Shown here one piece after another: positions 1 to 60,160 of a stretch of 60,160 nucleotides of DNA (within the stretch, counting starts at the first letter, position 1; each line of letters starts with the position of its first letter). The stretch is from Blepharisma japonicum (taxonomy: Eukaryota > Ciliophora > Heterotrichea > Heterotrichida > Blepharismidae): the NCBI GenBank assembly GCA_949751835.1, contig CATKHK010000144.1:1-60160 (forward strand). The letters are read 5' to 3'. The translations under genes and the position numbers were made by a program. The notes beneath the pieces were generated by a model. It searched no databases, was not told the DNA's origin, and saw only the letters and a program-made list of their open reading frames with translations.

Positions 1-1
1 T

Positions 2-1933
2 GCTTTATCTAATTTTTCTAACTGTAAAATGAGTGAATCAAAGCTGTGAAAAGCAATTTTTGAGCCGAAAGATAGAAGACTTGTAGAAAAACTTACTATT
101 TCTAAGTGTGGAAAATATATTGCATGAATTGATCCAATGGTGCAATTAGAGGAACGATGCTTTGTAAGCATATTTTATGTTCCTCAGTTAGTTAAAAAAT
201 GAACTTTGCCACTTTCTAATCATAAAAATGATATTAGTGACTTAAAATTCTCTTTAGACTCATCGCTTCTTTATATTTTATATGTAAAAGAAGATCTTTT
301 GATATGAAATTTCTGTGAAAACTGGCATAAAGTTATAAAGTTAGAAGACAAAATACTTTATTCAGGATCAGCATTTAGCAATACTATGCTCGCATATGCA
401 GTTCCAGATTTTATAAGATTTATATCTTTATTAACATTCCAACCTTTAACTCAAATTAAGATTGGGAGTCAAGTCAAGACTGGGAGTCAATCATACTATC
501 AAATAGAAAATATCAATGAAAAATATCTCCTTTGCCAAAAAAGAAATTCCAAAAAGTATGATAATTGCAAAATGTACAAAATTTGGACAATTGATTATGG
601 AATCAAATCTAAAAAAATTATAGCAGACGGCATCTTTTTTGGTAACGATGTTTACATTAAAATTTATAATCATGCCTTAGAAGTAGTAAAAATGGGATCA
701 AATGATCCTATTTGGAAAATAAGACATGCCAATTATCTATATAAGTACACAATACCATATATTTCATCAGATGATAAATTTTTAGCTTATTTTATTAATG
801 ATGAAATATCTATAGTTGATATTCAGAATCAAGGTTTTATAAAATACTATTATAAGGTTGATAATTTGCATCATAGATGGTGACTAAATCTATTCAAATT
901 AGGCTTTTTAAGATTTAAGCACAAAACAAGAGCCTTAAGTTCTTCTAGCTTCTCTAATACAATTAAAGAATGAAAATGTCAAAGAGATAATCTTGGCATG
1001 CTGTTCAAAGAAAACAATATAATTATTGTTTTGCCTGGCCTATTGAAAATTATAAATATTGAAACAAGGGCAGTCAAATTTATAAAAATCTCAAATAAAT
1101 GCGAATCCATGGCGTTTTCTAACGATATATTTATTTTTAATTTTGGACCTATAATTGAAATCTGAAGTTTGCAAGATAAAGAACTGATGCAAAAATGGCA
1201 TATTTCTGAGAGAGGTAAAGATATACAAATGTCTTTCGAAAAATATCAGTTTTCTTTAATATCTGAACAAAATTCATTCCTCATTTATAGCATTGAATCA
1301 GGTAAAATAATTCATAGGATAAAATACAATGGTGACTATATAGTCTGCTATAAATTTACAGGAGAATATTTAATTTTTAAAATAAATAATTGAATTGGAG
1401 TATGGGATTCAAAAAGTGATGAATGTAAATACATAAAGGTCGATTTTTATATGCGCAAAATTATATGCTCTCCTTGCGGAAGATGGGCATTATTTCATGA
1501 TTCAGACAATCAAAATGGAGCAATTATCTTTAATATTAAAACTGGATTATATAAACCAGCTGAGCATGGAAAAACAAGGTTGTTTCAATACTTTGCATGC
1601 TTTTCGCCATGTGGAAATTATTTAGCAACTGCAGGCTTTTATGATATTATAATATGAGAATCTGCCACTGGGATTAAAATTGCGAAAACTGAGGGTTTGA
1701 GACTAAAAATTGAAAAAATTTGTTATTCTCAATGTGGCAAATATATCGCCTCATATGTAGAAGGTAATGTTATTCAGATTTGGAATGTTGAAAAAGATTT
1801 TAAAAATTTTGAGAAAAGGAGCCAGACAGATTTGGAGTTCAATTTAAGCCTAAATAAGGCTATTTTATCACATACAACTGTTTTTTCAAAAAATAACTTT
1901 TCTGAAGTTTCTTATGTAGACGACGAGATTTAA
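2..1933 (+). CDS. WDP1: pentapeptide-WD40 protein, 5' end outside the window
   Basis: With TGA read as Trp the frame is open from the window edge to TAA at 1931-1933 (643 codons); in the standard code it falls apart into several short ORFs. It begins inside the pentapeptide block (codons reading ALSNFSNCKMSESKL) and runs through divergent WD40-like blades to the family's C-terminal pair, FSPCGNYLATAG near 1606 and CYSQCGKYIASYVEG near 1720, each followed by the hydrophobic-W strand typical of WD repeats. About 175 residues are missing upstream compared with WDP3. In-frame TGAs occur at 47-49, 881-883, 1391-1393 and elsewhere, mostly where paralogs also have TGA or TGG. WD40 propellers act as protein-binding platforms; the partner is unknown. 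Whether the N-terminus is intact cannot be seen here. Confidence 0.85.
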
Positions 1934-2206
1934 ATTAAAGAAATTACACATTAAAAGCAAGTTCAATTTTTATCTCAAATTATCTTATTTAATTTTAATT
2001 TCCTATATATAATTACTAAATGCATTATGATTTGCTAAAATATTTTTATGTTTTATTAAGACTTTTGGATTCTAAAAATAAAAAATTCACTGCAAGAGTA
2101 GTATCCTTATTTGCTGATTTAACTTTTTATGTGTTATTTGAAAGCTTTAACTAAAATGCATTTATTCTTATCCAATTTTATAGAGCACATGCAATATAGA
2201 ATTATA

Positions 2207-3205
2207 ATGGAAGAAAATTATAGACAAGCTTCAGGGAGATGAATCCAGTATCTCCTAGGTTTTGAATTTGAAACTCTTATAAAGAAGAATTCTATACACG
2301 AAAGAAACGCTTTACCCTCAATTATGTATAATAAAGAAAACCCAGGAAGAATAAAATTTGGTAAAGCATCAGCTTTAGAGACTTATCTGGCTGAAAAGAT
2401 TCTCAATGATATCAGAAATTTAAAAAATATTTATTCAATTAAATATTCTTATTTCAATACTTTGAACTTCTCTAAGCTATTAAGAATCACAAGATATTTG
2501 AAAGAGATTTCATATGATGACGATAAACAAAGGTTTTATCAAAAATTGTGCTTCTTTCTAGAGATTCAGAAGAAATTAACTTTGCTTCAAGCAACGCTGC
2601 TACAATTTTGAATAAAATCGGATTTTCTTTTGATTATCTAAATTTGCAAAATATTAAAATTCCTTACACTGATTTGTCAAAAAATTCTTTTATCAGAACT
2701 GATTTTTCTAATAGCGATTTAAGATTTGTAGATTTTACCTCATCATTTGTTAATCTTTCTAATTTTTCTAGCTGTATAATAAGTGAATCAAAGCTGATAA
2801 AAGCAATTTTTGAGACAAAAGACACAGAAGCTATTAAAAATATTACTACTTCAAAGTGTGGAAAATATATTGCATCACTTAATTCAATGCATTGACTAGA
2901 AAAGCAATGTTTTTTAAACATATTATATGTTCCTCAATTAGTTAAAAATGAATTTTGCCGCTTTATAATAATAATGCCGATATTAGCGACTTAAATTCTC
3001 GCCAGTTCATCGATTCTGTATAATTTATACTGTTTCTGTTTGATTTTATATTTTAAGTATTTTTTTGAGTAATGACCATTTACCTTAGGTTTTAATAAGC
3101 GAGATATATATAAAAGAAGATCTTTTGATATGAAATTTCTGTGAAAACTGACATAAAGCTATTAAGTTAGAAGACAAAAAGACTTCTTTAGGATCAGGAG
3201 GAGCT
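2207..3205 (+). pseudogene. WDP2: decayed, truncated pentapeptide-WD40 copy
   Basis: It starts with the family start MEEN at 2207 and matches WDP3/WDP5 through the helical N-terminus. Near 2540, 2 extra nucleotides relative to paralogs shift the frame just before the SNAATILN motif. The pentapeptide block continues in the new frame to about 2895, then a frame with a stop near 2993 follows. A 79-nt insertion (3030-3108) interrupts the first WD-like blade. Homology resumes (the 'GATATGAAATTTC' Trp-containing strand) and ends near 3205, so most of the propeller is missing. Too many lesions for sequencing error alone. Confidence 0.85.
3030..3108. other. 79-nt insertion in WDP2, bounded by TATA
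   Basis: Aligning WDP2 with WDP1 (232-312), the paralog's TTTATA-TGTAAAAG is split here by about 79 nt. TATA lies on both sides of the insert (3026-3029 and about 3105-3108). It has no coding potential and is more AT-rich than its surroundings. It could be an unexcised TA-bounded internal eliminated sequence of the ciliate type, or just a random insertion in a dead gene. Only the insertion itself is directly visible. Confidence 0.4.
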
Positions 3206-3624
3206 GAGTTTAACCACTTGGCTTTTAATTTTAATCAAAACATTTATATTTTTAATGGATTTTTTCCCATTTAGTGTTTAGATCATCTACATTTTTTCCA
3301 ACGATATTGCTCAGCTTAAATATATTAATTTTAAACAAGTTTATTTTTGATTATAAAAACCCTATATTCAAATGATTCCACTACATCATCAGGCTATAAG
3401 CTGCTTCGCAGTTAGCTTACCTCTTCATTATCTTCTTTTTTTATCCTTGTAGCACAAAAATCTTTTTGCTGCTAAATCTATCTGAACTCTCTATTTTTCA
3501 TTATCTTGTCAAAATTATCTAATATAGCACAATTTCAAACAGCCTTAAATTCTAAATATATTTGCTTACTAAGGTTTAAAATTTACATGCTAAATAAGTG
3601 TTAAAGCAATAAATAAATTTCATA
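3206..3624. other. Intergenic, no gene seen
   Basis: AT-rich spacer between the dead WDP2 and WDP3. I see no open frame of note with TGA as Trp and no similarity to other parts of the window. The last part presumably holds the WDP3 promoter, but no motif is clear. Confidence 0.5.
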
Positions 3625-6084
3625 ATGGAAGAAAAGCATCTTCAAGCTTCCAGAATTTTCCAAAAATGAACTCAGCATATTTCAGTTTTAAAATTAGGGA
3701 CTCTTGCTAGTCAGGAATTTTTTCACGAAAGAAACAGTTTTTCTTTAATTAATCAGTTTAAAGAAAAGCCTAGAAGAACAAAATCTGATGAATCATTGGC
3801 CCTTGATATTTATTTAGCTGAAAAGATTCTCAATGATATCAGAAACCTAGGAAATATTTCTTCAGTTAAATATTCCTATTTCAATAATGTGAGGCTTTCT
3901 AATCATTTTCAAATCACGAAACATTTTAAACGGATATCATCAGAAGATGACAAACAAAAATTTTATCAGATTATGCTTCTTTCTAGAGAATCTGAAGAAA
4001 TTTTCCTAGCATCAAGCAACGCTGCCACAATTTTGAATAAAATTGGGTTTTCCTTTGATAATAGAGACTTAAAACATATTAAAATTCCTTATGCAGACTT
4101 ATCAAAGAGCACATTGATAAAAATAGATTTTTCTTATAGTGATTTGAGATATGTAAATTTTACCTCATCACTTGTTGCTTTTTGCGATTTTTCTAACTGC
4201 GAAATGAGTGAATCAAAGCTTGAAAAATTAATTTTTAAATCAAAAGACATCGAAATTGTCGAAGAAATAACTTTTTCAAAATGTGGAAAATATGTTGCAT
4301 CGCTTAAATCAATGAAAGGATCAGACAACTGTTGCTCTGTAAGTATATTTTCTGCTACCCAGTCAATTGAAATGTATATATTACCAATTACTAAGAGTGT
4401 ACGATATATCAGCAACATAAAATTTTCATCAGATTCCTCTTTTCTTTACATTTTATATGTAAAAAAACTTTTTATATGAAATTTTCTTGAAAACTCACAT
4501 AGAGTAGTAAAATTGCAAGACAAAATATCATATTTAAAGCCAGCTTTTAATGATACTATGCTAGCATATTCAATTCCTGACTTTATAAGAATTATATCAC
4601 TATTTACATTTAAAACTTTAACACAAATCGAAGCTGATGAAATATCAGTAAAGCAAATTAGTGGAAAATATCTCCTTGGCAAATGCGATGCAATATCGAG
4701 TATACATGAAAATAAATACGAAATATGGAATATTGAATCTGGAAAAGAATATAAAAATATTATAGCAGATTATATTACAATTTGTAATGATATTTGTATA
4801 AAAAAATTCAACGATGTATTAGAGATAAAAAATTTGTCACTAAATGAAGTTATCTGAAAAATAAGAGATGAGATATTATATAAACATATTTACATTTCAT
4901 CAGATAATAAATTTTTGGCTTCTTTCAAAAATAATGAAATATTTATTGTTGATGTCCAAAAACAGGTTTTATCTAATTATTTTTATTTTCGTGAATCTTG
5001 ATATTATGATGAAAAACAAAATCTATTCAAATTAGGCTTTTTTAGATTAAAAAACAAGGCAAAAATCTTAAAATCTTTTAATTTCTCTGAATCTCTTGAA
5101 TTTAAAAGAAATCAATTTCAGAATTTTTTAATACTTTTTTCAAAAAACACAATATTTATTTACTGACTAGGTCTTATGAAAATAATAAATATTGAAACAT
5201 GAGCAATCGAAACTCTAAAATTTCCAAATCATTTATATAGTGATTCTGTGGCTGTTTCTTACGATTTATGTATTTGCATTCTTCAAAAGTATATCGAAAT
5301 ATGAAATTATAGGACACAAAAACTGATTAGTAGAATACAAATCAATGAACAATATAGTAATATACAAATTTCCCCAGAACAAAATCTATTTTCTGTGATA
5401 TCAAAAAAGGAAAAATCATTTTTTATTTATAGCATTGCCCTAGATCGAATAATTCATAAAATAAAATGCGATTATTACCGTATGGACACTTATAAATTTA
5501 CAGGAAAACATTTAATTTTTGCTTTAGATAAATACCTTGGAATATGAGATAAAAAAACCGACAAAATTGATTTTGTAAATCCTGGTTTTATTATTTTAAA
5601 TATTGAGGGCTCTCCTTGTGGAAGATGAGCAGCATTTCATAATTTTGTCTCAAAAAATGAAGTTATCATTTGAAATATTGATACTAAAGCAGATATAAAA
5701 ATCGCCCATGGAGAAAATGAGCTTAATAAAAACTTTGCGTGTTTTTCGCCTTGTGGGAATTATTTAGCAACTGCAAGCACTTATGATATTATAATATGAG
5801 AATCTGCAACTGGAATTAAAATTGCAAAAACTGGAGGGTTGTCAGAAATTATGAAATTTTGTTATTCACAATGTGGAAAATATATTGTTTCATATGCGAA
5901 AGGGGATTTAATATTGATTTGGAATGCTGAAGAAGGCTTAAAAAAGTTTGAAAGAAGTAATGGGGTAGATTTAGAAATTAGTTTAAATATAGATTGGGCT
6001 ATGAGATCTAATGCAACGGTTATTTCAGGAAATAACTTTTCTGGAGTTTATTATTTAGACGAAAATACAAGCTTTAAATATTAA
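3625..6084 (+). CDS. WDP3: intact pentapeptide-WD40 protein (819 aa)
   Basis: ATG at 3625 opens MEEKHLQAS, the start shared by WDP2, WDP4 and WDP5; the frame is open to TAA at 6082-6084. I read it codon by codon: 11 in-frame TGAs against about 3 TGGs, no TAA or TAG. Order: helical N-terminus (about 1-125, ending in LASSNAATILNKIGFSFD), pentapeptide repeats about 148-205 (units such as ADLSK, IDFSY, SDLRY, VNFTS, CDFSN), then WD40-like blades to the end, the clearest being FSPCGNYLATA from about 706 and CYSQCGKY from about 747. No signal peptide or membrane segment, so probably cytosolic or nuclear. The linker plus pentapeptides resembles the block between ATPase and WD40 repeats in NACHT/STAND-type proteins, but no P-loop is present. 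Biochemical role unknown; protein-protein interaction is the family expectation. No intron is needed. Confidence 0.92.
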
Positions 6085-6370
6085 ATATAAACAAAAATTA
6101 AAATAATTAAATATGTTATAGCATTTCAGATTAAAACTAAGCTATAATCTACTTTAAAAAGCTCAAATTTTTTATCGTTTTCTTTTTTTGTCTTATCTAT
6201 GCTTTGAATAAGATTTTATTTTAAGCACTTTGCCAATAATTATTTTTGAAGATTTCTATAATTAACTATTCTAGTAAAATTGGCATTTGCTTTTCTTATC
6301 TTATTTAGTTTCTTCATTTATCTCACTTAATATATCTTTGCTGATTCATCGCTTTAAAAGCTAGAGTTAG

Positions 6371-8488
6371 AGTGCAATTTCAATTACGCTATTAACTAAA
6401 CTTACTACAGGAGCTTCAATCTCTTCAATAATAACAACTGACTTCACTTCTGAAGCTAATATTGATAAATTGAACTCAGCATATTCTTGGGTATTTAGCA
6501 CTACAGCTTCAACGTCTTATGCAGGAATGACTGATTTTCAATTCTTTGCAATGGATTCAGCAACAATTCCACTTAGTCTTGCCTGAACCTCAGGCTTTCA
6601 GATAGGAGGATACTTTTATACAGCTCAAAATTTAATGTGGTATATGACGCCATGAACGAGCTGAGCTGTAGGAACAACCTTGAAAGTTAGCTTGTCATTT
6701 GATCAAAGCTCCGTGCAATTGAACAAACCCTATATTAATAGCAACGCTCAGTATGCTGAGGCTATATTTGCATCAACAGATTACTCAAGCAGTGCTTTTG
6801 CACTTTCAACTACAGCTATAAATTCTGCTACACTTTCAGGTGGAACTCCTGGGTCAGTTACAATTGTTTTTGCCGCAGGTGGATTCCCAACAATATCAAG
6901 TAAACCATACTTTGCTTTTGCATATGGAGACAAAACAGCTAATGATTACTCAACTGCACTTCCATTCGCTCATTCAAACTTAGGAACTTTTTATGAATGC
7001 TGGGCCAAAGTAACACCCCCAGGATCCTCATCAGCTACTGAATTTTCAAATTATGTGTACTCAGTCTATACAAGCCAAACAGATAGTCAGTTAACATTTG
7101 CTCCACTATGCACTGATTTATATACAGGAGTCCCAATTTCTGTTACTTTCCATGCCTTGAATATGGAATTTGATTTTGCAGACAAAACCAATCATTTCTA
7201 TCTTGACGTTACTTTTAGTCATGGTAGAAATAACTTGGGTTTTGGCTTAACTGATGGCAGCACGCTTCCAGCAGCACTTATAACTACATCCAGTACAGCT
7301 AATCTGAATGTTATTATCACATCAAACGTAGTAACAATTGGTGGACTTGGATCTGTCAGTAAAGATGGCACATCAGTTTTACTATTGCCAAATGGGGGCA
7401 TAACAAAATCAGATGGGTTTATAGCTTTCTATTATGTACCAGATGGAGCAGATTATTCGAATAAATTCGTTCTTTATAATAGTGGGTCAATTCCAGATAT
7501 TCTTACTTCCACTTCTGGCAGCACAGCTTTCTCTACAACTAAAATTTATACCCCTTTAAGCGGAATCTATACAATTGGATCTTCTGTAGGCACTACATGG
7601 GGCTTAACATTAGGAGTATCTGCATCACTTGCTGATTGGATTGGAGTCGGTATACCTGCAGGATTTTCTCTACCATCTTCTGGTGCTTCATTAACCTTAG
7701 GCGGCGCATCAACTATAGCTTATCAAGTTTCTTCACAGAGTAGCACGTTTTTAGGAGGATTCATTGTTGGAAAACTTGCATCAGCTGTCACAGTTTCTTG
7801 AATTTCAGTAGATTTGGCATTAAGCACTTGACTCCTTCATTATCTATTAGATCTGCTTCTAATTGAGTATTAGATAATTTCCTCCTCATTTTCGCTGCAA
7901 CTGCATCAGCAAGATTAAGATGTCAAGCCATCAATCAGCAAACATTAATACTTAATGCTGGTAAAATTTCAGGTGATACATGCAGTTTAAACAATCAATT
8001 TACTCAAGGGCCTGATTCTGTTGATTCTACTTTAACACTTTCATTTGTAACTGTAAATCCTATTCCAGCAGGCGGCTATATTTCTATTACTCTTGCATCG
8101 AGCGTATGGACAATCTTCAACTCATCTCCATTAATAACAACATGTGATGGAAACAATTTTAGTGATCAATCAGATAAAATAACAAGAGGGTGCTATATAT
8201 CACCATCAACCGTACAATTATATAGATTCGCAGCAATTTCAGCGGCAAGTACAGTTACTCTAACTATCTCCCATATCATACTGCATCAACTTCCGCATTG
8301 ACAAATAAATGCTTCACAGATGTTAGGACTTATGATGCAAATGGCTATCTTATAGACACTGTAAGCGGTCTAACAAATTATATTTCTGTAACTGCCTCAA
8401 GCACTGTTGGCACCACAAATTCTAATGATTTCACTGCAAGACCAAAGCCAATATAGTTGGTGCTATACCTGATGTGTTTCTGTCTTTC
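6371..8488 (+). pseudogene. BSP1: decayed surface-protein copy, both ends missing
   Basis: Homology to BSP5/6/7 starts abruptly inside the protein at the segment reading AISITLLTK and stays in one frame, with TGA as Trp, to a TAG at 7871-7873. It includes the family hallmarks ATFYECWAK (LGTFYECWAK here, about 6980) and IGVGIPAGF. Beyond the stop the homology continues in shifted frames (FTQGPDSVDSTLTLSF near 8000, TVNPIPAGG near 8055) and ends around 8488. Signal peptide, N-terminal domain and the whole C-terminal half with the GPI tail are absent. It carries several TGAs, unlike the intact BSP genes, as expected of relaxed codon usage. Confidence 0.88.
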
Positions 8489-8656
8489 TCTAAATAAATT
8501 TTGAAAACTCCCAATTAAAGAAAAGCGCCAAATCCTTTATATGATATTTTTAATGAGGAGACACATAAAATGCTAATAAAAATTTTATTTAAAAAAGTTT
8601 GCATTTTTTAGCATTAAACTTTTATTCAAAAATCATTAAAAAATTTATAGTGGCTA

Positions 8657-10098
8657 ATGCATAAAATAAGCTGTCTATACTTTGCATTTACCTATGGAGA
8701 TTCACTATTTGGTAATCTCTTAGCAACTGCCCTGCCATTTGTTAGATCAAATATTGCAACCTTTTATGAATGCTGGGCCAAAGCTATACTATTAAGGAGT
8801 TCCAGAGCTACTGAATTTTCCAATTACATTTTTTCTGTTTTTTCCTCACAATCAGATAGCAGCTTGACAGCTACTCCAATGTGTACAGATATATATGCTG
8901 GGATTCCTATTATTGTAAATTACCATGCTCTAAACTTAGGCTTCGACTTCGGAGACTCCACAAATAAATATTACCTTGACATTGAATTTATAGCTGGAGT
9001 TGCTAGTAATTTGGGTTCTGGCTTATCAGATGGTAGTGTTTTTCCATTAACTTCTAAATCTTCATCAATCACCCAAACAGCTATGATCAACTCGAATACT
9101 GTGGCAATCTCTGGACTCGGATCTTTCATCAGGGATGATGCTGTTACTTTATTGCTGCCAAATGTGGCTGTCTCTGGGACGTCTTTAGATGCAACTTTAA
9201 CATTTAGTATTCTCAATATAGAGAAAATCCAAATATAAAGATGGTCTTATACACTGGGTCATCTACTACACCCTTTAGCATGAGTACTTCTGTAAGCTAC
9301 CTCAGTACATATAATTCAGTCACTTCAACTTATAGTGTCGAAAAGCGTTCAGTTGGTGTTTTTGGAGGCGTTTGTATTTCAGCGAATGCACAATTATCAG
9401 CTGGCGATTCGATAGGAGTTGGCTTGCCTCCGGAGAATACAGTGTCGTTGTCTAGCTATTCGTTAACCTTAGGAGGTTCATCGTCGTCAGACTTATACTG
9501 TTTCTTCATCTAGCTTCTCATTCACTGGAGAATTTATAGCTGGAATCATTGAAAGCGATATTACTCTTTTTTATTCTCCATGCCCATCATTTAGAATTAA
9601 CGGCTTAATTACACCAGTTTCTACAGGAGAAACCTGAAATGGGATAGACTTAAGCTTTGTAATTTTTTCTGCGTCAAAATCTAAGACTCCTACATCATGC
9701 ATAACAATAGGAGGAAATGTGAATGTATTACTGCCAGTCCTATTCCTGGAAATGGTAAATTAACTATTGTACTTAATTATAGCTCATGAATTATAAGTGC
9801 ATCATCCGTAGCTATTACTTGCGAAGGAATTGGCTTCACAGACTATTCTAGCACTATCCATAAAAGTTGCGTGGTTTCAGGATCAGGATTATTTTTAACA
9901 GGATTTGCTACATATGCATTAGGAATTGTAAATTTAAAAGTTTATCATATAGTTCCTGCTTCAAAGACTGCAACTTCAATAAATTGTTTTTCAGATGTGA
10001 GCACATATGATGAAAATGGATATCTTATAGACTTTCTTTATTCAGCAACAAATTCGGTCACTTTGACCCCATCAACAGACATTGGGACTACAATTTAA
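8657..10098 (+). pseudogene. BSP2: second decayed surface-protein copy
   Basis: Homology starts at the family segment FAFTYGD with ATFYECWAK following (about 8755) and runs in one frame to a TAA near 9236. The next block (MVLYTGSS, from 9241) is in a different frame, so there is a frameshift around 9200-9230. Further blocks lie at 9241-9513 and about 9525-10098 (CEGIGFTDYSS and STYDENGYLIDF, equivalents of CQGVGFTDQS and NTYDANGYVID in BSP5). Like BSP1 it lacks both the N-terminus and the C-terminal half, and stops at nearly the same place in the protein. The pair may derive from one already truncated ancestor. Confidence 0.87.
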
Positions 10099-10654
10099 TT
10101 GCAAAAGGTTTTTCATAATGCTGCTGAGACTTTTTCTTTGATTATTAGACTATTTAGGAGCACTGCAACATCACTGACTTTTAACTCGGCAACATAATAT
10201 TTTTAATAATTTTAAATATTTTTTATGATGCATTTACTGCATTTGCATTATAAGCAAAAGCACCTTAATATTCTTTTAAATAATAATTCTTTAGCTAGCA
10301 AAATTGCCTGATATCATGAAAAATTTCCTTTTATAAATCTTGTTTAGTTTCCTATTTTGCTTGCTTTAAGTTATTCTTTTAGCTGCAAAAGTTATAGTTG
10401 ATTTTTCTTAATATGCTATATTAATTTAAATTGCTTCTAATGTATTCATTTTTGTCGAATATCATAAATAGCGCCAAAATCCTTATATCAATTCTTTTTT
10501 GCTTATAAATAGTTTTTCTCAGTCTTATCTGCATTAAGAGTTGAAAACCATAAGACTTCCTCAATTTAGTGCCATAAACCCACTCTTATATAAGGAAAAA
10601 ATTAAGTCAAATAAGTCGATTTAATAAAGATAAATATAATAAAAAATGATTTCA
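10099..10654. other. Intergenic between BSP2 and WDP4
   Basis: Up to about 10190 there may be very weak continuation of BSP2. The rest is AT-rich with no reading frame. The last 50 nt contain an AATAAAGATAAATATAATAAAA-like stretch also found directly before WDP5 (about 13018-13040), a shared upstream element or simply recent duplication. Confidence 0.5.
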
Positions 10655-12298
10655 ATGGAAGAAAAACATAATGAACCTTACAAATCACCACAAAAGTCAT
10701 TTCAGAGTCTTTCATGCTTTCAAAAGCAAACATTTTCTTATCAAAGAAATACACTATCTTTAATTAGGGACTTTAAAGATAAGCCAAAAAGAATAAAATG
10801 AGATAAATCATCGAACCTCGAGATTTATTTAGCAGAAAAGATTCTTAGTGATATCAGAAATTTAGAAAATATTTCCTCAGTTAAATCTTCATATTTCAAT
10901 AATTTGAACCTTTCTAATCAATTTCAAATCTCAAGACATTTTAAACAGATCATGTCAGAAGACGATAAACAAAGCTTTTACAAAATTATGCTTCTTTCGA
11001 GAGAATTAGAAGAAATTTATTTAGCATCAAGCAATGCAGCAACAATTTTGAATAAAGTCGGATTTTCCTTTGACAATCAAAATTTGCAAAATATTAAGAT
11101 TCCTTATGCAGACTTATCAAAAAATTCTTTTATTAGAACCGATTTTTCTAATAGTGATTTGAAATATGTAGATTTTACTTCGTCATTGGTCGCTTTTTCT
11201 AATTTCTCTAATTGTAAAATGAGTGAATCAAAATTAGAAAAAACAATTTTTGAGCCAAAGGATTGAGAAAAGGTTGAAAAAGTTACTATTTCTAAATGTG
11301 AAAAATATGCTGCATCACTTAACTCAATGAAAAATAAGACTGATAGCTGCTGCATCCTTATTTTTTCTGTTGAACAATCAATTGAAATAAATTCATTGCA
11401 GCTCTCTAATTACAGAATGGTCCATGATTTAAAATTTTCATCAGATTCTTCTATCCTTTATATTTTATATGGAAAAGATGATCTTGCAGTATGAAATTTT
11501 ATTGAAAACAGATATAAAGTTATAAAATTAGAAAATAAAATATCTTCTTTTCTGTTAACATTTACCGAAACTATGCTAGCATATTCAGTTCCAGGTTTTA
11601 TTAAAGCGATATCATTAATTACATTTGAGTCTATATTTCAACTAAATACTGGGAAAGAATTAAACTACCAGGTAAAAAGCATTAGCGATAAATATTTAGT
11701 TAGCCAAAAGCGAGATTCCAGCACACACAAAATTTGGTATATTGAATTTGAGATGAAATGTGAAAAAATTAGAGCAGACTTCATTGATTTATGTGGTGAT
11801 ACTTATATAAAAATTTATAATGGTGTCCTTGAAATAATAAAAATAAAATCAAATGAGTCTATCTGAAAAATAAGAGACGCCGGTTATAAATATACTAAAT
11901 TACACATAGCGGTCTCCCATGGAGAAGAAGATGTTAATAAAAATTTTGGTCGTTTTTCGCCATGTGGAAATTATTTAGCAACTGCAAGTACTTACAATAT
12001 TATAATTTGAGAGTCAGCAACTGGCATTAAAATTGCTAAAGCTGGGGGTTTATTGCTAGAAATTCAAAAATTTTGTTATTCTCAATGTGGAAAATATATC
12101 GCTTCATATATAGAAGGAAATCTAATATTAATTTGGAATGCTGAAGCAGGCCTAAAACAATTTAAAGCAGGAAATAGGATAGATTTAGATATTAATTTAA
12201 GTCTAGATAGGGCTATTATTTCAGATGCAACTATTTTTTCAGGAAATAACTTTTCTGGAGTTTCTTATATAAACGAAGATAAGGATTTTAAGTATTAG
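10655..12298 (+). CDS. WDP4: internally deleted but open pentapeptide-WD40 protein (547 aa)
   Basis: ATG at 10655 (MEEKHNEPYK) is the family start; an in-frame ATG three codons earlier (10646) is also possible, as in WDP5. The frame is open to TAG at 12296-12298 with five TGAs as Trp. The N-terminus and pentapeptide block (ADLSK, TDFSN, SDLKY, VDFTS) are complete and very close to WDP5. After IWKIRDAGYKY (about residue 405-415) the protein jumps to AVSHGEEDVNKNFG and then the C-terminal blades FSPCGNYLATAS and CYSQCGKYIASY. Compared with WDP3, about 270 residues of middle propeller are absent and the frame is kept. It may be a shorter functional isoform or a young pseudogene whose deletion happened to be in frame. 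Confidence 0.85.
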
Positions 12299-13049
12299 AT
12301 TAAATAGATGAATGCTTATAATGATTTACATTGATAAATATTCTATTTATTTTAATTCCTACTAGCTTCATAAAATTTTTGGGTGTGGAAATATTTTGTT
12401 TTGCTAAAAAAGTATTAAAGCGAATATAAGCTTATTTCTCTAAGCATTATTTATTTAAATTTAGAATTTATGTCAAATGCTTCCATTTTTTATAAATTTT
12501 TACCTATGATTCTAATAAATTTTCAGCTTGACTGGATGATAAATTTATCTATATCTAAAAACTGAATCTTTGCAATCTGCCTTTTTAAATTATCTAATTT
12601 TTACTATTCTTTTTATCTTTCACATTCTTGCCTCAAAATTACTAATAATTATTTCCCTTTCCTCCTATCTACCTCTAGGATATAATATATAATTATAAAA
12701 TAAGCATACTTACTGAATTCTTAAATACATGGCTATCGATAAAAAAGAGCTATATAATCTGTTAATTATTGCAATTTGCAGGTTTAATTAAAATATCTCC
12801 ATTTTGTATAAAAAATATAATCTTGTTATCCGTAATTCTCTATTTTCAGCCTTATTTATAATTTTTTCTTTTAACTCTAAAGTAATCAATAATTTTCCTT
12901 TAATCTTATCTACATCAAGAGTTTGGAAAATAATATTAATTTCTTCAGTTTATTATTAAAAACTTCCTTCATATATTTTTAAATCCTAATTTAATTATTG
13001 CTAATTTTAAATCCATTTCAATAAAAATAAATATAATAAAATGATTTTA
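12299..13049. other. Intergenic between WDP4 and WDP5
   Basis: About 750 nt of AT-rich sequence without a credible reading frame on either strand. The final part resembles the sequence upstream of WDP4 (CTTATCTACATCAAGAG near 12906 against a similar string near 10527, and the A/T-rich run before the ATG). The upstream regions were therefore duplicated with the genes. Confidence 0.5.
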
Positions 13050-15476
13050 ATGGAAGAAAAACATAATCAACTATTCAATTCATCACAAAATTCATTTCAG
13101 AGTCTTTCATGCTTTCAAAAGCAAAAATTTCCATATCAAAGAAATACTTTATCTTTAATTAGGTACTATAAAGAAAAACCAAAAAGAATAAAATGAGATA
13201 AATCATCAACTCTTGAAATTTATTTAGCAGAAAAGATTCTCAATGATATCAGAAATTTAGAAAATATTTCCTCAGTTAAATCTTCATATTTCAATAATTT
13301 GAACCTTTCCAATCAATTTCAAATCTTAAGACATTTTAAACAGATCTCGTCAGAAGATGATAAACAAAGATTTTACAAAATTATATTTCTTTCGAGAGAA
13401 TTAGAAGAAATTTATTTAGCATCAAGCAATGCCGCAACAATTTTGAATAAAATCGGATTTTCCTTTGACAAGCAAAATTTACAAAATATTAAGATTCCTT
13501 ATGCAGACTTATCAAAAAATTCTTTTATTAGAACTGATTTTTCCAATAGCGATTTGAGGTATGTAGATTTTACTTCATCATTGGTTGCTTTTTCTGATTT
13601 CTCTAATTGTAAAATGAGTGAATCAAAACTAGAAAAAGCAATTTTTGAGCCAAAAGATAGAGAAGTTGTTGAAAAAGTTACGATTTCGAAATGTGGCACA
13701 TACGCTGCATCACTTTACTCAATGAAAATTTTAGCTAAGAAGTGTTTTGCAGGTATATTTTCTGTTGAGCAATCAATTGAAATAAACTCATTGCAGCTCT
13801 CTAATTATAGAATAGAAATCAGTGATTTAAAATTCTCATCATATTATCCTATTCTTTATATTTTATATTGGAAAGAAGATCTTGTGATATGAAATTTTAT
13901 TGAAAACTGAAATAAAGTTATAAAACTAGAAAATAAAATTCCTTCTTTAGTGTCAGCGTTTAGCGATACTATGCTAGCATATCCAGCTTCTGGCCTTATT
14001 AAAGCTATATGCTTATTTACATTTCAGACTATATTGCAAGTAAAAACTGGGGAAAAAATAGGCTACCAGGTACAAAATATTAGCGATAAATATATAGTCG
14101 GCAAAAAAGGAAATTCTAGAAAACACACAATTTGGTCTACTGAACTTGGAATTAAATATAAAAAAATTAAGGCCGACTCCATTATTTTTTGTGATAATTT
14201 TTTTATAAAAATTTATAGAGATGTCCTTGAAATAATAAAAATGAATTCAAATGAGTCGATATGAAAAATAAGAGACACCAAATATAAATATATTTCAGCA
14301 GATAATAATTTCTTAGCCTCTTTCAGAGGTAATGAAATATCAATAATTGAGATCAAAAAGCAAGCCTTATTGAAATATTCTTACTTTAATGAATGCTGGC
14401 GTAATAACGGGTGATTAAATCTATTCAAGCTTGGCTTTTTTGGATTAAAAAATAAAGCAAAAACCTTGAAATCTTCTAATTTCTCTAGTACAATTGAATC
14501 GAGAAAAGACGATATCAAAATTTTTTCAATGCTTTTTGCAGGAGACACAATAACTATTTTTTCATTAGGTCTTATGAAAATAATAAATATTGAAACATGG
14601 GAAGTCAAAAATCTAAACATTCCAGATAGTCACGAATTCAGATACATGGCGATTTCTGATGATATATGCATTTTTTATATTTCAAATACAATTGCAATCT
14701 GAAATGTGCAAGCTCAAACACTGATAAGGACGATTCAAATAAATGGATGATGTAGCGATTTGCAAATTTCTTTAGACAAAACTCAATTTTCCATAAAAAT
14801 GTATTCAATACAATCATTTGTCATTTACAGCATTGAATCAGGTGTAATAGTCCATACAGTAAAATATGGTGATAGCTATCTGGGCTATTATAAGTTTACA
14901 GGAAAACATCTAATTCACAAAATAAGCAACTCGATTGGAATATGAAATCAAAATAATGATAACTGAGAGTATGTGCACAATGGTTTTTCTATAAAAAATA
15001 TTGAGGCCTCTCCGTGTGGAAGATGGGCAGTATTTCACAATGATATTAAAACAAATGAAGCTATAATCTTTAACATTGATAATAAATTATTTACAGTGAT
15101 CGCTCATGGAAAAGATGAGCTTAATAAAGATTTTTCGCACTTTTCACCATGTGGGAATTATTTAGCAACTGCAAGCACTTATGATATTATAATATGAGAG
15201 TCTGCAACTGGCATTAAGGTTGCTAAAACTGGAGGATTATTGCCAGAAATTATTCAATTTTGTTATTCTCAGTGTGGAAAATATGTCACTTCATATGTAA
15301 AAGGAGATTTAATATTAATTTGGAACGTTGAAGAAGGATTAAAGCAGTTTAAAGAAGGAAATGGGGTAGATTTAGATATTAGTTTACATCTAAATCGGGC
15401 TATGATATCAAATGCAACAGTTTTTTTAGGAAATAATACTTTTGGAGTTTCTTATATAGATGAAGATGCTCTATAA
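13050..15476 (+). CDS. WDP5: pentapeptide-WD40 protein (808 aa) with a replaced C-terminus
   Basis: ATG at 13050 (MEEKHNQLFN); an in-frame ATG at 13041 would add three residues. The frame is open to TAA at 15474-15476 with about ten TGAs and six TGGs. Layout: helical N-terminus 1-125; linker motif NAATILNKIGFSFD 127-140; pentapeptides about 144-200 (ADLSK, TDFSN, SDLRY, VDFTS, SDFSN); WD40-like blades to the end, clearest at about 697 (FSPCGNYLATAS) and 738 (CYSQCGKY). No signal peptide or membrane helix. The last codons differ from WDP3 and WDP4: homology stops after DED, and the final two residues plus the stop are supplied by the antisense BSP3 pseudogene that abuts here. Recruitment or scaffolding is the likely role; partners unknown. 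Confidence 0.9.
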
Positions 15477-16955
15477 ATGGTGGCAGAAGCTGAGCCTATG
15501 GTTAATTTAGTAGATAGAGAAGTAAAGCCTACAGGCAACCCAATTCCTATCCAGCCTTGAGTTATGTCAGAGGTTACAGATGAGGAATCAAGTGTTGCAG
15601 CGATTATTGTAGGAACAGAAATTTCCCTAACAAAGTAAGACCCGCTTGGAGGGCTTGATATTGATCCTGAGACAAAATTAACAATTGCAGCTGAAGTGAA
15701 GGTCGCGCCACCTGATCCAGTATATAGAACCATTTTATTGAGTGGATTAGCTCCAGCTATAAGATAATAGAAAGTTAGAGTTATAATATAGCTTGTCATC
15801 ATTTCTCCTCTATAAGCCAGCAATATATTAACTAACCGTTTAAACTAACCTTTCCGAGTCCAGAAATGGTTACTCTATTTTGATCGCTATAAGTCACGTT
15901 TGGAGTCACCCCAGGCGTCGTGGAAGTAGCAGGGATTTGTTCACCATACAGCAGAAATCCAAAGTTGTTACTGCCTCGATATTCACTTAACTCCACATCT
16001 AAACAGTAAAGATTTGTTGTGTCTCCAAAGTTAAAATCCATATTCAAAGCATGAAAAGTCACAGAAATAGGAATTCCAGCAAAATTATCATTGCACAATG
16101 GAGCAGCAGTTAGTCTAGAATCTTTTTGTGGTGTAACTACTGAGAAAACATAACTTGAGAAAGCCCATACATGTAAATGCTGTTTCCTGTAGAAGAACTT
16201 GCTTTAGCAGTGTTATATCCTCCTTTAGCTCCTCCAGACTGAGCAATAGTGCAAGGTAAGCTATTGTCTCCTTTAGGACCTTTAATATAGTTATTAATAT
16301 TTGAAAGGTCGATAGAAGCACAGATTGGGCTCGAAGAAATAGTCCAACTGCTATCAGGGACGATTTCAAAAATGTCATATTTCCAAAGATTAGTGCCTGC
16401 AGGGATTATAAAGGTAAAGTAAAGTGCATCTGATAAACCAACAATTGCAGTTGTAGAGGTCAAAGTGGCCGTATTTACTGTCAAAGAGTTGGGATCAGCT
16501 GAGGGAACTGAGGCTGAAACTGTAACATAAGCAAAAAAGTAGTTTGCGTCATAGATTTGCCCATATCATGAAGTTTTAGTCACAATCTGGAAAGGCCCAT
16601 AAATACCAGGAGAAGGTAAAGGTGTTCATAATTGGAAAGAAAGTGAAGTATCAGTGTCTGCTACAATTGCAAGATTGAAAGTATAATAAGTTATGCTTGA
16701 GAATGCTGATGGAACAGTTATTATAACAAGTCCTCAATTTCCAATTGCCGGTAAAGATGTTTGAGGTCTAAAATGTACAGTCACAGTAGCATAATTTGTC
16801 TCAGAATTGGTTTGGGAAAGCTCAATAGGATTAGGAACCCAAGTATATTTCCATCATTTGATTCTTCCAGGATTTAAATAGACATCTCTAGCAATTCTTG
16901 AAAGATCTCCCATAACGAGTCATATAAGAGCTAGAAAACTTATAAGACTTATCAT
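15466..16955 (-). pseudogene. BSP3: antisense, internally deleted surface-protein copy
   Basis: On the minus strand an ATG at 16953-16955 starts a signal peptide like that of the intact BSP genes, including the TGA codon (SFLALIW), then WWKYTWVPNPIELSQTNS and the N-terminal domain to YMYGLSQ. There it jumps straight to the segment equivalent to FSVITPQ of BSP7, skipping roughly 400 residues and changing frame (a TAG follows in the old frame). Further blocks (LCNDNFAGIPISVTFHALN; then TFYYLIAGANPLNKMVLYTG) are separated by a stop near 15832. Homology ends exactly where WDP5 begins to differ from its family. Its orientation is opposite to every other BSP copy. Confidence 0.87.
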
Positions 16956-17213
16956 TTTTGGATAAATTCAAATTTACTTCAAATGCTTTGTAATAAAATT
17001 CCTAAGAATTAAAGGAATAAGCCCATTTTAGGTTAGGAAACAATAACAAATTTTTATATTAGAAAAAGAGCCAGGCGAAGAAATTCAATTTTAGCTGTCA
17101 ATGCCTACAAAAATTTGAGAAATGTAGAACAAATATAGTAGCTTTTAAGCTAATAAAAATTTAATTTGGCCTTTAGGCCATCAAAAACGATTCTAATTCT
17201 GATAATTGCTTGG

Positions 17214-17435
17214 GGCTTACAGTTGCAGGCTTAAAAGCAGGATTCCTTCTATTTGTACATCATTTCTTGCAATAATTACCTAGTAATACCTTTTTGCATA
17301 GACATGCATTGTCAACTCATTTCAAAAGTATATCATTTGCAACTTCTAGATCCTCAGACAATGGCAGCAGCCGGCAGCGCAGTCATAATGTGCACAAGTG
17401 CAGCTTTGGCCTTTATCTTAACTTTATTTGGTTAA
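17214..17435 (+). pseudogene. BSP4: C-terminal fragment with GPI-signal region
   Basis: A short remnant matching only the last part of BSP5/BSP7: the fibronectin-III-like end is scrambled (about 17214-17330), but the tail reads in one frame as PQTMAAAGSAVIMCTSAALAF and ends in TAA. Compare SAVMMGASAALAFILTLLN in BSP7. Nothing of the remaining 2000 residues is present. Confidence 0.75.
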
Positions 17436-17492
17436 ACTTTGTCTTAAATGTGTCTTTTAATTATCTAATTTTTAAAATTAATTTTAATAGTC

Positions 17493-20360
17493 AATGGCCT
17501 AAATAACTCAGCTCAGAAAAATAGCCTGGGATATAATAAACATTTAAATAGAGCTAATCATATGGCTAATCTTAGGCTTCTTTTCTTATTACTTGAAGTT
17601 TGGCTTTATGGGTCTTGACCAGCCAAAATGAAACAAGTGTCATTTTTTAATTTATCAAGAAATTTTTTAAATCTTTAAATCCTTAACGAAAAATTCTGCA
17701 GCCCCCTCTTTAAAAGAAGCTGTAGAAGCTTATTTGTTAGACTTTTCACAAATACTAACCTTTGTCAAATCTATAGAATTATTATATAAATCATATCCTC
17801 AAAAGACATGCAGTTATCAAGAAGAATTCAAGAAGAAAAATATTAATGTGATTTACTTAATTTTCTCGAAAGATAAACACCAGAGATCAAGATCTTAAAA
17901 TATAAAGATGTTGAAGGGGGAAATTAAAATCTTTGGCTCTCTCAATTTTCAATTTAAAAATTCGAGTTCTTATATAATTAAAAAGGAAACCTGCATAAAT
18001 CTAATTTTATCTAATTAAATAATAATATTATAGATTAGGTAAGTGTTGCTTCATTCACTTTTGAATCAACAGAAAATGATCTGCCTTTAGCACAACAAAT
18101 AGATGCGAATTTTTGGCATAAGCCTATATTAAAATATAGAAATTTCAGGTATCAGCTGGAATTTTAATTCCATGATATCATAATTTTCAATTTAAAATCT
18201 ATAGCTATTCTACTCCTCTATTAAATTATACAGGGCTCAGCGTTGTCGAAACCCTTAAGGGATCTTAAATAATCACTCAGTATTCATTTTTTGTTTGCAC
18301 TGTGGAGTTCACTTACAGTCTCAGTGTGAATTCTCCCTTTTCTCCATGTAGGAGTTGTGTAACAAATGCTTCATATCTAGCACCTCAAAGATCACTTGCA
18401 TCAGCTAAAGTATCAATCAATCCCTGATGAATCAACCTATCCTGTAGTTTCACTCTGTATTTGTTATACCTTAATGCATGCTCTTCAGTTTTCGACACTC
18501 TACAGAAGCCACACATTTCATCATGTGTCAATGTCTTATCTTGGCATTAGCGTTACAATAGATGAGCTTGCACTCATCCTGATTATCACACCTATTGCAC
18601 AGTCATCATTTGGACAAAAAGATTGGTCTCATTGAAGAACCATTCCAATCCAATGATCTAGTCAATTTTTTAGTCTCGTTATCCAGCCTGTGTGAGATTC
18701 CAAGAATACAATCTATAGCATGATTATTCAGGGGTCTTTTACTGAGCTAAAACTTGTGATATTTTTTTCACATTCCAGAAAATTTTTTGGACGCTCTTTG
18801 CTTTCCAACTCCAAAATTAATTTCAAAGCATTGGCTTGCTCATTTTAGAGCTTGAAAAATTAGGATATAGAATCGCTGATGAAATAAGCTCTGTCAAGGT
18901 TAATCACAATTAGAAAATCAGTCTTTATGAAGAGGTATTGGATAAGTTTGCATAGGAATTTTAATATTTTCTAATTTTATAACAAGTAAAATTCTATTTT
19001 AGCAAGGCAATGCAGCCTGTGAGACTTCTGAAGACAAATGGTGAGTTCACTCAAGAATGATCCTTGCTAGAGGGCAAGAGAAGAATCCCTGTGATGTCGC
19101 TAAATAAGTTAGAAAGTGTTGTGATATAATGCCCTTCAAAAGAAGGAAAAACATTAGCAATTTACCAAGATAAAGTGCATCTTTCCCTTTATGTGCATTT
19201 TACAAAACCTAATAGAATTTTTATTTTTGCACTATTACTAAGCCATTTGACAAACATACCGGATAGGCAAAAATTCATATAATTAATCCAAATCAGCATT
19301 CTAAGTATATGAAATTAAAAATTTCCAATTTCTTTATAATTTTGAATTATTATAGAAAAGCAAGCACTGATAAAAAATTAGCACCTTAAGAAATATAAAA
19401 TTAAAAATGGGGAAAATTCAAGAAAGCGCAAATTTTACATTTTAATAATTTTCAGATAGCATCCTCTAATCTTTCCAAAAATCGAAGATATTGGCGATAT
19501 ATAAAGTTAAGGAAAAGGAGAAAAATATAATTTATTTCAAAAGTACTTCAGTTGCTATTCGAATTTGCCCTTTGAGAAGCATATATGAAAATAGAGAAAA
19601 TATTTTAGAAATTTTCCTGAAACTCTGGCTAGCACCATAAAATCAAGTTCTATACAAATAAACAAGAAGCTAACCATCATTTTACACGATCAGCTTATTA
19701 AGGGTCCGAATTAGTCAAGATTTTAGTGGAATTTCCAGATATTTGGTCTCCTAAAAAGCGCAGAAGAAAATTTTTGTATTTTAGCTCAGGTTTTAATTTT
19801 GTTTTTATTTATTCACATTAAAAAGACCTCTCCTTCACTTCAAAAAAGCAAATTAATTTTAATCTTAAAGAAAAGATTACCATCTTTTCCAAATTTTTAT
19901 AAGCCAATTCCTAAAAATTGAATTTCTTCGCCTCATGTTTTTCGCGATGATAATAAACTTCTTATCATTCCTAAGTTAAAAGGAAGTCTTATTTCTTAAA
20001 TTCTTCCATAATTTAGAATTTCATATTAAAAAGACTCTATGATTTTCAGACAAAAATTATTTCAGTCGTAATGATTATCAAAATCTATTTAGGGTATTAG
20101 CTTATAGCAAATCTAAAATTCTAGTTTAATTTTTTTTTATTCACTTGTTTTGAAGCTTTATCTTGCAATACGTTTGTCTTATCTATCATCCAAAATTTAT
20201 ATTATCTTTATTTTTTTAATTCTTGAGTATTGCATTTTGTTTTAAAGGTTTTAGAATTACACTGCGCTTTCTGTAGGTAAAATTTGAGTTATGCTGATGC
20301 TTTTGGATAATTTTAAAATATTTCGAATTTTTCAGTATTTCGAGCGTTCCATATTTTATA
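17493..20360. repeat. Segmental duplication, copy 1 (pair at 36414-39164)
   Basis: From CCTAAATAACTCAGCTCAG to GTTCCATATTTTATA the sequence is matched throughout, in direct orientation, by 36414-39164. Differences are scattered substitutions and small indels; one segment of about 90 nt near 19640-19760 is absent from copy 2. Mostly noncoding except for the dead minus-strand Cys-rich gene (separate entry). The last several hundred bases (about 19780-20110) are a diverged relative of the BSP upstream block. Confidence 0.85.
18313..18858 (-). pseudogene. Dead Cys-rich (zinc-binding-like) gene, copy 1
   Basis: On the minus strand, coding-like segments appear in order but in different frames: NEQANALKLILELESKERP (helical, charged), RLDNETKKLTRSLDWNG, a cysteine cluster CNRCDNQDECKLIYC with CGFC shortly after, then RYNKYRVKLQDRLIHQG and GARYEAFVTQLLHG with one TGA as Trp. 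Cys spacing (CxxC, C, C, CxxC) suggests a treble-clef or B-box-like zinc site, but I cannot name the family. Stops and frameshifts separate the segments in both duplicates, so the gene died before or soon after duplication. Confidence 0.55.
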
Positions 20361-20489
20361 CTTAAAAAATTTTTTTCACTTTTTTTTTTTTTTCCCAAAT
20401 CCAACCCTTAAGTATATTTAGGTTTATCAATTTAATTTACTCTTGAGATAATCAAATTTTGTTAAAATACACTAATTAAAGCAACGTGA

Positions 20490-21308
20490 TCAGCTTGACT
20501 AAATACCTAATTGGCAAAGGTTTTATTCGATATTCCTGCCTGATTTTTTTAATTTTAAAACACTTGAGATGCTGCATTATCTATTCTTAAATAATATTTT
20601 CAGTTTTAGTTTAATTTTCCTTGCTACAGAGGCTTCTCCTTGGCTTTTTAAATAAATTTCTATTTGATTTTGCTTAAATAGCTAAAATTCGGCTCCATTT
20701 TTCACCAACTTTTATATATGAGTTGACAACTTTAAAATTGAATTTCTTCAACTCGTGCTTTTAACTAGGATAATCAAGTTTCTTATGACTCCTATATTTA
20801 GAAAAGGGTTATAACCTCATTTTCTCCCTGAATTTTAAAAAATTTTCATCAAAATTCAGCTCTTATGATTCCCTATCAAAATTGAGGGCTTTTAATTGCA
20901 AGGTTTTAATGTTTATTTCCAGACCAAACTCAAACCGTCAGCTTCTTCATTCAATATCTTCTCATTTCTCTCTTCTCTTGTCCTATATCCTTCTTAAATC
21001 AGAATTCCAAAAAATTTTGGTCATATTCTGAGCCTAAAACACCAAAAATTCTTCCTTATTTCTGTTTTTCTTCGCCTTTTTCACTAAATCTATTTCCAAA
21101 CACATTCCCATACCTTCCATCTTCTTTTCTGTGCCAGGAGCTTAAGTTTTGTCTCCGGCATCTTTATAATTATAGACTTACTCGGAAAAAGACCATATAT
21201 AGTGAAAGTTAGAAAAGGTCCTATGGGCGCAAAAAAAAAAATCGTTAAAATTTTTTTTGGATTTATTTTTGTAACGCACTTAAGCGAATATGGATTTAAA
21301 ACTTAAAA
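20490..21308 (+). promoter_or_regulatory. Conserved BSP upstream block with TATA-like element (BSP5)
   Basis: About 800 nt directly before BSP5 are repeated before BSP6, BSP7 and, more diverged, BSP9. Shared landmarks: CCTAATTGGCAAAGGTTTTA; CTCCGGCATCTTTATAATTA; a CATATATAGTGAAAG element at 21194-21208 (about 115 nt before the ATG); a run of A followed by TCGTTAAAATTTTTT; and ATTTAAAAC just before the start. The TATATA string is the best candidate for a core promoter element because its distance to the ATG is nearly constant in four copies. No reading frame is conserved in the block. Confidence 0.6.
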
Positions 21309-24300
21309 ATGAAAAGTCTTATAGGCTTTCTAGCCCTTATATGACTAGCTTTTGGAGATCCTTCAAGAACTGCTAAAGATGGATACTTGGATCCTGGAAA
21401 AATCAGATGGTGGAAAGATAATTGGGCTCCTAATCCTATTGAGCTCTCTCAAACCAATTCTGGGACCACTGGTGTTACTGTCACTGTCCACTTTAGACCT
21501 CAAACATCTTTACCAACAACTGGGAATATGGGATATGTTACTGTAACTGTTCCATCAGCTTTCTCATCCACAACAGCCTATCCTTCAACTACTGCACAGG
21601 CAATTGTGGCAAACACTGATACTTCTTATTCATTTACTCTATTAACCTCATTACCTTCTGCAGGAGTTTATGGGCCTTTTCAAATCTTCACCAAAACCTC
21701 AACATCTGGGCAAATCTACGATGCAAACTACGTTTTCGGTTGTGTCGCGGTTTCAGCCTCAGTTTCTTCAGCTGCAGCTAATTCTTTGACAGTAAATGCA
21801 GTCACTTTAAACACTACAACAGCAATTATTGGCTCATCAGATGGACTTTACTTTACTTTTACAATTCCTGCAGGCACTAATCTTTGGAAGCACGATATTT
21901 TTGAAATCGTCCCTGATACTCGTTGGACTATGCATTCAACCCCAACCTGCGCTTCTGTCGATCTTTCAAGCACTAGTCCTAGCAGTATCAAAGGTCCTAA
22001 GGGAGACAATAGCCTACCTTGTGCTGTTGCTCAATCTGGAGGAGCTAATGGAGGATATAACACTGCTAAAGCAAGCTCAGCTTCTTCTACAAACAGTATT
22101 TACATATATGGACTTTCTCAAGATGTTATCATAACTTCAAGCCTACAAGTCAAGCTTCAAGTTTCCACCTTTACTCTTCCTCTTGCAACTATTTCATCGT
22201 CAAGCTTCAACTGGAACCTGAAAATCTGGAGATGGGGAACCACCAATTTGCTTGCGAATTTTGCTGGAAGTGGACCATTGACACCAGTTGCAGGCACTGT
22301 AACAATCAGCTCATGGGTTCCTTATAACTCTAATTTAGCTTCAACTGACATCCCATCTACTAGTACCACTACTATCTTTACTAAGCTCACTTTTCAAGCA
22401 GCTCATGCAATTTCAAATGGATCAATCGCTATTAATTTTAATTCTAACGGCGTAGATATTTCTTCTGGTGTCTGGTGGACAGATCATTCAGATTCAACAT
22501 ACACCCCAGCCACAGGCAAATGCTATCTAAATAACTACGTAAGCGGTATTACATGCACTGTTTCTAGTGCCACAAAGGCAACTATAACTATAGCTTCAGG
22601 TACTACTTTGGCTGCTAATACAGCGATCTCAATTACCTTATTAGCCAAAATCAGTTCAGGGGCTGGCATTAGCTCAATAGTGACTACTGACGCAACTTCT
22701 TCTACAACTATTGACCAATCTGCTTCTGCTTTATCATGGTCATTTAACTCTGGAACTGCTTCAACTTATACAAGCATGACTACCTTCAAATACTTTGCAA
22801 CTACATCACTCACAATACCTCAAAATGCTGTATTCACTGATTCGGGAAATCAAATCGGAGGAAATATTGCTAATACTCAATACTTAATGTGGTATATTCA
22901 GCCATCAACTAGCTGGTCTACATCAACAACCTTAAAAGTCAATTTGCCAATTTCTACTTCAGGCGTGCAGCTGCTTCAAACCTATATTACTACTGGTGCA
23001 AGTTATTATGAAACTGAATTTTCGAGCTCAGATTTAGGTTCAAGCCCACAAACAGCACCAATGACACTTGGGACAGCCCACAATACTCCTACGCTCACTG
23101 CTGGAACTCCAGGTTCTATTTCAATAGCTTTTACTGGAACCTATTACCCTACAACTGGAGGTAACCAATATTTTGCTTTTGCATATGGAGATAACTCAGC
23201 CAATACTAAGCAAGACGCACTGCCATTTGTACAATCGAACGTAGCTACTTTCTATGAGTGCTGGGCTAAGGCTACATCTACAGTTAGTTCTACAGCTACT
23301 GAATTCGCAAATTATGTTTTCTCAGTGATTACTTCACAAACAGATAGTCTCTTTACTGCTGCTCCATTATGTAATGATAATTTTGCTGGAATCCCTATTT
23401 CTGTAAATTTCCATGCTTTGAATATGAAATTTAACTTTGCAGACACTACAAACCATTATTATATAGATTTAACATTTAGTGATGTAGGAGCAAGCAAGCT
23501 AGGTACTGGTGTAGCTAACGGTGGCCAAATCCCTGCAGCCTCTATGACATCTGGAGTGACTCCAACAGTGACTATTAACTCATTAATAGTGACTATTTCT
23601 GGACTTGGATCTGTTGACATGGATAATTCAGTTAATGTATTGCTGCCTTTTGGAGCAGATACGACTTCAAGTACGAGCTATACGATCACTCCAACTTTCT
23701 ATTATCTCGTTGCAGGAGCTGATCCCACTAATAAAATGATTCTATATTCTAATACAATGACTACAGTCACCTTCACTTCATCAGGAAGTGTTAAAAACTT
23801 TGATGCATCAACAGCAATAACAAGTCCTTCAACCCCTTCAATTGGATATTACACTGTTGGAGGAACTTCTGTTACCACAGCAATAAGCTTAAAACTTGCT
23901 AGTTCAATGAATGATCAAACTTCAGGTTATATCGGAATTGGATTACCTGCAGGTTTTACTACTTCATCTACTAAACTGACCTTAGACTCAAATTCAGCAA
24001 CAGCTTATAGCGTTTCTGGTTCAAGCAGCTCTTTTAAAGGAGGATTCATAATTGCAGCACTTTCAAGCACTATGAAAGTTGCAGGCAATCCGCAACAACC
24101 AGCCTTATTAATAAACAACCCTGCCCCTCGATCTTTAGTGTCAACAGTAACATCCTTATCAATGGACCAAGGTCTTAATGCTCCTCTATCGATAGGGTCA
24201 TCAGGATCTGGAACTCCTACAGTATTTATCGCAGGCTCCTCAACAGGCAGCGCATGCGTATCCGCATCATTATCAACACCATTATCAGTAAGTATAAACG

Positions 24301-27300
24301 CTGGAAAGATTAGTTCTGATAGCTGCACACTAGATAAAATGTTCACTCAAGGCTCAGACTCAGTCGATTCCACCCTTACATTTTCATTTACAACTGTGAA
24401 TCCTATTCCTACAGGTGGGAAAATTGTGATTACTCTAACATCAGGTGCTTGGACATTGCAGTCTTCAGCTCCTCTTGTGAGCACCTGCCAAGGAGTTGGG
24501 TTCACTGACCAATCCACATCGCTGAAGCAATCATGCTCTCCATCAGGAACAACAGTCACATTAACTCAATTTTCTCAGATTGCCGCAGGACAGATAACCG
24601 TAAAATTGTCCCATGTCATCCCGACCTCTACCGCCACAACAGCATTAACTTGCTTTACAGCTGTGAATACTTATGATGCAAATGGATATGTTATAGATTC
24701 TGTATCTAGTAGCTTAGCTAACTCTCTAACTGTGCAAACTTCAACTGCAGCAGGAACCACAAACGCTAATTCTTTTATTTCTAAAGCTTATCCAAATGTT
24801 CCTGGGGCAACCGCTGACATATATTTAACCTTTTCATTATCAAAGGCAGTCCCTCAGTATGGTATAATATCAATCACCCCAGGATTTGTCAGTTCTTTAG
24901 CTCTCTCCTCTGGAGACGTCTCAAGTGCTTGTTGGACTGACCAAGACTATTACTCTTGCACTGTTTCAGGCACCTCTATTCAGATACAATTAAGTAATGC
25001 TCTTGCTGTCAATACGGCAATGAAGGTGTATTTGGATATGGCTTTAATTCTTCCTACCAGCAATTCTACTTCAACAGGCTGGACAATTTCATCCTCATGG
25101 GGTGGTGTCTCAATTACAGCTGATTCTACTTCTGCTTCACCTGCAACATTCCAGCAGACAATAGGAACTGCTGTGAGTTTTGCTATCGCAGTAGCTTCAA
25201 TTTTGCCTGTTAATTCACAAACTGCAGATGAGACAAGTTCTTATACATTTACTTTCACATCAGCTGTTGTGGTTGCTGCGTCTGATTCATTTGTAATTGA
25301 ATTCCCTAAGGACTTTAGTCCTCTTCTTGGGCTTGCCAGTGCTGTATTTCCTGACTGCTCACCTAATAGTTTTTATACAACTTGCAGCTCAACTGCATTA
25401 GGAATTTCAGTCGGGACTTATTGCAGTGTTGACCATTGGAAGCTTACTGTGACAGGAATTACTAAGGCAACAACTTCGACTACTTCAAGTATTGATATTA
25501 CTGTGGATGGGATCCAAAACCCAGCAGCAGTTACAACCGGAAAATTCAGCTTTTACCAATATGGCTCAGATGGATCTGTTAAGGCTTATGTACAGAAATC
25601 CGGTACAGTGACTACTACAGCCCTTGCTTCAACGATGGTTATGCTTAAAGATGCAACAGTGGATGTTTCAACTCTTTCGAAATCAGCTACGTATACTTTT
25701 GATTTCTACCTCTCTTCATCCACCACCTTTACTACAGACCACATCATCTCCATCTATTTCCCATCACAATTTAATAACAAATTAAGAAACGGAAGCACAG
25801 TGCCTTGCAAGGCTGTCTACTATGACGAATCATCCTCATCTACCAGCACCACAACAAGTAATACTTTAAGCTCTGCAACCTCATGTTCAATCTCTGGAAG
25901 CAACGTCACTATTCCTTTCCCAAGTTCAATGACAGCAGCCACTGCAACAACCTCAAGGATCCAACTCCAGCTGACTGGCTTCTACAACCCTGAATCAGCC
26001 ATATCAAGGACTACAGGATGGGACGTGACTGATTATTCTACTTTTAGTGGCTCGACTAATTATGACAGTTTCAGCAATAAGTTTTCAATAGCTATTAACC
26101 AAAACAGCAAGACCCAAATATACGCAGAAAGTTGGCCTAACCTTAACTCAGCTTATATTGGATATTCAATAGGTCAAGGAAATGGGTATTCATCTTCTCC
26201 TAGCCAAAGCTCATCAAAAATTGGATTATTGCCTGGGCAGCAAAGCTCTGATATCACTGTATCGATTCTTGATAGCAATAGCTGGCCTATGAAGTCAAAG
26301 TCATATAAACTGACCCCAACTACAAACGCAAATTACCCTGATAGTGGAAACCTTAAATATACGTCAGCTTACTATGGCTTCACTGTTTATCAGATGGTTG
26401 GCCAGTTTACTTTCAGAGTAGCAGCATCAAGCAGTGCAGCAACTGGAATTTATTATATCGATTGGGGAACACCTACAGAAAAACTGCAAGATGGAGTTCA
26501 AAATCCTTTATATGTCGCTCCAGCAAGTGTAATGATAGAAGTCTGCAGCTCCTTATCCGCTGTAACTATTACTGTTGACACTTTGCCAACCTTCTATCAA
26601 TACTACGCCAGCATTCCAATCAAAGTATCTCTTGCCAATGCCCCTGCAACCCAATTAATAGTTACCCCAACATTTTCAGTCGCAGGATTCACAATTACCC
26701 CTACTTCTCTTACCTTTAGCCCTGATGTTAATGCTCTTTATTTCCAAGTTTATGTTGGCTCAACCTATGCAGCCTCTACAACCACACAACCAAGCATTAG
26801 CTATGCATTGTCAGGGACAGATGCTGCTGCCTTTGCAGCACCAAGCAAGCAGACAGCAACTGTTTCAGCGACTTATCCTAGCATTGTGACAGCAACTCCA
26901 GGATTATCAGTGACCAAGGTAAGTGCTTCTGAAGTTAAAGTTTCAGTCACATCGACAATTCCTGGAGTTTTGTATTGGGGAGTTGGATGTCAAGGTTCTC
27001 CAGTTCTCACATTTTCTGGCCTTTCAGCTTTAGTTTCTGACCTTGTGACACCATCTAAATCTATTCAAACTCTACAGGAACAATTAGCTTACCAATATCA
27101 GAATACACAAACTGATATTGATACTACAAAAGGGGACACTGATATTAATTCATTTTTCAAAAGAATCCACTCAGAGCATTGCAGTGACTATTGGGCTTCT
27201 TCACAGGTTATTAGTACGGCTGGAGCAATCATTGATTTGAATTGGCTAATGGCAGGAACTAGCTATACTTTTTCTGCTTATATTGCCACCAAATTGACCA

Positions 27301-28130
27301 ACAATACATCTGCTTATCCTCTAAGTACCTATAACTTTACTACAGACGCAGTAGCACAATACTATACCACATCTGTCACTTTCTCAGGAACTGTTTCTCA
27401 AACCTCAAGCAGCAGCATTGCTAAAGTCTTAGGCAAAAATATGGGTGTCAACCCTTCATGGCTCACTTTCGTAAGCACATCCCGAAGAATGCTCCAAACA
27501 TCTACTGATACTAGCTCTACAACAACATTTACTTATAATGTCCTTTCTGATAGCAGATATCCACTCTATACATCTTCAGCCATGATTTCTAATCTCAATA
27601 CTAATCAGGCTCAGGCAACTTCTGACTTTTCTAGCCAATTATCATTGACCTCAACAAGTATGGGGACATCAACAGCTATTTCGACTGGAACAACTCCATC
27701 ATGGTCCACTGCTCCATCAAAAACCGCAATGACTGATACCTCTGCGACTTTTAGTGCGGCTTCTTCACAGGCTGGAACAATATATGCTACTTGCTCAAGT
27801 AATGACCTCACAGGCCACATTACTTATGCATGGCAAGTTACTGCTGGATTAGATTCAACTACAGAAAAAGTTCCTTCAGCAAATGTAGCCAGTGTTGCTT
27901 CGACCACTGAAACTCTTACAGTTCCAGGTTTGACCGCAGGGACTTCTTATGTTTGCTATTTCACTGCTTGCAATAGTTACCCAGTAACACCTTCTTGTAT
28001 AGATTATACCTCAACAACTCCTTTGAGTAGCATATCATTTAAAACTTCTGGATCCTCAGGCAATGACAGCAGTGCAGTCATGATGGGCGCAAGTGCAGCT
28101 TTGGCCTTCATCTTAACCTTACTTAATTAA
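21309..28130 (+). CDS. BSP5: large secreted GPI-anchored surface protein (2273 aa)
   Basis: The conserved ATG at 21309 gives a signal peptide (MKSLIGFLALIWLAFGDPS) whose Trp is TGA; this is the only TGA against 30 TGGs in the gene. A start after the TGA would remove the signal peptide, so I chose 21309. Visible parts: WWKD N-terminal domain; Cys-containing beta-rich repeats, ATFYECWAK at about 646; FTQGSDSVDSTLTFSF at about 1013 with CQGVGFTDQS at 1060; a related module from about 1305 (TADETSSYTFTF); a Calx-beta/Ig-like stretch near 1780; RRMLQ at about 2060; a fibronectin-III-like end (LTVPGLTAGTSYVCYF, about 2208); and a Ser/Gly/Asn stretch plus hydrophobic end (ASAALAFILTLLN), a standard GPI-attachment signal. 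Very rich in Ser and Thr. Probably an abundant cell-surface antigen or adhesin; ligand unknown. Confidence 0.92.
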
Positions 28131-28669
28131 GATTTATCTTTAACATTGCGTTTTTGATTAAGTATTTTAACAACTTCTTAAAAGGAAAATTAAACTAAAA
28201 TTTAAGCTTATTATTTGGCATTTAAATTAAGCTAATCTTTATCTCAGGTTAGGAATTATAGAGAGGCTTGAAAAACGCATATTTAATTAATTTTTATTTT
28301 TTCAAATCATCTGATTTCTTTTGATTTTCTTTTACTTATATTTCATATGATTATTTTCTATTTACTCAAGCCATGTTGATTCCTTTTTTCTCATTTTATA
28401 TTTTATAGTAGAAATGAAGCTGCTATATAATAAAAATGCTTCAGATAATATTCAAGACCATCTTTTGTATTTATCTATAGCCTTAGAGTTTTATAAACTA
28501 CTTCATCAACATATTAGCAGCTATGATCTTAATTAATGGAATATATTTCTTTTTTGAAGCATAGATATCGCCATTAGAGTTTCATGTAAACTCAAGATTC
28601 AATAAAAGTCCTAGTTCTTTAACGGTGAATTTTAAAGAAAAAAAGAGTGTAATTTATTATAAAGGGCCA
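28131..28669. other. 3' flank of BSP5, shared with BSP7 and BSP6
   Basis: Noncoding AT-rich flank. The first part (TTAAACTAAAATTTAAGCTTATTATTTGGCA-like) and a later block (GAAGCTGCTATATAATAAAAATGC near 28414) recur after BSP7 and, more diverged, after BSP6. This shows that the duplicated unit extends past the gene into the WDP fragment at 28670. Confidence 0.6.
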
Positions 28670-29272
28670 TCTATTCTTGAGTTTTATCTATGCTAGAAGC
28701 TCTCAAAGACATAAGAAGCTGAAAGATATTTCTTTAATTAAAAATTCGTATTTCAATAATTTAACTTTACTGATTATTAACTAATTACAAAGCACCTAGG
28801 GCAATTCTCATTAGAAGATGATTAACAAAGATTTCTAGAGAATCAGAAGAAATTTCGCTAGCATCAAGCAATGCAGCAACAATTTTGAATGGAATCGGGT
28901 TTTTCTTTAACAATAAAGACTTAAAAAGTATTAAAATCCCATTTGCAGACTTATCAAGCAATTCTTTCATAAAAACTGATTTTTCCAATAGCGATTTAAG
29001 CCGTATGGATTTTACCTTTTCAGTTATTTGAAATTCAGATTTTTCTAATTGTAAACTAGGTCGGTCAAAGCTTTCAAATTTTGTATTTGCAGAAGAATAT
29101 AAAGCTGCAGGAATTGTGATTTCAAAATGTGAAAAATATATTGCTGTATTATGCAAAAAAGCAGAAAGTTCCATGAGAGGGTTTAAAAATTCTTATATAA
29201 AGCTTTATTGCGTTAAGCCACAAATTGAAGCCAACCCATTTATATCAAATAAATTACCAAAAATATACTATT
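28670..29272 (+). pseudogene. WDP6: decayed pentapeptide fragment
   Basis: Matches residues about 55-235 of WDP3. The best segment (about 28837-29175) reads ESEEISLASSNAATILNGIGF and the pentapeptide block FADLSSNSFIKTDFSNSDLS on the plus strand. Earlier parts are out of frame (TAACAAAGA where paralogs have GACAAACAA), and no start or propeller is left. It lies at the same position after BSP5 as WDP7 after BSP7. Confidence 0.8.
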
Positions 29273-29474
29273 AAATTTTTTAACAACCCTGTAACTAAAG
29301 AAAGAAAGTAATTTTTTTTTGACAGTAGGCATAAGCTAATAAAGTGATTAAATCGCTTTTAATTATAAAATTTATATTTGTATTACAGCTATTGAGACTT
29401 TAGGCAAATAAATAGAATTATAATAATAGATTAAAGAACGCTAAGCATATTTATTGTGCTATTACTAAAGCCTT

Positions 29475-30359
29475 CTTTTCAGGCTAAGACCTATCAGGTC
29501 GTTTTCTGCAAAAACAAGGAGTTAGTCGTCAGCCACGTGATCAGCTTTACTAAATACCTAATTGGCAAAGGTTTTATTCGATATTCCTGCCTGATTTTTT
29601 TTAACTTGAAAATGCTTGAGATACTGCATTATCTATTCTTAAACTATATTTTCAGTTTTAGTTTAATTTTCCTTACTACAGACTCTTTTCCTTGGGTTTT
29701 TAAATAAATTTCTATTTGATTTTACTTAAATAGCTAAAATTCGGCTCCATTTTTCTTCAATTTTTATATGAGTTGACAACTTAAAAATTGAATTTCTTCA
29801 ACTCATGCTTTTAACTAGGATAATTAAGTTTCCTATAACTCCTATGTTTGGAAAAGGGTTATTACCTCATTTTCTCCCTGAATTTTAAAAAATTTTCATC
29901 AAAATTCAGCTCTATTGATTCCCTGCCAAAATTCCGGGCTTTTAGTTGCAAAGTTTTATTGGTTATTTCGACACCAAACTTAAACTGTCAGCTCTTTCAT
30001 TCAATATCTTCTCATTACTCTCTTCTATTGTCTTGGATCCTTCTTAAATCAGAATTCCAAAAAATTTCGTCAAATTCAGAGCCTAAAACCCCAAAAATTC
30101 TTCCTTATTTATGTTTTCCTTCATCTTTTTCACCGAATCTATTTCCAAAAATATTCCCATACCTTCCATCTTCTTTTCTGAGCCAGAAGCTTAATTTTTG
30201 TCTCCGGCATCTTTATAATTATAGACTTGCACGGAAAAAATCATATATATAGTGAAAGTTAGTAAAGGTTCGATGGGTGCAACAAAAAAAAATCGTTAAT
30301 TTTTTTTTGGGATTTATTTTTGCAATGCACTTAAGTTAATATGGATCTAAAACTCAAAA
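29475..30359 (+). promoter_or_regulatory. Conserved BSP upstream block (BSP6)
   Basis: Same block as before BSP5 and BSP7, starting further out: TTTTCAGGCTAAGACCTATCAGGTCG here corresponds to about 40012-40036 in front of BSP7. The TATA-like CATATATATAGTGAAAG lies at 30242-30258, about 115 nt before the ATG. Although BSP6 is broken, its upstream region is as well kept as in the intact copies, so it may still be transcribed. Confidence 0.55.
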
Positions 30360-33300
30360 ATGAAAAGTCTTATAAGCTTTCTAGCCCTTATATGACTAGC
30401 TATTGGAGATCCTTCTAGGACGGCTAAAGATGGATATTTAGATCCTGGAAAAATCAGATGGTGGAAAGACAGTTGGGCTCCTAATCCTATTGAGCTCTCT
30501 CAAACCAATTCTGGGACCACTGGTGTTACTATGACTGTACATTTCAGACCTCAAACATCTTTACCCACAACTGGGAATATGGGATATGTTATTGTAACTG
30601 TGCCATCAGCTTTCTCATCCACAACAACCTATACTTCTAGCCAAATGGCAATTGCAGCGGATAAAGATCTTTCGTTTTCATTTCCTCTATCAACCTCATT
30701 ACCTAATGCAGGAGTTTATGGGCCTTTCCAAATAATTACTAGAACTTCAACATCTGGGCAAATCTACGACGCAAACTACGTTTTTGCTTGTGCCGCAGTT
30801 TCAGCCTCAGTTTCTTCTCCTTCTGCTAGCTCTTTGACAGTAAGTACAGTCACTTTAACCGCTACCACAGCAATTGTTGGCTCATCAGATGGACTTTATT
30901 TTACTTTTACAATTCCTTCTGGCATTAATCTTTGGAAACATGATATTTTTGAAATTGTCCCTGATAGCCGCTGGACTATGGCTTTAACACCAACCTGCGC
31001 TTCTGTCGATATTCAAAGCATTACTAACAATATCAAAGGCCCTAAAGGAGACAATAGCCTACCTTGTGCTGTTGCCCAATCTGGAGGGGCTAATGGAGGA
31101 TATAGAACTGCTAAAGCAAGCTCTGCAACTGCTACAAATAGTATTTATATATATGGACTTTCTCAAGATGTGATTATAACTTCAAGCTATCAAGTTAAAC
31201 TTCAAGTCTCCAGCTTTACTCTTCCTCTTGCAACTATTTCATCGTCAAGCTTCAACTGGAACCTGAAAATCTGGAGATGGGGAACCACCAATTTGCTTGC
31301 TAATTTTGCTGGAAATGGGCCATTGACACCTGCAGCTGGGGCTATAACAGTAAACTCATGGATTCCATTTAATACTAATGTGGAATCAACAGATATCCCC
31401 AATACTATAAACGCTTTTTATATCTTTACTAAACTTAATTTGCAAGCAGCTCATCCAATTACAACTGGATCAATTACTATTAACTTTAACAGCAATGTAG
31501 ACATTAATAATGGCAAATGGTGGCAAGATCCTTTTGATGGAAGCGGGCCAAATAATAAAGCCTTATGTTACTTGAATACCTACGCCAAAGGTGTGTCCTG
31601 CAGTGTAAGCACTTCAACCCAATCAGCAACTATCACCTTTGGTAGTACAAGTTCTGGCCTTGCTGCTAGTTCACCAATTTCAATTACTCTTTTAACGAAG
31701 ATTAGCTCAGGAGCTAAGATTAGGTCAGTAACAAGCAATGATGCAACTAATGAAGCTAATGTTATTGATCAAAATACTTCAGGATACTCTTTTACTTTTA
31801 GCAGCTCAGATACAACATCTTTGACATCAATGACTGATTTTCAGTTTTACGCAGCCAAAGGAACGGCGTGGAGTAGCTGAACTGCTGGAACAATCAAGTA
31901 TAAAGATTCAAGTCTTTGGACAGCAGGTTTACAAATAGGAGGCAATCTAGCTACTACTCAATACTTGATGTGGTCTGCGACGCCATCAACAACCTGGGCA
32001 GCCAATTATAATTTAGTTGTAAGCTTACCTTTTTCAGGCTCAGGGGTGCAATTGAACCAACCCTATATTAAATCAACTGCATTGTTTTTAGATGCTAAAA
32101 CAGCTAGCGGATTAACATCCGATGTCTCACTTAGTTCAAGTAGTGGTTCTAATTCTACAGGGCCAAAATCTGGAACCCCTGGATCAATTAGTATTGCAAT
32201 AGCTTCTAATTCGGTTCCGGCATCAACATATACTTATATCTTCGCATATGGAGATCCGTCAGATACAGATACTAAAGTAACTGCTCTTCCATTCGTGACT
32301 TCGAATGTTGCAACTTTCTATGAGTGCTGGGCTAAAGCTTCTCCTCCGTCAGGAACTACAGCAGCCTCTGAAGTTTCTAGCTACGTTTATTCAGTCGTTC
32401 CTGGATCAACAATAGATACTAGCTTACTATATCAACCTTTATGCACAGATAAATATGTTGGAATTCCAATTTATGTTACTTTTCACGCTCTTACTCTTGC
32501 ATTTAACTTTGCAGACTCAACCCACCATTACAATCTTGATATTTATTTTACATCAAGCTCAATCCCTGCTAACTTGGGTAGTGGCTTAGCTGATGGAAGC
32601 AATTTCCCTGTAGTCTCAGCTTCTACTGGGTATACTCCAAGTGCCACAATTACATATAATACAGTGACTATTAATGGGCTTTCGTTTGTGAATGCGAGTT
32701 CATCAGTTAATATGTGGCTTCCGAGTGGAAATAATGTAGGTTCAGCTGGATTCCTGACTTTTTATTATCTACAAGATGGAGCAGATCCTTCAATTAAGAT
32801 GGTATTATATACAAATTCGATTTCAGATGCTCTTGCTTATGGTAGCTCAAATGCATTATCCCCACCGTCACTTTCAAGCCCTGCAAGTGCATCTTATACT
32901 GTAGGAGGTTCTTCTGCTACCACTGCGACCCTCGCAACGTCATCATGAACCTCAATTTCTAATTATGTTGGAATTGGCTTATCTCCAGGCTTTACTTTGC
33001 CAAGCAGCTATACATTGGCTTTAGGAACAACAATATTAACACCAGTTTATGGTTATTCTTCATCAAGTAGCACATTTACAGGAGGCTTCGTTATTGGATT
33101 TATTCCAGCATCAGCTTCAATCTCACTTACTGACAGTGCGACTAATTTGGCTTTAAGTAACTTAAATGCTCCATTAACTACTGGAGCATCTGCAGATGCT
33201 ACTATGATGGGAAGTTTCGTTGTATATGCAACAGGTGCAATAGGAAGTGCATGCGAAGCTATAGGGTCAATTTCTAATATTAAGGTAAGTGCTGCTAAAA

Positions 33301-35236
33301 TTACATCAGATTCGTGCTCAATGGACAAGCTATACACTCAAGGTTCAGACTCAGTTGATTCTACACTCACACTTACATTTAAATGTAGAAAAAATTATGC
33401 ACCCAGTGGTGGCTGAGACTACAGGGAAATTGCTTCCATCAGCTAAGCCACTACCCAAGTTAGCAGGGATTGAGGATGATGTAAAAGAAATATCAAGATT
33501 GTAATGGTGGGTTGAGTCTTCAAAGTTAAATGTAAGAGTAAGAGCATGAAAAGTAGCATAAATTGGAATTCCAACATATTTATCTGTGCATAAAGGCTGA
33601 TATTTTAAGTTAGAGTCTGTTGTTGATCCAGGAATGACTGAATAAACATAGCTAGAAAATTCAGAGGCTACTGTAGTTCCTGACGGAGAAACTTTAGCCC
33701 AGCACTCATAGAAAGTTGCAACATTCGAAGTCACGAATGGGAGAGCAGTTACTGTAGTATCTGCGCTTGACGGATCTCCATATGCGAAGACATAAGCATA
33801 TGTTGATGCCGGAACCGAAGCTGAAGCTATTGTAATACTAATTGATCCAGGGATTCCAGATTTTGGCCCTGCAGAAGTAGAGCCACCAGTTGAACTAAGT
33901 GCAATTCCGGTTGTAGAACTGCTAGTTGTTATAGCATCTAAAAACAATGCAGTTGATTTAATATAGGGTTGGTTCAATTGCACTCCTGAGCCTGAAAAAG
34001 GTAAGCTTACAACTAAAACATAATTGGCTGATGAAAAAATATCCGAAAATCCTTACATTTGCAACTGTAAATCCAATTCCTGCCAATGGATGTATTAAAA
34101 TTACTCTTTCAAGCTCATTCAGTGTGTTCTCCTCCGCAAGCACATCAAGCCAAATTCCCAGTTGCCAAGGAGTTGGATTCACTGACTACTCTGCTACTTT
34201 ACCACAAAAATGCACCATTAGTTCATCAACAATTACTTTGTCTCAATTTGCCCAAATTGCTGCAGGAATAGTTACCGTAAAAGTGATGCATGTAATCCCA
34301 TCCTCCACCACTACAACCTCATTAACTTGTTTTACAGCTGTGAGTACTTATGATTCAAATGGATATCTTATAGACTCAGTGACTACAGGTTTAGCAAACT
34401 CTGTTACTGTAGCAGCTTCAAGTGCAGTCGGTACCACCTGCAATTTCCCTACAGACGCAGCAGCAAAATACTATAGCACATCTGTTACTTTCTCAGGAAC
34501 TGTTCCCTCATCCTCAAGCGCTAACATTGCTAAAGTCTTGGATAAAAACATGAGTGTCAACCCTTCATGACTCACTTTCGCAAGCACATCCCGAAGACTC
34601 CAAACATCTTCTGATACTAGCTCTACAACAACATTTAATTATTTTGTCCTTTCTGATAGCAGTAATCCAGTCTATACTTCTTCAGGCGCGATTTCTAATC
34701 TCAATACTAATCAGGCTCACGCAACTTCTGACTTCTCTAGTCAATTATCACTGACATCAACAACTATGGGAACATCAGCAGTTATTTCAACCGGAACGAC
34801 TCCAGCATGGTCCTCCGCCCCATCAAAGACCGCAATGAATGATACATCTGCAACTTTCACCGCGACTTCTTCACAGGCTGGAATAATTTTTGCTACTTGT
34901 TCAAGCAATGACCTCACTGGCCACATTACTTATGCATGGCAAGTTACTAATGGATTAGATTCAACTACAGAAAAGGTTCCTTCAGCAAATGTAGCCAGTG
35001 TTGCTGCTACTGCTGAAACTCTTACAATTTCAGGTTTGACTGAAAAAACTTCTTATATTTGCTATTTCACTGCTTGCAATAGTTACCCAGTAACACCTTC
35101 TTGCATTGATCATACCTCAACAACTCCTTTGAGTAGCATATCATTTACAACTTCAGGATCCTCAGGAAATAGCAGCAGTGCAGTCATGATGGGCGCAAGT
35201 ACAGCTTTGGCCTTTATCTTAGCCTTACTTAACTAA
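30360..35236 (+). pseudogene. BSP6: surface-protein gene broken by an inverted insertion and a large deletion
   Basis: The start (ATG 30360), signal peptide with TGA, and N-terminal domain are intact, and the frame is open to about 33380. At 33381-34060 a 680-nt segment of another BSP copy is inserted in reverse, shifting the frame by two. The new frame (from about 34060) is open to the end and keeps TVNPIPANG, CQGVGFTDYS, the FN3-like end and the GPI tail (ASTALAFILALLN). At about 34436 the sequence jumps from AASSAVGTT to NFPTDAAAKYY, omitting roughly 840 residues in frame compared with BSP7. It has in-frame TGAs at 31878, 32946 and 34568 that intact copies lack, typical of relaxed constraint. 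The middle domain is of the BSP9 type, the ends of the BSP5/BSP7 type. Confidence 0.88.
33381..34060 (-). repeat. Inverted BSP segment inserted in BSP6, flanked by CTTACATTT
   Basis: Read on the minus strand this encodes YVLVVSLPFSGSGVQLNQPY through DGSNFPVVSATTG, the region also present in sense at about 32000-32632 of the same gene. The two therefore form long inverted-repeat arms separated by about 775 nt. The protein differs from BSP6's own copy (for example ITTSSSTTGIALSS against KTASGLTSDVSLSS), so it came from another paralog. The 9-nt string CTTACATTT occurs at 33372-33380 and again at 34052-34060, while uninterrupted copies have it once, like a target-site duplication. Confidence 0.8.
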
Positions 35237-36413
35237 GCTTAATCTTTAACTTTGCCTTTAATCAATTGATTTAATTCTTCTTAAAAAGAAAAATTCAACT
35301 AAAATTTTAGCCTATTTTGGCATTTAAATAAAGAGATAATCTTATGGCTAATTTGATAGATTTTTTAGTTTTTAATTAGATATTGCAGAGAGTCTAAACT
35401 AGTCCATTTTTTAATTTACTGTCAATATTCTTTCAGATTTTTGAATTCCTTCGATTTTTCTTTATTATGACTTATTTTTTATTTAAATAAACCATGCATT
35501 TTCTTTTGTTTGTTCTCTTACAATTTTTGCTTCCTTTTGGATTTTAAATTTTATTTAAGTAGGAATAAAATGCTCATATAATGAAAAATGCTTTGAGAAT
35601 CATTCCAACTCATTTTTTGTATTTATCATTTAGGATTTAACTAGGGAGTTTTCCTTGATTTAAATATTTAAAAAGGATTTATCATGCTTTATAAGAAAGT
35701 AAAAAAGCAATCTGCAATGTTTTTTAATTAAGTCTTCTATTTTATGTTATTTCTTTTTCTAGTTTCTTGATTTCAATGCCCTACTTTTAAGAATTATAAT
35801 AGGCGATATTGCCTTAGCACTCTGCTTTACGTCAATTTATTTTAGATTAAGCTCTGAAACACATAGTTCATTTTCATTTTTGCATGAATAACATTTTAAA
35901 CCTGATCATTTTTATAGGCTTCATATAATATACTTGTGAAATAAATTAGAAAAATAATATCACTTCAGATGATTTGAAGTTTTTGCCCTTAAAATTTTCA
36001 AATACGCTCATTTTATACAAATTTAATAAAATGAGATTAAATTTAAAGGTATTTTTTTAAATAGATAAATCAGAACTTTTATCATAAAAGAATATGTAAA
36101 TTTGCTAATGCTGGCAAGCTCAGTGATCAATAATGAGCGCTTATGCATAAGGGATCAAAATAAAATAGGTAATTTTCTTATTTATCTGTGAAAACGTTCT
36201 ATAGCGTTTTAAAATATTTTATTAGGTATTTTCAACTCAAAGTTGCTTTTCAATCACTTCAAAAATGATTATAAAAATTGCTTAATAAGCACAATGCCTA
36301 GAGATTTTTCTTCTAAGTTAAACTGCTGTATGGCCATAAGCAGCTATATTTTTTAATAAAAATATCTCTAATTATTAGTTACCTGGCAATTAGCTTATCA
36401 ATTTATATTAAAG
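35237..36413. other. 3' flank of BSP6, no gene seen
   Basis: About 1.2 kb without a credible frame. The first 400 nt are a diverged version of the BSP5/BSP7 3' flank (TTTGGCATTTAAATAAAG, then GAAAAATGCTTTGAGAATCATTC). An AATAAA sits about 95 nt after the stop and may be a poly(A) signal. The rest has no similarity I can detect in the window. Confidence 0.5.
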
Positions 36414-39164
36414 CCAAAATAACTCAGCTCAGAAAAATAGCTTAGGATATAATAAACATTTAAATAGAGCTAATATATGGCTAATCTTAGGCTTCTTTTC
36501 TTATTACTTGAAGTTTGGCTATATAAGTCTTGGTCAGTCAAAATGAAACAAGTGCCATATTTAATTTATCAACAATTTTTTTAAATTTTTAAATCCTTAA
36601 CAAAAAATTCTGCAGCTCCCTCTTTGAAAGAAGCTACAGAAGCTTATTGCTAGATTTTTCAAAAATACTACCTTTGCAAAATCTACAGAATTATTATAAA
36701 GATTATATGCTCAAAAGACATGCAGCTATCAAGAATAATTCAAGAAGAAAAATATTAATGTGATTTACTTAATTACCTCGAAAGACAAACATCAGAGATC
36801 AAGATCTTAAAATATAAAGATATTGAAGGGAGAAATTAAAATCTATGACTCTCTCAATTTTCAATTTAAAAATTCGAGTTCTTATATAATTGAAAAGGTA
36901 ATCTGCATAAATCTAATTAAATGCAAGTAAAGAAAAATATTATAGATTAGGTAAGTTTTGCTTCATTCACTTTTGAATCAACAGAAAATGATCTGACTTT
37001 GGCACAACTAATAGATATGATTTTTGGCACAAGCCTATATTAAAATATCGAGATTTCAGGTTTAGCTGAAATTTTAATTCCTTTATATCATAATTTTCAA
37101 TTTACAATATATAGCCATTCTACTCTATTAAATTATACATCGCTCAATGTTGTCGAAACCTTTAAGGGATCTTAAATAATCATTCAGTATTCATTTTTTG
37201 TTTGCACTGTAGAGTCCATCTGCAGTCTCAGCGTGAATTCTCCCTTTCCTCCATGTAGGAGTTGTGTCACAAATGCTTCATATCTAGCACCTCAAAGATC
37301 ACTTGCATCAGCCAAAGTATCAATCAATCCCTGATCAATCAACCTATCCTGTCTGTATTTTTTATACTTTAATGCATGCTCTTCAATTTCATAACTCTAC
37401 AGCAGCTGCACATTTCATCATGTACCAATGTCTTATCTTGGCATCAGCGTTACAATAGATGAGCCTGCTCTCATCCTATATATCACACCTATTGTACAGT
37501 TATCATTTGGATTTATTCTGACAAAGATTGGTCTAATTGTAGAACCATTCCAATCCATAAATGATCAGTCAATTTTTTAGTATTGTTATCCAGCCTAAAG
37601 ATTCCGAGAATACAATCTATAGCATGATTATTCAGAGGTCTTTTATTGAGCTAAAACTTGTGATATATTTTTCATATTCGAGAAAATTTTTTTGGGCGCT
37701 CTTTGCTTTCCAACTCCAAAATTAACTTCAAAGCTTTAGCTTGCTCATTTTAGAGCTTGAAAAATTAGGATATAAACTCGCTTATGAAGTAAGCTCTGTC
37801 AAGGTTAATCACAATTAGAAAATCAGTCTTTATGAAGAGGTATTTTATAAATTTCCATAAGGAATTTTAATATTTTCTAATTTTATAACAAGCACAATAT
37901 TTTAGCAAGGCAATGCAGCCTGTAAGACTTTTGAAGACAGATAGTGTGTTCACTCAAGAATTATCCCTGTTAGAGGGCAAGAGAAGAATCCCTGTGACGT
38001 CTCCAGATAAGTTAGAAGTGATGTGATATAATGCCCTTCAAAAGAAGGAAAAACATTAGAAATTTATCAAGATAAGATGCATCTTTCACTTTTTATGCAT
38101 TTTACAAAACCTAATAGAATTTTTATTTTTGCACTATTACTAAGCCATTTGGCAAACATACCGGATATGCACAATATCACATGATTAATCCAAATGAGCA
38201 TTCTAAGTATATGAAATTAGAAATTTCACTTTCTTTATAATTCTGGATTATTATAGAAAAGTAAGTAGTGATAGAAAATTAGCAACTTAAGAAATATAAA
38301 ATCGCTAATGGATTAAATTTTAGAAAGCACAAATTTTACATTTTAATAATTTTCAGATAGCATCCTCTAATCTTTCCAAAAAATCGAAGATATTGGCGAT
38401 ATATAAAGTTAAGAAAAAGGGGAAAAATATAATTTATTTCAAAAGTACTTCAGTTGCTATTAGAATTTGCCCTTTGAAAAGCATATATGAAAATAGAAAA
38501 AATATTTTAAAAATTTTCCTGAAACTCTGGCTAGCACCTCCATACAAATAAACAAGAAGCTTCTAAAAAAGCGAAAGAAGAAAATTTTTGTATTTTAGCT
38601 CAGTTTTTAATTTTGTTTTATTTATTCCCATTAAAAAAGGCCTCTCCTTCACTTCTAAAGCAAATTAATTTTAATCTTAAAGAAAAGGTTACCATTTTTC
38701 TCCAAATTTTTATAAGCCAATGCCAGAAAATTGAATTTCTTCACCTCATGTTTTTCGCGATGATAATAAGCTTCTTGTCATTCCTAAGTTAAAAGGAAGT
38801 CTATTTCTTAAATTCTTCCATAATTTTAGAATTTCATATTAAAAAGACTCCATGATTTTCAGACAAAAATTAATTCAATCATAATGATTATCAAAATCCA
38901 TTTAGGGTATTAGCTTATTGTAAATCTAAAATTCTAGTTTAATAATTCAATTGTTTTGAAGCTTTATCTTGCAATACGTTTGTCTTATTTATCAGCCAAA
39001 ATTTATATTATCTTTATTTTTTTAATTATTGAGCATTGCATTTTGCTTTAAATTTTTTAGAATTATTCTGCGCTTTCTGTAGGTAAAATTTGAGTTATGT
39101 TGATGTTTTTGAATAATTTTAAAATATTTGAATTTTCCAGTATTTTGGCGTTCCATATTTTATA
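36414..39164. repeat. Segmental duplication, copy 2 (pair at 17493-20360)
   Basis: Direct repeat of 17493-20360. Copy 2 has more small deletions (for example 5 codons lost near 37350 and about 90 nt near 38540). Neither copy preserves a long reading frame. Unlike copy 1 it is not directly preceded by a BSP C-terminus: BSP6 ends 1.2 kb earlier. Confidence 0.85.
37133..37757 (-). pseudogene. Dead Cys-rich gene, copy 2
   Basis: Counterpart of the remnant at 18313-18858. The best-kept part reads EIEEHALKYKKYRQDRLIDQ, then GARYEAFVTQLLHGGKGEFT and LRLQMDSTVQTKNEYW, longer than in copy 1, which has a stop after FTLRL. Here the cysteine cluster is destroyed by frameshifts. Complementary lesions in the two copies mean the ancestral frame could be inferred only by comparison. 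Confidence 0.5.
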
Positions 39165-39210
39165 AAATTATAGCAGGCAATTTTTAAATGTAAAAAATCT
39201 AAAATTAATT

Positions 39211-39372
39211 ACCAAAAATCAAACCAAAAGATTCATCAAAAGATTCACAAAAACTCACCAAAAGCCTTGCCAAAAACCCATCAAAAGATTCACAAAAAGA
39301 CCCACCAATAAATCCATCAAAATACCCACCAAAAGAATCATCAGAAGACCCACCAAAGACACAGCAAAAGAC
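39211..39372. repeat. Imperfect CCAAAAGATTCATCAAAAGA-type minisatellite
   Basis: A run of degenerate 10-15 nt units built on CCA/TCA-AAAGA. One plus-strand frame reads PKDSSKDSQ ... NPSKDSQKDPPINPSKYPPK, a Pro/Lys/Asp/Ser low-complexity stretch. It may be the remains of a repeat-containing protein or a simple minisatellite. Confidence 0.6.
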
Positions 39373-39375
39373 TAG

Positions 39376-39558
39376 ATGTATAAGCAGTTGAATAAAATAG
39401 AGGAAGCCAGAGAAAGAAAGAGCAAAAAGAAGAAGAGCAAAAAAGAATACTTAAAAATTAAAGATGAGAAAAATGAAAATAAAGATGTTGAAAAGAAGAA
39501 GTCGAAGAGGAAATGAAAAGAAGAAAGTGAGGATAAAGAAAATAAAATAAGGTCATAA
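39376..39558 (+). CDS. Small Lys/Glu-rich reading frame, doubtful
   Basis: With TGA as Trp, ATG 39376 opens a 60-aa frame (MYKQLNKIEEARERK, ending NKIRS) directly after the low-complexity repeat. It is almost entirely Lys/Glu/Arg/Asp and could form a charged helix. A TAG stands directly before the ATG, so it is not in frame with the repeat. Purine-rich tracts easily produce such frames by chance, and no paralog supports it. Confidence 0.2.
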
Positions 39559-39987
39559 GGATTTTTCTGCAGCTATTGCCGCTTAGTATGGATAAGCATA
39601 AGTCTCCACCACAGCCATAAGCATTGCCAAAGCCAATTAGATGCATGCTGGCTGATATTACCGGTTTTTTATTTGAGGCCTGCAAAATAATTTTATTTAA
39701 ATGCGGACATTTTAATGTAAATGGTATTAAGCAATAAAAATAAAAAAGGCTTCTGATGCGAAAAATTTGGGGAAATATAAATTTATACAAGTCCTATTAC
39801 ACTCAGGTTGCATCTTCTCGCCTAAATCCCCAAAATGGGCAGGGATTTCGCAACATATAAATGAGGGAAGAGGACAAATGCTTGTTAGGTTTTAAAGGTG
39901 CAGCAGTAGAAATTAAGAATAATAAACAATAAAACTTGTAAAATCGAATAAATTCCCAAATGATAAACTAGAGAGATAATGAATTAA
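39559..39987. other. Spacer, nothing recognised
   Basis: No paralogous sequence in the window and no credible gene. A minus-strand standard-code frame (39458-39790) overlaps it but is mostly the complement of the purine-rich tract, so I do not call it. Confidence 0.4.
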
Positions 39988-40014
39988 AAAATGAGGCGAG
40001 TATAGCCTCATTTT
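39988..40014. other. Perfect 10-bp hairpin at the outer edge of the BSP7 upstream block
   Basis: AAAATGAGGC (39988-39997) and GCCTCATTTT (40005-40014) are exact complements around a 7-nt loop. They sit where the region shared with the BSP6 upstream block begins. A second small palindrome (GACCT-ACC-AGGTC, about 40022-40034) follows and is kept before BSP6 as GACCT-ATC-AGGTC. Function unknown. Confidence 0.55.
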
Positions 40015-40896
40015 CAGGCTACGACCTACCAGGTCAGGGTTTTCTGCAAAAACAAGAAGTTAGTCGTCAGTCACGTGCTCAGCTTTACTTAAATACCTAA
40101 TTGGCAAAGGTTTTATTCGATATTCCTGCCTGAATTTTTAACTTTAAAATGCTTGAGAAACCGCATTATCTATTCTTAAACTATATTTTCAGTTTTAGTT
40201 TAATTTTCCTTGCTATAGAGGCTTCTCCTTGGGTTTTTAAATAAACTTCTATTTGATTTTACTAAATAGCTAAAATTCGGCTCCATTTTTCTCCGACTTT
40301 TATATGAGTTGACAGCTTAAAAATTGAATTTCTTCAACTCGTGCTTTTAACTAGGATAATCAAGTTTCTTATGGCTCCTATGCTTGGAAAAGGGTTGTAG
40401 CCTCATTTTCTCCCTGATTTTTAAAAAATTTTCATCAAAATTCAGCTCTTATGATTCCCTGTCAAAATTGAGGGCTTTTAATTGCAAGGTTTTATTGGTT
40501 ATTTCCAGACCAAACTCAAACCATCAGCTCCTTCATTCAATATCTTCTCATTACTCTCTTCTCTCGTCTTGGATCCTTCTTAAATCAGATTTCCAAAAAA
40601 TTTTCGTGAAATTCTGAGCCTAAAACCCCAAAAATTCTTCCTTATTTCTGTTTTTCTTCACCTTTTTCACTGAATCTATTTCCAAACACATTCCCATATC
40701 TTTCATCTTCTTTTCAGTGCCAGGAGCTTAAGTTTTGCCTCCGGCATCTTTATAATTATAGACTTGCTCAGAAAAAGTCCCTATATATAGTGAAAGTTAG
40801 AAAAGGTCCCATGGGCGCAAAAAAAAAAATCGTTAAAATTTTTTTGGGATTTATTTTTGTAACGCATTTAAGCAAATTTGGATTTAAAACTCAAAA
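40015..40896 (+). promoter_or_regulatory. Conserved BSP upstream block (BSP7)
   Basis: Same order of landmarks as before BSP5: CCTAATTGGCAAAGGTTTTA, CTCCGGCATCTTTATAATTA, CTATATATAGTGAAAG at 40781-40796 (about 115 nt before the ATG), the poly-A run then TCGTTAAAATTTTTT. Closest to the BSP5 block, matching the near identity of the two genes. Confidence 0.6.
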
Positions 40897-43800
40897 ATGA
40901 AAAGTCTTATAAGCTTTCTAGCCCTTATATGACTAGCTATTGGAGATCCTTCAAGAACTGCTAAAGATGGATACTTGGATCCTGGAAAAATCAGATGGTG
41001 GAAAGATAGTTGGGCTCCTAATCCTATTGAGCTCTCTCAAACCAATTCTGGGACCACTGGTGTTACTGTCACTGTCCATTTTAGACCTCAAACATCTTTG
41101 CCAACAACTGGGAATATGGGATATGTTACTGTAACTGTGCCATCAGCTTTCTCATCCACAACAACCTATACTTCAACTACTGCACAAGCAATTGTAGCAA
41201 ACACTGATACTTCTTATTCATTTACTCTATTAACTTCATTACCTTCTGCAGGAGTTTATGGGCCTTTCCAAATAATTACTAAAACTTCAACATCTGGGCA
41301 AATCTACGATGCAAACTACGTTTTCGGTTGTGTCGCAGTTTCAGCCGCAGTTTCTTCAGCTGCAGCTAGTTCTTTGACAGTAAATGCAGTCACTTTAACC
41401 ACTACAACAGCAATTGTTGGCTCATCAGATGGACTTTACTTTACTTTTACAATTCCTGCAGGCACTAATCTTTGGAAGCACGATATTTTTGAAATCGTCC
41501 CTGATAGTCGTTGGACTATGCCTTCAACCCCAACCTGTGCTTCTGTCGATCTTTCAAGCACTAGTCCTAGCAGTATCAAAGGTCCTAAGGGAGACAATAG
41601 CCTACCTTGTGCTGTTGCTCAATCTGGAGGGGCTAATGGAGGATATAACACTGCTAAAGCAAGCTCAGCTTCTGCCAACAGTATTTACATATATGGGCTT
41701 TCTCAAGATGTTATCATAACTTCAAGCCTACAAGTCAAGCTTCAAGTTTCTACCTTTACTCTTCCTCTTGCAACTATTTCATCGTCAAGCTTCAACTGGA
41801 ACCTGAAAATCTGGAGATGGGGAACCACCAATTTGCTTGCGAATTTTGCTGGAAGTGGACCATTGACACCAGTTGCAGGCACTGTAACAATCAGCTCATG
41901 GGTTCCTTATAACTCTAATTTAGCTTCAACTGACATCCCATCTACTAGTACCACTACTATCTTTACTAAGCTCACTTTTCAAGCAGCTCATGCAATTTCG
42001 GGTGGATCAATCACTATTAACTTTAATTCTAACGGCGTAGATATTTCTTCTGGTGTCTGGTGGACAGATCATTCAGATTCAACATACACCGCAGCCACAG
42101 GCAAATGCTATCTAAATAACTACGTAAGCGGTATTACATGTGCTGTTTCTAGTGCCACAAAGGCAACTATAACTATAACTTCAGGTACTACTTTGGCTGC
42201 GAGTACAGCGATCTCAATTACCTTATTAGCCAAAATCAGTTCAGGAGCTGGAATTAGCTCAATAGTGACTACTGACGCAACTTCTTCTACAACTATTGAC
42301 CAATCTGCTTCTGCTTTATCATGGTCATTTAACTCTGGAACTGCTTCAACTTATACAAGCATGACTACCTTCCAATACTTTGCAACTGCATCACTCACAA
42401 TACCTCAAAATGCTGTATTCACTGATAAAGGAAATCAAATCGGAGCAAATATTGCTACTACTCAATACTTAATGTGGTATATTCAGCCATCAACTAGCTG
42501 GTCTACATCAACAACCTTAAAAGTCAATTTGCCAATTTCTACTTCAGGCGTGCAGCTGCTTCAAACCTATATTACTACTGGTGCAACTTATTATGAAACT
42601 GAATTTTCGAGCTCAGATTTAGGTTCAAGCCCACAAACAACACCAATGACACTTGGGACAGCCCACAATACTGCTACGCTCACTGCTGGAACTCCAGGCT
42701 CTATTTCAATAGCTTTTACTGGAACCTATTACCCTACAACTGGAGGTAACCAATATTTTGCTTTTGCATATGGAGATAACACAGCCAATACTAAGCAAAA
42801 CGCACTGCCATTTGTACAATCGAACGTAGCTACTTTCTATGAGTGCTGGGCTAAGGCTACATCTACAGCTAGTTCTACAGCTACTGAATTCGCAAATTAT
42901 GTTTTCTCAGTGATTACTCCACAAGGAGATAGTCTCTTTACTGTTGCTCCATTATGTGCTGATAATTTTGCTGGAATCCCTATTTCTGTAAATTTCCATG
43001 CTTTGAATATGAAATTTAACTTTGCAGACACTTCAAACCTTTACTATATAGATTTAACATTTAGTGATGTAGGAACAAGCAAGCTTGGTACTGGTGCAGC
43101 TAACGGTGGCAAAATCCCTGCAGCCTCTATGACAAATGGAGTGACTCCAACAGTTACTATTAACTCATTAGTAGTGACTATTTCTGGACTTGGATCTGTT
43201 GACTCAGGTACTTCAGTTAATGTATTGCTGCCTTATGGAGGAGATATAAGTTTAAGCTATACGATCACTCCAACTTTCTATTATCTCGTTGCAGGAGCTG
43301 ATCCCACTAATAAAATGATGCTATATTCTAATACAAAGACTACAGTCACCTTCACTGCATCAGGAAGTGTTAAAAACTTTGATGCATCAACAGCAATAAC
43401 AAGTCCTTCAACCCCTTCAATTGGATATTACACTGTTGGAGGAACTTCTGTTGCCACAGCAATAAACTTAAAACTTGCTAGTTCAATAACATCTGATGAA
43501 ACTTCAGGTTATATCGGAATTGGATTACCTGCAGGTTTTACTACTTCATCTACTAAACTGACCTTAGCCTCAAATTCAGCAACAGCTTATAGCGTTTCTG
43601 GTTCAGGCAGCTCGTTTATAGGAGGATTCATAGTTGCAGCACTTTCAAGCACTGTTAAAGTTGCAGGCAATCCAACCGCAACATCCTTATCAATGGACCA
43701 AGGTCTTAATGCTCCTCTATCTATAGGATCAACAGGATCAGGAACTCCTACAGTATTTATAGCAGGCTCCTCAACAGGCAGCGCATGCGTATCCGCATCA

Positions 43801-46800
43801 TTAGCAACCCCATTAGCAGTAAGTATAAACGCTGGAAAGATTACTTCTGATAGCTGCACACTAGATAAAATGTTTACTCAAGGCTCAGACTCAGTCGATT
43901 CCACCCTTACATTTTCATTTACAACTGTGAATCCTATTCCTGCAGGTGGGAAAATTATAATTACTTTAACATCAGGTGCCTGGACATTGCAATCTTCAAG
44001 TCCTCTTGTGAGCACCTGCCAAGGAGTTGGGTTCACTGACCAATCCACATCGCTGAAGCAATCATGCTCTGCATCAGGAACAACAGTCACATTAACTCAA
44101 TTTTCTCAGGTTGCCGCAGGACAGATAACCGTAAAATTGTCCCATGTCATCCCGACCTCTACTTCCGCAACATTATTAACTTGCTTTACAGCTGTGAATA
44201 CTTATGATGTAAATGGATATGTTATAGATTCTATATCTAGTAGCTTAGCTAACTCTCTAACTGTACAAACTTCAACTGCAGCAGGAACCACAAACACTAA
44301 TTCTTTTATTTCTAAAGCCTATCCAAATGTTGCAGGGGCAACTGCTGACATATATTTAACCTTTTCTTTATCGAAGGCAGTCCCTCAGTATGGTATAATA
44401 TCAATCACCCCAGGATTTGTCAGTTCTTTTGCTCTCTCCTCTGGAGATGTCTCAAGTGCTTGCTGGACTGACCAAGACTATTACTCTTGCACTGTTTCAG
44501 GCACCGCTGTTCAGATACAATTAAGTAATGCTCTTGCTGCCAATACGGCAATGAAGGTGTATTTGGATATGGCTTTAGTTCTTCCTTCCAGCAATTCTAC
44601 TTCAACAGGCTGGACAATTTCATCCTCATGGGGTGGTGTCTCAATTACAGCTGATTCTACTTCTGCTTCACCTGCAACATTCCAACAGACAATAGGAACT
44701 GCTGTGAGCAATGCCATCACAGTAGCTTCAATTTCGGCTGTTAATTCGCAAACTGCAGATGAGACAAGTTCTTATACATTTACTTTTACATCATCTGTTG
44801 TAGTTGCTACATCTGATGCATTTGTAATTGAATTCCCTAAGGACTTTAGTCCTCTTCTTGGACTTGCCAGTGCTGTATTTCCTGACTGCTCACCTAATAA
44901 TTTTTATACAACTTGCAGCTCAACTGCATTAGGAATTTCAGTCGGGACTTATTGCAGTGTTGACCATTGGAAGCTTACTGTGACAGGAATTACTAAGGCA
45001 ACAACTTCTACTACTTCAAGTATTGATATTACTGTGGATGGGATCCAAAACCCAGCAGCAGTTACAACCGGAAAATTCAGCTTTTACCAATATGGCTCAG
45101 ATGGATCTGTTAAGGCTTATGTACAGAAATCCGGTACAGTGACTACTACAGCCCTTGCTTCAACGATGGTTATGCTTAAAGATGCAACAGTGGATGTTTC
45201 AACTCTTTCGAAATCAGCTACGTATACTTTTGATTTCTACCTCTCTTCATCCACCACCTTTACTACAGACCACATCATCTCCATCTATTTCCCATCACAA
45301 TTTAATAACAAATTAAGAAACGGAAGCACAGTGCCTTGCAAGGCTGTCTACTATGACGAATCATCCTCATCTACCAGCACCACAACAAGCAATACTTTAA
45401 GCTCTGCAACCTCATGCTCAATCTCTGGAAGCAATGTTACTCTTCCTTTCCCAAGCTCAATGGCAGCAGCCACCGCAACGACCTCAAGAATCCAACTCCA
45501 GCTGACTGGCTTCTACAACCCTGAGTCAGCCATATCAAGGACTACAGGATGGGACGTGACTGATTATTCCACTTTTAGTGGCTCGACTAAATATGACAGT
45601 TTCAGCAATAAGTTTTCAATAGCAATCAATCAGAACAGCAAGACCCAAATATACGCAGAAAGCTGGCCTAACCTTAACTCAGCTTATATTGGATATTCAA
45701 TAGGTCAAGGAAATGGGTATTCAGCTTCTCCCAGCCAAAGCTCATCAAAAATTGGATTATTGCCTGGCCAACAAAGCTCTGATATAACTGTATCAATTCT
45801 TGATAGCAATAGCTGGCCTATGAAGTCAAAGTCATATAAACTGACCCCAACTACAAACGCAAATTACCCTGATAGTGGAAACCTTAAATATACATCAGCT
45901 TACTATGGCTTCACCGTTTATCAGATGGTTGGCCAGTTTACTTTCAGAGTATCAGCTTCAAGCAGTGCAGCAACTGGAATTTATTATATCGATTGGGGAA
46001 CACCTACAGAAAAACTGCAAGACGGAGTTCAAAATCCTTTATATGTCGCTCCAACAAGTATGATGATAGAAGTCTGCAGCTCCTTATCCACTGTAATTAT
46101 TACTGTTGACACTTTGCCAACCTTCTATCAATACTACACTAGCATTCCAATCAAAGTGTCTCTTGCCAATGCCCCTGCTACCCAATTAATAGTTACCCCA
46201 ACATTTTCAGTCGCAGGATTCACAATTACCCCTACTTCTCTTACCTTTAGCCCTGATGTCAATGCTCTTTATTTCCAAGTTTATGTTGGCTCAACCTATA
46301 CAGCCTCTTCAACCACTCAGCCAAGCATTAGCTATGCATTGTCAGGGACAGACGCTGCTGCCTTTGCAGCACCAAGCAAGCAGACAGCAACTGTTTCAGC
46401 GACTTATCCTAGCATTGTGACAGCAACCCCAGGATTATCAGTCACCAAAGTAAGTGCTTCTGAAGTAAAGGTTTCAGTCACAACAACAATTGCTGGAGTT
46501 TTGTATTGGGGAGTTGGGTGTCAAGGTTCTCCAGTTCTCACATTTTCTGGCCTTTCAGCTTTGGTTTCTGATCTTGTGAGCCCATCTAAATCTATTCAAA
46601 CTCTACAGGAGCAATTAGCTTACCAATATCAGAATACACAAACTGATATTGATACTACGAAAGGGGACACTGATATTAACTCATTTTTCAAAAGAATCCA
46701 CTCAGAGCATTGCAGTGACTATTGGGCTTCTTCACAGGTTATTAGTACAGCTGGAGCAACCATTGATTTGAATTGGCTAATGGCAGGAACCAGCTATACT

Positions 46801-47661
46801 TTTTCTGCTTATATTGCCACCAAATTGACCAACAATACAGCTGTTTATCCTCTAAGTACCTATAACTTTACTACAGACGCAGCAGCACAATACTATACCA
46901 CAGCTGTCACTTTCTCAGGAACTGTTCCTCAAACCTCAAGCAGCAGCATTGCTAAAGTCTTAGGCAAAAACATGGGTGTCAACCCTTCATGGCTCACTTT
47001 CGTAAGCACATCCCGAAGAATGCTCCAAACATCTACTGGTACCAGCTCTACAACAACATTTACTTATAATGTCCTTTCTGACAGCAGATATCCACTCTAT
47101 ACTTCTTCAGCCATGATTTCTAATCTCAATACTAATCAGGCTCAGGCAACTTCTGACTTTTCTAACCAATTATCATTGACCTCAACAAGTATGGGAACAT
47201 CAACAGCTATTTCGACTGGAACTACTCCAGCATGGTCCACTGCTCCATCAAAGACCGCAATGACCGATACCTCTGCGACTTTCAGTGCGGCTTCTTCACA
47301 GGCTGGAACAATATATGCTACTTGTTCAAGTAATGACCTCGCAGGCCACATTACTTATGCATGGCAAGTTACTAATGGATTAGATTCAACTACAGAAAAA
47401 GTTCCTTCAGCTAATGTAGCCAGTGTTGCTACGACCGCTGAAACTCTTACAGTTTCAGGTTTGACCGCAGGGACTTCTTATGTTTGCTATTTTACTGCTT
47501 GCAATAATTACCCAGTAACACCTTCTTGTATAGATTATACCTCAACAACTCCTTTGAATAGCATATCATTTACAACTTCAGGATCCTCAGGCAATGACAG
47601 CAGTGCAGTCATGATGGGCGCAAGTGCAGCTTTGGCCTTCATCTTAACATTACTTAACTAA
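40897..47661 (+). CDS. BSP7: large secreted GPI-anchored surface protein (2254 aa)
   Basis: ATG 40897, signal peptide MKSLISFLALIWLAIGDPS with TGA as the Trp; the frame is otherwise free of TGA and ends in TAA. Nearly identical to BSP5 across its length, with the same modules (WWKD start, ATFYECWAK, FTQGSDSVDSTLTFSF, CQGVGFTDQS, TADETSSYTFTF, RRMLQ, FN3-like LTVSGLTAGTSYVCYF, GPI tail). It lacks a stretch of about 15 residues that BSP5 has around its residue 925-940 (NPQQPALLINNPAPRS). Identity is highest in the C-terminal half; substitutions cluster in the first 1000 residues, so the outer part of the protein probably varies. Expected at the outer plasma membrane leaflet or alveolar surface. 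Role as antigen or adhesin is inferred from architecture only. Confidence 0.92.
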
Positions 47662-48169
47662 GATTTATCTTTAACTTTGCGTTTTGATTAAGTATTTTAA
47701 CAGCTTCTTAAAAAGGAAAATTAAACTAAAATTTAAGCTTATTATTTGGCATTTAAATAAAGCAAATCTTATGGGCTCATTGAATACTCCTTTTTTATAT
47801 GAATTTATGAATTATAGAGAGGCCTTAATAACGTATATTTAATTAAATTTCATTTTTTCAAATCATCTGAATTCTTTTCGACTTTCTTTTACTTATATTT
47901 CATTATGACCATTTTCTGCTTACTCAAGCCACGCTGATTTCTTTTCTCTTATATTATATTTTATTTAAGCCAAAATGAAGCTGCTATATATAAAAAATGC
48001 TTCAGATAATATTCAAGACCATCTTTTGTATTTATCTATTGCCTTATAATTAAGAAATGGAATATATTTCTTTTTTGAAGCCTCGATATCGCTATTAGAG
48101 TTTCTTGTAAACTCAATATTTAATAGAAATCCTAGTTCTTTAACGGTGCATTTTAAAAGAAAAAAGAGT
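47662..48169. other. 3' flank of BSP7
   Basis: Noncoding; close match to the flank after BSP5 (GCTTATTATTTGGCATTTAAAT; GAAGCTGCTATATA; GATAATATTCAAGACCATC). AATAAA at about 47755-47760, roughly 95 nt past the stop, is a possible poly(A) signal; the BSP5 copy has AATTAA at the same place. Confidence 0.55.
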
Positions 48170-48387
48170 GCAATTTATTATAAAGAGACCATCTATTCTT
48201 GAGTTTTATCTATGCCAGAAGCTCCTCAAAGACCTAAGAAGCTGAAAAATATTTCTTTAATTAAAAATTCGTATTTCAATAATTTGAACTTTACTGATCA
48301 CAGACTAATTGCAAAACACCTCAAACAATTCTCATCAAGATGATAAGCAAAGGTTTTTCACAATTATACTTCTTTCTAGAGAATTAT
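48170..48387 (+). pseudogene. WDP7: short pentapeptide-WD40 N-terminal fragment
   Basis: Matches the same N-terminal stretch as WDP6 (ISLIKNSYFNNLNFTDH, then GATAAGCAAAGGTTTTTCACAATTATACTTC) but stops after TCTAGAGAATTATA, just before the SNAATILN motif. Frames are broken. It is the 3' element of the BSP7 unit. Confidence 0.75.
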
Positions 48388-49384
48388 ACAATAAAATGGT
48401 GAATCACTGACCCGCCATCTCTTAATTCCGAATCTGATCTTCTGCCTCTAAATTTATAAGATTTTAATTTCTTGGTAAGATTTAAATCTAATTTATATTT
48501 AATTTTCTGATATTTCTCAATATTATAATTTCGATATCTTCTGAAATTCATTTAATTATTTTATCTTTTAGCTTGATTTCTTCTTCCCTATTTTTATTAT
48601 CATTGTATTTTGCATTCTATATCATTTTGCATCACTAATAATTGCCACATCTGCATTCTTGAATCTGAAGATGCTTTGTACAGATTTATCTCACTCATAT
48701 TTCTTCAACTAATTGGCTTGAAAAATCTAATATTCTGCTACTTGTATAGTCAAAAATGTTATCATCAAAATCTCTATCACTCACTATCTTCACGTGCAAC
48801 ATAATCTTCATCTTGATTCATAGATAAAATGCAGTTAGAAAAGTTTATCATATATATTTTCACAGAAGAAAGGAGTCTGTAAAGTCTAAAACTCCATTAA
48901 ATATAAGCTGCATGAATAAGAAATTTGTAAAATTAAATCATTAAAATGATTTTACGCAGTAGGAATAAACTTTAAAGGCACAAAAAATATTATAAAATTT
49001 AGAGTAACAAATTTCACAAGAAGTTTGAGTGTTTCACTGTTTGTTAAAAAATAACGCTTATGCGAAAGTATTAAACAAAATATTGATAATTTTAATAGAG
49101 CACAAACGCGTTTGATAAAGCCTGAAGATCAGCTAAAAAAGACACTAACATAAAATGAATTTAGGAAACGAATTTAGATATATATCTTATTTCGAGACAG
49201 CTCCGCAAAATGATAAAAATAAATGTTTGCATAAAATTGAGAAAGCAGAATTACTTTTTTGGTAAGGTCTAATGCAATAAACAAGAAACGAGACCAATCA
49301 TAAGATCAACTTAATTCAAATCTTATATATCAAAGCTTTAGTTTAATTTCTGACGTTAATTAAAAACTTTTCTTTATATCAAAA
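48388..49384. other. Spacer, no gene recognised
   Basis: About 1 kb of AT-rich sequence after WDP7. No frame longer than about 65 codons looks convincing and none has a paralog in the window. I see no repeat shared with other regions. Confidence 0.45.
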
Positions 49385-49665
49385 TTAGATCAGTCTTCAA
49401 ATCAGCCAATCCTTTTACCTTTAATTGAAATCAATCCTACATTTTCAGTCATGGGATTTATAATCTCCTCTACATTTTTACCTTTGGCCGTGGTGTAAAG
49501 GAGCTTTATTTTCAGATTAAAATTATCTCATCTTATAAAATTTCCCTGCATAGCAAATCTCTTTCCAGAAATTGATGATGCAGCCCTCACAAATCAATTA
49601 GAATAATAGCAAGCATTTTGTCAGCTTATCCTTCTGTTGCCAAAGTTACTCCAGGATTATCAGTC

Positions 49666-50214
49666 GTAAAAGCTTTAACTTAATTATTTTTAATTCGAAT
49701 CTTATAGTGCAGGGTCCTATTTCCCATACAGACCTAAATTTTTCGATTGCCTAAGCACCCATTACTGCAACTCAATCAGTTTCTCAAGTTCTGAATAGGT
49801 TGCTTTCCTTGAGTCTTAGCTCTTTCAGGCTTTATCATACAATGTATTTAAAATCAAAATTCTAGCAAACTTTTAGCCCATAAGGGAAAAACGCATCCGA
49901 GGATAAAAAGTCCAAATATTAGGTTAATTGCCTGATGAATCTAATTTTGTACATAGATATTGTCTGACTACGCTTTCCAACATACAAATTGCCCGAGGAT
50001 GGCGCTATCTTGCGCAATCCTCGAGCAATTTGTATCACTTCATTTCATCTTAAGATGCAGCAAATTGCTCCTAAAGAAAATTTGGGTTGTGCTAAACATC
50101 ACCAGAGTTGCTTAACTTGAGCTAGTAAAATGCGATTCGGCAGATTTAAATTAGTGCTAGCGGCAAGCTGCTCTCCAGTCAGTTCGGAGCGAGACATTTT
50201 ATTAAATATTTGTC
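49666..50214. other. About 0.55-kb insertion inside BSP8
   Basis: BSP homology stops after CCAGGATTATCAGTC and resumes at GTCACAAAAGTCAGC, adjacent positions in BSP7. The inserted DNA has no match elsewhere in the window and no clear gene, but contains the long hairpin at 49982-50035. It may be a nonautonomous element; terminal repeats are not evident beyond the shared GTC. Confidence 0.5.
49982..50035. other. 54-nt long hairpin, 24-bp arms with two mismatches
   Basis: Left arm 49982-50005 starts ATACAAATTGC and ends GGCGC; right arm 50012-50035 starts GCGCAATCC and ends GCAATTTGTAT; loop TATCTT. I count 22 of 24 positions complementary. A third partial copy of the arm sequence (GCAAATTGCTCC) follows at about 50059. 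RNA from either strand would fold into a stable stem of small-RNA-precursor size. It is GC-richer than its surroundings. Confidence 0.8.
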
Positions 50215-51483
50215 ACAAAAGTCAGCGCATCTGAAATAAAAGCTATTGTAAAACTCCAGTAGCTTTATTGGAGTCTTGGATGTTAAACTTTTTCTATCTT
50301 ATCTTTTTTGAGCTCTCAGCTTTGGTTTCTTGATCTTTCAGCACCTTCTGAGTTTATTCAAACTTTTCATAAACAATTAATTTATTAATATCACTCATAC
50401 ATAAATTAAAATTGATATTACTAAGGTTATATTGATATTAATTCCTTCTTCAGAAGATTTCATTCTAAACACTGCAGTGATTATTTGACTTCTGCTCATG
50501 TTATCACTAAATCTGAAGTATCTCTTTGTTTCAACTGGCTTATGCTAGGGATTAGCTATACTTTTTCTGAATATTGCAACAAAATTGACTATCAATGTTT
50601 GAGCTTATCTTCGAAGTACCCATGACTTTATTACAGATGGAGCTGAGCAATATTATTCTACTTCACTTTCCTTTAATAAGTCTATACATAAGTCGCATTG
50701 CTAAAGTTTTGGCAAAGAATGTGGGCAAGAATCCTTTATGGCTGATTATGTAAGCTCATCGAGGAGAATATTGAATGATACTTTTTCTAATATAAACCTT
50801 TATTATAATTTTCTTTCTGATCATAAATATTCACTCAATACTTTTTCATCAATGATTTACAATCCAAGCAAAATCTGATTTTATTCTCAAACTTAATTGA
50901 CGCTTTAAGCTTAGGAAAATCAAAGCTAATCATCTGAACAATTCCAGCATGTAAAAGTGTTCCACAAAGAGTTTTCTTGCTAATGCATCTGCAAATTTCA
51001 CGAAATCTTATTCTGTAGCTAGAAATGCTTATGCCTCATGCCTTAATAATGATCTGATAAGCTGCATTACATATAAATAGCTAGCTCTGCGACGCAAGAG
51101 TATTGCTTACTCTTTTTGCATTTGCGTGAGTAATATAAAACTTCATATTGTAAAAGCTTGATAGTTTTAATGTCTATCTTTAAACATTTTTTAAAATCAT
51201 AAAAATTAAATTTTAAAAACAGGAGAATGGCTTGAAAGCAGGAATTACTTGAATTCGTTATTTCACTTCTTTAATAAATATCCAGTAGCACCTTCTTGAA
51301 TTAACTATAATACCTAAAATAAAAAATTAATAAAAACCGAATGTTAATTTTTGATAAAGTTAATTATTAGATTTCTTTATGACATTATTTATTAGTAAAG
51401 TAAGAAGTCAATATTTTAAATTTAGTTTTAAAATTTTATCTATTGATAGTACAATTGATATTTTGGAATAATTAATTATTTAG

Positions 51484-52108
51484 AATAAAAATATTAAAGG
51501 ATCTTTAAATCTTGATTTTAGTTTCAATAATATTTTTTAAGAAATTGGATATCAAAAAGAATTTATTGATGTTATAATCATTAAGATGCAGCAATTAAAA
51601 ATTTTGCTATAAGTAAAAATAAATATTCTGAGCTCTATTTACTCGGACTTGATCGATTTGACATCTAGGATATAGCATATTTTATAATTCAAAGAATTAG
51701 TTTATGACCAAAAATCGCCAATCCAAATTCCAAAGCTGATTCAGAATTATTGGATACAGCCAAACAAATAGAGTTAGAACTATATCGAGGAATATTAAAT
51801 TCAAATCATATGATTATTCTTTTTATGATAATGCTATATTTTTTATTTAGCATATTGAAACATCGTGAAATAATGATATTTAAATTTAGATAAAATTACT
51901 TAACTATTGAAAGGCTTGCAATTTTTCCTAATGAACAAAATATTTATTAATTTCATTGAAAGTTATGAAATTATCAAAATAAAATTTTTAAGCAGAGCAT
52001 TAGATATAAAAATCACTGCGCCAGGAGAGGTAATTTTAGCCCGAAGGCATTGTTATGAAATGATAGAAGTATCTCCTTGACATTGAATCAATTATAACTT
52101 GACCATCT
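51484..52108 (+). pseudogene. Possible WD-type coding remnant
   Basis: From about 51600 a frame of some 110 codons has a single TAG where a Trp would be expected: ISKNKYSELYLLGLDRFDI followed by TAG and DIAYF, much like the strand-W-strand pattern of WD40 blades (compare ISKCGKY...). A second frame (51929-52110) reads NKIFINFIESYEIIKIK and contains two TGAs. I cannot align it convincingly to the WDP family, so the assignment is tentative. Confidence 0.3.
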
Positions 52109-52319
52109 TTTTATAAACTAAAGGAAATGCAAACATTTTTATTATGGGACAACTTATTATCTCTAAATTATTGTATGAGATAAGAAAATTAATAAAATCT
52201 AATATTTTAATTAAAATTATTCAAAAATATCAGTGTCAAAATATTAATTCCTTGATATATGTTTTAATTAATTTAAAATTGAAGGCTTGAGTGTCAAAAT
52301 ATACTTTTTTATTTATTAG

Positions 52320-53200
52320 ATGTTGAAGAAAAAGCATAAGCAGACCATTCTCAGAGCCGCGAAGGATGAAGAGCTCCAAGTCCTGGGATTTGGCAGGGAA
52401 GGGTCTCGCTACGGCTATAGTACTCCCATCAACATTTTACCAAGAATGGATGATTCAGGATGTTTGGGATGAACATTGAAGTTTTATCTGTCAAAATATC
52501 TAGCTAAAAGTAACGAAGAATAGAAGCGCAACATGTACTGCTCGTTCGTAATAGCATTAGAAACGAATATAATGGATGGAGAAGTGCTCAGGAGTCTTAA
52601 ATTGCCATCAGGAATGTGGTGGTCACATTTGCAGATGAAGAATCATGGCTGAACATAAAGAAAAGAGGAAGACTAATAGTGCAGTATGAAGTGAAAAAAT
52701 ACATTGTGCCAGTGGGGCCTGTCTTTGGAGGGAGCAGTATTCAACTATGCAAGATATCGGATACAAATTATAATACCAGCAGGGATATCGATCGGCGATA
52801 TAATCTCTGAGCTTAACGAGTTATACAAGGTGGTCGAAGTGGCAGCAGATAATGAAGTTAATTTAGGTGAGGAAAATACATCGTGCACTTCAGTTCAAAC
52901 TCAAGGTACAGCTTTTATGAAGAATTCGGCTCATTGGAAAAGGCTATAGATTTAGTTGATGAAGTGACTGTGAAGGTCAGGAAGGTATAGCTTAAACACG
53001 GGCCTCCCTATACTGTGATACATGCAAGGAACTGGGTCATAATGCAAAGGGACATAAGGAAATAATGATCAGAAGAAGTGAGCGTAAAAGAAAAATTGAA
53101 GCTTCCAGGAGAAAAGAGAAGAAGAATAAGAAGAAGAAAAAATAAACAGATTGGCCAAAGAAGAGTCAAAGAATAGAATGTAGATTGATGAACAAGATAA
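52320..53200 (+). pseudogene. LINE ORF1-like region
   Basis: ATG 52320 opens MLKKKHKQTILRAAKDEELQ and runs to a TAG near 52524. Coding-like blocks continue in shifting frames: VVTFADEESWLNIKKRGRL (52616), FNYARYRIQIIIPAGISIGD (52740), then YCDTCKELGHNAKGH (about 53012-53056), a C-x2-C-x4-H-x4-H variant of the CCHC zinc knuckle found in Gag-like ORF1 proteins, followed by a Lys/Arg-rich tail. In retrotransposons such proteins bind the element RNA. Confidence 0.5.
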
Positions 53201-53439
53201 GCTAAATAATTTAGCATATGTAAAGGTAAATGGGAAGCGAATAGCTAAGGATGCCAGTGAAGTGGAGGAAGAAGAAAAGGAAAGCAATAACGAGAAGGAA
53301 GATGTGGCGGAGATTAAATTGATAAAACAATGAAGCAGGATAGATCTGGTAAACAGGGGATGCTATTGATCTGCCAAAATGGAGAACAATGACAGAAGCA
53401 GGATTTTCTAAAGCACAATATGAAAGGGAGATTGAAAAT

Positions 53440-53812
53440 AATAAATCACGCTAATATGCAGGGGCAGCAACTAAAGGGCAGCAGATAAGCGAATTTGTCA
53501 GGGAAATCAACTCTGATCTACTGGGACTTTGTGAGACGCATTGTGTGAATGAAAAAGAATTACCACAAATACACGGATACAGATGAGTGATGAGCCCAGG
53601 GACTGGACGAGGAGTTGGATAGGAATACTGATAAAGAAAGATGCTGAGATAGAGGTAGGCGAACTGCGTGTATTCTGGAAGGCAGGGCGATAGGGCTTGA
53701 AATTGGGGAATTTGTTCTGAAAGAGGCATATTCACAGGTGGAAGGAGGCGATGAAAAAGAAATAGAGTTTTTCTATGAGAGTATGCACTTCTACTCTTAC
53801 CCAAAAAATTAG
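53440..53812 (+). pseudogene. LINE endonuclease segment
   Basis: Reads QISEFVREINSDLLGLCETH, then IHGYRWVMSPGTGRGVG, and after a one-base shift GILIKKDAEIEVGELRVFW. The LxxxNxDLLGLxETH and GY...GVGILIKKD patterns are those of the exonuclease-endonuclease-phosphatase domain that nicks target DNA in LINEs; the Glu of CETH corresponds to the catalytic metal-binding Glu. It ends at FFYESMH, with the catalytic C-terminal part deleted. Confidence 0.7.
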
Positions 53813-53818
53813 GATCCA

Positions 53819-54118
53819 AAATGCAAGAGATTATAAGCCTGTAACACTGCTTAATTCGGCTTATAAAGTCCTAGATAAAATAGTAGCTAATAGGTTAACT
53901 CAAGCGATAACGAGCAACTGATAATGCACCCAGTGCAGGCTGGATTTATGGCACGTATGTCTACCTCTGATCAGATATTCAGGTTAGAAACAATAATAGA
54001 ACACTCTCGGCTCAAGAAGGAAGGGATTGTATGTGCATTTTTAGACATAAGTAAGGCTTTTGATATGGTAAGACACTCTGACCTGAAGCAAAGGGCTAGA
54101 ACACATGGTGCAGCCTAG
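53819..54118 (+). pseudogene. LINE reverse transcriptase segment
   Basis: DYKPVTLLNSAYKVLDKIVA and MHPVQAGFMARMSTSDQIF match RT fingers motifs 0-2 of LINEs, and VCAFLDISKAFDMVRHSDL carries motif A with its catalytic Asp (FLDISKAFD). A frameshift lies near 53920 and a TAG follows RTHGAA. Motif C (YxDD), thumb and the rest are absent. Confidence 0.85.
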
Positions 54119-54199
54119 GATCACTAATTAATTAGTAAAGAGCTCATAAGAGCTTTATTAGGTCTAGGCCTAATGTAATGATGATGAGTGTCAAAATAT

Positions 54200-54651
54200 G
54201 CTATTAATTTTAAATTTAATTATGTTTGAAAGCTTTCTTTTTAGCTCAGTAACAGAGACATTTATCATATATTTCCCAATATAAAAATATTTTGCTTTGA
54301 AATATACAGCAATAATAGCAGGGCTAGCCCGAGATAGCTTAATTATTAGCCCTTTTAATTTTTACAAGTGACCTTCAAAATCTAAATAGCCATCTTTATC
54401 TGCTATCGAAAGCCTTTTATAGCTTTTCAAAAATTAATTATAAAGCCTATAAGATTTTTTATTTAGCTATAATATTCAAATCTGCCTAAATACACTACAA
54501 CAATAGATTTAAATCGGAAAATTTCGATTTTTGTTTATGCACGTAAGGAACCTGTTCCATTTTTTACTCTATATACATGTTTTTCGTGAGGAGATCTATA
54601 TAGTAAAATTATGAGAACAAAAGTCGCTCCTGCCTATTAAAAGAAGATTGG
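54200..54651. other. Spacer, nothing recognised
   Basis: AT-rich sequence between the LINE remnant and the next coding-like region. No credible frame and no match within the window. Confidence 0.45.
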
Positions 54652-55234
54652 ATGAATAGAATGGTTTTTCAATATACAATTCTGATGGAAATAGAAAGAA
54701 AATCAAAAATGACGAATGCTGAATTTCTTCTAGTTCTTATACAAGGCTAAATTGAAATATCTGTTTGACAAAGACTCAGACTTGAGAAGCTTGCTAATAA
54801 AAGCTCATAAAGATAAGAAGCTTCCCTCTGAATATTGGCTAAAAATTATAAATATATTTTATTATTGAGGATTATCTTTTCATCTAGAATTTTTTCTGTT
54901 TTGGCTGGAGATCAAAAGGAAATTTTAGACTTTTAAGAAAGAAATTAATAGAAAAACCTTTAGCTAAGCTTTGGTATTTGGCAGAACCTGGCATCCTAAT
55001 GAAAAGTAAGTGGCGAATAAATTTAATTTTAATTAAGGTTAAAATTTTTTAAATATGGAAACAATAGGAAGGCTTATTCACACTGTTCTAAGTTGAAACT
55101 GCTGCAAAGATTAAGGTTTAAAATTCCTTAAAATTTATGGTGAAATAGGCTCTAGGGATGTTCAAGAAGAAATTATGAAAAAAATCGAAAATCTAAATTT
55201 AGAATTAGGAGAAGAAAAAATAATGCACTTTTAA
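54652..55234 (+). pseudogene. Unrecognised coding remnant in shifted frames
   Basis: Coding-like blocks on the plus strand follow each other with one-base shifts: MNRMVFQYTILMEIERKSK (54652), YLFDKDSDLRSLLIKAHKD and EYWLKIINIFYYWGLSF (about 54750-54940, TGA as Trp), then RLLRKKLIEKPLAKLWYLAE to a TAA at 55050-55052. A second frame at 55055-55234 (METIGRLIHTVLSWNCCKD) contains one TAA at 55112. I looked for 15- or 16-nt introns that would mend the shifts and found none with GT...AG. It converges on the minus-strand gene. Dead gene, or sequence errors in a live one. Confidence 0.35.
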
Positions 55235-55263
55235 TATCTTAGACGCTAAATTATAGCCATATT

Positions 55264-55953
55264 CTAAGGCGATATGCCCTTAAGTGAAAGATAAGCAGAC
55301 CTTATCACCGATTTAAGATCCTCAGCTGCTTGTTTATCATCAGAAGTCAAAATCTGATAGGCTTTGGTTAGCAAAGAACGCTCGCTCGTCCCACTTCTTA
55401 AATCGTCTTCAATTTGCGTTTTGATCTTCTTCATCTTATTAATATTTTCCCTTCTCTTCTCAGCTTTTTCCTTCTCTTTCAATTTCCTTTTGCCATATCT
55501 CACAGTTTTCATCAATTTGTACTTTTGCTCGCACTTTTCTGCCTCCTTTTCCTAACTCTTAATTACATTTAAGTAATAGTGAAACCGATCATTCAACAAA
55601 AAAAGCTTTGGATACCAAGTCAAAGCATAATCCACTACCCCAAAAGCATCTTTCTTATATTTCCCTTTTTGTGACGTGACGAGGGAACCTTCCTTAGACT
55701 TCACGAATTTAACTATTTCTTCGATGGGTGATGGACTGTGGTTTCGTAAGAAGTACATAACACAGCCAACTGCAGTGCTTTTGAACGCTAATAATCTTTT
55801 ATCCTCTTCTTCTCCTTGGCCTACTTGACTGTAATTATTCTCAATTTTTATAACTAGACAAGAAGATGCTGCTTGCGTGGCATAATCCTCTTGGTTTTCA
55901 CTTTCCCAAACATTTTCACTGTCTTTATCTTTTTGATGACTATTCTTTACCAT
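55264..55953 (-). CDS. Unrecognised 224-aa protein, one 15-nt intron
   Basis: complement(55264-55551, 55567-55953). ATG at 55951-55953; removing the 15-nt intron at 55552-55566 joins two frames that are in the same phase but separated by a TAG. Residues 1-50 are polar and acidic; about 55-128 form a compact, mixed helix-strand domain (SPIEEIVKFVKSKEGSLV ... FGVVDYALTWYPKLFLLN) that could be a winged helix, but I do not recognise the family; about 128-180 are a highly charged Lys/Glu helix, likely coiled coil; the last 40 are helical (LKSVIRSAYLSLKG). No signal peptide, so probably nuclear or cytosolic. It contains no TGA. It is the only ordinary-looking single-copy gene in the window. Confidence 0.72.
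55552..55566 (-). other. 15-nt spliceosomal intron
   Basis: On the coding strand the sequence is GTAATTAAGAGTTAG, exactly 15 nt with GT and AG ends, phase 0 (it occupies five codons). The TAG at its 3' end would terminate the protein after HYYLNVIKS if unspliced. Without it the frame continues HYYLN-EKEAEKCEQKY in an uninterrupted charged helix. 15- and 16-nt introns are known from heterotrich ciliates such as Stentor and Blepharisma. Confidence 0.75.
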
Positions 55954-56249
55954 TTTACATTATCTACAGTTACTCAATATTCAAAAGGAAATCTATTTGG
56001 AATTTTTATAAATTTATTTCGATTCTTATTATCAGAACATCTCGCTATTCATCTTATTAAACAAAAAAATGTATTATTCCTCCATAGATATATAGCTTGA
56101 TAGCATTTTAAACAATTTTTTGGAATAATTTTAGTCAGTGCTTTACCTTTTTTTTTTTTTAATATTTTCTGACAAAATTTCAAAAGCACAAATACTTACA
56201 AGATATAAATGAACGAAGAGAACAAAAAGATTGTAATGCTTTTAAAAGG

Positions 56250-57033
56250 ATTTTATTCGAGTTTCCTAATTTTTCAGAATCCGGGATTTTTTAATTACAA
56301 AATTATCATAAGACGTTGCATTTTCTATTTTTAAGCTATTTTTTATTTTTCCTTTAATTTATTATAGCTGCATAGGCTTCGTTTTGAATTCTAATGAGAT
56401 TTCTATTTGATTTTCTAAAATCTGACCATATTTCTTTGAAATTTTATGCCGACGACCTATTGAATTTCTTCGCCTCTTCGCTTTTTACTAAGATAATAAG
56501 TTCTTTATCATTCTTAAGCCTAGGAAAGGCTTATCTCTTCATTTTCTTTGTTAATCTTTAAGATTTACCATCAAGAATGACTACTCATGATTCCATGCCA
56601 ATAATTCGGGCTTTCAATTAGGAGGTTTTTGTGGTTATTTCTAGGCCCAACCTAAATCATCAACTTCTTAATTCAATAGCTTCTCATTGCTCTCTTCTCT
56701 CCCCATAGATCCTTCCCAATTCAGAATTTCAAAAATATTTCTTCTGAATTTAAATATAAAACATCAAAAACTCTTCCTTATTTCGATTTTTCTTCACCTT
56801 TTTCATAGGATCTTATCCCAAAAACATTCCCATACCTTCCGTCTGCTTCTCAAGGCCGGGAGCTTAAGTTTTGCCTCCGGCATCTTTATAATTATAGACT
56901 TGCTCGGAAAAAGTCCCTATATATACTGAAAGCTTAAAAAGGTCCTATATGCGCAAAAAAAAAAATCGTTAAAATTTTTTCCAAGAAAATTTTTTGTAAC
57001 GCATTTAAGCAAATTTGGATTTAAAACTCAAAA
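56250..57033 (+). promoter_or_regulatory. BSP upstream block, diverged (BSP9)
   Basis: From about 56560 the block follows the other three copies (CATGATTCCATGCCAATAATT; CCGGGAGCTTAAGTTTTGCC; CTCCGGCATCTTTATAATTA; CTATATATACTGAAAG at 56917-56932, about 115 nt before the ATG; poly-A run then TCGTTAAAATTTTTT). Upstream of 56560 the similarity is weak. Conservation rises toward the gene, which supports the proximal 150 nt as the functional part. Confidence 0.55.
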
Positions 57034-60000
57034 ATGAAAAGTCTTATAAGCTTTCTAGCCCTTATATGACTAGCTATTGGAGATCCTTCAAGAACTGCTA
57101 AAGATGGATACTTGGATCCTGGAAAAATCAGATGGTGGAAAGATAATTGGGCTCCTAATCCTATTGAGCTCTCTCAAACCAATTCTGGGACCACTGGTGT
57201 TACTGTCACTGTCCACTTTAGACCTCAAACATCTTTGCCAACAACTGGGAATATGGGATATGTTACTGTAACTGTGCCATCAACTTTCTCATCCACAACA
57301 AGCTATCCTTCAACTACTGCACAAGCAATTGTGGCAGACACTGATACTTCTTATTCATTTACTCTATCAACCTCATTACCTTCTGCAGGAGTTTATGGGC
57401 CTTTCCAAATCTTCACCAAAACCTCAACATCTGGACAAATCTACGATGCAAACTACGTTTTCGGTTGTGTCGCAGTTTCAGCCTCAGTTTCTTCTCCTTC
57501 TGCTAGCTCTTTGACAGTAAGTACAGTCACTTTAACCTCTACAACAGCAATTGTTGGCTCATCAGATGGACTTTACTTTACTTTTACAATTCCTGCAGGC
57601 ACTAATCTTTGGAAACACGATATTTTTGAAATTATCCCTGATAGTCGTTGGACTATGCCTTCGACCCCAACCTGCGCTTCTGTTGATATTACAAGTATTA
57701 CTAATAATATCAAAGGTCCTAAAACAGACAATAGCCTACCTTGTGCTGTTGCTCAATCTGGAGGGGCTAATGGAGGATACAGCACTGCTAAAGCAAGCTC
57801 AGCTTCTGCTACAAACAGTATTTATATATATGGACTTTCTCAAGATGTGATTATAAATTCAAGCTATCAAGTTAAGCTTCAAGTCTCCAGCTTTACTCTG
57901 CCTTCTTCAGCTGTCTCATCATCAAGTTTTACTTGGAATCTAAAAATATGGAGATGGGGAACTACTAATTTGCTTGCTAATTTTGCCGGATCTGGGCCAT
58001 TGACACCTGTAGCTGGGGCTATAACAGTAAACTCATGGGTTCCATATAATACTAATTTAGCTTCAACAGATATCCCGAATACTACAAACGCTTTTTATAT
58101 CTTTACTAAGCTTTCTTTGCAAACAGCTCATCCAATTACAACTGGATCAATTACTATTACCTTTAACAGCAATGTAGACATTAATACTGGCAAATGGTGG
58201 CAAGATGCTAAAGATGCAAGCGGGACAGGTAATACAGCCTTATGCTACTTGAATACCTACGCAAAAGGTGTGACCTGCACTGTAAGCACTACAGCCCAAT
58301 CAGCAACAATCACCTTTGGTGCTACAAGTTCTGGCCTTGCTGCTAATACAGCAATTTCAATTACCCTTTTAACGAAGATTAGCTCAGGAGCTAAGGTTAG
58401 TTCAGTAACAAGCAATGATGCAACTAGTGCAGCTAATGTTATTGATCAAAATACTTCAGGATACTCTTTTACTTTTAGCAGCTCAGCTACAACATCTTTG
58501 ACGTCAATGACTGATTTTCAGTTTTACGCAGCCAAAGGAACGGCGTGGACTAGTTCAGGTGCTGGAACAATCAAGTATAAAGATTCAAGTCTTTGGACAA
58601 CAGGTTTACAAATAGGAGGCAAACTAGTTGCTACTCAATACTTGATGTGGTCTGCGACACCATCAACAACCTGGGCAGCCAATTATGTTTTAACTGTAAG
58701 CTTATCTTTTTCAGGCTCAGGGGTTCAATTGACCCAACCCTATATTAAATCAACTGCATTGCTTTTAGATACTGCAACAACTGGCAGTGCTTCAAGCAAT
58801 CTTGCACTTAGTTCAAGTAGCGGTTCTACTTCTACAGGGCCAAAATCTGGAAGCCCCGGATCAATTACTGTTACAATATCTTCTAATTCAATTCCGGCAT
58901 CAACATATACTTATATCTTCGCATATGGAGATCCGTCAGATTCAGATACTAAAGTAACTGCTCTTCCATTCGTGACTTCGAATGTTGCAACTTTCTATGA
59001 GTGCTGGGCTAAAGCTTCGCCTCCGTCAGGAACTACAGCAGCCTCTGAATTTTCTAGCTACGTTTATTCAGTCGTTCCTGGATCAACAACAGACTCTAGC
59101 TTAACATATCAACCTTTATGCACAGATGCATATGCTGGAATTCCAATTTATGCTACTTTTCATGCTCTTACTCTTACATTTGACTTTACAGACTCAACCA
59201 ACCATTACAATCTTGATATTTCTTTTACAGGATCCTCAATCCCTGCTAACTTGGGTAGTGGCTTAGATAATGGAAGCAATTTCCCTGTAGCCTCAGCCAC
59301 CACTGGGTATACTCCAAGTGCCACAATTTCATCTAATATAGTGACTATTAATGGGCTTTCGTCTGTGAGTGCGGGTTCATCAGTTAATATGTGGCTTCCG
59401 AGTGGAAATACTGTAAGTTCAACTGGATCCCTGACTTTTTATTATCTAAAAGACGGAGCAGATCCTTCAATTAAGATGGTCTTATATACAAGTTCGGTTA
59501 CAAATTCTCTTACTACTAGTAGTGGAGTTGCATTATCCTCACCGTCACTTTCAAGCCCTACAAGTGCATCTTATACTGTAGGAGGTTCTTCTGCTACCAC
59601 TGCGAGCCTCAAAGTAGCAACATCAGATTCACCAGTCTCAATTGCTGATTATGTTGGAATTGCCTTGTCTCCGGGCTTTACTTTGCCAAGCAGCTATACA
59701 TTGATTTACGGAGGATCTATAACATTAACACCAGTTTATGGTATTTCTTCATCAAGTAGCACATTTAAAGGAGGGTTCGTTATTGGATTTATTCCAGCAT
59801 CAGCTTCAATGTCAATTACTGACACTGTCACTAATTTGGCTTTAAGTAGCTTAAATGCTCCATTAACTACTGGAGCAACTACAGATGCTAATACGGCGGC
59901 AAGTTTCGTTGTATATGCAACAGGCTCAATAGGAAGTGCATGCGCAGCTATAGGCTCAATTTCTAATATTAAGGTAAGTGCTGCTAAAATTACATCAGAT

Positions 60001-60160
60001 ACGTGCTCAATGGACAAGTTATACACTCAAGGCTCAGACTCAGTTGATTCTACACTCACACTTACATTTACAACTGTAAATCCAATTCCTGCCAATGGAA
60101 GTATTAAAATTACTCTTTCAAGCTCATTCAGTGCGTTCTCCTCCGCAAGCACATCAAACC
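57034..60160 (+). CDS. BSP9: large surface protein, 3' part outside the window
   Basis: ATG 57034 with the family signal peptide (MKSLISFLALIWLAIGDPS, Trp as TGA). I read all 1042 codons to the window edge: no TAA or TAG and no second TGA. The first 100 residues are almost the same as in BSP5 and BSP7, but from about residue 230 onward it follows the BSP6 type (DINTGKWWQDAKDASG, TALLLDTATTG, VGIALSPGFTLPSS), a distinct version of the middle domains. Shared landmarks ATFYECWAK (about residue 655) and TQGSDSVDSTLTLTF (about 998) are present. It is therefore the unbroken representative of the BSP6 subtype, at least for its first half. Confidence 0.88.

Follow-up and report, generated by a model that had tools for sequence, protein, structure and literature searches.

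NLR-type receptors are usually conceived as single proteins that combine a sensor, an ATPase switch and an effector, and to our knowledge little is known about cell-autonomous immunity in protists. NACHT-PPR-WD40 NOD-like receptors are common to Mortierellomycota and Mycoavidus endosymbionts, according to the accessible part of the report (PMC11291939). The fungal WD-repeat NLRs of Podospora contain highly conserved repeats, the criterion being, in the available portion of that study, WD repeats that are >85% identical to one another across 100 aa or more (PMC4986451). In a literature that covered few subscription journals and the accessible portions of PMC9942806, PMC11291939, PMC7159879, PMC12258605 and PMC4986451, we found no ciliate case and no detached tails of such receptors. 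Here, genes of the ciliate Blepharisma japonicum are shown, as judged by homology, to be relatives of the NACHT-pentapeptide-WD40 (NLR/STAND) receptors that retain the helical end of the STAND module and all that follows it, namely linker, pentapeptides and propeller, and lack the ATPase.

Results

The window, the whole stretch of 60,160 nucleotides that was analysed, is an entire 60-kb contig of a ciliate-type genome in which TGA is read as Trp. This assignment rests mainly on the frames, which are open under that reading; when the paralogs are aligned, no single codon stands opposite TGA more often than TGG (7 of 39 cells), with the serine codons summing to 9. The standard code was dropped, as it breaks the genes at TGA while TGA=Trp gives whole frames back. 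The proteins reported in the first-pass annotation are real, with genes at 3625-6084, 10646-12298 and 13041-15476, joined by one copy further upstream, a second that has decayed, and some fragments, all on the forward strand. Genes C (3625..6084, 819 aa) and E (13041..15476, 811 aa) each encode a conserved block followed by pentapeptides and WD40 repeats, with the 132-aa block, consisting of helices, linker and pentapeptides, at 3811..4206 in C and at 13221..13616 in E. Gene D (10646..12298, 550 aa; block at 10826..11221) has lost about 260 residues of its propeller through an in-frame deletion. A conserved internal Met (MEEKH) suggests that the true starts of E and D may lie at 13050 and 10655.

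The array already starts upstream of the reported position 3625 and runs on onto contig C37. Gene A (2..1933, 643 aa) is the 3' part of a gene, with the pentapeptide end and the WD40 propeller; its 5' end is cut by the contig edge, and the first bases of C37 contain its missing 5' part, separated from the window copy by a gap of ~10 codons. Gene B (about 2207..3197) is a decayed copy with a frameshift inside the block and then a truncation, fragment F (28765..29271) holds the second half of a block and the beginning of a propeller, and a short frame at 48050..48343 matches part of the helical region (i-E 2.1e-6). No tandem repeats were detected at the DNA level within 1-16000, and therefore there is no sign of repeat shuffling. 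Within the reported interval, about 6.4-10.1 kb is a decayed antigen-like gene that does not belong to the family. Antigen relatives occupy 44 places, one of them in a locus (L008) on the adjoining C37, and antigen and block families occur together on contigs C96 and C21 as well, where the listed places are separated by some 28 and 37 kb. The antigen array first noticed beside the family thus stands for the C37/C144 locus and fails as a general feature, as none of the 19 other family loci inspected (L017-L036, minus L023) contains an antigen relative; as a functional partner it was dropped on the same count.

The 132-residue block comprises six predicted helices, a NAxTIL-x16-IPxADLS linker and pentapeptides, and the linker pattern occurs four times in the window against none in 100 shuffles. 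A model of the gene E block (13176-13685; mean pLDDT 82.5) predicts helices followed by a right-handed pentapeptide beta-helix, whereas the full-length model of E is unusable (mean pLDDT 37.8). The pentapeptide family PF00805 matches D (23.5) and E (25.5) over its cut-off of 20.2 and C below it (17.4). Pfam propeller models match the window genes, nearly all under curated cut-offs, and WD40 is clear in other family members, for example L021 (PF00400, 184 bits). For an N-terminal effector domain, no Pfam match up to E 1 was obtained in A, C, D and E, nor in residues 1-121 of E alone.

As judged from profile comparison, the block is homologous to the segment between the NACHT ATPase and the WD40 propeller of bacterial NACHT-pentapeptide-WD40 proteins. 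Indeed, hhalign aligns it with the bacterial segment (12 rows) at a probability of 99.9 (E 3.6e-34), and the helices without the motif reach 95.1 (E 2.9e-8), while none of 40 column-permuted controls exceeds 0.65. The bacterial stretches (15+2) were located by a DNA pattern for the linker motif, so that the matches are preselected at roughly twelve positions; this preselection does not affect the helix-only tests and profile-only matches. Ten of the 17 pattern-found frames carry a P-loop 366-496 aa upstream of the linker, and 6 of 17 pass iE 1e-3 in a helix-only profile search. Furthermore, one case (G239), found by the family profile independently of the pattern, combines GESGSGKT with the linker in a single frame, and in a gammaproteobacterial order (10 genomes) all six helix-covering matches lie in frames of 973-1619 aa with an upstream P-loop. 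Pfam NACHT scores over the cut-off in L054, L060 and L063 and just under it in L059 and L016; the complete list of L051 lacks it, and it is not among the matches listed for L049 and L065, so that there the ATPase call rests on the P-loop motif.

Together, these comparisons bear out the linker assignment made at first sight. The helices noted there as a short N-terminus are present, and their identity is revised to the helical end of a STAND module just after NACHT. That the genes encode generic pentapeptide and WD40 proteins unrelated to NACHT receptors would agree with PDB and curated libraries, which match the pentapeptide and WD40 parts only; this reading is refuted here, as the helical part alone matches NACHT-protein segments residing in P-loop proteins. 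NCBIfam and PADLOC return weak pentapeptide or unrelated matches with the window protein, and the Pfam, NCBIfam and PADLOC scans supply no marker for the helical part; the block profile offers a family marker beyond them. In VIA-align comparisons of the block model with the PDB, Z-scores are middling, and the helical part resembles ARM-type repeats, though with no clear excess; the listed matches include no solved NACHT protein, which excludes nothing. A tblastn search of plasmids and phages gave no match, and pattern scans of genome and viral contigs gave 65 and 68 stretches, none confirmed.

The family occupies 94 places genome-wide. The description of a tandemly amplified stand-alone family therefore stands for its stand-alone and amplified nature and not for a tandem arrangement confined to this locus, since the copies are dispersed. 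Kelch-like frames, recognised by eye, adjoin some family loci. The absence of a P-loop, already remarked on in the window, extends to the family members checked: none was found upstream of the linker in 25 frames of at least 500 aa with a located linker, one of which (L024) has its start cut by the locus end, the missing part being read in L025. Two further frames, of 27 fetched that are open over at least 500 aa, had no located linker and were left out of this count. Between D and E there is no frame >88 aa, which rules out a hidden ATPase exon upstream of E, and comparison of the lists by eye shows all 94 block places to be more than 50 kb away from any of the 16 NACHT places.

A genome search for a relative with a P-loop found one, a NACHT-WD40 protein (L016, C7:225418-227820) in which a P-loop NACHT and the propeller flank the helical half of the block. 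In a small set of fetched frames it is matched by a profile built without it (i-E 3e-11), and a back-search starting from L016 also supports the relation. L016 has no clear pentapeptide stretch, matches the bacterial segment weakly (prob 32) and sits in the block tree on a branch of 2.88, its placement unsure and the backbone open. It is the single NACHT protein found with the helical part, against about 90 family places.

Strong purifying selection acts on the block in most of the pairs compared, and the propeller evolves faster. In six paralog pairs, omega is 0.14-0.32 for the block and 0.41-1.20 for the propeller; three window pairs have genes in common and are not independent, and 1.20 is reached by the C30 pair only, with a bootstrap range (0.73-2.32) that includes 1. 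Nonsynonymous rates differ between block and propeller in 5/5 pairs tested (Fisher p 3e-6 to 2e-11), synonymous rates in one of the five (p 0.02). The stretch before the block is likewise fast in several pairs, with omega up to 1.16. Two gene pairs from the C12 subgroup show hardly any difference (block 0.22-0.32, propeller 0.31-0.33). The faster propeller could reflect weaker constraint instead of selection for diversity. Gene B, F and some further fragments are broken, part of the propeller is missing from D, and a copy on C136 breaks at 283 aa, as would be expected of decaying or selfish duplicates without function; the low block omega across pairs and the 27 long open frames make that explanation highly improbable, and we strongly disfavour it.

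ATPase-less relatives also occur in Chlamydiota (L053, L055, L058, L062, L078, L079 and L081, of which L055 and L081 come from a record titled Verrucomicrobia that was searched under the phylum assigned to a Chlamydiae record). In a profile search of 232 genomes, 53 match, and by the listed ranges only 8 of these have matches (27 in all) that start no later than profile position 46; the remaining matches look like generic pentapeptides. L053, L058 and L062 form a long branch of their own in the block tree, and L055 lies near the bacterial NACHT rows. In L078 the block is preceded by an F-box (PF00646, 28.2 bits; cut-off 20.5), the one such case seen among the Chlamydiota relatives, and the C12 subgroup opens with a Cys/His-rich start, B-box-like by eye, followed by helical-looking sequence. 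Both would suit ubiquitin-ligase substrate receptors, in which the N-terminal part recruits a ligase and the propeller picks the substrate. We regard this explanation as unlikely, since two C12-type starts give no B-box match in Pfam and gene E gives none to the F-box, whether in the whole protein or in residues 1-121 alone.

Stand-alone forms in both ciliate and Chlamydiota would also be expected if the helix-linker-pentapeptide-WD40 unit were an old scaffold module later borrowed by NACHT proteins, serving ordinary scaffolding in the ciliate as another large WD40/kelch-type family of a sizeable cell. The block tree, its backbone being open, is compatible with either loss or gain, and the kelch-like neighbours as well as the C12 pairs without excess propeller change fit such a module. 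However, all helix-covering matches in the gammaproteobacterial order have an upstream P-loop, a housekeeping scaffold would hardly show the frozen block and rapid propeller of the other pairs, and decayed copies point to birth and death. On this balance the scaffold origin appears somewhat unlikely, though it is a serious competitor.

Discussion

The reading we favour, with a probability of roughly 0.46 and hence tentatively, is that the window genes, as ATPase-less NACHT-pentapeptide-WD40 relatives, act in trans as recognition adaptors via a common partner. Sensing parts, decoys and adaptors, the roles suggested at first sight, are candidate functions. The ATP-driven switch is absent from the family, and therefore recognition may run as a split, two-part system. 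The fast-changing propeller would bind varied targets, be they intracellular bacteria, food prey or self, while the constant block would dock on one common partner. This partner would give the output, and could be a NACHT protein such as that at C7:225418-227820 or a ubiquitin-ligase-type module. As a single domain of ~130 residues, the conserved block provides a defined handle for a search for such a partner. If the tails do act in trans, they would constitute a sensor-helper arrangement in a protist.

A more specific and quite improbable form of the adaptor reading is a split NLR, in which one or a few NACHT hubs (e.g., C7:225418-227820) would read ~90 interchangeable ATPase-less tails via the helical block, and mirror-image tails of intracellular Chlamydiota, one with an F-box, could plug into or degrade the hub. 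If true, it would amount to a one-hub-many-sensors innate immune repertoire in a single-celled predator.

The sensor half and its helical coupling piece are thus amplified alone in a ciliate, and they stand alone in Chlamydiota too. The Chlamydiota relatives have the same architecture as the window genes and a similar length, and in one genome (G006) form tandem groups with about 2.4-kb spacing; they differ in being bacterial and, in L078, in the F-box before the block. L016 has in common with the window genes the helical half between NACHT and propeller, and differs in possessing the NACHT itself. In the NACHT-PPR-WD40 receptors of Mortierellomycota and Mycoavidus, PPR is taken by us to mean pentapeptide repeats; the domain order, as named in the part of the report available, agrees with that of the window genes, the link running via bacterial relatives rather than fungal sequences. 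One such relative is L054 of Ca. Glomeribacter gigasporarum, likewise an endosymbiont of fungi, for which our domain assignments give the order ARM-NACHT-linker-pentapeptide-WD40. In contrast to these receptors, the window genes lack the ATPase and the N-terminal effector, belong to a family of about 90 places and come from a ciliate. Unlike the Podospora WD-repeat NLRs, known as HNWD, they have neither a DNA-level tandem repeat (1-16000) nor an ATPase; like them, they form a gene family with a WD40 recognition end and a variable propeller.

Family copies in the window and genome

The window is one entire contig (C144) of a genome totalling 45.2 Mb on 224 contigs. TGA is Trp in the window genes. 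CCCTAACA repeats number 77 forward and 91 reverse, with none in a reversed control, and at the places listed they stand at contig ends; for Blepharisma stoltei, UGA as Trp, an AT-rich somatic genome of 41 Mb and CCCTAACA telomeres have been described (PMC9942806). The source is probably a heterotrich ciliate similar to Blepharisma. With TGA read as Trp, the family genes C (819 aa), D (550 aa) and E (811 aa) are full-length open frames, gene A is truncated by the contig edge, gene B is decayed and F is a fragment. Gene E is 58% identical to gene C and 74% identical to gene D over D's retained part, gene D having an in-frame loss of ~260 propeller residues. Four copies of the linker pattern lie in the window, and shuffled sequences gave none. 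Since the reverse strand of contig C37 stops within a family gene, ~10 codons short of the window start, gene A is most likely a single gene divided by assembly between C37 and C144; the family array extends from C144 into C37.

One block as query matched 94 places on ~47 contigs at an E threshold of 1e-3, a count that includes fragments and the query itself; all 98 candidates were scored. The fetched loci contain 27 open frames of 500-890 aa, in the order N-terminus, block, pentapeptides and WD40, and no P-loop precedes the linker in any of the 25 family frames of at least 500 aa with a located linker (0/25). The C12 subgroup has a Cys/His-rich start, B-box-like by eye, and Pfam did not confirm a B-box in the two such starts tested. 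One copy, L071 (C136:67950-70500), has its 5′ part outside the fetched stretch, a frame broken at 283 aa and a longer copy adjoining. Frames that look kelch-like by eye lie close to loci of the family or of NACHT proteins (L017, 1361-2872; L026, 4063-5763; L011, 2715-3536).

Large Ser/Thr-rich antigen-like proteins lie at 21309-28130, 40897-47661, 30360-33446 with 34031-35236, and 57034-60159, and gave no convincing Pfam match. By eye they look secreted, with a signal-like start and a hydrophobic end (2273 aa); two window copies are 94% identical and the remaining ones are partial. Decayed pieces of this large protein family in opposite orientations, at 6371-10095 (+) and 15455-16973 (−), flank genes D and E. 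The first-pass annotation had placed the family next to an antigen array, which holds at C37/C144: such genes occupy 44 places in the genome, and none of 19 other family loci examined has an antigen relative. The adjacency is taken as a local feature.

The block in bacterial NACHT proteins

The first-pass annotation had likened the linker to the segment between ATPase and propeller in NACHT/STAND-pentapeptide-WD40 proteins. A DNA search with NAI[TS]xL-x16-IPxA[DN]L found 15 stretches in a genome collection (record names Chlamydiae, Gammaproteobacteria, Ca. Glomeribacter gigasporarum and Verrucomicrobia) and two in a viral collection. In 10 of the 17 pattern-found frames, a P-loop lies 366-496 aa upstream of the linker; among the others, L050 and L064 are cut, and L053, L055, L058 and L062 are ATPase-less. 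Pfam placed NACHT above cut-off in L054, L060 and L063, just below it in L059 and not at all in L051, with ARM_5, TIR or WD40 accompanying NACHT in some of these proteins. L063 (1273-5433), from a gammaproteobacterial MAG, is a TIR/SEFIR-NACHT-linker-WD40 protein. In L052, from a gammaproteobacterial MAG, the P-loop part (2-1684) overlaps the linker-pentapeptide-WD40 part (1666-4287) in separate frames, either a natural split or a frameshift.

Two results are independent of this DNA pattern. The helices alone matched the bacterial NACHT segment (12 rows) at hhalign probability 95.1 and E 2.9e-8, with a maximum of 0.65 in permuted controls (n=40), and the family profile recovered a further gammaproteobacterial protein, G239, whose single frame, read from DNA, carries GESGSGKT, LLILDGYDE, FIHDTLREYFGAKQLF, a FLAEQI stretch, AAANAITIMV and pentapeptides. 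The entire block matched the same 12-row segment at probability 99.9 (E 3.6e-34). NACHT-linked relatives of the block thus exist, as had been proposed. Furthermore, KSSTLEIYLAEKIL of gene E aligns with the HKSLIEYFAARELF-like stretch at which the NACHT module ends in L059 and related proteins. The family's helical N-terminus is thus the counterpart of the final part of the STAND module.

A NACHT relative in the same genome

A relative with a P-loop was also sought in the ciliate genome and was found. Among 16 places with NACHT matches at E 0.1 or better, C7:225418-227820 encodes NACHT, with GGSGSGKS as P-loop and FILDGFD resembling Walker B, followed by WD40; against a NACHT cut-off of 26.7 bits, the genome search scored 30.3 and the protein scan 25.2. 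A family profile built from 30 ATPase-less members, this protein left out, gave a match lying precisely between its NACHT and WD40 parts (profile positions 2-83, i-E 3e-11) in a small group of fetched frames, where the gene E block alone matched it at 4e-6. In reverse, the C7 protein as query recovered family blocks on C41, C95 and C147. Large STAND frames without the block also occur on C15, C12 and C7 (L009, L010, L012, L014); Pfam assigned CHAT and NACHT to L010, and the other three are similar by eye.

Detached modules in bacteria

The family profile matched 53 of 232 genomes in the phylum of bacterial genome G004, eight of the 53 having matches that start no later than profile position 46. 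Nine blocks lie in G006, whose record is titled Verrucomicrobia and which was searched within the phylum of a Chlamydiae record. Their frames span 408-833 aa and form two groups, each confined to one strand (C21, 748-16854; C18, 116693-121802), with members mostly ~2.4 kb apart; the two genes read have no P-loop before the block. G098 encodes a 915-aa block protein without a P-loop, and G104 a 945-aa protein with an F-box preceding the block. The detached module is therefore not unique to the ciliate. The block tree places the window genes beside two other copies, from C37 and C12:485222. Most bacterial NACHT rows cluster separately with the ATPase-less L055 among them, and three chlamydial ATPase-less rows sit on a separate long branch; this weak tree, with its open backbone, gives no sign of recent transfer.

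Evolution of block and propeller

Omega was 0.14-0.32 in the block and 0.41-1.20 in the propeller across six bootstrapped paralog pairs, three of which share genes C, D and E. By Fisher tests, nonsynonymous rates differed between block and propeller in all five pairs examined (p 3e-6 to 2e-11); for synonymous rates, D-E was the one pair of the five that differed (p 0.02). In the C30 pair (91% identical), a single nonsynonymous difference falls among the 319 sites of the block and 75 among the propeller's 1391 sites; its propeller omega of 1.20, with a bootstrap range of 0.73-2.32, suggests selection for change without proving it. The C97 pair has its differences clustered at residues 550-750, and the final ~120 residues are less changed between genes C and E. 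Two observations speak against a general rule: two C12 subgroup pairs show little contrast (block 0.22-0.32, propeller 0.31-0.33), and in several pairs the stretch before the block is also fast (omega up to 1.16).

Function and class

A constant block, a faster propeller and a large birth-and-death family would be the pattern expected of a set of recognition proteins that share one partner. Because of the NACHT homology, surveillance is the likeliest, putative field of function, and the F-box fusion in G104 shows that another output can be coupled to the unit. Close known systems are the NACHT-PPR-WD40 receptors, reported as common to Mortierellomycota and endosymbionts (PMC11291939), with PPR here interpreted as pentapeptide repeats. 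The window proteins fall outside that class by the ATPase criterion and are a tail family of it.
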